A program made the position numbers and the translations under genes. Under the pieces are notes generated by a model that did not search any database, was not told where the DNA came from, and saw nothing but the letters and a program-made list of their open reading frames with translations. From Campylobacteraceae bacterium (GTDB lineage Bacteria; Campylobacterota; Campylobacteria; Campylobacterales; Sulfurospirillaceae), in NCBI GenBank assembly GCA_027050775.1, contig JALUBH010000027.1, forward strand, positions 207,640-251,059: DNA of 43,420 bases. Reading direction: 5' to 3'. Of the stretch, positions 1-43,420 are shown in pieces. How positions within the stretch are numbered: the first letter of the stretch is position 1; every line of letters starts with the position of its first letter.

Positions 1-54
1 CATGTGAGTCATAGTGGAATTATAAACAATATCATGCATAATATCATAAAAAAT

Positions 55-85
55 AATTGATAAATTATCTTATAATTTATCAATT
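55..85. terminator. Perfect 14-bp inverted repeat hairpin, probable terminator
   Basis: AATTGATAAATTAT at 55-68 is repeated as its exact reverse complement at 72-85, with a 3-base loop (CTT). The + side continues TTTAATTTTC, and the - side continues ATTTTTTATG, so it could stop transcripts in either direction. It sits just before the cyclase gene and may end an operon lying left of the window. Bases 1-54 hold nothing I can identify. The arms are AT-only except for one G/C pair, so stability is modest. Confidence 0.45.
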
Positions 86-115
86 TAATTTTCAAAACGA
101 AAAAGGTCAAAATTT

Positions 116-2260
116 GTGAAAAGAAGCATAATCCAATTTATAATGGCAATTTTTATATTCTTTTTTTCACTCTTTTTATTTTTTAGATATCCTAGTATAT
201 TTTCACAGTTTGAAAACAAAATAAACGATATGATGTTTTTAGCCAGAGGAAAAAGACCAGCCGATAAAAATATAATCATTATAGATATAGATGAAAAGAG
301 CTTAAAAGAACTAGGACAATGGCCCTGGAGCAGAAATATAATCTCTAAAATATTAAAAAATCTTACAAATGATGGCGTTGGCATGATCGGACTAGATGTG
401 GTCTTTGCCGAACCAGACAATAGCTCCCCTAAAAAAATTCTATTGAAACTTGGACTAAAAAGTAAAAGGGCCGAAGATTATGATAAAATCTTGGCTCAAA
501 CTATTAAAGAAACACCGACCATAGCCGGATATGTATTTAATCTGAAAAATGATGGCATAAAACCAACAAGATCTCCAAGAACAAATGCTATCATCATAGA
601 AAAAAACAGACCTAAAGTCTCACCAATCATAAAAGCGTACAGAGCAATTTTAAATATACCTATTATTCAAAACAGCGCATATTCAAGTGGTTATTTTAAT
701 ACAATACCTGATGATGATGGCGTCATCAGAAGCATACCAATGTTGATAAGTTATGATGGAAATTTATATCCCTCCTTGAGTTTAGAGATGATTCGCAATG
801 CTCTACACAAAAAAATCATAAGAGTAAACTACGAAAATGGAATAGTCAAAACCATATCAATAGGAAAACTCAAAATCCCCACAGATATGTATGGCAGGAT
901 GATTATCAATTATATGGGAGCCAAGAAGAGTTATAGATATATTTCGGCAATCGATATATATAACAATAGTATAAACAAATCTTTAGTTCAAAATAAATTT
1001 GCCCTTATAGGAACCTCTGCAGCTGGATTGCTGGATCTAAGGAGCACTCCTTTTGACGCGGCATATCCTGGTGTTGAAGTACATGCCAATGCGATAGACA
1101 ACATCATAAATCAAAATTTTATATCTACTCCTCAATGGACTATTGGTGCAAATATATTAAGTTTATTGCTTTTATCATCAATCATACTTATTTTGCTATT
1201 TTTGCCAAACATATTTATGTCTCTTGTTCTTTTTATACTCTTGGATTTAGCGGTTTTATATCTGCACTATTACTATATGTTTTCAAAAGGTATCATTTTA
1301 AATCTACTTTTTCCACTTATTTGTATAAATATACTCTATTTTTTAGGGACTATGATAAACTTTTTTTACGAAAAAAAGCAAAAGAATTTGATAAAAGATA
1401 AATTTTCAAAAAAAGTTTCTGCAGATGTTGTTGAAGAGTTGCTAAAAAACAGTGACAAGCTACTTGTCCAAGAAAAAGAGATTACCATCTTTTTTAGCGA
1501 TATTAGAGGCTTTACCAACATATCGGAGCAGATAGGCTCAGCAAAAAAACTCATAACTCTTTTAAATGATTACATGACACCTATGGTTGAAATCATCACA
1601 AATCATAAAGGAACAGTAGATAAATTTATCGGGGACTCCATCATGGCATACTGGAATGCACCGATAAATATAAAACTGCATGCTGACGCTGCGCTAGAAG
1701 CTTCGATTGAGCAAATCATAAAACTAGAAGAGTTAAACAAAACTCTAGCACGAGAAAAAAGACCAAATATAGATATAGGCATAGGGCTAAACAGCGGAAA
1801 ATGCATAGTTGGAGAGATGGGCTCAATCGGCAGATCTGATTACACCTGTATAGGTGACGCGGTCAATCTAGCTTCTCGCATAGAGGGATTATGCAAGATA
1901 TATGGTGCAAAGATTATAGTAAGCAAGTTTAGTAAGGAATTGTTAAGTAAAAAACACTATCTCTTTAGAGAGCTTGACATCGTAAGAGTCAAAGGCAAAG
2001 AAGAGCCTGTTGCTGTATTTGAATGTTATGGTACCCAAAAATACGCATGGGTAGATTTTGATAATAACAGCCAAGTGTTGTATAATGATGCTCTAAATTT
2101 ATATAGAAACTCAAATTTTAAAGAAGCTTTAGCAAAATATGAACTTCTAAGAGCTGTACATAGTCAATTATTGTACGAACTATACATCGATAGATGTAAA
2201 TATTATATAAAATATCCACCTAAAGATTTTGATGGTATATTTAATTTTAAAACCAAATAA
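116..2260 (+). CDS. CHASE2-domain class III adenylate cyclase
   Basis: Membrane-bound cyclase predicted to make cAMP in response to an extracytoplasmic signal. An N-terminal membrane segment (about 8-24) is followed by a CHASE2 sensor domain (about 30-330), three closely spaced membrane segments (about 340-415) and a class III cyclase domain (about 450-610). Visible catalytic residues are the metal-binding D462 (FSDIRGFT) and D507 (FIGDSIMAYW) and the transition-state pair N584/R588 (DAVNLASRIE). K503 and T577 occupy the purine-selecting positions, the K/T pairing typical of class IIIb adenylate cyclases. The C-terminal 75 residues look like the TPR-like tail usual in this family. The start is GTG, preceded by AAAAGG at 101-106. 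The next gene begins 14 bases downstream and encodes a predicted phosphodiesterase, so the two probably form a bicistron. ATP specificity is inferred from two residues only. Confidence 0.9.
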   Translation: MKRSIIQFIMAIFIFFFSLFLFFRYPSIFSQFENKINDMMFLARGKRPADKNIIIIDIDEKSLKELGQWPWSRNIISKILKNLTNDGVGMIGLDVVFAEPDNSSPKKILLKLGLKSKRAEDYDKILAQTIKETPTIAGYVFNLKNDGIKPTRSPRTNAIIIEKNRPKVSPIIKAYRAILNIPIIQNSAYSSGYFNTIPDDDGVIRSIPMLISYDGNLYPSLSLEMIRNALHKKIIRVNYENGIVKTISIGKLKIPTDMYGRMIINYMGAKKSYRYISAIDIYNNSINKSLVQNKFALIGTSAAGLLDLRSTPFDAAYPGVEVHANAIDNIINQNFISTPQWTIGANILSLLLLSSIILILLFLPNIFMSLVLFILLDLAVLYLHYYYMFSKGIILNLLFPLICINILYFLGTMINFFYEKKQKNLIKDKFSKKVSADVVEELLKNSDKLLVQEKEITIFFSDIRGFTNISEQIGSAKKLITLLNDYMTPMVEIITNHKGTVDKFIGDSIMAYWNAPINIKLHADAALEASIEQIIKLEELNKTLAREKRPNIDIGIGLNSGKCIVGEMGSIGRSDYTCIGDAVNLASRIEGLCKIYGAKIIVSKFSKELLSKKHYLFRELDIVRVKGKEEPVAVFECYGTQKYAWVDFDNNSQVLYNDALNLYRNSNFKEALAKYELLRAVHSQLLYELYIDRCKYYIKYPPKDFDGIFNFKTK

Positions 2261-2274
2261 AAAGTAGGCAGTAC

Positions 2275-4626
2275 ATGAAAGGTATTAAGATTTTAGGTGC
2301 ACTTGGAAGCAGAGCAGAAAATGCAAATACAACCTGTATTTTAGTCTCCAAGGATACAGTCATAGATGCGGGCAACATCATGCAAGGTCTTGGCGAAGAT
2401 GCAAAATACATCGACAATATATTTTTCTCGCATTCACATTTGGATCACATAGTTGATTGTGCTTTTTTGTTAGACAATTTTTTTTCAACAAGGCAAAAAC
2501 CTTTAAAAATTTATGCGCTGCCAAAAACTATAAGTGCTCTAAAAAACAATATTTTTAATTGTGAAATCTGGCCTGATTTTACTAAAATAAATCTACAAGA
2601 CACTCAAATTCCATCATTGATATATATACCTATCAAATATAATCAAGAGTATAAGATACATGAAAAATTGTCCCTTACTCCCATAAAATCAAACCATACT
2701 GTTCCAACTTGTGGGTATATCATAAAAAATAACAAAAATGCCATACTGTTTTCTGCAGATACCTTTAAAAATAGATCTTTATGGGATATCGCAAACAAAA
2801 ATCTGGATATAAAAACTATCATAGTAGATGTCTCATTTCCAAATGATCACTCTGCTATCGCAACTGAAAGCAAACACCTTACACCAAAATTTTTACAAGA
2901 GGAATTAAAATGTCTTACTAGAGATGACATAAATATATATATTAACCATATAAAACCATATCATAAAAACAAAATCGTACAGCAACTTGAGGAGATTGGT
3001 ATAGATAGAGAGAATATCTTAGTAGGCGGGGAAATCGTACTGTATTCATCTGGAAAAATCATCAAACAAGAAACATCTACAATCAAGAAAATAGATAAAC
3101 TAAACAACATAGGCAAAGCTCTATCATCGGAAAACAGCATAGACAAACTATTGGAACTAATCGTGCAGGAAGCAAAAACTTTGACAGGTGCAGATGGCGG
3201 AACTCTGTACATCATAAAAGACAAGCAACTACACTTTAGCATAATACAGACCGATTCTCTCAATATTAAGATGGATGTACTCAGCCAAAAAATGGATTGG
3301 CCTCCTATATCACTCTATCTAAAAGATGGCAGCCCAAACAAGCTGATGGTTGCATCAATGTCAGCTTTGGAAAATAAAATTATCAATATTCCAGATGTGT
3401 ATGAAGCTAAAGATTTCTCTTTTGATGGCACAAAACTCTTTGATAAAGCGAACAACTACAAATCAAAATCTATGCTAGTTATACCACTACTCAACAATGA
3501 CCGCGAGGTAATTGGTGTTCTGCAACTGATAAACAAGCAAAATTTTTTATATGACAGTATTGAACAATTTGACAAAAAAGACGAAAGCCTGGCTCTCTCA
3601 CTTGCTTCTCAAGCTGCCGTAGCTATCTCCAACATCACACTCGTAAAAGGTCTTGAGAAACTGCTTAACTCTTTCTTGGAAAGCGTAGTATATGCTATGG
3701 GCAAAAAATCGCCACATAGTGCCGGCCACATCAAAAGAATGGTCAAACTAAGCCTCATGATTGCTGAAGCGATCAACAAAGATGAAACAGTTTTTAAAGA
3801 TAAAAATTATACCAAAGACGAGATGGAACAGATCAATTTTGCTGCACTAGTTCACGATATAGGAAAACTCTCTATACCCGAATACATAATAGAGAAATCA
3901 TCAAAACTAGAAACTGTATTTGACAGACTAGAATTGGTACAAATGAGAATAGAACACATAAAAAAGGGAATCGAGGTGGAGTTCCTCAAAGGAGATATCA
4001 CCGAAACAGAATTTTTAGATGAAATTGAGAAGTTACTTGATTATGCAAAATTTATAAAAAGATACAATGCAGGAAGTGAATATTTATCAGACGAAGATGT
4101 CATAAAAATACAAAATATAAAAGATAATTTTTATATTTTTGATAGATGTAAGTATAAAATACTTACAGAAGATGAAGCAGAACATCTCAGCATCCAACAG
4201 GGAAATATAACAGCAAAAGAGAGAAAAATCATAAACAGCCATGCCAAGATAAGCCTCGAAATCTTAAACAAACTTCCTTTTCCAAAAAAATATAGAAGAA
4301 TTCCTGAGATTTCAGCCAGCCATCACGAAAAGATAAATGGCACAGGATATCCTCAGGGATTAAAAGAAAATCAAATCTCTTTTGAAGCCAGGATTTTGGC
4401 GATAGCAGATATCTTTGAAGCCCTAACTGCCGGTGACAGACCTTATAAGCAGGCTAATACTCTCTCGAAAGCCATGGATATACTCTACAAAATGGCGAAA
4501 CAAAACGAGCTTGATAAAAAACTTGTAAAATTCTTCTATAAATCAGGACTCTACTTGGAGTATGCTAAAATTTTACTCCCAAAAAGCAGTATCGACAAGA
4601 TTGATATTGACTTCGATTCTTTGTAG
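2275..4626 (+). CDS. Fusion of class II cyclic-nucleotide phosphodiesterase, GAF and HD-GYP domains
   Basis: Predicted cytoplasmic signalling enzyme with two different phosphodiesterase folds. Residues 1-255 are a metallo-beta-lactamase domain resembling class II cAMP phosphodiesterases (yeast PDE1/CpdP type): H53-x-H55-L-D57-H58, H141, D162, H201 in SKHLTP and H225 in NHIKP. Residues about 275-440 are a GAF domain. Residues about 460-770 are HD-GYP: H527-D528, H656, H683-H684 and GYP at 691-693, the signature of c-di-GMP hydrolases. The distance from HD to the next conserved His (129 residues) is about 100 longer than in compact HD-GYP domains and is filled by a helical, charged insertion. 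No membrane segment or signal peptide is seen. It lies directly behind an adenylate cyclase, so the N-terminal domain probably removes the product of that enzyme. Its 3' end is 3 bases from the convergent gene. Domain calls are firm; the actual nucleotides degraded are inferred. Confidence 0.87.
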   Translation: MKGIKILGALGSRAENANTTCILVSKDTVIDAGNIMQGLGEDAKYIDNIFFSHSHLDHIVDCAFLLDNFFSTRQKPLKIYALPKTISALKNNIFNCEIWPDFTKINLQDTQIPSLIYIPIKYNQEYKIHEKLSLTPIKSNHTVPTCGYIIKNNKNAILFSADTFKNRSLWDIANKNLDIKTIIVDVSFPNDHSAIATESKHLTPKFLQEELKCLTRDDINIYINHIKPYHKNKIVQQLEEIGIDRENILVGGEIVLYSSGKIIKQETSTIKKIDKLNNIGKALSSENSIDKLLELIVQEAKTLTGADGGTLYIIKDKQLHFSIIQTDSLNIKMDVLSQKMDWPPISLYLKDGSPNKLMVASMSALENKIINIPDVYEAKDFSFDGTKLFDKANNYKSKSMLVIPLLNNDREVIGVLQLINKQNFLYDSIEQFDKKDESLALSLASQAAVAISNITLVKGLEKLLNSFLESVVYAMGKKSPHSAGHIKRMVKLSLMIAEAINKDETVFKDKNYTKDEMEQINFAALVHDIGKLSIPEYIIEKSSKLETVFDRLELVQMRIEHIKKGIEVEFLKGDITETEFLDEIEKLLDYAKFIKRYNAGSEYLSDEDVIKIQNIKDNFYIFDRCKYKILTEDEAEHLSIQQGNITAKERKIINSHAKISLEILNKLPFPKKYRRIPEISASHHEKINGTGYPQGLKENQISFEARILAIADIFEALTAGDRPYKQANTLSKAMDILYKMAKQNELDKKLVKFFYKSGLYLEYAKILLPKSSIDKIDIDFDSL

Positions 4627-4629
4627 GAT

Positions 4630-5874
4630 TTAAACCACGAGACCTGCTATTATCGTTAAAGCGCCTAGAAACAGCAACATAATTCCACTAACAACTCCTA
4701 TCTTGTTCTTAGAAAACATATAAGAATATATCGCTTTCAATATATTGTTACTTCCAGCTGCTATCAAGATAGCTGTAGTAGCTCCATCGGCTGAGACACT
4801 AAATTTTGAAGATAGAATAGACAAAACAAAAGGGTCGATATCGGTCAAGCCCACTATAAAAGAGAGTATATTTAGACCTATGTCGCCATATCTGCTTAAA
4901 ACGATGTGTGTAAGTGAAGCTAAAAAGATAAACATAAATGCAAACAAAAATGCAGTACCAAGCTCAAGTGGATTTTGGTCCTCTTCTTCATTTAGATTTG
5001 ACTGAAAATCTCTTCGCGCTTTATAGTAAAAATACATAGAAATTAGCGAAGAGATAAGAGCTAAAATTATAAATGGTATTGCCAACTTATCTGCGATTTT
5101 AATATTGAAAGCAAAAGCGATTCCAAGTAATCTTAGATACATAATAGCTGTTGCTATGATGATAGACGATACAAAAAGATTGACCGACTTGCTTGTTCTT
5201 GCCTTTTTGGCCAAAACTATGGTGGTAGCCGTACTCGAATAGATACCACCCAAAATACCAGTCAGCCAATAGCCTTTCTCTTTAAATACATACTTTTTGA
5301 GGATATAACCAGTATAAGAAAACATAGAGACTACAACAACTGCCAACCATACTTTAAAAAACGATACAGGTATATATTCGTGTATATTAACTCTTGGCAA
5401 AAGAGGCAAAATAACACCGCTTAAGAGCACAACTTTTGCTAAAGTCTCCACCTCTTTTTCATCGAATATATTATAAAATTTCTTCAAGCGTTTATTTAGA
5501 TTTGATATAAATATTATGGCGATAAATACAACAACCAAGAACCAAGCACCAAATTTAAGTATGATGATACCAAAAGTATAGACAAGCGAAGTTAATAAAA
5601 ACAGTAAAATTCCACTCTTTTTATTTTTTAATTTATATACATAAAAAAGTAAAAAGTGAGCCACGATAGCTGTATAACCCAGCATATAAAGATATATATT
5701 TATCTTGGCAAAGACATAACTGACTAAAGCTATAAAAGCATAAGTTCTAACACTTCCTATCTCACTAACCGAATCTTTTTTTAGTCTATGGGTTTTTATA
5801 TCCAAACCTATCAAAAAACCAGCAAGCGTAACTATAATCAACTTCACCCACTCTTGATTCAACAATAATTCCAA
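4630..5874 (-). CDS. MgtC/SapB-DUF4010 family membrane protein
   Basis: Integral membrane protein of the MgtC N-terminal plus DUF4010 C-terminal type, of unknown transport role. The N-terminal stretch GFLIGLDIKTHR near residue 20 matches the MgtC-like signature. GGIYSSTATTIVLAKKAR near residue 215 and the Asp-containing FIVGLTDIDPFVLS and AAGSNNILKAIYSY stretches near the C-terminus are DUF4010 hallmarks. About ten to twelve hydrophobic segments are visible. The start is TTG, chosen because AGGAG lies 6 bases before it and no ATG is available upstream of the first membrane segment. A sigma70-like promoter precedes it (5902-5929). It converges with the phosphodiesterase fusion, with only 3 bases between stops and no room for a separate terminator. 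Confidence 0.8.
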   Translation of the reverse strand: MELLLNQEWVKLIIVTLAGFLIGLDIKTHRLKKDSVSEIGSVRTYAFIALVSYVFAKINIYLYMLGYTAIVAHFLLFYVYKLKNKKSGILLFLLTSLVYTFGIIILKFGAWFLVVVFIAIIFISNLNKRLKKFYNIFDEKEVETLAKVVLLSGVILPLLPRVNIHEYIPVSFFKVWLAVVVVSMFSYTGYILKKYVFKEKGYWLTGILGGIYSSTATTIVLAKKARTSKSVNLFVSSIIIATAIMYLRLLGIAFAFNIKIADKLAIPFIILALISSLISMYFYYKARRDFQSNLNEEEDQNPLELGTAFLFAFMFIFLASLTHIVLSRYGDIGLNILSFIVGLTDIDPFVLSILSSKFSVSADGATTAILIAAGSNNILKAIYSYMFSKNKIGVVSGIMLLFLGALTIIAGLVV

Positions 5875-5901
5875 CCCGTGCTCCTAAGGTGTTTAGGATA
5901 T

Positions 5902-5929
5902 ATTATACAGTTTTTATATATAAAGTCAA
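5902..5929 (-). promoter_or_regulatory. Sigma70-like promoter of the DUF4010 gene
   Basis: On the minus strand TTGACT (5924-5929) and TATAAT (5902-5907) are separated by 16 bases. The predicted start site would leave a leader of about 20-25 bases before the TTG start at 5874. Confidence 0.6.
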
Positions 5930-5959
5930 TAATTTATAGTCTTTACGAAAAAACTTTAA

Positions 5960-7657
5960 CTATTTTATAAGTTTAACAGTAAAGAGTGCACCACTTTTTG
6001 TATTTTTCACATCTAAATATCCATGCATATTGTCTTCTATGATGATTTTGCTCATATACAATCCTATGCCTGTTCCCTTTGTAGCATGTTTAGTTGTAAA
6101 ATATGGCTCAAAAATCCTATCGATATACTTTTCTCTAACTCCTCCTGCATTGTCTTCTATCTTTACGACAGCATATTTTCTACCTTTTTTTAAGGTTAGC
6201 TTAATATATGGATTTTTTACTCTTCTCTTCACCAAAACATCTTTTGCGTTTGAAAGTATGTTTAGAATTGCTTGAGAAAACTCTCTTGGGTAACCAAAAA
6301 TTTCACAATCTTCTTTTATATCAACCATAAAATCAATATTGTTATATTTTAGAGATGACTCTATGATAAAACTAGCATTTTTGCACTCTTTTTGTAAAGA
6401 AAATCTCGCTTTCTCTTTTGACGGTTTGAAAAAGTTTTGAAAGTCACTGATCGTATTTGACATATGTGATAGTATCACATCACACTCTTGTATGCTTTCT
6501 TCAAAGTCGTCATCACTCAAATCATCATGCTCTTTTTTTACCTGCATATTCATCAAGACTGCATTGATTTCACTAAGTGGCTGTCTCCATTGATGGGCGA
6601 TATTACCTATCATATTTCCCATGGATGCCAATTTGCTCTGCTGGATAAGTAGCTGTTCTTGTTTTGTCTTTTCCTTTATCTCCAAAACAATTCTGTCTTC
6701 AAGATCGTCAAGCATTTCATTCATTACCTCTTTTAGTCTGTTTAGTTCACTTGAACTTGCTTTTTTCACCAATCTTCTATCTAAATCTCCTTTTTTAAGG
6801 TCACTTACCACACTTGTCGCATCTTCTATGAGCCCTATGTCTTTTTTTAGTTTTTGTCTTAGAACTTTTATATTTGTATTTATCATCTTTGCCATTTCAC
6901 CAAATTCGTCTGTACTTTTCAACTCTATCTTTATTATTTCATCTTTATCTATCTTGCGACCCAAGAGATCAAAAAATTTACCCAAGCCCTGCTGCACACT
7001 CTCCATAGAAAAAACTATACTTCTTGCTATCAAAAATCCAAAAAGCAGAGTCAAAATTATAACAATAATAACGCCTGTTATTATAATTTCTTGCTTTTTA
7101 GAAAAGCTGACTTTTGCCTTTTGAAATGTCTTATATGAATTTTCAAGTTGAGTAGTTTGAATCTCTTTTAATTTTGAAATTAAGATATAAAACTGTCTTC
7201 TCTCAACACTTTTTGTATGTAAAAAAGCACCTGTTTTATACCCTCTTTTCATATATCCATCAGATGAATAAACAAATCTTCTATAATTTTTATAGCCATT
7301 TCTGACAAATATTAGCTCTTTATAGCTTTCCCAAATATTTCTGAGTTTATCATCAAGTGAACCAAAAGAGTAATCCAACTCTTCAACCATAGGAGTTAAA
7401 CTTGCAGCGATATTTCTCTTGTATTCTCCGTTAGGGGCAACAACCAATGAGAGTGTTGCTTCTCTGAGCTTAAAGAGTGGGATTATATATTTATGTTGTA
7501 TATTTTCTACTTTTTTAGAGTCTTTAAAAACATCTTTGACCCTTTCGAGCCCATCTTCTAAAATATTTTGTGCGAGCAAAGACATAAGCACGATAGCTGT
7601 GACCCCAAGAAGAGCCATGAGCAAAAACTTATATCTAATCTTAAGATATTTGATCAT
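5960..7657 (-). CDS. Membrane sensor histidine kinase (partner of the OmpR-type regulator)
   Basis: Inner-membrane histidine kinase. Membrane segment 1 at about 11-30, a mostly helical periplasmic domain (about 31-188, four-helix-bundle-like), membrane segment 2 at about 190-212, a HAMP-like and coiled-coil linker (about 213-345), then the dimerisation/phosphoacceptor region with H355 in GNIAHQWRQPL and a C-terminal ATPase domain (N box NILSNAKDVL, EDNAGGV, GTGIGLYMSK). The gene overlaps the end of the response regulator by 17 bases, so translation is probably coupled; no strong SD is seen. The pair lies immediately behind the TorA-like reductase genes, suggesting it senses an S- or N-oxide or a related respiratory signal. 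The ligand cannot be read from sequence. Confidence 0.87.
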   Translation of the reverse strand: MIKYLKIRYKFLLMALLGVTAIVLMSLLAQNILEDGLERVKDVFKDSKKVENIQHKYIIPLFKLREATLSLVVAPNGEYKRNIAASLTPMVEELDYSFGSLDDKLRNIWESYKELIFVRNGYKNYRRFVYSSDGYMKRGYKTGAFLHTKSVERRQFYILISKLKEIQTTQLENSYKTFQKAKVSFSKKQEIIITGVIIVIILTLLFGFLIARSIVFSMESVQQGLGKFFDLLGRKIDKDEIIKIELKSTDEFGEMAKMINTNIKVLRQKLKKDIGLIEDATSVVSDLKKGDLDRRLVKKASSSELNRLKEVMNEMLDDLEDRIVLEIKEKTKQEQLLIQQSKLASMGNMIGNIAHQWRQPLSEINAVLMNMQVKKEHDDLSDDDFEESIQECDVILSHMSNTISDFQNFFKPSKEKARFSLQKECKNASFIIESSLKYNNIDFMVDIKEDCEIFGYPREFSQAILNILSNAKDVLVKRRVKNPYIKLTLKKGRKYAVVKIEDNAGGVREKYIDRIFEPYFTTKHATKGTGIGLYMSKIIIEDNMHGYLDVKNTKSGALFTVKLIK

Positions 7658-8342
7658 TTAGTTTATAACCGATACCCGAGAGATTTTTAATATATCCTTT
7701 TGGAAATTTATGTCGTATATTTCTTACCAAAGATTTAAGCGCATCATCGCTCATAATCTCATCTTGCCAGATATAATTTTGTAGTTCACTATATGTTACC
7801 ACTCTGTGTCTGTTTTGAATCAAAAGTTCGAAAAATGCTATCTCTTTTTTGCTCAATTTTATGACTTTATCTCTACATGTAAGCACTTTAGAGCTAAAAT
7901 CATAACTATAATCTTCAGGTAAATCTCTTGTGAGAGCATGATTTTTAGATATGACATCCAGACATTTTTGAAGTGCATTTTTTAAATCAGCCAGATTGAT
8001 AGGTTTTATAATGTACTGCTCAAGATGCAAATCAACCGCTCGAAGCAAATACTCCTTGTCGGTGTGAGCGGTAATTATCACGATAGGAGTTTTGGTATCA
8101 TCTTTTCTGATAGCTCTCACCAACTCTATACCATCAAGTTTTGGCATTAAGATATCCGTAAAAAGCATATCCGGCTTATACTCTTTGTAAAGTTTCAAGG
8201 CTATGTCGCCGTTTTGAGCTTCTATAACTTCTTTTACATAATACCTGAGGGAATCGGATATCTTTTTTCTGATTCCCTCTTCATCTTCTGCATAAAGAAT
8301 AGTCAGTGTCTTTAACTTCTCTAAAAATATTTTATCCATCAT
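7641..8342 (-). CDS. OmpR/PhoB-family response regulator
   Basis: Two-domain DNA-binding regulator. The receiver (about 12-130) carries acidic residues E19/D20/E21, phosphoacceptor D63 in LFTDILMPKLDG, and a Thr/Lys switch region (ITAHT, YIIKPIN). Residues about 145-230 form the OmpR-type winged helix, ending in LSGIGYKLN. The start is one of two adjacent ATG codons behind AGGAATTT. It lies 33 bases downstream of the cytochrome gene and overlaps its kinase. OmpR-family regulators bind tandem direct repeats with about one helical turn per repeat. Such a repeat is found before the TorA-like gene (11441-11462), so a TorR-like role is likely but inferred. Confidence 0.88.
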   Translation of the reverse strand: MMDKIFLEKLKTLTILYAEDEEGIRKKISDSLRYYVKEVIEAQNGDIALKLYKEYKPDMLFTDILMPKLDGIELVRAIRKDDTKTPIVIITAHTDKEYLLRAVDLHLEQYIIKPINLADLKNALQKCLDVISKNHALTRDLPEDYSYDFSSKVLTCRDKVIKLSKKEIAFFELLIQNRHRVVTYSELQNYIWQDEIMSDDALKSLVRNIRHKFPKGYIKNLSGIGYKLNDQIS

Positions 8343-8375
8343 AAATTCCTAATAGAGAATTTTACTATCTTTAGC

Positions 8376-8927
8376 CTAATCACTCTCTTTAAGTATGCCG
8401 TCTTTTGCAAAAGCCCTCAAAAATCTCAAAATCTCAACATTTTGTTCTTTCGTAGTTTTTGCCTTATACTTCATACTTCCAAAAAGAGCATTCCAGTCTT
8501 GCATACTATGATGTTCCACTATTTTAGCATGGTGGCATTTTGTACATTTATCATAAAAGAGATCTGAACCATTTGCCCAAGCTTCTTCCATGTCACTTGT
8601 TAAGGACTTCTTTGGAACATTGACTACTAATTGTCCCTTTTCACCTTTTATTTTTATTAGACCTGGTTTTTCAGCACTCGCAAGCAGTAATTTTAAGTTT
8701 TTAGTAGCAAATAGTTTGGTTTTATCTTTTTTTCCGACAAATCCACTCAATTTGACCTTTACCATATCACCACTAGCAGATATCTTATCAATAGGTGTAC
8801 CGCTATAGAGTGTCACCTGTTGATTTTTAAGAGGGAGCTCTACCCCTTTTTCGATATAAATATATAATTTAGCCTGAAGACCTATACTAAAGATACAAAC
8901 TATCAAGATACTTATGAAAAATCTCAT
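8376..8927 (-). CDS. Periplasmic monoheme c-type cytochrome, electron donor to TorA-like reductase
   Basis: Secreted protein of 183 residues with a signal peptide (cleavage near residue 19, LQAK). The N-terminal part (about 20-115) is a beta-rich region without heme motif; the C-terminal part has a single CTKCH heme-binding site near residue 128, with candidate axial ligands in the following His-rich stretch HHAKIVEHHSM. Size, layout and the neighbouring reductase match the Campylobacter jejuni Cj0265c/Cj0264c pair, where the cytochrome feeds a TMAO/DMSO reductase (from memory of that family). SD GGGAG precedes the ATG. The gene begins 18 bases after the reductase stop, in the same direction. 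Confidence 0.82.
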   Translation of the reverse strand: MRFFISILIVCIFSIGLQAKLYIYIEKGVELPLKNQQVTLYSGTPIDKISASGDMVKVKLSGFVGKKDKTKLFATKNLKLLLASAEKPGLIKIKGEKGQLVVNVPKKSLTSDMEEAWANGSDLFYDKCTKCHHAKIVEHHSMQDWNALFGSMKYKAKTTKEQNVEILRFLRAFAKDGILKESD

Positions 8928-8945
8928 ATTTGCTCCCTTTGCACT

Positions 8946-11399
8946 CTAAACATTTGTAACTTTAGGCATCAAATGTGCTTGATTTGGCACAATTTCACCT
9001 TCCGCTTTTTTGATAGCCACTAAAACTGTATTTGCCGCACAAGATTGTGATGCTTGAGATGTAGGTCTTGAAGAAGTAAGAACATTTGGTTGTCCGCTAT
9101 TTCCTCTGCTGCCCTCTTTCATAGGATCTTGTGGACTATACCATGTTCCCTCTTCGATAGCCACAACGCCTTCTCTAATATCATCAGTCACAACAGCACC
9201 CACCAGTAATCTTCCTCTATCATTATATACTTCCACCAAATCACCACTGGAAATTCCATATTTTTTGGCATCTTTTGGATTAATTCTCATAGGTTCTCTA
9301 CCTTTGATTTTGTAAATTTCTGCTATCCAAGTATTGTCAAGCTGGGAGTGTTTTCTATATGTTGCATGTGGAGAAAGCAGATGTAGTGGGTATTTTTCAG
9401 TAAGTTTACTTCCCAGCCACTCAGCCGGCTCAAACCATGTAACATGTCCTTTAAAATCTTTATAACCAAAATCAGCAAATTTTTGACAGAAAATCTGAAT
9501 CTTTCCACTTTTGGTTTTTAGTGGATTTTTAACAGGATTCTTTCTAAAATCACCTTGTCTAACATATTTATATGCCTCTTGTGGTATTTTGTATCTAACC
9601 GAACCTTGCTCCCAGAATTTTTCAAAGCTTGTTGATTTGGCCGCATCCGAGCTTTCATAAAAAGCTTTTATGTGTTCCGTTGCAGTTTTGCCATCAGTGA
9701 ATTTTTTATACTGTTTTTCACCAAACTCTTTTGCCAAAAGTGAATAAATCTCATAATCATCTTTTGCCTCATAAGGATTATCCACCACTTTTCTCATAGC
9801 AAAAATCCTATCTCCGGAGTAACTTCCACTAAGCAAACTTATATCATCTCTTTCCAAAATATTTGTAGCAGGCAAAACTATATCCGCCATTTTAGCAGTC
9901 GGTGTCCACCAAGGATCTTGAACTATTAGTGTATCTAATTTTTTTATTCCTTTGATTAGTTCATTTATATTTTGTTGATGGCCTACATTGTTTGCTCCTG
10001 CTACATACATCAATTTGATGTGTGGCAGTTTTAATTTTTCACCCATAAAATTTATGACTTTACCAGGATTTAAAAGTGTCTCATTTATCCTAGAAGCAGG
10101 TATGATTGCTTGAACTCTATTTCTTCCTTGAGAAAATCCTCCAGGTCCTGTTTTGCCGGCACTTGCTTGTCCTCCTCCACCGTAGTGAAGTGAAAAACCA
10201 AATCCCCCACCAGGGAGTCCAACTTGTCCTATCATAGAAGCCAAAGTGATTATACCCCACTGAACCTGCTCTCCATGTTGAGCTCTTTGCATTGCCCAGT
10301 TTCCTGCAATCAAAGTTCTATGAGATACAAACAAATCTGCTAACCATTTGATTTTAGAAGCAGGAACTTCAGTAATCTTTGCTGCCCACTCCGGTGTTTT
10401 TGCAACACCATCTGTTTTTCCCAAAAGATATGGTAGAAATTTTTCAAATCCATCTGTATATTTTTTGATAAAATCGGCATCATATTTTTTAGTTACATAT
10501 AGGTAGTTCATCATACCAAGCATCAAAGCAACATCTGTATTTGGTCGGATATGGATACACTCTGCATCAAACATCTTTGCAGTTTCAGTCTTAATAGGAT
10601 CAATAGATATAAATTTCATACCTGATTTTTTATACTTCAAAAAATACTCATCATTCTTACGGTTTGCAACTGCAAAGTCTATTTTGTTTGTCTTAAAAAG
10701 ATCAGCTCCCCACATGACATAAACTTGGGTATTTGGAAGGATTTGTTCATGTGCAGTCTGAAGAGAATAAACCTCTATATCACCTACGATATCAGGATTT
10801 GTACGAAGTGCGGCTCCAACACTGAAATCTCCATCTATATTTACGGAACCACCTTTTACTATATTAAAAAATCTACCCGCTAGTGTTGGACAATAATTAA
10901 CCAAACCAGGATGTGCCCAACCGTCTGTTGTGCCATTATATATACTATCTCTAGGTGTGTCTTTGAGTTTTTTGGCAACTAATTTTAGAGCTTTTTTCCA
11001 ACTTACTCTAACAAACTCCTCTTTGCCTCTAAGGTCTTTGTTATTTGGCTTGCCTTCTAGGAAAGATTTTCTAACACAAGGATATTTTACACGGGAATTA
11101 GAGTAGTTTCTATCCACTAATGCTTTCATCATACCGGGTCTGCTGTCTTTCCCCTCTACGGTATTGTATTTTTTATTCCAACTCCATAGCGGCATTTTAC
11201 CAGGACTAGTATCTCTCTCTTGTGCCTCTAAGCTTATGATTTTGCCGTCTTGCACGTAGGCATAAAATGCACCAAAATGGCTAGCACTTGGGATTTTTTT
11301 CACTGGTGAAAAAAGCTCTGTTGCACCAACCGAGCTAGCACTCAAAGCTGCCGTAGCAGCAACACTCCCTTGTAAAAATTTTCTTCTTGTAATACTCAT
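8946..11399 (-). CDS. TorA-like periplasmic molybdopterin S-/N-oxide reductase
   Basis: Catalytic subunit of the DMSO reductase superfamily, predicted to reduce TMAO, DMSO or biotin sulfoxide in the periplasm. The ATG at 11399 is chosen over an upstream in-frame start because AAAGGATG precedes it and it places a Tat signal (SITRRKFLQG) at the N-terminus; the mature protein is about 817 residues long. There is no N-terminal Cys cluster, so no Fe-S centre, as in TorA/BisC. S193 in GDFSVGAAL aligns with the molybdenum-ligating Ser of TorA/DorA. The C-terminal molybdopterin domain has LSPHATYRKHSQLDN and GTWYSP. A probable OmpR-type operator and -10 box lie upstream and the electron-donor cytochrome gene downstream. 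Exact substrate is not determinable. Confidence 0.88.
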   Translation of the reverse strand: MSITRRKFLQGSVAATAALSASSVGATELFSPVKKIPSASHFGAFYAYVQDGKIISLEAQERDTSPGKMPLWSWNKKYNTVEGKDSRPGMMKALVDRNYSNSRVKYPCVRKSFLEGKPNNKDLRGKEEFVRVSWKKALKLVAKKLKDTPRDSIYNGTTDGWAHPGLVNYCPTLAGRFFNIVKGGSVNIDGDFSVGAALRTNPDIVGDIEVYSLQTAHEQILPNTQVYVMWGADLFKTNKIDFAVANRKNDEYFLKYKKSGMKFISIDPIKTETAKMFDAECIHIRPNTDVALMLGMMNYLYVTKKYDADFIKKYTDGFEKFLPYLLGKTDGVAKTPEWAAKITEVPASKIKWLADLFVSHRTLIAGNWAMQRAQHGEQVQWGIITLASMIGQVGLPGGGFGFSLHYGGGGQASAGKTGPGGFSQGRNRVQAIIPASRINETLLNPGKVINFMGEKLKLPHIKLMYVAGANNVGHQQNINELIKGIKKLDTLIVQDPWWTPTAKMADIVLPATNILERDDISLLSGSYSGDRIFAMRKVVDNPYEAKDDYEIYSLLAKEFGEKQYKKFTDGKTATEHIKAFYESSDAAKSTSFEKFWEQGSVRYKIPQEAYKYVRQGDFRKNPVKNPLKTKSGKIQIFCQKFADFGYKDFKGHVTWFEPAEWLGSKLTEKYPLHLLSPHATYRKHSQLDNTWIAEIYKIKGREPMRINPKDAKKYGISSGDLVEVYNDRGRLLVGAVVTDDIREGVVAIEEGTWYSPQDPMKEGSRGNSGQPNVLTSSRPTSQASQSCAANTVLVAIKKAEGEIVPNQAHLMPKVTNV

Positions 11400-11430
11400 T
11401 TTGCATCCTTTTTGATATTTGTTAATAAGA

Positions 11431-11462
11431 AGTATAAAATAAAAAAGAGGCAAAAAAGAGGC
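11431..11462 (-). promoter_or_regulatory. Tandem 11-bp repeat and -10 box upstream of the TorA-like gene
   Basis: AAAAAAGAGGC occurs twice head to tail (11441-11451 and 11452-11462, + strand reading), period 11. Reading on the minus strand the repeats end 4 bases before TATACT (11431-11436), so they cover the -35 region, and no good -35 hexamer is present. This is the geometry of an activator-dependent promoter with an OmpR-type regulator bound next to polymerase. Function is inferred. Confidence 0.5.
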
Positions 11463-11467
11463 AAAAA

Positions 11468-12205
11468 TTATATTAGTTTCACTATCATTTTAATCGCTAT
11501 AAGATACAAGACTATACCTATTAATTTTTTTACTTGTGATTGTGACAGTTTAAAGTGCATTATCTTTCCACCAAGATATCCACCTATCAGTGCTGCCGCT
11601 GTTACATCCGCTAGTAAAAACCAGTCCATCTTGACAAATTGAAGATATGTGATAAATGCACCAAGAGATGAAAATGGAATGACAAAACTAACACCATAAG
11701 CTGCTTTTTTTGCATCAAAACCAAGAAGAATCAAAAGTGGCATTATCAGTGCTCCTCCACCGACTCCTAGCATTCCTGATATGAGTCCGACACTTATCCC
11801 TATCGCATATAAAACCCATGTTTTTGTGTAGCTTGTCTTGGCTTCTCTTTTGTAAAACAGCATCAAAGTTGCGCTTATAAGTAAAAAAGATATCAGCATC
11901 CACATCAAAATTTTATGATCAACAAACTGTGAAAGGTAAGCTCCAATAGGAGTTGAAACTAAAACGGCAATCACCAAAGGTAAAACAAATTTAAAATCAA
12001 GCACACCTCTGTAGAAATTCATCACACTTGCACTAAAAGTGGAAGATGTGTTGACAAACAGCGCTAATGCTCGGGAGAGATTAAAACTCTGCCCAAGCAT
12101 AGGAAATATAGAGACTAATGCTATCGCACTTCCAACGCCACCCATCGCAAAAAAGGTCGAGAAAAACAGTGTAATAGCAAAGTATAGTACATAATCATAC
12201 ATCAT
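11468..12205 (-). CDS. TSUP-family transporter (TauE/SafE-like sulfite exporter)
   Basis: Inner-membrane protein of 245 residues with about eight hydrophobic segments. The family signature is visible twice, in GVGSAIALVSIFPMLG near residue 23 and GMLGVGGGALIMPLLILLG near residue 145. Members export sulfite, sulfoacetate or related organic sulfur anions. The first ATG immediately follows the TAG stop of the rhodanese gene (TAGATG), with AGGATAG as SD, so translation is coupled to rhodanese. That pairing suggests removal of a sulfur product. The permeant ion is not known. Confidence 0.85.
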   Translation of the reverse strand: MMYDYVLYFAITLFFSTFFAMGGVGSAIALVSIFPMLGQSFNLSRALALFVNTSSTFSASVMNFYRGVLDFKFVLPLVIAVLVSTPIGAYLSQFVDHKILMWMLISFLLISATLMLFYKREAKTSYTKTWVLYAIGISVGLISGMLGVGGGALIMPLLILLGFDAKKAAYGVSFVIPFSSLGAFITYLQFVKMDWFLLADVTAAALIGGYLGGKIMHFKLSQSQVKKLIGIVLYLIAIKMIVKLI

Positions 12206-12571
12206 CTATCCTAATTTTATATCTTTAGCCTTACCGCCTTTTAGTCTTTCCATCAAAGCTAACAATCCGCCATTTAGTGTTTTGGCATCGTATCCTTTAA
12301 ATCTCAGATAATCTTTTGCCATGCTCGCTCTGTATTCCATAGGACATGCACATACTATAGCTTTATCTTTTGGAAGTTCGTCTAGTCTATCAGGTAGTTC
12401 ATTATATGGAATTTTTGTAGCAAAACTAAGTCCCCATACTTTTGTTTCAAAAGGATATCTAATATCCAATAAAATTGCTTTATCGTCATTAAACATCTCT
12501 ATCATCTTTTCTAGATCCACTTTCATAGGCGGAACATCTTTCATTACCGTATTTCTTACCATTTCATCCAT
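12206..12571 (-). CDS. Single-domain rhodanese-like protein
   Basis: Small cytoplasmic sulfurtransferase-like protein of about 121 residues. It has the rhodanese order: ILLDIRYPFETKVWG, IPYNELPDRLDELPKDK, then the loop in VCACPMEYRASMA and LNGGLLALMERLKGG. The loop holds two Cys (CAC) followed by PMEYR; the second is the best candidate nucleophile. ATG at 12571 is preferred to an ATG at 12586 because GGAG lies 9 bases before it; the longer form would add five residues. It overlaps the end of the 67-aa gene by 8 bases and abuts the TauE-like exporter. Confidence 0.82.
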   Translation of the reverse strand: MDEMVRNTVMKDVPPMKVDLEKMIEMFNDDKAILLDIRYPFETKVWGLSFATKIPYNELPDRLDELPKDKAIVCACPMEYRASMAKDYLRFKGYDAKTLNGGLLALMERLKGGKAKDIKLG

Positions 12572-12767
12572 TTTGTTTAACTCCATTTTCTTCTTTAAGT
12601 TCGTCTAATGCCTTTTGCATCACCTCCAATATCTCAAGAGACGCTTCCTTATCATCCATCTCAGGAACACTCCAACCTTCAAAAGTCATATTCATTTTAA
12701 ATATACCTCTCATTTCCGCTCTTATCTCTTTTTTAAGTACACTTACACCTTTTTCTGTCTCATCCAT
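12564..12767 (-). CDS. Small acidic protein of unknown function
   Basis: 67-residue protein that I do not recognise. It has an N-terminal basic/acidic helix (about 10-25), a central MNMTFEGWSVPEMDD stretch and a second acidic helix (about 40-62); no Cys, no signal peptide and no membrane segment. It is supported as a real gene by a strong SD (AAAGGAG, 7 bases from the ATG), by fitting exactly between permease and rhodanese with 2-base and overlapping junctions, and by the absence of any alternative frame. It may serve the rhodanese or the transporter, but nothing in the sequence decides this. Confidence 0.72.
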   Translation of the reverse strand: MDETEKGVSVLKKEIRAEMRGIFKMNMTFEGWSVPEMDDKEASLEILEVMQKALDELKEENGVKQNG

Positions 12768-12769
12768 TT

Positions 12770-14131
12770 CTACTCCTTTATCTGTTTTAAAATTTTTCTT
12801 TTTGTGGCAAGTCTCAATGTGATTTCCAAAATATAAGAGAGCAAAAAGCCTCCTACTATGTAGTATCCAATATTTGAAATATGCTTTGATGTGTATATTA
12901 GGGCCAAAACTATCGTGATACTAAGTGAAATTATCGCAAAAGCTACAATCACCTTTGATGCACCAGTCTTTTTGATTTTTAGAAAGTGCCCGGTATGTAC
13001 AAATACATGTATAAATAGTATAAAGATAGAGCCCATAGTTGCTATCTCATTTAATTTAAAAAACAAAATCATCAAAATCAAAAGTACAGCACTCACTAAC
13101 AAACCCTCATAGCTATGCCAAACTCCTCTTTCGTACAATTCCGGTAAATCTCCATCTTTGGCCATCTGGTAGGTTATATTTGTAGTTGCATAAAGATTTG
13201 CATTTATAGATGATGAAGTAGATATGAGAGCAGCCACCGCCATGATAGTAAAACCGATTTGGCCAAACACCGGTCTTGCAGCTTCCGCCAAAGCATAATC
13301 CTGTGCTTTTACAATCTCTTTTAAAGTAAGATTTCCAAACACTGCAAAAGTGACTACGATATACAAAACCATAACAAATAAAATAGAGTATATCATCGCT
13401 TTCATCATAGTCACTTTAGGATTATCCATATCTTCTGCTGTATTTGTTATAACATTGAAGCCGGCATAGGCAAAAAAGGTCAAAGATACAGCAAAAAAGA
13501 GATTGCTGGTTGCCGGGGCATCTTTAAAAGAGAGAAGCTCTGGCTTTATATAAAAAAAGACTGTAATTGCAAATATCACTATGATAGTCAATTTTATAAT
13601 TACGATTATGTTTTCACTCTTTGCTATCAAGGAGCTTCCTGCTAAGTTTATAAAAACGAAAATTAAAAGTATAGCTATACTATATAGATTCACATAAAAT
13701 GTTGAACTATCACCAAACATGTGTGCAGCATATACGCCAAATGTTTTAGTCACCATAGCAATACCTACAATTGAAGCGATATAAAAAAGCACTGAGACAG
13801 AACCGGAAAAAACACCCTCTCCATAACACTGCACAAGATACTCTACCATTCCACCCCTGCTAGGATAGATAGCCGCTAATTTTGCCAAAGAATATCCGGC
13901 AGAGAGCGCGATAATACCGCCTAATATAAATGATACCCATACAAGATTTCCTGCGATTGCTCCAGATTCACCCAGCAAAACAAAGATACCGGCTCCAACC
14001 ATAGACCCAATACCTAAAAACATAGCACTCCATAAACCAAAAGATTTTTTTACCATTTTTTCTCCAATCTTTTCAATAACTCTTTTCCGTTTGGAGGCAA
14101 ATCTTCTTGCCATTTTTTTAAGTATGTCCAC
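12770..14131 (-). CDS. APC-superfamily amino-acid permease
   Basis: Inner-membrane transporter of 453 residues with about twelve membrane segments. The conserved segment-1 motif GIGSMVGAGIFVLLG (about 41-55) and the segment-6 region FFAVSLTFFAYAGFNVITNTAEDMDNPK are classic for the amino acid-polyamine-organocation superfamily. The start is GTG, with AAGGAG 8 bases upstream; the first 28 residues are unusually basic (KKMARRFASKRKR) and precede the first membrane segment. It starts 5 bases after the EI24-type gene. Substrate is unknown; the context with an efflux pump and a sulfur exporter would fit an amino acid or amine. Confidence 0.85.
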   Translation of the reverse strand: MDILKKMARRFASKRKRVIEKIGEKMVKKSFGLWSAMFLGIGSMVGAGIFVLLGESGAIAGNLVWVSFILGGIIALSAGYSLAKLAAIYPSRGGMVEYLVQCYGEGVFSGSVSVLFYIASIVGIAMVTKTFGVYAAHMFGDSSTFYVNLYSIAILLIFVFINLAGSSLIAKSENIIVIIKLTIIVIFAITVFFYIKPELLSFKDAPATSNLFFAVSLTFFAYAGFNVITNTAEDMDNPKVTMMKAMIYSILFVMVLYIVVTFAVFGNLTLKEIVKAQDYALAEAARPVFGQIGFTIMAVAALISTSSSINANLYATTNITYQMAKDGDLPELYERGVWHSYEGLLVSAVLLILMILFFKLNEIATMGSIFILFIHVFVHTGHFLKIKKTGASKVIVAFAIISLSITIVLALIYTSKHISNIGYYIVGGFLLSYILEITLRLATKRKILKQIKE

Positions 14132-14136
14132 ATCAC

Positions 14137-15048
14137 TTACTCCTTGGAAGTTTTTAGATAGTGAAATATAGAAATTTCACCAAAAAATGGTCCAAAAACA
14201 TTTAGAAAAGGTATAAAATTGAATATTGTGGAAATAAAACTAATAGCCCATATAGCTCTGTTCTTTTTTTTCAATATTTCCTTATCTATGTTTTTAAACA
14301 ATAAAGCACTAGTATCATATTTAAAAGTATTTCTTACTAAATATGACCATAATACAACCTGAATTATCCAATTTAAAAAGGGTATAAAAAACAGAGGAAA
14401 CAAGACTATTGAAGCTACAAAAAATAACAGAGTATCTTTTATAGTGTATTTTACTATCTTAAATTCTCTGCTATATATCATCTCATTATCAAAATATTCT
14501 CTATTTATCTCAAAAAGTACCTTTTTACTCATGACACTTACTACAAATAGCATGGAAATAATAATCGCATTATACAAAATCAAACACGCTATGAGATAAG
14601 CCATACCCTTATCAATAGTCTCAAAAGGCAGTAAATTTAGAAGTTTTAAGAACTCACCATGAAGATATGCTCCCTCAAAAAACCAAACAACTACCCAAAA
14701 AGCTACGCTACATGTAAGCGTAATAATATAAAAATAACTATACCTCTGCTGGTCTATCTTTCTTGATAATAGCGTACCAAAAAATGCAACTAAAATCGCA
14801 AAAGTGATAAGCACAACCTGCACCCAAGCGAAGATAGATATAATCTCTGCTCCATTCGAGCGAACCATTGAAAATGGTACAAGATCAAGCATAAAGCCGG
14901 ACACCGAGACAAGAGGACTCCAAAAAATGAGTCCTATAATTATCCATAATCCACTCATCAGCAGGCCACTGATGAGTGCAGTTTTTACTATATTCCACTT
15001 TATAATCATTCTAAATCCAAAAGCGATCGATTCAAAAAGGTCTAACAT
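14137..15048 (-). CDS. EI24/CysZ-like membrane protein
   Basis: Integral membrane protein of 303 residues with about six hydrophobic segments. The N-terminal AFGFRMIIKWNIVKTALISG and the C-terminal FIPFLNWIIQVVLWSYL and NFIPFLNVFGPFFGEISIFH are typical of the EI24 domain, which includes the CysZ sulfate transporter in enteric bacteria. Campylobacterota versions are of unknown function. The start follows AAGGAGTAGAAA. It begins 3 bases after the RND pump gene ends, and the next gene follows after 5, so it belongs to the TetR-led operon. Confidence 0.75.
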   Translation of the reverse strand: MLDLFESIAFGFRMIIKWNIVKTALISGLLMSGLWIIIGLIFWSPLVSVSGFMLDLVPFSMVRSNGAEIISIFAWVQVVLITFAILVAFFGTLLSRKIDQQRYSYFYIITLTCSVAFWVVVWFFEGAYLHGEFLKLLNLLPFETIDKGMAYLIACLILYNAIIISMLFVVSVMSKKVLFEINREYFDNEMIYSREFKIVKYTIKDTLLFFVASIVLFPLFFIPFLNWIIQVVLWSYLVRNTFKYDTSALLFKNIDKEILKKKNRAIWAISFISTIFNFIPFLNVFGPFFGEISIFHYLKTSKE

Positions 15049-15051
15049 TTT

Positions 15052-18000
15052 CTACTCCTTTTTTGGTTTATCTCCATCAAATATATAAGCATACATAGGT
15101 ACATAAATCAGCGTCAAGAGCGTTCCCACCAAAAGACCGCCAATCGCCACATCCGCCAAAGGACTAAGTCTTTCAAGCCCAACAGCCTCCTCTAGTGCTA
15201 TAGGAATCATACCTGCTATAGTACCAAATGCTGTCATCATAACCGGTCGAAATCTTATTGTTACACTATCTAGTGCACTTTGAAATGGGCTTTCACCTTT
15301 CTCTTTGTTTCTTTGATAAAAATCTATCAGCAAAACTGCATTTTTGATGATAATACTAAACAGAAGCAGTATTCCCAAAAGACTCGGCAAACAACTCGGC
15401 TTATTAAACAGCAGCATACTCCATGAAGCTCCTATCAAAGATAGAGGCAAAACAAGTATCATGATAAAAGCCATCCTTACTGATTTATAAATCGCTATCA
15501 AACTCATGATAAGTATGACAACACCTAAACCTATTGCTTTTAGCATTCTTGTAAAACTGTCATTTATCTGTGCTATATCTCCTGTTTGAGTTACCACAAA
15601 AGCATCTGATTTGACACTTTTAAGTGCTGCTAGAGTATCATCTGTCAGGTGCGTAACCGGTCTTTTTGCACGATATCCATTTACATCCAAAGAGTACAAC
15701 ATTTTATCTCTTTCTATCTTTGCATAAGTTAAAGATTTTTTAATTTTAGCGATACTACTAAGAGGAATCTCTCCAAATTTTGTCGAAATTGGAAGCAATT
15801 TTAGAGTCTCTAAATTTTTAGTAAACCTGTCTTTTAGGTATATCCTCACAAATTGGGTATTCATGGACTCTAAATTTGCATTTAAAGAGACTACTTCGCC
15901 TTTGATCGGTATCTGCATAGCTACATTTAGAGGCGTAATGCCATATCTTAGAGCCTTGTTTCTATCTACATCTATTGTGTATTCTGTGAAGTCTTTACCC
16001 CAACTAGTTGATACGGAAGTTAAGCCTCTGACAGTTTTCATGGCCTTCATCACTTTTTTAGAGTATTTACTCATGCCATCAAATGTAGGTGAGCTGATTC
16101 TTGAATCAACAGTTGCTTTGATGCTTGACACAGCAGTTGCACCAAAATCATAAACATCATCTTTTTTAATTCCCTGCAAATGAGATAATTTCTCCCTGAT
16201 TATATTTTCAAGTTGCCACAATGTCTTTTTTCTTTTAAATCTGTTTACAGCGTTTATGGTCATAGTAGCCTCTGTAGGCAAATTTCCACTTCCTAAACTC
16301 AAAACTCCCGGTTCACTTCCAAAAGCGATAGAGCTTCTTACTGTCCAAGGTTGCTTATTGAGCCATTTTAAAAATGGTTTTAATCTCTTCTCGGCCTCAT
16401 CAACAGTTCCATTTGCACTAAAGGCAATCTGCGCTTTGATAATACCGGTATCCATAGGAGGCATAGCATCTTTTCCGATAGTTGGCATTATATTTTTCAT
16501 ACTAAAAATCAAAAATGCTATAACACCCATGGTTAAAATCATCCTTCTAGGTATCTTCCAGCCATTGTTTGAAAATTTTATAATCCCCTCATATGGAGCT
16601 ACTAGTCTGCCTACTGTATTTTGATAAAACCACTCAAAAGCATTTTCTATTTTTGTCTTTTTAACTCCATTTTTATAGAGCCATGCTGAAAGAAGCGGTA
16701 TAAAGGTGATAGATAAAAAGTAACTGACAAGCAAAGCTGTGATAAGTGTCTCAATCAATGGCTTAAATATTTTTTGAGGGAATCCTCCGACAAACATCAA
16801 TGGAAACAAAATAGCAATAGTGGCGAGAGTACCCGCAAATACAGGACTTAAAACCTCTTTTGTTCCATTTTTTATCGCTAATTGCAGATCCTCTTTATTT
16901 TTGACTAAGTGCCTCTCTATGTTTTCCAAAACAACAACTGCATCATCCGTGAGCATTCCAAGCGCTAGTATGATAGCAGTATATATGACTATATTTAGCT
17001 CACCACCTGTTAACCATATGATTGCTATAGTCGTAAAAAACACCATAGGGATGGATAGACCTGCTGCGATGATAGCTCTAAAGTTACCCAAAAACAGCAT
17101 AATGACCAATAGAGTATATATGACAGCATCTCTTAGGGCTTCAAGCATATTTGTGTTTGCCTGTTCTATCAAATCTCTCTGGGTATCGCTTATCTCAAAT
17201 TTGATATTTGGGTATTTGACTTCTAGTTTTTTCATCTGTGCACGAGCTGCATTACTCACATCAAGCACACTGCCTCCAGGAGCTCTTTGAATTGACAAGG
17301 CTATAGAGTCTTTTCCATTTCCTATATATCCGCTTGTTCTTTTTTGATATCCCCATTTTACATCTGCTACATCTTTTAATCTAACATTTGGTTTTATCAA
17401 TAAATTTTCCAAATTTAAAATATTATCTTTTTCACCATATATCGTAACTGTATAAAAACTGTTCTTGCCCTTGATGAAACCAACCGGTATATCTTTATTT
17501 TGTGCCATAATCACTTTTGTTATATCTGCAAAATTAACACCATATTTTTTCGCTTTAAACGGGTCGATTTCTACATTTATTGCACTCTCGTATCCACCAA
17601 AAACTTCTACATTTCCTATAGCTTTATCACTCAACAGATGAGGCTTTATGAAACTATCGGCGATTTTTCTTATCTCACCTAGTGTTATAGATGAATTTTT
17701 TGGGCTAAGTGCTATAACATCGACAGGAAGCGTAAAGTCACCCGCTGTATAAATAGCCGGATTCAGACCTGCTGGAATCTTTGCTTTTGCTATATTTAGT
17801 GCATTTGCAACATCCACTGCAGCTGCATTTAGACTTTTTTTGTATCCAAATTCAGCACTGACTATAGACATATTTGCAACATTTACACTGCTGACATCTG
17901 TGACTTGACCTAGCCTTGAAAGTTCTTCCTCTATAGGCTTTGAAACTGTTGAAGCAGCTACTTTTGCTGTAGCTCCCGGTACTTTTGTGATAACCACAAT

Positions 18001-18132
18001 CTTAGGTGGATTTGCATCAGGAAAAAGGTTTTTTGGTAGCGTTGTCAAACCTACAATTCCCATGATAAAAAATCCAACAATCAGGCTATAAAGGAAATAG
18101 GGTCGTTTATAAAAATACTCAAATAACATCAT
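15052..18132 (-). CDS. RND-family efflux pump, inner-membrane permease (HAE1-like)
   Basis: 1026-residue permease with the normal RND layout of twelve membrane segments and two large periplasmic loops. The paired acidic residues of segment 4 are seen in ALGMLTDDAVVVLENIERH (HAE1/multidrug type rather than heavy-metal type), followed by PVFAGTLATIAILFPLMFVGG. The second half carries LFSIIIKNAVLLIDF and RFRPVMMTAFGTIAGMIPIAL. The start is the first of two ATG codons (MMLFEYF) behind AAAGGATGT. It is encoded 7 bases after its adaptor gene and works with the adaptor and TolC-like proteins to expel compounds across both membranes. Substrate is unknown. Confidence 0.92.
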   Translation of the reverse strand: MMLFEYFYKRPYFLYSLIVGFFIMGIVGLTTLPKNLFPDANPPKIVVITKVPGATAKVAASTVSKPIEEELSRLGQVTDVSSVNVANMSIVSAEFGYKKSLNAAAVDVANALNIAKAKIPAGLNPAIYTAGDFTLPVDVIALSPKNSSITLGEIRKIADSFIKPHLLSDKAIGNVEVFGGYESAINVEIDPFKAKKYGVNFADITKVIMAQNKDIPVGFIKGKNSFYTVTIYGEKDNILNLENLLIKPNVRLKDVADVKWGYQKRTSGYIGNGKDSIALSIQRAPGGSVLDVSNAARAQMKKLEVKYPNIKFEISDTQRDLIEQANTNMLEALRDAVIYTLLVIMLFLGNFRAIIAAGLSIPMVFFTTIAIIWLTGGELNIVIYTAIILALGMLTDDAVVVLENIERHLVKNKEDLQLAIKNGTKEVLSPVFAGTLATIAILFPLMFVGGFPQKIFKPLIETLITALLVSYFLSITFIPLLSAWLYKNGVKKTKIENAFEWFYQNTVGRLVAPYEGIIKFSNNGWKIPRRMILTMGVIAFLIFSMKNIMPTIGKDAMPPMDTGIIKAQIAFSANGTVDEAEKRLKPFLKWLNKQPWTVRSSIAFGSEPGVLSLGSGNLPTEATMTINAVNRFKRKKTLWQLENIIREKLSHLQGIKKDDVYDFGATAVSSIKATVDSRISSPTFDGMSKYSKKVMKAMKTVRGLTSVSTSWGKDFTEYTIDVDRNKALRYGITPLNVAMQIPIKGEVVSLNANLESMNTQFVRIYLKDRFTKNLETLKLLPISTKFGEIPLSSIAKIKKSLTYAKIERDKMLYSLDVNGYRAKRPVTHLTDDTLAALKSVKSDAFVVTQTGDIAQINDSFTRMLKAIGLGVVILIMSLIAIYKSVRMAFIMILVLPLSLIGASWSMLLFNKPSCLPSLLGILLLFSIIIKNAVLLIDFYQRNKEKGESPFQSALDSVTIRFRPVMMTAFGTIAGMIPIALEEAVGLERLSPLADVAIGGLLVGTLLTLIYVPMYAYIFDGDKPKKE

Positions 18133-18139
18133 ACATCCT

Positions 18140-19225
18140 TTAATTTATAGCTCTAACTTTAATTCCGCTAAGAAGTTTAAGTAAGATATCTTGTTTTGCA
18201 ACTATAATTTTCTCTTTTGCATTTACACCTTTGACTATAACGCCTTGCTCCCCATTTGCTACAATTTTCACCTCTTTCGGTATGGCTTTATTGTTAACTA
18301 AGGTCAAAATATCACTCTTTCCGTTTCTATTTAAGATAGCATCATGAGGGAGCTTGAATCCTTTTCCACTAAAAATAACAACATCTATATTTACAGTCTG
18401 ATTGCTTGCTAGACTCTCATCTATATTTGCTAGATATTCCAAGAGACCGTTATATGTTGTATTTAACGGACTTAGTTTATATGTTTTACTGTTGTAAATA
18501 ATCGCCTCAGCTTTCGTTTGGGCAGGTAATCTTACAAGCAAGTAACTATTTGATTTAGCACTGATGCTTATCAATGGTTTTCCCATCATCGCTATATCTC
18601 CCACATTTGCTAGTCTTGTTACTACTCCACTTACTGGTGCCTTGATAGTCGTATATGAAAGCATATTTTTGATTGAAGCTTTATTTGCATTTAACTCTTT
18701 TATTTTATACCTAAGAGTATCTATGGCTGATTTTACAGCTTCTATACCAGTCACTTCTCTATCAAATTCCTCTTTTGATGCTCCTTTGACTTTCAAAAGT
18801 TTTTCTGTTCTTTTGTGCGTTGCTTCAAGGTTTTTAAGAGCCACTCTCTTAGCTACTAATTGTGAATTTATAGAGTGGATATTTAGATTCAAAGATTCAA
18901 GTTGTGTTATCAACTCTTTATTATCAATCCGTACTATATCTTCTCCTTTTGTCACTAAGACACCACTTTTTACTATCTGTTTTATGCGCGCACTGACTCT
19001 TGAGCTTATCTTTACATCATCATTGCTTTTTGTTAATGCTAGATAGGGCAATGTCAGAGTAGCTTTTTCGTTTTTTACTTTCATCACTTTTACATTCATC
19101 TCATATGCGATTGGCAGTGGTGTTTTTGCCTCTTTGGCTCTCTTTTCCTTGATTAATTTTTTACCTCCCATAACTGCTGCTGCAATTATCACCAATATAA
19201 TTATATATGATAAAAACCTTTTCAT
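18140..19225 (-). CDS. RND efflux periplasmic adaptor (membrane fusion protein)
   Basis: 361-residue adaptor with an N-terminal membrane anchor (about 5-20). It has split lipoyl halves (SARIKQIVKSGVLVTKGEDIVRID and APVSGVVTRLANVGDIAMMGK, quoted as separate short stretches around residues 80-105 and 200-222) flanking an alpha-helical coiled coil (about 108-190), then a beta-barrel and a C-terminal membrane-proximal domain. SD AAAAGGAG precedes the ATG. The start overlaps the TolC-like gene by 4 bases (ATGA type), showing co-translation with the outer-membrane partner. Confidence 0.9.
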   Translation of the reverse strand: MKRFLSYIIILVIIAAAVMGGKKLIKEKRAKEAKTPLPIAYEMNVKVMKVKNEKATLTLPYLALTKSNDDVKISSRVSARIKQIVKSGVLVTKGEDIVRIDNKELITQLESLNLNIHSINSQLVAKRVALKNLEATHKRTEKLLKVKGASKEEFDREVTGIEAVKSAIDTLRYKIKELNANKASIKNMLSYTTIKAPVSGVVTRLANVGDIAMMGKPLISISAKSNSYLLVRLPAQTKAEAIIYNSKTYKLSPLNTTYNGLLEYLANIDESLASNQTVNIDVVIFSGKGFKLPHDAILNRNGKSDILTLVNNKAIPKEVKIVANGEQGVIVKGVNAKEKIIVAKQDILLKLLSGIKVRAIN

Positions 19226-20493
19226 TCTACTACTCCTTTTAAATCATTTCCATAAATTACCGCAAGTTTGGCTATATCTTGCCATCTTTTGGATGTTGTC
19301 TCAAAATAACTAGATTTTGCACTTAAAACTTTATCTTCATACACCAAGTAATCCTCTTCTGTCATCCTTCCTTCGTCAAATGAAACTTTTGCATACTTGA
19401 GCAAATTTTCACTTCGTTTTATATCCTCGCTCTTTAGTTTTCTTGAACGCTCCAACAATTTCAGCTCTTTTTGAAGTGCATTTACTTGTGCCTTGAGCTC
19501 TTGTTCACTCTTTTTTAGTTTCATTTTATTTTTCATAATTTCAACTTTTTTTAGTTGCATATCTATATCTTCGCCTCTGTTATAAAGTGGCATTGAGAAA
19601 CCCAACTGATAAAAACCGTATCCATCATGTACGCTTTTCCCATACTTAACATCATTTTGTGCATAATTTTCACTCCACATAACATTTAGTGCTACCTTTG
19701 GATAGTACCTCTTTGCTTTGCTTGCTCTAAAATCACTCTGTGCAGCTTTTATGACTTCTTGCAATGGTTTTAATGCAAAAAAATCACCTTTTGTGATCTC
19801 TCTTACCAATCTTAACTTTGCAGGTTTTTTTATCTCAATGCCTGTCAAATTTTCTATATTTGCTACAAGATTTGCTTTTTGTATCTCGATGTTATTGATA
19901 ACTATGTCAAGTTGGTTTAATTTTTCATCTATCTTGTCTATAGCAATTCCCGGCATCCTTCCGCTATTTACTGAAATCTCTATATCTTTTCTTGTCTTTT
20001 TTAGAGATGATTTCGTAGCATTTAAACTAACAAGAAGATTATCGAGATATCCCAATGATGCGTTTGAACCTAAAATCAAAGCTTCATTTTGATAAAAATT
20101 CAACTCTTTTTTTAGTCTTGCACTTTTTGCCAAATATTTTGCTTTTTGACTCAAATCTCCCAACTCTTTTACAAAAATAGGCATAGATGCGCTAATCCCT
20201 ATCTTCTCTATACTATTTGAAAATGGTAGAGGCTCGCCAGGATTAAATCTTGTCGTTGGAGACAGAGGGCGAAGATTTGTAGGGCTATTATAATGAGTAT
20301 AATTTGCAAACAAATCAAGCTTTGGATAGTAGCCAGCATTTACTCTCTTTTGTGCTATTTGAGCCATTTTTGAGCTAATCTCATCTATCTTGGTGGTTGG
20401 TTGTTTTTTAATCGCATCAAAAAGTTGCGTTATCGTAACTGCTTGCAGACTCACTGCAAACACAACTAACATAAAAACAGAAAACTTCTTCAT
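19222..20493 (-). CDS. TolC-family outer-membrane efflux protein
   Basis: 423-residue outer-membrane channel with a signal peptide (MKKFSVFMLVVFAVSLQAV). It has two repeats of long amphipathic helices separated by beta-strand stretches, as in TolC/CusC. The end of the first half contains GRMPGIAIDKIDEKLNQLD and the second GFSMPLYNRGEDIDMQLKK, the recurring "S-P-L-[YF]-[NR]-G" type motif. SD AAAGGAG precedes the ATG. It is the first structural gene after the TetR regulator and overlaps its end by 4 bases. Confidence 0.9.
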   Translation of the reverse strand: MKKFSVFMLVVFAVSLQAVTITQLFDAIKKQPTTKIDEISSKMAQIAQKRVNAGYYPKLDLFANYTHYNSPTNLRPLSPTTRFNPGEPLPFSNSIEKIGISASMPIFVKELGDLSQKAKYLAKSARLKKELNFYQNEALILGSNASLGYLDNLLVSLNATKSSLKKTRKDIEISVNSGRMPGIAIDKIDEKLNQLDIVINNIEIQKANLVANIENLTGIEIKKPAKLRLVREITKGDFFALKPLQEVIKAAQSDFRASKAKRYYPKVALNVMWSENYAQNDVKYGKSVHDGYGFYQLGFSMPLYNRGEDIDMQLKKVEIMKNKMKLKKSEQELKAQVNALQKELKLLERSRKLKSEDIKRSENLLKYAKVSFDEGRMTEEDYLVYEDKVLSAKSSYFETTSKRWQDIAKLAVIYGNDLKGVVE

Positions 20494-21125
20494 TGTTGCT
20501 CCTTTAGCATTTTTTGAATTTTTTTAAACACATAATCTGAAATCAAATCCACATCACACAGGGCACATGTATCTATCTCTTCAGATTTTTCCGCATTTAC
20601 TCTCAAAGACTTTGTTGTTACCATAAGATTTAATGTTCCTAAAATCATAAAATACACAATCATTGGAATCACATCAACGAAGCAATCTCTATCTACACCC
20701 CTGCTCATAATATCCATAAAAAGTTTATAAAGCTTTTTCATATGCATAAAAAGAGTTTCTGGGATTTGAGATCCGCTGTCGCTTAACTCCTTAAGTAAAA
20801 GTGCAGGAAGATAAGGATGTGAAAAAGCAAAAGAAGCATAAGTTTTAATAAAACTCTCTAACTCTTGAGACGGAGTTTTACAAATCTCACTATCTTTTGA
20901 AATATTTTTATATATCTCATCCAACACTTCGACAATTACTGCTTCATATAGTCCTTGTTTACTTTTATAATAGTAAAAAATCATCGCCTTGTTTAAATCA
21001 CACATGGTCGCCAACTCATCCATAGAGGTGCGACTATATCCTTTTTTAGAAAAAAGCTTGGTTGCACTATCAAGTATAAGCTTTTTTGACTTCTTGGCAT
21101 TTCTTCTTTTTACCGGCTTCACCAT
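20490..21125 (-). CDS. TetR/AcrR-family repressor of the efflux operon
   Basis: 211-residue regulator. The N-terminal helix-turn-helix is typical: ILDSATKLFSKKGYSRTSMD then CDLNKAMIFYYYKSKQGLYE (about residues 18-68). The rest is an all-helical ligand/dimer domain containing several Cys (ICKTPSQ, DRDCFVD, CALCDVD). ATG at 21125 is preferred to a TTG seven codons upstream, because AAGGAGAGG lies directly before it and the longer form would run into the operator. A palindrome overlapping the -10 box (21140-21163) is the likely self-operator. The gene leads a run of nine closely packed genes down to the TauE-like exporter. Confidence 0.9.
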   Translation of the reverse strand: MVKPVKRRNAKKSKKLILDSATKLFSKKGYSRTSMDELATMCDLNKAMIFYYYKSKQGLYEAVIVEVLDEIYKNISKDSEICKTPSQELESFIKTYASFAFSHPYLPALLLKELSDSGSQIPETLFMHMKKLYKLFMDIMSRGVDRDCFVDVIPMIVYFMILGTLNLMVTTKSLRVNAEKSEEIDTCALCDVDLISDYVFKKIQKMLKEQQ

Positions 21126-21139
21126 TTTCCTCTCCTTAC

Positions 21140-21163
21140 TAACCAACTAGATAGTTAATTATA
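21140..21163 (-). promoter_or_regulatory. TetR operator overlapping the efflux operon -10 box
   Basis: A 22-bp inverted repeat centred on the GA at 21150-21151: AACTA (21145-21149) mirrors TAGTT (21152-21156), and TAA/TTA mirror each other at the outer ends, giving 8 of 10 paired positions. On the minus strand TATAAT occupies 21158-21163, so a bound dimer would cover the -10 region. Location 15 bases before the TetR start implies autoregulation. Confidence 0.6.
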
Positions 21164-21214
21164 AAATATATACACTTAATTATTCATAAAATTTTCTTAC
21201 TAATTCAAAATTAT

Positions 21215-22111
21215 TTACGAATAGACAAGTCTTTTATCATCATTTTTATCATATTCGGCTTGTATAGTTGTATGGACTATATTATGCCTTTCTTTTAAAC
21301 TTTTTTCAACTTTATCTATGATTTTTGTAACATCACCTAAATTTAAATTATCATCAAAATCTATGTGTGCTTCTAGGTGTATTTCGTGATCATCAAGCTT
21401 CCATATATGGAGGTGATGTATATTTTTTATCTCATTTGTCTCCTCTACATCTTTTTTGATTTTTTCTATATCTATACTATCTGGCGTACTTTGCATAAGT
21501 ATCTCTATGGATTCTTTAATTAAATAGTAAGAAGCATTTAAAAGGTATACTGCTATCAAAATAGTAACTAGCGAATCTATCCAAAAAAGATTAAAATAGT
21601 ACATCAAAACTCCGCCTACTACTACAGCAATACTAGTCATAACATCAGTCAAAAGGTGCAGGTATGCCGCTTTCATATTCATATTATCGCTAGCATCATC
21701 TTTGATGAGTAAAACACTGGCAAAATTTAACACTATACTTAAAAGCCCAAGCCATATCACTAACGAAGAGTTTATCACATGCGGATTCATCAGTTTATTT
21801 ATAGCCTCTATAACTAAAAACAACGCTATGCCAAAAAGAGCAGAAGAGTTAAAAAGTGCCGCTATAATCTGCGCTCTTTTATAACCAAAAGTTTTTTGTT
21901 CACTCTTTGGTCTGTTTGATAACTTAGCCGCCCACCATGCTATCAATAATGCCAAAACATCACTAAAATTATGCATAGCATCACTTAAAAGCGCGAGTGA
22001 ACCAGACATAATACCGCCTACTATCTGCGCCAAAGTAATAAGTACATTCAAAAATATGGTTATAAGTAGATTCTTTCCTTTGACTTCATGATAATGGTGA
22101 TGTTCTGGCAT
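21215..22111 (-). CDS. Cation diffusion facilitator (CDF) metal exporter
   Basis: 298-residue inner-membrane exporter of divalent metals such as zinc. His-rich N-terminus (MPEHHHYHE), six membrane segments, the segment-2 metal site in LLSDAMHNFSDVLALLIAW (H/D pair) and the segment-5 site in HLLTDVMTSIAVVVGG. The C-terminal cytoplasmic domain (about 205-285) carries HHLHIWKLDDHEIHLEAHID. Start ATG follows AAGGAATACAAT. It has its own promoter, whose -35 box is inside a palindrome related to the ars operator, so it may respond to metal or metalloid. Zinc is the usual substrate but is not proven here. Confidence 0.9.
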   Translation of the reverse strand: MPEHHHYHEVKGKNLLITIFLNVLITLAQIVGGIMSGSLALLSDAMHNFSDVLALLIAWWAAKLSNRPKSEQKTFGYKRAQIIAALFNSSALFGIALFLVIEAINKLMNPHVINSSLVIWLGLLSIVLNFASVLLIKDDASDNMNMKAAYLHLLTDVMTSIAVVVGGVLMYYFNLFWIDSLVTILIAVYLLNASYYLIKESIEILMQSTPDSIDIEKIKKDVEETNEIKNIHHLHIWKLDDHEIHLEAHIDFDDNLNLGDVTKIIDKVEKSLKERHNIVHTTIQAEYDKNDDKRLVYS

Positions 22112-22138
22112 ATTGTATTCCTTATGTTAGGTAGCAAA

Positions 22139-22178
22139 ATTATATCATAATAGCATTTATATATCAAGATATTTTGAT
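22139..22178 (-). promoter_or_regulatory. CDF promoter with embedded metalloregulator-like operator
   Basis: Minus-strand TTGATA (22162-22167) and TATAAT (22139-22144) with 17-bp spacing. The -35 box lies in the palindrome ATCAAGATATTTTGAT (22163-22178, 14 of 16 positions symmetric). The 14-mer ATATATCAAGATAT (22159-22172) recurs exactly in the ars promoter at 37121-37134. Confidence 0.6.
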
Positions 22179-22237
22179 GTAATTTTTGCAAATACCCTAT
22201 TGTTAAGTCAGTAGAGAATAATTAAAATTTAAACTCT

Positions 22238-22257
22238 CTTATGCTGTATCGCATAAG
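22238..22257 (-). terminator. Hairpin behind the reductase operon
   Basis: CTTATGC (22238-22244) and GCATAAG (22251-22257) form a perfect 7-bp stem with a 6-base loop, 12 bases past the stop of the cytochrome gene at 22270. On the minus strand a broken T tract (GAGTTTAAATTTT) follows. A weak intrinsic terminator is the simplest reading. Confidence 0.45.
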
Positions 22258-22269
22258 CTTGATCAAACT

Positions 22270-22527
22270 TTATTTTCCAAAGATTTTTGCTATCTGCTCA
22301 ATCTGTTTTTCACTTAATGAAGATGCGTAGCTTTTCATGATAGAATTTGAAGTTTTAAAATAATTCAATCTCTTTCTTATCTCCTCTTTTTTTAAGTTTT
22401 TAACTATTTTTGATCTTCCAAGCGCCCTCTTCTCGAAATTTTTTCCATGGCAATTCTTACATACGGTAATATATGAAGCAAAAAGGCCTACATGTAGAGC
22501 TATAAAAATCACTATATATTTATGCAT
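22270..22527 (-). CDS. Small periplasmic monoheme cytochrome c of the reductase operon
   Basis: About 85 residues with a signal peptide and a single CKNCH heme site close after it, then GKNFEKRALGRSKIV and a C-terminal helix SLSEKQIEQIAKIF; the Met before it (IMKSYAS) is the candidate sixth heme ligand. ATG at 22527 is preferred to the GTG two codons earlier because it lies 6-7 bases after AGAGGG, whereas the GTG touches it. TAATG overlap with the preceding gene's stop shows coupled translation. It resembles the second cytochrome at 42984-43289 (CHGxNxxKxALGRS pattern). It is likely to pass electrons to or from the molybdoenzyme made upstream. Confidence 0.82.
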   Translation of the reverse strand: MHKYIVIFIALHVGLFASYITVCKNCHGKNFEKRALGRSKIVKNLKKEEIRKRLNYFKTSNSIMKSYASSLSEKQIEQIAKIFGK

Positions 22528-22799
22528 TAACACCCCTCTTCAACCTCATCAAGCTGGCTTAAATCATCGATTATGCTTAAAATTTTACCACTTTTATTGG
22601 CTTCGATTCTCTCTTGCATATTATTGTTTCTAATGATAACAAAATAATTTTGATTTTTCATCTGTTTTATATGTAGAAATATAATATTTTGATTTTTATA
22701 GTATGATTTGATACCATTTTTTACACTTTGTATATCTTTTTCATTTGCCACAAGTGTTATGAGTAAACTAAAACAGAGTATAAGTGTATATTTTAGCAT
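22527..22799 (-). CDS. Small secreted PepSY-like protein ending in Gly-Cys (second copy)
   Basis: 90-residue protein with a signal peptide (cut near LVANE). The mature part follows the PepSY-like plan: an amphipathic helix (KNGIKSYYKNQNI), then three strands and a final IEANKSGKILSIIDDL. It ends in acidic residues followed by Gly-Cys (VEEGC). It is a diverged paralogue of the protein encoded just upstream, which shares the KRGKILSI-D-L stretch and the Cys terminus. The start overlaps that gene's stop by 7 bases. The function is unknown; PepSY-like domains are usually binding or inhibitory modules. The exposed terminal Cys suggests a thiol carrier, disulfide partner or metal ligand. Confidence 0.75.
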   Translation of the reverse strand: MLKYTLILCFSLLITLVANEKDIQSVKNGIKSYYKNQNIIFLHIKQMKNQNYFVIIRNNNMQERIEANKSGKILSIIDDLSQLDEVEEGC

Positions 22800-23080
22800 C
22801 CACCACTTGCTTCCATACCTTGGAGATAATCACTTATACTTAATATTTTTCCTCTTTTATTGACAAGAACTTTATCTTTTCCTGATTCTGTTTTTATGAT
22901 GATTCTATACTTTGCTCCCATCTTCTTAACTGAGAGGATTTTTATATCTTCGCCTTTATACTGTTTAGCGATATTTGTTTTGACAATTCCTGGCAATGAA
23001 GCATAATCAAACGCAAAAGCAGAACTTGTAAAAACCAACAAAACTATAAGAACCAAACACTTAATAGAATTTTTTTTCAT
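22793..23080 (-). CDS. Small secreted PepSY-like protein ending in Gly-Gly-Cys (first copy)
   Basis: 95-residue protein with a signal peptide (cleavage near AFAFDY). The mature domain has the PepSY-like pattern LPGIVKTNIAKQYKGEDIKI, a KYRIIIKTESGKDKVLVNKR beta hairpin and GKILSISDYLQG, then a flexible tail MEASGGC with the only Cys of the mature protein as its last residue. SD AAGGGAG stands 7 bases before the ATG. It lies 65 bases after the molybdoenzyme gene, separated by a strong RNA hairpin. The function is unknown. The GGC tail recalls the Cys-bearing C-terminus of SoxY, although SoxY ends in GGCGG and has another fold. Confidence 0.76.
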   Translation of the reverse strand: MKKNSIKCLVLIVLLVFTSSAFAFDYASLPGIVKTNIAKQYKGEDIKILSVKKMGAKYRIIIKTESGKDKVLVNKRGKILSISDYLQGMEASGGC

Positions 23081-23101
23081 GATAGAACTCCCTTAAACTT
23101 T

Positions 23102-23138
23102 GTGCCTGCCAAATAAAGGATAGAGATTTGACAGGCAC
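23102..23138 (-). other. Intercistronic RNA hairpin between reductase and PepSY-like genes
   Basis: Minus-strand RNA can form a continuous 13-bp stem: GUGCCUG-U-CAAAU pairs with AUUUG-G-CAGGCAC around an 11-base loop (CUCUAUCCUUU). The one non-Watson-Crick pair is a U-G wobble on the minus strand but a C-A mismatch on the plus strand, so the structure suits RNA of this operon. AAAGTTT follows, not a T run, so it is not an ordinary terminator. It probably sets mRNA processing or stability. Confidence 0.6.
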
Positions 23139-23145
23139 GCTACAT

Positions 23146-26100
23146 CTAGGCTTTTACAAGTCCTACAAACGAATCATAGAAAACTGCTGAGCCACCTACT
23201 AAGTCTTCAAGACAAGAATTTTTCAATCCACTATCAACTGCTTGAGCCGCATTTGAGCAAATTCCACTCTCTCTAGCTTTTTCACCTTTAATAAGTTTAC
23301 CATCAACTGTGATATCTCTAGCGCAATATGCCCAATGTCCAAAACTCCAAGAGGTATTTAAAACTCCCGGTCTCAAACCTTCGATTGCCCTAACTTTTCC
23401 TATCATATATTTTTTGCCGGCCGGTCCTAAATCCCAAGATCCATCAGGGTTATCGGCTGAGACAATTTTTGCCATATCTCCATCTTTAAAACCCATCTCC
23501 AATGCAGTCTGGGCATTTAAATCAATAGTGTTTTCAGGCATAACTGCTTGCAACCAGTAGTCAACTGCTTGAGTCCTTGCTTGTCCACCGGTAATCGGCT
23601 TATAAGTTATAGACTTCAACGGATAAGCAGAACTTCCAACAACCTCTTTTCCTGCATAGTCGATGGCGCGGCTGTATTTGCTAATACCACTAAATCTTTT
23701 TCCTGTATAGCTATGTCTAGTAGTTCCCACAGGTTCGGAGTAGAAGTTAAACAGTTTGCCAAACTTATGTAGTATTTTATCGCTATTTTCTACATTTTTA
23801 ACATAGTTTATAAAGTCCTCTCCTCTAACACCACGATTTAGCAGATAAATAGTCTTTTTAAACCAGTTTTTGCCATTTGCATCAACACAGGCTTTCTCCC
23901 ACTTATCAAAATCAAATGTAGCAGAAGTCATATGTCTTCTTGCTTTTTTAAATATCTCTATCTCTTTTGCATCAGCATCCGGCAATGCGTCACCTTTATG
24001 ATCGCCTGCGGCTAAATTTGATGCCATTTTAAGATACCAATCTTCAATTCTTTTAAGAGGCATACCTTTACCAAGGCCATCATCACCATATCCAGGTAGT
24101 CCCATTTTTTCAGCCATAGCAAGTAGCATAGACTCATAACCTACATGCTGTTTTTCGCCAAAAATAGTAGCGGTTTCGGTCAAAGGCTCGATTGTCGGTT
24201 GTCTCATTTTTGACATTTTTGTAACTGCTGCAGGGGTTGTATGCGGAGTTCCCCATCTCTCCCAAATAGCATAATCAGGAAAGATATAATCAGAAAACAT
24301 ACTAGTTTCGCCAACTGCAACATCACTTGCGATGTATAGTGGAGTCTTCTTGAGATCAAGTATAGTCTGCATTGACATTTGAGCTGCAGGATTTGACAAT
24401 AACGGTGTGCCCATGATGGTCATCAAGATTTTGATACTATACGGATACGCATCATCTAAAGACGGTATAGCTTCTTGATAAACATTTCCTGTATGTGGAA
24501 ACCAAGGTCTTTTTGCAGGATAACCATTTTTTTGAAAATATGTACTATTTTCATAATATGAGCCTTCTCTGCTTATCTTGTGCCCAAAAGCTTTGGTTTT
24601 ACCGGCAAACGCATCTTTTTTAAAATTAAATGGTCCACCTTTGCTACCATCTTCGTGGTAGTGTCCGCCACCTGCTATAAGTCCACCGTTATAGTCTATA
24701 TTTCCGACTAGCATATTCATATAAATTACAGCCATGCCGTTAAAGTATCCATTTGTATGCTGAACCGGTCCTCTATACATCTCAGCACCAACTTTTCTAC
24801 CATATTTTTCAAAGTTTGTGTACTCTTTGACTAATGCAATTATCTCTTTTTTGTCTATACCGGCTTCTTTAGCCCATTCATCCATAGACTTACTCATAGC
24901 ATATTCTTTAACCATCATCAATTCTGATTTTACTTTTATGCCATTTAGCTCGCCTGAGAAGAATAAATCTCCAGTAATAGGATTTAGCTTATCATTTGTA
25001 TTTACCGCTACAGGTTTTCCATTCTTGGTTACTACAAACTCATCACTTAATCCAATACCCAAATCACTAGCTCTTAGTTTTTTACCCGGGCCCTCTTTAT
25101 CAAATGTTACCAAGTGAGTTGCACTTGTCCAGCTCTCTTCATTTGCTTTTTTCGCTGCTGCTTTATTTGCATTTACAAGAAAACTTTTAACGATTCTATC
25201 ATTTTCAAACATCCATCTAATCATACCGTAGATTAGTGCTGCATCTCCACCAGGACGAACTGGAACCCATTTCCATGCTTTTGCTGCACTTTTTGAAAAT
25301 CTAGGATCTACAACTACAATTTTGCAACCTTCATTTGTTACGGCATTTGTTGCTAAGCTTGCCATAATCGGAGGTCCAAAGTTTGCTTCAGCAAAACCTG
25401 TTCCAAAATAAAAGACAAATCTACAATTTCTAAAATCCGGTTTTAAATGTTCAGCAGCCGGTTTCCACTTGCCGCCACCAAGATATTGACTTGTGATTTG
25501 CTTATAAGCGATATGGTGTGACTGCTCACAAACAGTTGTGTGCTCCATAAAGTTATTACCGCCGTAAGAACCCCTCATCCATCTTTTTGCAAACTCTTTT
25601 CTACCATGCTCCATTCTACCTGCGAGCATCAAAAATTGGTTGTTTTTTGGTCCGAGATCCGGTTGATCCGGATTTATCAAAAGATCCAAGTGAGCAGCAT
25701 GTTTTGCTTTAAAATCGGCAAGGCTCATCTTGCCTTTTCCAACATTCATAGCATCACCTGCCATCGCTTTTGCAACTTTTGCATCACTTAAGGCTCTAAC
25801 TTGACGCATTCCTTCAACTACCCTATTTTCTTCACCGGGAACATCTGCAAAAAGTTTTCCACCTTCAACTACTTCAGTTATAGCTTTATCAAATGGTATA
25901 ACTTTCCACTTGTTTTCGCCTCTTTTACCGGCTCTTTTTAATACTTTTACAACACGATACGGATCATACATAGTTTGGATACCGGCTTGACCTTTAGGAC
26001 AAATACCGGCATCAATCTTAGCACCGATTTGAATATCTGTAGAAGTTGGAATCGGGCTGTTTAAGTTTTGGATTGAGTATGGGTTACCATCTATCTTAAC

Positions 26101-26337
26101 CGCAACACCATCTTCAATTTTCACTTTGATTGGGCAGTCTGTGTGACATTGTAAACATACAGAATAAATTACATTTTCGGCATCATTTAGAGGATAGTTT
26201 ATCTTCTCTCTGCCAAATCCTTTGCTATTAACTTTTTCAACTGCACCTAGGCAAGCTGCTGACCCACCAAGTAGAGCCGAAGTTTTAAGAAAACCTCTTC
26301 TATCCATTGGTTTGTTTTTTATCATTTCATTTTTCAT
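23146..26337 (-). CDS. Molybdopterin catalytic subunit, TtrA-like (tetrathionate/selenate/arsenate reductase group)
   Basis: Large periplasmic oxidoreductase of about 1063 residues. ATG at 26337 (AGGAGAAGAGTA before it, TAATG overlap with the membrane-subunit stop) is chosen over an upstream in-frame start. It has a Tat signal (MDRRGFLKTS, residues 11-20) and an N-terminal [4Fe-4S] motif C61-x2-C64-x3-C68-x44-C113. C270 in HTTVCEQSHH is the likely molybdenum ligand. Long stretches resemble Salmonella TtrA as I remember it: KRAGKRGENKWKVIPFD with VVEGG, SWTSATHLVTFD, GYPAKRPWFPH and LPGYGDDG. The Fe-S/anchor/catalytic gene order also equals ttrBCA. Related SrdA (selenate) and ArrA (arsenate) enzymes share the same fold, and an ars operon is nearby, so the acceptor could be tetrathionate, selenate, arsenate or another oxyanion. 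The family is firm; the substrate is not. Confidence 0.85.
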   Translation of the reverse strand: MKNEMIKNKPMDRRGFLKTSALLGGSAACLGAVEKVNSKGFGREKINYPLNDAENVIYSVCLQCHTDCPIKVKIEDGVAVKIDGNPYSIQNLNSPIPTSTDIQIGAKIDAGICPKGQAGIQTMYDPYRVVKVLKRAGKRGENKWKVIPFDKAITEVVEGGKLFADVPGEENRVVEGMRQVRALSDAKVAKAMAGDAMNVGKGKMSLADFKAKHAAHLDLLINPDQPDLGPKNNQFLMLAGRMEHGRKEFAKRWMRGSYGGNNFMEHTTVCEQSHHIAYKQITSQYLGGGKWKPAAEHLKPDFRNCRFVFYFGTGFAEANFGPPIMASLATNAVTNEGCKIVVVDPRFSKSAAKAWKWVPVRPGGDAALIYGMIRWMFENDRIVKSFLVNANKAAAKKANEESWTSATHLVTFDKEGPGKKLRASDLGIGLSDEFVVTKNGKPVAVNTNDKLNPITGDLFFSGELNGIKVKSELMMVKEYAMSKSMDEWAKEAGIDKKEIIALVKEYTNFEKYGRKVGAEMYRGPVQHTNGYFNGMAVIYMNMLVGNIDYNGGLIAGGGHYHEDGSKGGPFNFKKDAFAGKTKAFGHKISREGSYYENSTYFQKNGYPAKRPWFPHTGNVYQEAIPSLDDAYPYSIKILMTIMGTPLLSNPAAQMSMQTILDLKKTPLYIASDVAVGETSMFSDYIFPDYAIWERWGTPHTTPAAVTKMSKMRQPTIEPLTETATIFGEKQHVGYESMLLAMAEKMGLPGYGDDGLGKGMPLKRIEDWYLKMASNLAAGDHKGDALPDADAKEIEIFKKARRHMTSATFDFDKWEKACVDANGKNWFKKTIYLLNRGVRGEDFINYVKNVENSDKILHKFGKLFNFYSEPVGTTRHSYTGKRFSGISKYSRAIDYAGKEVVGSSAYPLKSITYKPITGGQARTQAVDYWLQAVMPENTIDLNAQTALEMGFKDGDMAKIVSADNPDGSWDLGPAGKKYMIGKVRAIEGLRPGVLNTSWSFGHWAYCARDITVDGKLIKGEKARESGICSNAAQAVDSGLKNSCLEDLVGGSAVFYDSFVGLVKA

Positions 26338-27506
26338 TACTCTTCTCCTGCTGTTTGATATATTGGTAAGATTTTTTTGCCTATCATAAATACCGCCATT
26401 ACAACAGCTACTATAAACAATAATGCCTGCCATTCCATAACAGATGGTAAGTATGAGAATGTTAGCTTACTGTTTACCCAAGCATCAGCGATACCTTTGA
26501 GTTCAGGGTCTAACATACCTGGTATTACAATATTTAGTCTTACTGCCAAGAAACTACCGGCTATCAATAAACCTGCTAATGCAACTGCACCAGGGGATTT
26601 TGCTTTTGCTGTTAGTAAAAATAGCGGTATCAATACACCTATTAAAATATGAACTATCCAGAACACATACCAGTAGTGACCAAATAAGATTTGTTGCCAA
26701 AGATGTCCCTCTCCAAATGCTGAGTAGAAAGTACCAACATAAACTTCTGAAAGTTCCAATATCTCATCTAAGATGAGAAGTGCTAAAGTTGTTTTTCCCA
26801 AGAAAATCATCATCTTTAAAAATTCGTCTTTAGATTGAGCAGGTCTCCATATGTAAGCAACTGTACAGAATAGTGCTCCGCCACTTAAAAATGCGCCGGC
26901 TAAAAATACTACCGGTAGCATTGGTCCGTGCCAGTATGGTTTTGCTATAACATTGGCAAAAACTCCACCAACACCTCCATGGAATGCAAATGCCAAAGGA
27001 ATACTCCAAATACCAAGGACAACTAAAATTTTCTTTATAGCTTTTTGTTTTTCACCTCTTACTTGCTCTTTTCTAATAGCAAAATATAACTCTATACAAA
27101 GAGTTACAAAATAAGCGGAATACAAAACTGCCATCCAACCCATCATAGAACTTAGATTCGGATCATATATAAGTTTAAAAGCTCTTAGTGGATGACCGAG
27201 GTCAATTCCAACAGACATCATAGCACCCACCAAAGTAGCAATTGCTACTAAAAATGCCATCTTTCCAACTTTTTTTACCGCTTTAACATTAAACACATAA
27301 GTCATCACAGAAATCATCAGTGCACCGGCCGAAAGACCGATTAACCAAATATATGCTGAAATCCAAAGTCCCCAAGGAATATATGAACCATAAGCTGTAT
27401 TAACATGTCCATTTGCAAATCTATCTACCATTCCCTGAAATCCCCAAACTCCAAAACCAATTATTAAAATCCAAACAAGGATGTTACCCATTTTTTCTCT
27501 TGTCAT
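26337..27506 (-). CDS. NrfD/TtrC-type quinol-oxidising membrane subunit
   Basis: 389-residue integral membrane protein with about nine to ten hydrophobic segments and no Cys clusters, the anchor that passes electrons between the quinone pool and the Fe-S subunit. NrfD-like features include AYGSYIPWGLWISAYIWLIG near residue 40 and GIDLGHPLRAFKLIYDPNLS near residue 105. HYWYVFWIVHILIGVLIPLF lies near residue 275. A strong SD (AGGAGG) precedes the ATG, 9 bases after the Fe-S subunit gene. Its stop overlaps the catalytic-subunit start as TAATG. Confidence 0.86.
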   Translation of the reverse strand: MTREKMGNILVWILIIGFGVWGFQGMVDRFANGHVNTAYGSYIPWGLWISAYIWLIGLSAGALMISVMTYVFNVKAVKKVGKMAFLVAIATLVGAMMSVGIDLGHPLRAFKLIYDPNLSSMMGWMAVLYSAYFVTLCIELYFAIRKEQVRGEKQKAIKKILVVLGIWSIPLAFAFHGGVGGVFANVIAKPYWHGPMLPVVFLAGAFLSGGALFCTVAYIWRPAQSKDEFLKMMIFLGKTTLALLILDEILELSEVYVGTFYSAFGEGHLWQQILFGHYWYVFWIVHILIGVLIPLFLLTAKAKSPGAVALAGLLIAGSFLAVRLNIVIPGMLDPELKGIADAWVNSKLTFSYLPSVMEWQALLFIVAVVMAVFMIGKKILPIYQTAGEE

Positions 27507-27515
27507 CTCATCCTC

Positions 27516-28472
27516 CTACTTAATGTAATACACACTAGGATGTGTGCCTACTTCTTCTTTTAATCTAAAGGCATTTGGTGAAGCTATAAGCTCCGCTACT
27601 AAGCTATCAGGATCACTTCCGTCACCAAAATATGTAGCTCTACCTATACAGGTGACAACACACTCAGGCAACATTCCTTTTTCTATTCGCGGGATACAAA
27701 AATGACATTTTCTAGCATTTCCTATTGGAGATTTATCATCTTCTCTTTTCCACTCTTTTTCATATTCATATGAAGCTTCGGTTTCGTATTTTCCTGCTTT
27801 TTCTTTACCGAGAAAAACTTTTGGAGCATCAGCTGCACCATCTATGTATTCCATACCAAAATCAAATGTTCTTGCATCATATGGGCAAGCATTTAAGCAA
27901 TATCTACAGCCTATACACTGATCATAGTCAACAATTACAATGCCATCAGGTCTTTTCCAGGTAGCTTGGGCAGGACAAACAGGCACGCAAGGAGGCTCAT
28001 CACACTGCATACAAGGTCGAGGAAGTGTTACATGTCCAACATTTGGATAACTTCCTATCTCTTGTTGAATTACAGGTCTATATATGACCCCCGGCGGAAG
28101 TTTATTTTCAGCAGCACAAGAGACAGAACATGCATCACAACCAACACATTTTCTTAAATCTATTACCATATTCCAATGCCTTTGTTCTATTGGTTTTTTA
28201 AGTGCTCTTTGTAAATCTCTCATCATCCTGAGTATCACATCTTCACCCGGTATTGCTGGTGGTAAATCAAAAGGTTTGAAAGGTTCGGCAAAATTTAAAT
28301 TACTACCATCCATATCCGCTCTGGCTTGAACCGGGGCAAGTGCATTTACAATACCACCTGCAATCAATCCTCCAAAGATACCTTTTGAAAACTTATCTAG
28401 AAAATCTCTTCTAGATTCATCTGTTTCCAAAGTTAAATTTTCATCAACTCTCGAAAGCTCTTCTTTGCTCAT
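27516..28472 (-). CDS. Tat-dependent four-cluster ferredoxin subunit (TtrB-like)
   Basis: 318-residue electron-transfer subunit with a Tat-like N-terminus ([14 protein letters not shown], residues 18-31). Four ferredoxin Cys groups are seen: [35 protein letters not shown] and CHFC with CVVTC, sixteen Cys in total, for four [4Fe-4S] clusters linking the membrane anchor to the molybdenum subunit. ATG at 28472, with AAAGGAG 6 bases upstream, is chosen. A longer in-frame reading to 28568 would cross the sigma54 promoter and has no SD. First gene of the reductase operon. Confidence 0.88.
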
Positions 28473-28544
28473 AGCAACTCCTTTAAAGTTGTTTTTCAAA
28501 ATATCTGTATATAATTCACTCACAGATTTTGTATCTATATAGGC

Positions 28545-28559
28545 GCAAATACTGTTCCA
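28545..28559 (-). promoter_or_regulatory. Sigma54 (-24/-12) promoter of the reductase operon
   Basis: Minus strand TGGAACAGTATTTGC: the invariant GG and GC are separated by exactly 10 bases, and the elements TGGaAC and TTGC match the consensus TGGCAC-N5-TTGCA at nearly all positions. It lies about 73 bases before the Fe-S subunit start, and a sigma54 activator gene is encoded divergently next to it. Confidence 0.72.
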
Positions 28560-28569
28560 ACTTTTCACA

Positions 28570-28589
28570 AATCCCTGTATTTAGGGATT
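28570..28589. promoter_or_regulatory. Inverted repeat, candidate binding site of the sigma54 activator
   Basis: AATCCCTGTATTTAGGGATT: two perfect 7-bp arms with a 6-base spacer, 11 bases upstream of the -24 element. A weak -10 box (TATAAC, 28589-28594) for the divergent binding-protein gene abuts it. It could therefore serve both activation of the reductase operon and autoregulation. It is closer to the promoter than most enhancer sites. Confidence 0.45.
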
Positions 28590-28615
28590 ATAACACTTTT
28601 ATTAAGGAAAGTTTA

Positions 28616-29482
28616 ATGAAAAATGATAAAAAAATTTCCACCAGTGGTAAAATTTTTACCAGTTTATTCTTAATTTTTATATTTATTTCACCATTGATTG
28701 CAAAAAGTATCACTTTTTCTTTTACAGGCACTACTTTAAAAGAGGATTTAAAAACATATTTGCAATGGAAAAAATATTTGGAAAATAATTCAAAATTTCA
28801 TGTAGATATAAAGTTTGCAAGAACTTATGCAGAAGTTATCTCAAATATAAAAGATTCCAAATCGGACATAGCTTATATATGCAGTTCAACATATACTGTA
28901 CTTAAAGACAAAAACAATGCAAAATTGCTTGCAATTCCAATAGTAAATGGAAACGATAAATACTACTCGGATGTTATCACCTTAAAAGATACAAAATATA
29001 AAAGTTTACTTGATTTTAAAGATAAAATTTATGCTTTTACAGATCCAGGCTCTACATCCGGTTCCATTGCTCCTAGTTATAATATAGAAAAAAATGGATA
29101 CAAAGTCAGTAATTTTTTTCGCCATTTGATATATACATATGACCATGGTGAATCTATAAATGCTGTGCTCGATGGCTTTGTTGATGGCGCAAGCGTAGAT
29201 AGCCTAGTGCTCACTCAGTATGAGAAAAAACATCCAAATGCTCTAAAAAAATTGAGAGTTGTAGAAAAACTCGGTCCCTTCACCATATCTCCTATAGTTG
29301 CGAGATCAAATCTAAGCAAAAAAGAGTTTAATAAACTTCAAAAACTTTTTTTAAACATGCATAAAACAAAAATAGGAAGAAAGATACTAGATCACCTCAA
29401 TATAGACAAGTTTGAAAAACCGACAAATCAGACTTACAAGAAAATATATACTATGTTAAATTTTCTCAAAGATAAAAAATGA
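28616..29482 (+). CDS. PhnD-like periplasmic binding protein, probable sensor subunit
   Basis: 288-residue secreted protein (signal peptide about residues 10-30, FISPLIAKS) of the PhnD/phosphonate-binding-like family. Typical stretches are SFTGTTLKEDLKTYLQWKKY, KSDIAYICSSTYTVLKDK and the GSTSGSIAPSY loop. Also typical are DGFVDGASVDSLVL and GPFTISPIVARSNL. C89, its only Cys after the signal peptide, lies in the loop that usually lines the ligand pocket. ATG at 28616 follows AAGGAAAG; longer readings lack an SD. Its stop overlaps the kinase start (ATGA), so it is part of the sensor and not of an ABC importer. PhnD-like sensors occur in TtrS and as AioX/ArxX beside arsenite-responsive kinases. 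Ligand unknown. Confidence 0.82.
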   Translation: MKNDKKISTSGKIFTSLFLIFIFISPLIAKSITFSFTGTTLKEDLKTYLQWKKYLENNSKFHVDIKFARTYAEVISNIKDSKSDIAYICSSTYTVLKDKNNAKLLAIPIVNGNDKYYSDVITLKDTKYKSLLDFKDKIYAFTDPGSTSGSIAPSYNIEKNGYKVSNFFRHLIYTYDHGESINAVLDGFVDGASVDSLVLTQYEKKHPNALKKLRVVEKLGPFTISPIVARSNLSKKEFNKLQKLFLNMHKTKIGRKILDHLNIDKFEKPTNQTYKKIYTMLNFLKDKK

Positions 29483-31143
29483 AAAAACTTCTGCAAAAGC
29501 TGCATTCTCTATCGATATATGCAAAACTAGCTATTTTAATCTTTACTATTATCGCGATTTTTTCAACGGTTATAGTTATACTTGCAATTAACACATCTAA
29601 AAGACAGACGAATGAGATCATAAACGAGATGATAGATAGCAATATTCAATCAAATAGGGACTTCTTAACAAGTGCGATTTTGGCAAATGACAATTGGGCA
29701 CTTTTTAAATTTTTAAAATCATTGTCTAAAAATAGAGCCATCAAAGATGCAGGTATAGTTGATACAAATTTCATCGTTTTGGCCCACACAAATACAAAAA
29801 AACATAGAATTGGTACCATCTTAAATGACAGAAGCAAACATACAATTCTACCCTTTAAAAAAGATGGGGTATTACTTGGGTATTTTGTGCTCGATATCGA
29901 AAAAAATTCGATTAAAAATATGCTTGAAAAGAGCTTTTCAACAAATTTTATGATTATGATTTTTGCCGCTCTTTTTTCTTTTCTCCTCGCTATTTATTTT
30001 ATGAAAAATCTGCTTGACAGGCTAAATATATTAAAAGAAAATGCACGAGCAATTTCACAAAAAAGATGGGGTGACATAAAAGAGATACAAAGTGTTGAAA
30101 ACGATGAAATCACAGATTTAGTCAAGACAACGACCTACTTGATGAAAGAGATACAAGACTCTGTTGAAAAAGAAGAGCAACTAAAAAGATTTTATCAACA
30201 AATTTTGGCTTCCGTTGATATATTTATTATTATCTGTGACGAAAATTTAAATATCATGTATCAAAATGAACACCACATAAGTAAGCTTTTACTTAAAAAC
30301 GGAAAGTTCAAAAGCCCATATGTAAAAGATTTGATAAAATGCTATCAAAGCAACTCTTGTAAATTTTGCAAACAAAAAATCACAAATGAGATGGGGGAAG
30401 ATCTCTCTTTGTACTACCAGATAAGATTGGTAAATGAGTACCTCGTTATATCTTTTTCAGATATAACCCAACTCTCAAAACTTGAAGAAAACGAGAAGAT
30501 TTTACACTCTTTGAAAACTTTGGGAGAGATAAGTTCACTCTTTGCGCACGAAATTAAAAATCTCCTACAACCTTTGAAGCTCTTGTTGCAAGATGGTGAA
30601 GATATAGATACCCAAGATTTGCAAATCATCAACAACACACTAAACAGAATGGATGCCCAAGTGATCGACTTTTTATCTTTAGGAAAGCCCATAGACAAGA
30701 GAGATACCACTATCTTGGATGTTCAAAATTCACTTGAAGATTTAATCGAGATAGTAAAACCGAAACTAGAAAGCAAAAACATAACACTAACATACAATAT
30801 CGAAAAGGATTTAAAAGTAAACATAAGCAAAAATTCATTTGAGATGATATTTATAAACCTAATCAACAACTCTATAGAAGCTATAAAAAAAGGTGGCGAA
30901 ATAGATATACAATGGCACAAAAAAGATGATAAAATGACTGTTTTAAAAATCTCGGATAGTGGCGAAGGCATACCTGCTGCTATTAGAAAAAAGATCTTTA
31001 AGCCGTTTTTTACTACAAAAACAAAAGGATCGGGACTCGGATTATTTACAATTTATAAAATTGTTTATCTCTCCGGAGGCGAGATGAGTCTTTTAGACAA
31101 AGATAAAACTACATTTTTAATAAATCTGCCGCTAAAGGGATGA
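29479..31143 (+). CDS. Sensor histidine kinase of the reductase regulatory system
   Basis: 554-residue membrane kinase: segment 1 (about 14-36), periplasmic domain (about 37-150), segment 2 (about 158-178), HAMP (about 180-232), a PAS-like domain (about 238-335), phosphoacceptor H357 in SLFAHEIKNLLQPLKLL and an NtrB-type ATPase domain with INLINNSIEAIKKGG, DSGEGIP and GSGLGLFTIYKI. The PAS-like domain holds four Cys: C253, C288, C294 and C297 (C-x5-C-x2-C), an unusual density suggesting metal, Fe-S or thiol sensing. ATGA overlaps join it to the binding protein before it and the regulator after it. Confidence 0.88.
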   Translation: MKKLLQKLHSLSIYAKLAILIFTIIAIFSTVIVILAINTSKRQTNEIINEMIDSNIQSNRDFLTSAILANDNWALFKFLKSLSKNRAIKDAGIVDTNFIVLAHTNTKKHRIGTILNDRSKHTILPFKKDGVLLGYFVLDIEKNSIKNMLEKSFSTNFMIMIFAALFSFLLAIYFMKNLLDRLNILKENARAISQKRWGDIKEIQSVENDEITDLVKTTTYLMKEIQDSVEKEEQLKRFYQQILASVDIFIIICDENLNIMYQNEHHISKLLLKNGKFKSPYVKDLIKCYQSNSCKFCKQKITNEMGEDLSLYYQIRLVNEYLVISFSDITQLSKLEENEKILHSLKTLGEISSLFAHEIKNLLQPLKLLLQDGEDIDTQDLQIINNTLNRMDAQVIDFLSLGKPIDKRDTTILDVQNSLEDLIEIVKPKLESKNITLTYNIEKDLKVNISKNSFEMIFINLINNSIEAIKKGGEIDIQWHKKDDKMTVLKISDSGEGIPAAIRKKIFKPFFTTKTKGSGLGLFTIYKIVYLSGGEMSLLDKDKTTFLINLPLKG

Positions 31144-32501
31144 TGATGAAAATCGCAATAATAGATGACCAAGATGAGATAAGATACTCTGTCTCCAAAA
31201 CCCTAAAAAGGGCAAAATACGAAACAGTGCTCTTCAATGGCTTAGAGGCAAACATAGTAAAACAGATAAAAGAAAACGAAATAAAACTTCTCATTGTTGA
31301 TGTTATGCTTAGTGATGATTTTTCCGGTATAGATTTGATAAAAATATTAAGGGAAAACAGTATAGATTTACCGGTGATTTTGATGACTGCCTACACAACT
31401 CCAACAAACATGATAGAAGCTTCAAAAATGGGGATCAAAGATATACTCCAAAAACCTTTCACAGCTGATGAACTAAAAGATGTAATCAAAAAATATGATG
31501 AGAAAAAAGATACCTATATCAAAGTAAAAGACCAGATAAATGAAGAGTTTGTCGGCTCTTTTGAAACTATGAAAGAGATATACAGCAAGATAGGTATCGC
31601 AGCCAATAACAATCTACCTGTGATGATTTTAGGAGATACAGGAGTGGGAAAAGAGTTGATAGCCAGACTCATCCATAAAAATTCAAAAAATTCTCACTCG
31701 CAAATATTGGCTGTAAACTGCGCTTCCATACCAAAAGAGCTATTTGAATCACAACTTTTTGGGCATGAAAAAGGCTCATTTACAGATGCCAATAAACAGC
31801 ATATTGGGTTTGCTGAGGCTGTTGGAGACGGCACTCTGTTTTTAGATGAGATTGGAGAACTTGATATCTCACTACAAAGCAAACTCCTTAGATTTTTGGA
31901 AAATAAAACTTTTAGGAAAGTCGGCGGAAATAGTGACATAAAATTTCGCGGCAGAATCATATCTGCTACAAATATAAACATAAATAAAAATATAGAAAAC
32001 GAGAATTTTAGACAAGATTTATATTTTAGACTCTCCATGATAAACATAGAAGTACCGACACTAAAACATAGAAAAAAAGATATACCTATTTTGGTGAATT
32101 TTTTTATCAAAAAAGCAAACAAAGAGTTAAAGCTAGATATAAAAGGCATATCCAATACTGCTTTGGAAATTTTGAAAAATAGAACTTACAAAGGAAACAT
32201 AAGAGAGTTAAAAAATATAGTCTATAACTCCATACTAAATGCCCATGAAGATGTAATCCAAGAAAATAACATAAAATTTGAACAACAAAATAAAAAAGAG
32301 ATTTCCTTAAATGATATATTTTCACATATGCTCGAAACAAAGGGCCTAGAAAATGCAAAAACTATACTAGAAGAGATTGAAAAAGAGTTCTACAAGACTT
32401 TGGTCAAAGAAGATAGCAATATAACTCACCTTGCAAAATATATACAAACTTCCAGAAGCACACTAAGGAAAATACTTCAAAAACATAATATAAACACATA
32501 A
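31140..32501 (+). CDS. NtrC-type sigma54-dependent response regulator
   Basis: 453-residue activator. Receiver about 4-118 with D9/D10 and phosphoacceptor D54 (LLIVDVMLSDD). AAA+ domain about 135-370 with Walker A GDTGVGKE, Walker B GTLFLDEIGELD and arginine finger region FRQDLYFRL. Fis-type helix-turn-helix at the C-terminus (LAKYIQTSRSTLRKILQKH). The loop that contacts sigma54, normally GAFTGA, reads GSFTDA, keeping the essential Phe-Thr. Three ATG codons in a row open the gene, overlapping the kinase stop. The adjacent -24/-12 promoter makes the reductase operon its most probable target. Confidence 0.9.
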   Translation: MMMKIAIIDDQDEIRYSVSKTLKRAKYETVLFNGLEANIVKQIKENEIKLLIVDVMLSDDFSGIDLIKILRENSIDLPVILMTAYTTPTNMIEASKMGIKDILQKPFTADELKDVIKKYDEKKDTYIKVKDQINEEFVGSFETMKEIYSKIGIAANNNLPVMILGDTGVGKELIARLIHKNSKNSHSQILAVNCASIPKELFESQLFGHEKGSFTDANKQHIGFAEAVGDGTLFLDEIGELDISLQSKLLRFLENKTFRKVGGNSDIKFRGRIISATNININKNIENENFRQDLYFRLSMINIEVPTLKHRKKDIPILVNFFIKKANKELKLDIKGISNTALEILKNRTYKGNIRELKNIVYNSILNAHEDVIQENNIKFEQQNKKEISLNDIFSHMLETKGLENAKTILEEIEKEFYKTLVKEDSNITHLAKYIQTSRSTLRKILQKHNINT

Positions 32502-32574
32502 ACAATACCTCTATTACACACTCCTTCCACACTAAAACAATAAAATTTCGCACAAATTATTTAAAAGGTATATT

Positions 32575-32619
32575 ATGAAAGAAACTGCGATTAATATTTT
32601 AGGTCACAAGTATGAATAA
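32575..32619 (+). CDS. Possible 14-codon leader peptide overlapping copA
   Basis: ATG at 32575 preceded by AAAAGG opens a 14-codon frame (MKETAINILGHKYE) whose TAA stop at 32617-32619 overlaps the copA ATG at 32612. It has a better SD than copA itself (AGG, 8 bases). Translation of the leader could open or couple copA initiation. It could equally be chance; no conservation can be checked here. Confidence 0.3.
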   Translation: MKETAINILGHKYE

Positions 32620-34363
32620 AATTTCAAGAAGAAGCTTTGTAAAAGGTATGGTTGCAACATCCATACTAGCTTTAGGTAACGGGAAATTGAGTGCAAATAC
32701 TTTTGATAGTATAAGCTTAAAAAGATTGAAAAACAATATACCGGAGCTTAGCGGTAAAGAGTTTAATCTAAATATCGGTGAGAGTATAGTAAATTTCACT
32801 GGTTCACCCGCCATAGCTACAACTGTAAACAACTCTATATCAGGCCCCACTTTAAGATGGAGGGAGGGAGATGAAATCACAATCAATGTGACAAACAATC
32901 TAAAAGAAGATGCTTCCATACATTGGCACGGCATCATAATACCTACCCATATGGATGGGGTTCCGGGTATCAGTTTTCCAGGAATAAAACCGGGTGAAAC
33001 TTTTGTATATAAGTTTAAAGTTAAACAATACGGGACTTATTGGTATCATAGTCATTCAGGATTTCAGGAGCAGACCGGTGTTCACGGAGTGATTGTGATA
33101 GAACCCAAGAAACCAAATCCATACAAATATGATGTCGAACATATCGTAGGACTCTCCGACTGGTCGGATGAAAAACCAGCTTCCATCTATAGAAAACTAA
33201 AACTACAAGCAGACTACTACAATACAAACGAGCGAACTGTCGGAAACTTTTTTGAAGAAGTAAAAAAGAGAGGTTTTACAAAGGCTTTTGAGGCAAGAAA
33301 GATGTGGAATAGCATGGATATGAGCGATAGAGACCTCTCTGATGTTACAGGTGCAACTTATACATATTTGATGAATGGAAAGACACCTGCTACAAACTGG
33401 AAAGCTCTTTTTAAAGCAAACCAAAAAGTCCTACTTCGTTTTGTGAACACATCCGCTATGACTTTTTTTGATATAAGAATACCCGGACTGAAGATGACTG
33501 TGGTAGCAGCTGATGGAAACAATATACAACCTGTCACAGTTGATGAATTTAGGATGGGAGTTGCTGAAAGCTATGATGTTATAGTCGAGCCCAAAAATAA
33601 TCAATCTTACGCAATCTTTGCCCAAAGTCTAGAGCGTTCGGGATATGCAGTGGGATCTTTAACATATGACAAAAATGTTGCTGCTACTGTACCAAACATG
33701 GATAAGCCTCAAAACCTAACTATGGCCGATATGGGAATGAGTATGTCAGGGATGAATATGAACAAAAATTCCATGAAAAAGAGTATGGGCATGATGAACA
33801 AATCCGATATGAACATGAATAATGCAAATAGCAAGAAACCAATACCCATAACTCCGCTTGAAGAAGATTACAGTGGCGTAGGCACAACTACAAAAGCTAT
33901 ATCGCCTGAGTACAGACTAGATGACCCAGGAGTTGGGCTAAGAAACAATGGAAGAAGAGTCCTTACTTATGCAGATCTAAGGTCACTTGAGCCGACAACT
34001 CATGAAAGGTATCCCGATAGAGAAATTATCTTGCACTTAACAGGCAATATGGATAGATACATGTGGTCAATCAACGGTATAAAATATTCTGATGCAAAAC
34101 CTCTAAAATTTAAATATGGAGAGAGATTAAGGATCACATATATAAACGACACTATGATGAACCACCCTATGCACTTACATGGAATGTGGAGTGATGTAGA
34201 AACGGGGGACGATAATTTTTTACCTAGAAAACATACAGTTATTGTGCAGCCTGGCTCAAAGATAAGTTTTAGGGTAAATGTTGATGCAAAAGGATCATGG
34301 GCGTATCATTGTCATCTTCTTTACCATATGGGCGGCATGTTTAGAAAAGTGGAGGTAGTATAA
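32612..34363 (+). CDS. copA: CopA/PcoA-type periplasmic multicopper oxidase
   Basis: 583-residue exported oxidase with a Tat signal (MNKISRRSFVKGM). Three cupredoxin domains carry the four copper ligand groups: H104-W-H106, H146-S-H148, H518-P-M-H521-L-H523 and H566-C567-H568 with H572. It probably oxidises Cu(I) in the periplasm. Residues about 371-405 are a Met-rich segment (MADMGMSMSGMNMNKN and onward) that can bind copper. The type 1 site reads HCHLLYHMGGMF, one residue shorter between H572 and the following Met than in the PcoA/CopA sequences I recall. The stop overlaps the copB start (TAATG). Confidence 0.9.
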   Translation: MNKISRRSFVKGMVATSILALGNGKLSANTFDSISLKRLKNNIPELSGKEFNLNIGESIVNFTGSPAIATTVNNSISGPTLRWREGDEITINVTNNLKEDASIHWHGIIIPTHMDGVPGISFPGIKPGETFVYKFKVKQYGTYWYHSHSGFQEQTGVHGVIVIEPKKPNPYKYDVEHIVGLSDWSDEKPASIYRKLKLQADYYNTNERTVGNFFEEVKKRGFTKAFEARKMWNSMDMSDRDLSDVTGATYTYLMNGKTPATNWKALFKANQKVLLRFVNTSAMTFFDIRIPGLKMTVVAADGNNIQPVTVDEFRMGVAESYDVIVEPKNNQSYAIFAQSLERSGYAVGSLTYDKNVAATVPNMDKPQNLTMADMGMSMSGMNMNKNSMKKSMGMMNKSDMNMNNANSKKPIPITPLEEDYSGVGTTTKAISPEYRLDDPGVGLRNNGRRVLTYADLRSLEPTTHERYPDREIILHLTGNMDRYMWSINGIKYSDAKPLKFKYGERLRITYINDTMMNHPMHLHGMWSDVETGDDNFLPRKHTVIVQPGSKISFRVNVDAKGSWAYHCHLLYHMGGMFRKVEVV

Positions 34364-35061
34364 TGAAAAATTTAAAAATAAATAAATTGGTTAGTATTGG
34401 GTTTTTATGTACAGGTTTGGCAATAAATAGTTTTGCCGGAGGAAGTGATGATCCGCTATATACAAAACTTACTATGGACTCTTTGGAGCTACAAAATAAT
34501 AATGAACAATCTATAAAATATGATGGAAATATTTGGATTGGCTATGATATAAACAAGGTATATCTATACTCCGAGGGAGAAAAACCCAAAGATTCTTCGA
34601 TGAGCAGTGAAAGCCAGTTTGTTTTTTCTCATGCGATTAGCCCTAGGATGGATCTTCAAGTCGGTGTAGGTTATGACAAAACTCCACAAAACCATCAAAC
34701 ATGGGGAGTTCTTGCACTTAGTGGCATGATTCCTTATTTTATAGATACAAGAACAGCTCTTTTAGTAGGAGAAGACGGCAATATAGGTTTAAGAGTCTCT
34801 GCGGAGTACGAAGCGGTGATAACTCAAAAACTAATCTTAGTGCCAAATATATCGGCATATCTATATACCAAAGATACTCCAAAAGTAGATATAGGCAAAG
34901 GTTTATCAAATTTGACTTTAAATCTCAAACTCCAGTACAATATAACAAAACAGTTTTCTCCATACATAGGAGTTGAATGGAATAAAAACTACGGCAATAC
35001 TTATGACTTAGATCCGGTAGATGAAGTATATGCTATGGTAGGATTTAAGTTCTGGTTATAA
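34363..35061 (+). CDS. copB: CopB/PcoB-type outer-membrane copper resistance protein
   Basis: 232-residue outer-membrane beta-barrel protein with a signal peptide (cleaved near NSFAGG). CopB-like stretches are DGNIWIGYDINKVYLYSEGE, ESQFVFSHAISPRMDLQVGVGYD, LLVGEDGNIGLRVSAEYEAVI and the C-terminal terminal Trp-Leu after VGFKF. The Met/His-rich N-terminal extension found in many CopB proteins is absent. SD GGAGG precedes the ATG, which overlaps the copA stop. A strong terminator follows at 35077. Confidence 0.85.
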   Translation: MKNLKINKLVSIGFLCTGLAINSFAGGSDDPLYTKLTMDSLELQNNNEQSIKYDGNIWIGYDINKVYLYSEGEKPKDSSMSSESQFVFSHAISPRMDLQVGVGYDKTPQNHQTWGVLALSGMIPYFIDTRTALLVGEDGNIGLRVSAEYEAVITQKLILVPNISAYLYTKDTPKVDIGKGLSNLTLNLKLQYNITKQFSPYIGVEWNKNYGNTYDLDPVDEVYAMVGFKFWL

Positions 35062-35076
35062 ACCAAAAGATTATAG

Positions 35077-35120
35077 AACCAAGGGTTTTGGAAACCCTTG
35101 GTTTGAAGACTTTTTCTTTT
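35077..35120 (+). terminator. Intrinsic terminator of copAB
   Basis: AACCAAGGGTTT (35077-35088) and its perfect complement AAACCCTTGGTT (35092-35103) enclose a 3-base loop, followed by a T-rich tract (CTTTTTCTTTT). It separates copB from the convergent arsB and may work for both. Confidence 0.8.
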
Positions 35121-35135
35121 ACAATATTACCTCAT

Positions 35136-36386
35136 CTATAAACCTAAAAGTGCTATAAAAAGAACGGGTATAGTTATAACTATGCCTACCCTCATATACT
35201 CTCCCCAACCTATATGAACTCCTTTTTTTGCCAGTACATGTAGCCAAAGAAGAGTAGCAAGTGAGCCTATAGGAGTCATTTTTGGCCCCAAATTGCTTCC
35301 TAAGATATTTGCATAGGCTAAAAATGTATCTCCGGTTTTATCTATAGCTATATCCATAATCATAATAGTCGGCATATTATTCATAACTGCGCTTAAAGTA
35401 GCACTTATAAAACCTGTTGCCATAATATATACCTGATGGCCATAAGGTTTTATACTCAACAAAAGCTTACTTATGTCATCAGTCAAACCGCCATTTTTTA
35501 AACCATAAACAACGATATATAGCCCTATACTAAACCAGACAATCTGCCAAGGAGCTGTTTTGATGACATTTAGAGGTTTTACTGCCTTAAAATATGAAGC
35601 AAACATTAAAAATATAAATGCACCTCCAAGAGCAAATATTGAAACCGGCACATGATATATATCTCCTATAAAATATCCTATCATCAAAAGAGTTAAGAAA
35701 TACCAACTAAGTTTAAACATGGTTTGATTTTTTATAACGGTTGAGGCCTCAGGAAGCAAACTTATATCTACTCTTTTGGGTATTGATTTTCTAAAATATA
35801 TAAATAGAGCCGAGATAGAGGCCACGATAGAAAGAAGATTTGGAAAAAACATGTTTTTGGCATACTCTAAAAAGCCTATATGAAAATAATCTGCTGTCAA
35901 AATATTTGTCAAATTTGAGATAACAAGTGGATTTGATGCACTATCGCCAATAAAACCACCTGCCATCAAAAAGGCAAAAATCGCCAACTTATCCATCTTT
36001 AAATACTTCATTTTTGCGAGCATTATCGGTGTGAGTATAAGTGCCGCTCCATCATTCGCAAAAAAGGCTGCCACGACCGCTCCTAAAAGTAAAATGTTTA
36101 CAAACATCCACCTACCGTCACCACCGCTTAATTGTGCCATTTTTATAGCACTCCATTCAAAAAAACCTATCTCATCAAGCACCATAGAGAGAATAATAAT
36201 ACCAATAAATGCTAAAGTAGCATCCCAAACGATAGAGATGACAACCTCCACATCACTTAAACCAACAACACCTGCCAAAAGTGCAACAACTGCACCAATA
36301 ACGGCAGTTGTTCCTATGGATAGCCCTTTTGGTTGCCATATGACAAATAGTAGCGTTATGGTAAATATCACGCCCGGAAGTATCAA
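35136..36386 (-). CDS. arsB: ArsB arsenite efflux permease
   Basis: 416-residue inner-membrane arsenite/antimonite exporter with about eleven to twelve hydrophobic segments. ArsB/NhaD-type stretches: SIVWDATLAFIGIIILSMVL, FFANDGAALILTPIMLAKM, GGFIGDSASNPLVISNLTN, AVMNNMPTIMIMDIAI and ANILGSNLGPKMTPIGSLAT. The start is TTG overlapping the arsC stop (TTGA); an in-frame GTG five codons later is an alternative. Last gene of arsRCB, no arsA ATPase is present, so it probably works on membrane potential alone. Confidence 0.9.
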   Translation of the reverse strand: MILPGVIFTITLLFVIWQPKGLSIGTTAVIGAVVALLAGVVGLSDVEVVISIVWDATLAFIGIIILSMVLDEIGFFEWSAIKMAQLSGGDGRWMFVNILLLGAVVAAFFANDGAALILTPIMLAKMKYLKMDKLAIFAFLMAGGFIGDSASNPLVISNLTNILTADYFHIGFLEYAKNMFFPNLLSIVASISALFIYFRKSIPKRVDISLLPEASTVIKNQTMFKLSWYFLTLLMIGYFIGDIYHVPVSIFALGGAFIFLMFASYFKAVKPLNVIKTAPWQIVWFSIGLYIVVYGLKNGGLTDDISKLLLSIKPYGHQVYIMATGFISATLSAVMNNMPTIMIMDIAIDKTGDTFLAYANILGSNLGPKMTPIGSLATLLWLHVLAKKGVHIGWGEYMRVGIVITIPVLFIALLGL

Positions 36387-36784
36387 CTTAGTGCCTCTTT
36401 CACTTTTGGCAAAAGCTCTTTTTGTATATCTTGGTATGTTTTTTCAAACTCACTGTACTCTTTTCCATCGGGATCGGTAAAACTTACATGTATCTTCTTA
36501 TAGGGCTTTGGAAACATTGGGCAAGTCTCTTTTGCATTATCACAAACTGTTACTACCAAATCAAACTCTATATCTATAACCTCATCCAGATTTTTTGAGT
36601 GATAACTCTCATCCCAAGCATCATACTTTTGCAAAACTTTTTTTGCATTGGGATTTACATGCCCACTTGGTTTCACACCACAACTAAAAGCACTAATACT
36701 CTCTAAATATCTGTTTATCAAAGCTTCACCCATGATACTTCTACAACTGTTACCCGTACACATTACTAGCACTTTTTTATTCAT
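36383..36784 (-). CDS. arsC: Thioredoxin-coupled arsenate reductase ArsC
   Basis: 133-residue cytoplasmic enzyme of the low-molecular-weight phosphatase fold that reduces arsenate to arsenite for export by ArsB. The phosphate loop is MCTGNSCRS with C9 and C14. C81 and C88 (CDNAKETC) complete the redox relay of the thioredoxin-dependent type. Its ATG overlaps the arsR stop by 8 bases and its stop overlaps the arsB start. Confidence 0.93.
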   Translation of the reverse strand: MNKKVLVMCTGNSCRSIMGEALINRYLESISAFSCGVKPSGHVNPNAKKVLQKYDAWDESYHSKNLDEVIDIEFDLVVTVCDNAKETCPMFPKPYKKIHVSFTDPDGKEYSEFEKTYQDIQKELLPKVKEALS

Positions 36785-37088
36785 TTTTACACCCTGTATT
36801 AAATTTTGGTATATCTAAGTCTAAAAAACTTATCTCTTGTAATATACTTTGTCTAAATCTATCTAGCGGCATTCTAATACTATAATATGCCCATCGGCCT
36901 CTTCTATCCACCTTTAAAAATCCTGCATTTTTTAGGATTTTTAAATGCCTTGATATACGAGATTGAATCATACCAAATGAGTTTTCTATATCACATACAC
37001 ATACTTCGCCGATTGTATCTATGAATCTTAAAATCTTAAGTCTTGTTTCATCATTTATGGCACCGATTGTATTTAAAAAATTCTCCAT
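36777..37088 (-). CDS. arsR: ArsR-family metalloregulatory repressor
   Basis: 103-residue winged-helix repressor. C30 and C32 in GEVCVCDIENSFG are the classic As(III)/Sb(III) ligands of the DNA-recognition helix region, and a further Cys near the C-terminus (FNTGCKNE) may assist. The helix-turn-helix reads SFGMIQSRISRHLKILKNAG. ATG at 37088 follows AGGAAAAGC. It heads the ars operon and faces a palindromic operator at 37120-37145. Confidence 0.92.
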   Translation of the reverse strand: MENFLNTIGAINDETRLKILRFIDTIGEVCVCDIENSFGMIQSRISRHLKILKNAGFLKVDRRGRWAYYSIRMPLDRFRQSILQEISFLDLDIPKFNTGCKNE

Positions 37089-37119
37089 TGCTTTTCCTAA
37101 TGTAGATTTATTTTAACAT

Positions 37120-37145
37120 CATATATCAAGATATATTAATATATG
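37120..37145. promoter_or_regulatory. Probable ArsR operator
   Basis: Near-perfect 26-bp palindrome: CATATATCAAGAT (37120-37132) facing ATATTAATATATG (37133-37145), 11 of 13 positions complementary. It lies 32 bases before the arsR start and between arsR and the divergent desulforubrerythrin gene. Its ATATATCAAGATAT core recurs in the CDF promoter. Confidence 0.65.
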
Positions 37146-37205
37146 CTTATAAAAAGGGTTTATTAACAGATATTTAATTATTTGCATAAATGCTAATTTT
37201 TCCTA

Positions 37206-37234
37206 TTGACATATTATTTTTATTAAGTTATACT
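37206..37234 (+). promoter_or_regulatory. Near-consensus sigma70 promoter of the desulforubrerythrin gene
   Basis: TTGACA (37206-37211), 17 bases, TATACT (37229-37234), followed by a leader of about 25 bases containing AAAGGA before the ATG at 37265. It is among the best sigma70 matches in the window, implying high expression. A small inverted repeat GCATAAATGC (37182-37191) lies upstream. Confidence 0.75.
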
Positions 37235-37264
37235 TCCTCTATCAAATTACAAAGGATATATCCC

Positions 37265-37924
37265 ATGAGACAGTATGAAACTTACAAGTGCGCTAAATGC
37301 GGAAATATAATAGAAGTTCAAAATGTAGGTGGCGGTACGCTTGTGTGCTGCGGTGAAGAGATGAAGATGGTTACTGAAAACCTAACTGCGGTAAATCTAA
37401 TGAAAGCATTCGCAGGAGAATCTCAAGCTAGAAATAGGTATGAATATTTTGCAAAAGTTGCGCAAAAAGAGGGATTAAGAGATATTGCAGCTCACTTCCA
37501 AAGAGCAGCAAACAATGAAAAAACTCATGCAAAACTTGAGTTAAAATTATATAACAAAATGATTCATAATCTAGAAGATGGTTTTGGTGATACAAAAACG
37601 AATCTTCAAATGGCGGTAAATGGAGAAAATTATGAAAATACAACTATGTATCCAGATTTTGAGGCAGTTGCAAGAGCAGAAGGTTATAAAGATGCAGCAA
37701 CTCTCTTTAAGGGCATAGGCAAGGTTGAAGTTGAACATGAAAAGATGTATAAAATGCTTCTTGCAAGGCTAGAAAATGGGGAAGAGTTTCTAAGTGAAGA
37801 TGGCGAGGAAGCTTGGATTTGTGAAGTCTGCGGACATATCCATTATGGCAAAAAACCACCTAAAATTTGCCCTGTTTGCAAGCATCCACAAGAGTACCAA
37901 TCAAGACTAATTGAACCAAAATAA
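37265..37924 (+). CDS. Desulforubrerythrin (peroxide-reducing non-heme iron protein)
   Basis: 219-residue cytoplasmic protein with three iron modules. Residues 1-33 are a desulforedoxin-type FeS4 centre (C9, C12, C28, C29). Residues about 40-175 are a ferritin-like diiron domain ([40 protein letters not shown]). Residues about 180-219 are a rubredoxin centre (ICEVCGH and CPVCKHP). This three-part layout is that of the desulforubrerythrin described from Campylobacter jejuni, thought to reduce hydrogen peroxide. The ATG at 37265 is chosen by AAAGGA and by the N-terminal domain; an upstream in-frame start would add 25 unrelated residues. A strong promoter precedes it and a bidirectional terminator follows. 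Confidence 0.93.
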
Positions 37925-37927
37925 TAA

Positions 37928-37949
37928 AAAGGGGTCTTTGAACCCCTTT
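37928..37949. terminator. Bidirectional terminator between desulforubrerythrin and glnB
   Basis: AAAGGGGT (37928-37935) pairs with ACCCCTTT (37942-37949) around a 6-base loop. The minus strand continues with TTTTTATTAT and the plus strand with TTTAAATATTTAT, matching the convergent genes on each side. Confidence 0.75.
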
Positions 37950-37955
37950 AAATAT

Positions 37956-38312
<357 letters not shown>

Positions 38313-38331
38313 TTATCTTGTTCATTGTATC

Positions 38332-38865
38332 CTATTTTTCATTAAGAATTTTAGCTTTTATGATATACTGCTTTGAGATTGGTCTATTTTGTGCGTTTAC
38401 GGGAGTGTATTCAATTTTCTTTACTGCTTTGAAACCCTTTATGACTCTGCCAAATATTGTATATCCTCCATTTAGCCAAGGGGTTGGTACTGTTGTTATA
38501 AAAAATTGACTGCCGTTTGTATTTTTTCCTCTGTTTGCCATGGCAAGATAAAAAGGTTTATTAAATATAACATTTGGCTTAAATTCATCCTTAAAAGGCT
38601 TGCCCCAGATAGATTTACCGCCTCTTCCTGTTCCTGTAGGATCTCCGCTTTGAATCATAAAATTCTTTATAACCCTGTGAAAAATTACCCCGTCATAGTA
38701 ACCCCTCTTCACCAGAGTTTCAAAGTTTAGACATGTCTTGGGAGCTATTTTTGGAAAAAGTTGCAACTCTATATCACCTTGATTAGTCTGTAAAACTACT
38801 ATATTTTTTCCCGCAAACAAAAGCGATGAAAACAACACCACCACAAATAATATCTTCTTAATCAT
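38332..38865 (-). CDS. Periplasmic cyclophilin-type peptidyl-prolyl isomerase
   Basis: 177-residue folding catalyst with a signal peptide (cut after SSLLFAG). Cyclophilin signatures are YYDGVIFHRVIKNFMIQSGD, GTGRGGKSIWGKPFKDEF, LAMANRGKNTNGSQFFITT and PWLNGGYTIFGRV, keeping the catalytic Arg and the Phe/Gln residues. SD AAAGGG. The ATG overlaps the stop of the response regulator by 4 bases, so it is translated with the LivK-like sensor operon. Confidence 0.92.
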   Translation of the reverse strand: MIKKILFVVVLFSSLLFAGKNIVVLQTNQGDIELQLFPKIAPKTCLNFETLVKRGYYDGVIFHRVIKNFMIQSGDPTGTGRGGKSIWGKPFKDEFKPNVIFNKPFYLAMANRGKNTNGSQFFITTVPTPWLNGGYTIFGRVIKGFKAVKKIEYTPVNAQNRPISKQYIIKAKILNEK

Positions 38866-39524
38866 ACATTACCCTTTATTAGTTTATTATTTTTAAATTT
38901 ATACATTTTATTTTTCAATTTCTCTAGCATTCCTACTTGTATGAGCTGTTTAAACATACCTACAACTGTCGGTTTGCTTACTCCTATACTGTCCATAATC
39001 TCTTGATAGGAGCCATGGAAAATATTTTCTTCATCCAGATTATTTATGATATATCTTAGTATCTCTATCTTTTTACCACCAATCAATGCTGCTAATCCCT
39101 CTACTATAAAAGAGCAGTCTTCTAACTCTTTTTTTTGCACGATAGGAAGCATTATATTATATATCGCATCTATCAACTCTCTTACATTTATAGGTTTCAT
39201 TATAAATCCCTCGACTCTTAAGCGAATAGCATCTATAAGATGCTCACTCTCCGTAAAAGCTGTAGTGATGATAGCAGGTATCTCTTTTTTATGCTCAAAC
39301 CTTAACTTTTTAAGCATATCAATGCCATTTAAGTTCGGCATTATTATATCTGTTATTATCAAATCTACATTGTTATTTAGTGCTATCTCCAAACCCTCTT
39401 GCCCATCGTTTGCGACTATAATTTCTTTTACAAAATCACCAAGTATCATCTTTGTTTGTTTTTGAGCTGAAAGCTCATCTTCAACATACAAAACAACTAT
39501 GTCTTTAAGACTGTTGAAATCCAT
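38862..39524 (-). CDS. Response regulator with atypical winged-helix output domain
   Basis: 220-residue regulator. The receiver (about 8-125) has E15/D16 and phosphoacceptor D59 in LIITDIIMPNLNG, with TTAFT and MKPINVRELI. The output domain (about 145-215) is a short winged helix (SYQEIMDSIGVSKPTVVGMF) closer to MarR/Crp- or RepL-like modules than to OmpR, NarL or NtrC outputs. ATG at 39524 is preferred to an upstream in-frame start because AGGAGG lies 6 bases before it, within the last codons of the kinase gene, which ends 2 bases earlier. Confidence 0.85.
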   Translation of the reverse strand: MDFNSLKDIVVLYVEDELSAQKQTKMILGDFVKEIIVANDGQEGLEIALNNNVDLIITDIIMPNLNGIDMLKKLRFEHKKEIPAIITTAFTESEHLIDAIRLRVEGFIMKPINVRELIDAIYNIMLPIVQKKELEDCSFIVEGLAALIGGKKIEILRYIINNLDEENIFHGSYQEIMDSIGVSKPTVVGMFKQLIQVGMLEKLKNKMYKFKNNKLIKGNV

Positions 39525-39526
39525 CT

Positions 39527-41128
39527 TTACCCTCCTAGTGGTAATGTTATTTTCATTTTTGTACAATTTTTATAAAACCCATCTTCTTTGAAGGAATAAG
39601 AGCAATTTTGTGCTATTATCTCACCTTCCATCTGATTTTCTATTATCTGCTCAGACATATAAAGCCCAATTCCTGTGCCTGTCGATTTATGCTTTGTAGT
39701 AAAATATGGCTCAAACACCCTGTCAATCACATCTTCTTTTATGCCTCCGCCATTATCATACACTTCTATATAACCGTTTAGAGCGTCACTATATATGACT
39801 ACTTCGATCAATTTAATTTTTGGATCTTTTTCAACTAGAGCATCTTTTGAATTAGAAAATAGATTTATAATCACTTGAGAAAATTCATTTGGATAACCAA
39901 AAATTTTAAAATCATCTTTACAAATTATATCGATATGGATACCATATTTTTTAAAATATACTCTAAATATCTCTGCACTCTTTTTTATATTATTTTCTAT
40001 GCTAAACAATTTTGTTTTTTTATTGGGATTGAAAAAATTTCTAAAATCATCTATGGTTTTTGACATATTTTCAGCCAATAGCGCACCCTCTTTGACCTGA
40101 GCATCTATGAACTCGTCATCCAATTCCACCCCTAGCATCCTTTTTGTTTGAAAGCTTTGTATAATCAAGCTTAGAGCGTTTAGGGGTTGCCGCCACTGGT
40201 GGGCTATATTGCCTATCATCTCTCCCATAGCAGCTAAACGCGATTGTCGAAACATGATTTCATCTTTTTTACGGCTTTTTTGAACCTCTTGCTTGATTTT
40301 AATTTCAAGATTTCTATTTAACTCTTGCAGCTCCTTTGTCTTCTCTTCTACCCTATTTTCCAGATTATTGTGCAAAACTCTTATATTTTGCAATATAACA
40401 AAGGCTATAAGTGCTGCAAATGATATAGTACCGATTGTTCCTGCAACTACCCATTCAAATGTATTGTCATATACTTTATCTGTACTCTCTTTTCCTTTTT
40501 TTGATGCTTCCAGATTTATATTTATAAGTTGCGTCAAATCAATATTTATAGAGTAAACCGTTGGATAAAGTTGGTTTTGTATCATGGCATATACGGTCTG
40601 TTTTTCATTTTGCCTATAGAGTTTAAACATACTGTTCAATATATTATCAACAAAATCAATTTTTTGTTCTATCTTATTGGCAAGCTCTTTTTCATCACTA
40701 TACTCTGGTGTATTTTTGACTTTTTTCGAGACGAGTCCCCATGACCTGAAAAATTTAATCAAAAGATCACTATCATCTATCTTAAAACTTTGCTTATATT
40801 CCCCCCAATCATCCCGTATAAGGTCTTGAGCTAGCAATATAACATTTTTCCCTTGTTTGAATGTGATATTGTTTTTTTCTATGTCCCTTAGAGTATCTAA
40901 AATATTTACACTATATAAATCTTTCAACTTTTCTAATCTGATTACAGGCAACATTCTTTTGTTGTACAAAATGTTAAAATTATTTCTCATTCTACTTAAA
41001 CCTATATGTGAAAAACTACCGATAAAAAGCATACCCACGAGCATCACTAAAAAAAGCAGAGTTGTTTTTTTTGCTATAGTCATATTGTCTATGGCTTTTA
41101 TCAACTTTACTATGGGACTATTTTTCAT
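39527..41128 (-). CDS. Sensor histidine kinase with four-helix-bundle periplasmic domain
   Basis: 533-residue membrane kinase. Segment 1 (about 22-42), helical periplasmic domain (about 43-208), segment 2 (about 210-232), a long coiled coil (about 235-290), phosphoacceptor H310 in GNIAHQWRQPLNAL and a C-terminal ATPase domain (INLFSNSKDAL, DNGGGI, STGTGIGLYMSEQII). It is of the same subfamily as the kinase at 5960-7657. The start overlaps the binding-protein gene by 11 bases, and the regulator follows after 2 bases. Confidence 0.88.
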   Translation of the reverse strand: MKNSPIVKLIKAIDNMTIAKKTTLLFLVMLVGMLFIGSFSHIGLSRMRNNFNILYNKRMLPVIRLEKLKDLYSVNILDTLRDIEKNNITFKQGKNVILLAQDLIRDDWGEYKQSFKIDDSDLLIKFFRSWGLVSKKVKNTPEYSDEKELANKIEQKIDFVDNILNSMFKLYRQNEKQTVYAMIQNQLYPTVYSINIDLTQLININLEASKKGKESTDKVYDNTFEWVVAGTIGTISFAALIAFVILQNIRVLHNNLENRVEEKTKELQELNRNLEIKIKQEVQKSRKKDEIMFRQSRLAAMGEMIGNIAHQWRQPLNALSLIIQSFQTKRMLGVELDDEFIDAQVKEGALLAENMSKTIDDFRNFFNPNKKTKLFSIENNIKKSAEIFRVYFKKYGIHIDIICKDDFKIFGYPNEFSQVIINLFSNSKDALVEKDPKIKLIEVVIYSDALNGYIEVYDNGGGIKEDVIDRVFEPYFTTKHKSTGTGIGLYMSEQIIENQMEGEIIAQNCSYSFKEDGFYKNCTKMKITLPLGG

Positions 41129-42284
41129 GACTTTCTTCTAAAATAGGCATAAATCTACTATCTTTATACAACATTAGGTGCACTCTGTGTAAACAAGGAC
41201 ACTCTTGGGATTTTGACCTTGATCTCTTTTTTTCATTTATCTGCAATGAAAGTTTTTCCATTTGTCTGATAAATTCACTTTTTGTAAAGTTTTTTCCAAC
41301 ATCTCTAAAGAGTTGCGCAGTCATCTTGGCTACAAAATAGCCCTCCAAAGAGATACAACTAAAGTCTTTTTTAGGATAGTATTTTCTCATAAGTTTTCTA
41401 TACTCTACAACTTGCACCTTATTTGAAGTCCAAGGCGATGGCACTACTTGGGAAAAAATTATATTTTTGGATTTATAATTCAGTGTCTTTAATAGTAATT
41501 TTGGATTTACAAAAGATAGTACACCAAAGTTTATATTTTTTCTAATTTTTGGATTTTTTCTTGCTCTTTTTATAAATTGGGCGACCGGCATTGTTGTACC
41601 AACTAAAATTATAACTTCAGGATTAGCCAAACTTATCTCATATAGGGCATTTTCAACCGAGAGGGTATTTCTCTTATAACTTCCTTCCTCAACAATTTTC
41701 AAATTTCTTTTATGAAGAGCTTCTCTTACACCCCTCAATCCGGATCTACCATAGCTGTCATTTTGATAAAAGACGGCTATCTTAGTGAACTTTTGTTTAT
41801 TAACAAAATAATTGATGAGTTTTTCCGTCTCCTCTTTGTAACTGACTCTAGCATTTAATATAAGTGGACTTTTGTTTTCTCTTAGGAACTCGGCACCGGA
41901 AAAGGGACCTAAAAATGGAATGTCATTTTTGATAGCGATTGGCAATATTGCCTTAGATATAGGAGTGCCGACCGTTCCAAAAAAAGCAAATATATCGTCC
42001 TTTTTTATAAAATTCAGTGCATTTTTTACTGCAAGTCTAGGCTCATATCTGTCATCTCTAGTCAAAACTTTGATAGATCTTCCGTACACACCTCCTTTTT
42101 TATTGATGCTTTGAAAGTATGCATTTGCACCCATATACATATCCTCTCCAAGGTCACTTTTATTTCCTGAAAAAGGAGCACTCATACCTAGCCTAATCTC
42201 ATTTCCGCTAAATCTTGCCTCATAATTGTATAGTAAAAAAATAATAATTAAAAAAACTGTTACGAAAGATAATATTTTATTCAT
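41118..42284 (-). CDS. LivK-like periplasmic ligand-binding protein linked to a histidine kinase
   Basis: 388-residue type I periplasmic binding protein with an N-terminal signal/anchor (about 4-20). Family stretches are IRLGMSAPFSGNKSDLGEDM, GGVYGRSIKVLTRDDRYEP, AFFGTVGTPISKAILPIA, FYQNDSYGRSGLRGVREAL and PEVIILVGTTMPVAQFIKRA. It resembles branched-chain amino acid/urea-type receptors. No permease or ATPase gene is near, while the kinase gene overlaps its end, so it likely presents a ligand to the kinase. Near the C-terminus ECPCLHRVHLMLYKD carries a Cys-Pro-Cys pair where most relatives have Gly-containing sequence. No clear SD is seen before the ATG. Confidence 0.85.
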   Translation of the reverse strand: MNKILSFVTVFLIIIFLLYNYEARFSGNEIRLGMSAPFSGNKSDLGEDMYMGANAYFQSINKKGGVYGRSIKVLTRDDRYEPRLAVKNALNFIKKDDIFAFFGTVGTPISKAILPIAIKNDIPFLGPFSGAEFLRENKSPLILNARVSYKEETEKLINYFVNKQKFTKIAVFYQNDSYGRSGLRGVREALHKRNLKIVEEGSYKRNTLSVENALYEISLANPEVIILVGTTMPVAQFIKRARKNPKIRKNINFGVLSFVNPKLLLKTLNYKSKNIIFSQVVPSPWTSNKVQVVEYRKLMRKYYPKKDFSCISLEGYFVAKMTAQLFRDVGKNFTKSEFIRQMEKLSLQINEKKRSRSKSQECPCLHRVHLMLYKDSRFMPILEESHEK

Positions 42285-42355
42285 AAATAGTATAATAACA
42301 ATAAATCTTTATAAAAAAGCTGAATTTTGTAAAAAAAAGTTAACAAAGGCAAGAA

Positions 42356-42997
42356 TTGAAGTGCAAAATATGCAATAATGCAACCAGTATCATCAGTAAA
42401 GGCGATGACAATAAGATTTATGAATCTTGCCCTGTATGCCAAGCTATTATTTTAAGAAAAGATTTTATCATAAATGATACAGAAGAGAGAGCCCAATACG
42501 AAAATCACAATAACAGCTTTGAAAGCAAGGGTTATGTAGAGATGTTTGAGAAATTTTTAGACTATTTTTGGCAAAATTTAAACAAAAATGCAAAAAATGC
42601 ACTGGATTTTGGTTCTGGCCCGGGACCAGTCTTGGCTCAAATAATGAAAAATAGAGCTCTACATGTAGACATATATGATAAATTTTACCAACCAAAGAAG
42701 ATTTATTTGGATAAAAAATATGACTTAATAACCTCAACAGAGGTATTTGAACACTTACAAAACCCACTTGAAACTCTAATGTTTTTTAAAAAGCACTTAA
42801 AAGAACATGGGCTCATAGCTATAATGACACTATTTCATGATAACAACGAAGAGAACTTTTGGAAGTGGTGGTACAGAAGAGACCCCACACACATACTTTT
42901 CTACACTCCAAAAACATTTGAAGTGATGGCTGACATGTGTGGGCTTAAGATAATAAAGTGTGATAGCAGGAGGATTGTCGTCCTTACTTCTTCTTAA
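42356..42997 (+). CDS. Small SAM-dependent methyltransferase with N-terminal zinc ribbon
   Basis: 213-residue protein. Residues 1-30 form a probable four-Cys zinc site (CKIC and CPVC). The Rossmann part has motif I ALDFGSGPGPVLAQIM, the acidic second strand end VDIYDKFY, the YDLITSTEVFEHLQNP stretch and HGLIAIMTLFHDN. The start is TTG with AAAGG 6 bases before it; no ATG exists before the zinc site, so TTG is likely correct. The 3' end overlaps the convergent cytochrome gene by 14 bases. The methyl acceptor is unknown; similar zinc domains occur in C-methyltransferases. Confidence 0.83.
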   Translation: MKCKICNNATSIISKGDDNKIYESCPVCQAIILRKDFIINDTEERAQYENHNNSFESKGYVEMFEKFLDYFWQNLNKNAKNALDFGSGPGPVLAQIMKNRALHVDIYDKFYQPKKIYLDKKYDLITSTEVFEHLQNPLETLMFFKKHLKEHGLIAIMTLFHDNNEENFWKWWYRRDPTHILFYTPKTFEVMADMCGLKIIKCDSRRIVVLTSS

Positions 42998-43289
42998 GTG
43001 TTGGTATATACTTTGCCAAAATCTTGATTTGTTTTTCATTTAATCTAGAAGCTTGACCTTTCATAATACCTTTCATGGCTCCGCCAAATGTACCGGCTTT
43101 GTAACCATTTAATGCTGATTCTATCTTACCTGATTTCCAAGTATTGATCACTTCCGACCTGCCTAATGCTTTTTTTTGTGCATTTGCACCATGACATCCT
43201 GCACACTGCTTAAATAGTGTAGCTCCGTTATCTGCCGCCATAGCATTTAGGGCAAAAACTGCCAATGCTGCTAAAAGTACCTTCTTCAT
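42984..43289 (-). CDS. Periplasmic cytochrome c553-like monoheme protein
   Basis: 101-residue electron carrier with a signal peptide (cut after NAMA). Heme site CAGCH is followed by GANAQKKALGRSEVI, a Gly-rich turn and GGAMKGIMKGQASRLNEKQI, where a Met is the sixth heme ligand. It is related to the 85-residue cytochrome of the reductase operon and is probably the general soluble donor. SD TAGGAG; own promoter at 43313-43341. Confidence 0.9.
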   Translation of the reverse strand: MKKVLLAALAVFALNAMAADNGATLFKQCAGCHGANAQKKALGRSEVINTWKSGKIESALNGYKAGTFGGAMKGIMKGQASRLNEKQIKILAKYIPTLKKK

Positions 43290-43312
43290 TTTAAACTCCT
43301 ACTAATAAATTT

Positions 43313-43341
43313 TGTATAATTACACATAAAGAGATAAGCAA
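43313..43341 (-). promoter_or_regulatory. Sigma70-like promoter of the c553-like gene
   Basis: Minus strand TTGCTT (43336-43341), 17 bases, TATACA (43313-43318), giving a short leader before the ATG at 43289. Confidence 0.55.
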
Positions 43342-43366
43342 GATGATCACATTTTTTTTAGATCGA

Positions 43367-43414
43367 TGATAGAACTTTTAATAAAGTTTTATTAAATCTC
43401 CAAGGAGTCTATCA
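43367..43414. other. Nested inverted repeats at the right edge
   Basis: TGATAGA (43367-43373) and TCTATCA (43408-43414) enclose two further palindromes: TTTAATAAA/TTTATTAAA (43377-43396) and CTCC/GGAG (43398-43407). AAGGAG at 43402-43407 stands 8 bases before a TTG at 43416, so a + strand gene may start at the very edge and this could be its control region. Nothing else is recognisable in 43342-43420. Confidence 0.3.
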
Positions 43415-43420
43415 CTTGCT

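Follow-up and report, generated by a model that had tools for sequence, protein, structure and literature searches.

A secreted pair of Gly-Cys-ended proteins encoded behind a TtrA-related molybdenum reductase in one genus of Campylobacterota

Introduction

What are two small secreted proteins, each ending in Gly-Cys, doing directly behind the gene for a molybdenum reductase? The question is raised by a stretch of 43,420 nucleotides from a Campylobacteraceae bacterium, referred to here as the window. A first-pass annotation described the two proteins as neighbouring, diverged paralogues with PepSY-like character behind a TtrA-type enzyme, and took the retention of the terminal Cys as a sign of function, perhaps as a swinging thiol. 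It left two questions to be answered. Is the terminal Cys invariant among homologues? And do the genes always accompany a ttrA-like gene?

The operon and its surroundings

The minus strand carries, in this order, genes for the B, C, and A subunits of the reductase, the two Gly-Cys proteins (P1 and P2) and a monoheme cytochrome. An X-S-R regulatory module is divergent from this operon. The features are as follows.

22270..22527, minus strand: monoheme c-type cytochrome (CKNCH); likely ATG start at 22527, alternative GTG at 22533
22527..22799, minus strand: P2, ORF of 90 aa, secreted paralogue of P1, ending ...EVEEGC
22793..23080, minus strand: P1, ORF of 95 aa, secreted, cystatin/PepSY-like, ending ...EASGGC
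23146..26328, minus strand: TtrA-like molybdopterin reductase (A), 1060 aa, Tat signal, Cys Mo ligand C270
26337..27506, minus strand: NrfD/PsrC-type membrane C subunit (PF03916, E=5.5e-33)
27516..28472, minus strand: iron-sulfur B subunit, TtrB/DsrO-like (~180 bits), with its own twin-arginine motif
28545..28559, minus strand: sigma-54 type promoter TGGAACAGTATTTGC, 87 bases before the B-subunit ATG
28570..28589, no strand assigned: dyad AATCCCTGTATTTAGGGATT, candidate regulator site
28616..29482, plus strand: X, PhnD-like periplasmic binding protein of AioX/ArrX type, with ArrX/AioX as best solved relatives
29479..31143, plus strand: S, membrane histidine kinase (HATPase_c, 5.8e-18)
31140..32501, plus strand: R, NtrC-type sigma-54 response regulator (Sigma54_activat, 2.7e-61; Response_reg, 2.1e-19)

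The likely start of the B subunit is the MSKEEL at 28472, a Met shared with the orthologue in another genome of the genus (G061); a longer GTG ORF extends to 28568. The P1 and P2 ORFs share a 7-base overlap. Immediately downstream of P2 lies the CxxCH gene (22270-22527/22533), just where the first-pass annotation had placed a monoheme cytochrome, and its product scores 26 bits against Pfam Cytochrome_CBB3 (E=1.2e-5), just under the cut-off of 27.

Another gene group in the window (8376-11453) encodes a TorA-like molybdopterin enzyme and, after it, a 183-aa protein carrying CxxCH at its C-terminal end, with a response regulator and kinase downstream. There is also an efflux set consisting of an RND pump, a membrane fusion protein, an outer membrane channel and a TetR-type regulator (15052-21146), and a copper resistance pair consisting of a multicopper oxidase and a CopB-like outer membrane protein (32612-35061).

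The Gly-Cys end and its conservation within the genus

P1 and P2 are 36% identical (BLASTP E=7e-12, from this single comparison only). Both begin with a signal-peptide-like stretch that holds one Cys, and in each mature protein the sole Cys is the last residue. The description of neighbouring, diverged secreted paralogues ending in (G)GC is thus accurate (GGC in one, EEGC in the other), and the claim that mature P1 has no further Cys applies to P2 as well.

Ten genomes of the window's own genus were sampled, including those coded G061 and G397-G404. The ttrA-like gene is present in nine of them (84-100% identity); in G397 it is split across two contigs, the pieces being 85-87% identical. Gly-Cys genes lie directly behind it in all nine. 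The tenth genome, G403, has neither the ttrA-like gene nor Gly-Cys genes. The second question is therefore answered in the affirmative, because the association holds in 9/9 genomes and Gly-Cys genes were never found away from a ttrA-like gene. Both P1 and P2 are present in eight of the nine; G061 has a single P2-type gene and no P1.

The answer to the first question is also yes. Gly-Cys forms the exact last two residues of 16/16 complete homologues, with P1 ending in GGC (8/8) and complete P2 in EEGC (8/8). A 17th homologue, the P2 of G399, was left out of this count because it runs into a contig end and so cannot be judged. That gene (L062 9649-9972) loses its Gly-Cys end near the contig end, which is probably an artefact, although it could be a real exception.

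The Gly and Cys codons show 47 synonymous and 0 nonsynonymous pairwise differences (pN = 0), with pS at 0.82-0.86, which is nearly saturated. Synonymous sites outside these codons are likewise near saturation, and the cores of the proteins have pN/pS ratios of 0.23 (P1) and 0.45 (P2).

What if the Gly-Cys end has no function and is a by-product of overlapping stop and start codons and a ribosome-binding sequence? In the window the P1 Cys codon, within GGA TGC TAA, does overlap the P2 ATG, and GG-rich sequence lies ahead of it. However, the P1 Cys codon (TGT/TGC) is outside any downstream ATG in G397, G398, G399, and G401, and codon overlap is therefore dismissed as the cause of Cys conservation. 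The P2 tails have no start-codon overlap in G397, G398, G400, G402, G404, and G061, and all complete P2 proteins end in Gly-Cys nonetheless, even that of G061, which has no same-strand gene directly downstream. Together with the purely synonymous change, the non-overlapping genomes lead us to reject the artefact, which we regard as very improbable. The invariance of the Gly-Cys end is beyond chance. Selection acts on the peptide itself, because both codons have changed only synonymously and several genomes have no start-codon overlap.

Distribution beyond the genus

Sequence and profile searches of 397 Campylobacterota genomes found the P1/P2 family solely in the window's genus. A profile search of the other 34 genomes of the taxonomic family gave no match, and the phylum's 26 other TtrA-type loci, among them that of an additional, ordinary TtrA in G061, have no Gly-Cys gene next to them. 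Scans of viral contigs and plasmids yielded no accepted relative either; outside Campylobacterota, genome contigs were covered by one short-peptide scan.

Several candidates were rejected as homologues. Those at L003-L008 and L013 are unrelated or non-coding frames, those at L078 and L081 are thioredoxin-like proteins, and that at L067, in G403, is a frame of a 427-aa protein that matched only weakly. Several other candidate matches have stop codons within the frame. The verdict of false match covers the remaining matches that were inspected. No accessory of the P1/P2 kind is described in the family libraries and papers that were searched, and the family appears to be undescribed.

A folded core with a flexible tail

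No Pfam or NCBIfam family claims P1 or P2, the best matches all falling below cut-off. PepSY (PF03413) has no match in the genome, and PepSY_like (PF11396) reaches 14.1 bits on P1/P2 against a cut-off of 28.3. AlphaFold models both proteins as a helix and then four strands, after which comes a low-confidence tail of ~10 residues that ends in the Cys. Mean pLDDT is 77.6 for P1 (core ~90, tail ~43) and 81.2 for P2 (core 89-95, flexible tail). Foldseek places these models with DUF2874/PepSY-like proteins and DsbG-type dimerisation domains (E 0.01-0.5). They have the helix and four-stranded antiparallel sheet of the PepSY/PepSY_like fold, at moderate TM-scores of 0.43-0.50, and DUF2874/PepSY_like proteins are secreted as P1 and P2 are. 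Therefore, the label "PepSY-like" stands as a description of the fold but not of membership in the Pfam family.

The closest natural fold for both proteins is the N-terminal dimerisation domain of the DsbG/Hh1141 type (PDB 8pxe, 2iy2). The nearest structures are that domain of the Dsb protein Hh1141 (8pxe), other DsbG domains and DUF2874, all with modest scores. P2 is 31-32% identical to the Hh1141 domain across 57 columns, and in one profile search a domain of this type was the top, weak match (E=0.27). Neither A5 nor P2 by itself turned up a credible match among solved structures. DsbC_N (PF10411) is not listed for P1/P2 and has no match above cut-off in the genus. Taken together, the fold and the one match at E=0.27 make homology with the DsbG N-terminal domain no more than putative. 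Nor do P1 and P2 resemble Dsb proteins of this type throughout, since they have no thioredoxin domain or CxxC and carry a Gly-Cys tail of ~10 residues instead.

The modelled fold suggests that P1 and P2 may dimerise. A swinging arm would be expected to take just this form, a small dimer bearing a mobile tail that ends in a thiol, and the "swinging thiol" of the first-pass annotation fits the AlphaFold models, in which the last ~10 residues are disordered on a folded core.

A TtrA relative that is not an ordinary TtrA

TtrA, the selenate reductase SrdA and the alternative (archaeal) arsenate reductase form one lineage, which is thus known to include arsenate reductases (PMC7331816, PMC10100899). 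The window reductase belongs to this lineage: its best match is TtrA, its operon has BCA order, and its Mo ligand is a Cys (C270, which is invariant throughout and lines up with the Cys of ArrA). The likeness to the TtrBCA tetrathionate reductase extends to the Tat motif on both A and B and the NrfD-type C subunit.

However, the enzyme is no ordinary TtrA: the NCBIfam TtrA model (NF011567) gives it 438.8 bits, whereas ordinary Campylobacterota TtrA proteins score 944-1010 bits, both below the curated cut-off of 1750. In a tree the window reductase forms a separate clade with full support, clearly apart from 24 ordinary TtrA rows; long branches leave the place of this clade relative to plasmid and haloarchaeal enzymes unsure, and one row (P_L097), a wrong-strand frame of a GC-rich plasmid, was disregarded. 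Another difference from TtrBCA is the arsenic-type XSR module, which replaces TtrS/TtrR. The first-pass assignment to the TtrA type is therefore correct as to kinship, but an ordinary TtrA is ruled out by the score and the separate clade. Nor is the enzyme an ArrA by its score on NF041714 (111.7 bits, curated cut-off 1600), and the genus has no ArrA that reaches the cut-off. As a whole, the operon represents a recognised type of respiratory system in variant form, with an undescribed protein pair added.

The reductase clade also has conserved Cys residues that are absent from ordinary TtrA, namely C817 (8/8), C1027 (8/8), and C1005 (7/8). Only G061, which has neither P1 nor the cytochrome, departs from C1005, with Gly in its place.

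Related enzymes have been noticed elsewhere. A clade with BCA gene order but unknown function is on record (PMC2500031), and a TtrA homologue of Anaeromyxobacter is possibly an arsenate reductase (Muramatsu 2020, as cited in PMC9751629). A plasmid of Citrobacter arsenatis carries a related BCA reductase set directly beside arsDABC (L095 5058-10453), possibly another TtrA-lineage arsenic enzyme, and similar BCA enzymes occur on many Escherichia and Citrobacter plasmids.

The regulator points to an arsenic-type substrate

If the reductase is not an ordinary TtrA, what does it reduce? The XSR module and its promoter are a better clue to the substrate than the reductase's own annotation. Comparison with solved structures ranks ArrX first for X (E=8e-38), then AioX (E=1e-27) and PhnD (5e-19). 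In AioX, ArxX, and ArrX alike, the bound ligand is reported to be the cognate enzyme's own substrate, and the residues of the AioX pocket have been listed, including an arsenite-binding Cys that PhnD lacks (PMC5908839). X keeps all seven (Tyr88, Cys106, Tyr131, Ser161, Ser163, His192, and Asp210), as read from the alignment and checked across the genus.

The module as a whole is built like AioXSR, ArxXSR, and ArrXSR, with a binding protein that keeps the pocket residues, a kinase, a sigma-54 regulator and a sigma-54 promoter for the enzyme operon. That promoter, TGG(A/C)A(C/T)-N5-TTGC, is found in 7/7 intergenic regions, 85-87 bases ahead of the B-subunit ATG, and dyads of the CCC..GGG type were also seen by eye in the intergenic regions of other genomes. 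The difference lies in the partner, which is an Aio, Arx or Arr enzyme in the known modules and a BCA enzyme of the TtrA lineage here.

An ArsB-type arsenical pump and an ArsC of the low-molecular-weight-phosphatase type are encoded by overlapping genes on the minus strand (35136-36784), ~7-8 kb from the operon. Given the AioX/ArrX-type sensor, the lack of an ArrA above cut-off in the genus and these ArsB/ArsC-like genes in the window, an arsenic oxyanion (or its thio or antimony counterpart) seems a likelier substrate than tetrathionate. Pocket residues alone do not set specificity (PMC5908839), so X could answer another oxyanion.

What might the terminal thiol do?

There is good support for the general idea that the proteins offer a terminal thiol with a function linked to the enzyme, and it is probable that this thiol serves the reductase by some chemistry. 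Which chemistry is a harder matter. Our first choice, because the sensor is of arsenic type, is capture of As(III) by the P1 and P2 tails, and it is a tentative one. Both proteins would be exported via Sec and associate by way of their cystatin/DsbG-N-like cores; a P1-P2 heterodimer is the probable arrangement, with P2 alone in G061. With the cores paired, two flexible terminal thiols would sit side by side. Such arms might then extend to the reductase and bind the trivalent species it produces (arsenite or an analogue), which would keep that product from poisoning exposed thiols or inhibiting the enzyme. Capture would require the putative dimer, since the single Cys of one protein binds As(III) weakly. 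What counts against this reading is that only one genus is so far known to have the family. In addition, sulfur chemistry is equally at home here, because the genus also has Sox genes.

Perhaps, then, the terminal Cys is a sulfur carrier, loaded with a persulfide, polysulfide or thiosulfonate that it either brings to the reductase or takes away from it. There is a precedent in Wolinella, where the periplasmic, rhodanese-type Cys protein Sud serves the polysulfide reductase PsrABC as a polysulfide transferase. Sud, too, is a periplasmic Cys protein for a Mo/FeS/NrfD reductase, but P1 and P2 have a cystatin-like fold, and no rhodanese-type neighbour is conserved in the genus. The resemblance to SoxY of SoxYZ is closer in outline. 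SoxY is secreted, has a single Cys after Gly near its C-terminus on a flexible tail and works with a partner protein, so that the mobile Gly-Cys arm and paralogous pair of P1 and P2 recall SoxYZ. A canonical, separate SoxY ending in GGCGG is found in five genomes of the genus, which means that sulfur-arm chemistry is present in these cells. However, P1 and P2 are not homologous to SoxY (a Pfam scan found no match to PF13501 up to E=10), nothing follows the Cys in GGC or EEGC whereas the SoxY arm ends GGCGG, and the linkage is to a Mo reductase rather than to Sox genes. The enzyme lineage is sulfur-active (PMC10100899), and the clade-specific C817 and C1027 (with C1005 in 7/8), absent from canonical TtrA, would suit such a role. 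In a neat version, the substrate would be thioarsenate, the arsenic analogue of thiosulfate; the thiol would take the sulfur and arsenite would be released. The arsenic-type sensor speaks against sulfur carriage. Because of the sulfur lineage and the canonical SoxY it is ranked close behind As(III) capture, as a possible but doubtful alternative.

A third proposal is that P1 and P2 are structural or assembly subunits that carry no substrate. The terminal Cys would be disulfide-bonded to the paralogous protein or to one of the reductase's clade-specific Cys residues, tethering the complex or helping it to mature. Tight synteny is consistent with this, as are the clade-specific Cys residues and the absence of both P1 and C1005 from G061. 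However, the G061 coincidence is one event, and a tether has no need of a strictly terminal Cys without any following residue. A disulfide tether to the reductase is thus placed third, after capture and sulfur carriage, and is rather unlikely.

Finally, the cytochrome might be the partner, with the thiol reducing the enzyme or ligating or assisting the downstream heme. The cytochrome gene does lie directly behind P2 in 7/8 loci with readable sequence there, and the seven orthologues are 68-80% identical to the window copy. The cytochrome neighbour noted by the first-pass annotation is therefore usual but not obligatory: G061, a single-contig genome, keeps one Gly-Cys protein without the cytochrome, which rules out an obligatory partner. 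A lone Cys without a partner is also a poor redox group, and this proposal seems improbable.

Implications

If As(III) capture by the terminal thiols, or another thiol-arm role in the service of this reductase, is correct, a thiol-arm accessory would be added to molybdenum respiration, where none was found described. TtrA-type annotations would then be able to mask arsenic enzymes, with the sensor gene giving the better hint of the substrate. The operon and its XSR module would also provide a candidate gene set for alternative arsenic (or thioarsenic) respiration in Campylobacterota that are without ArrA.
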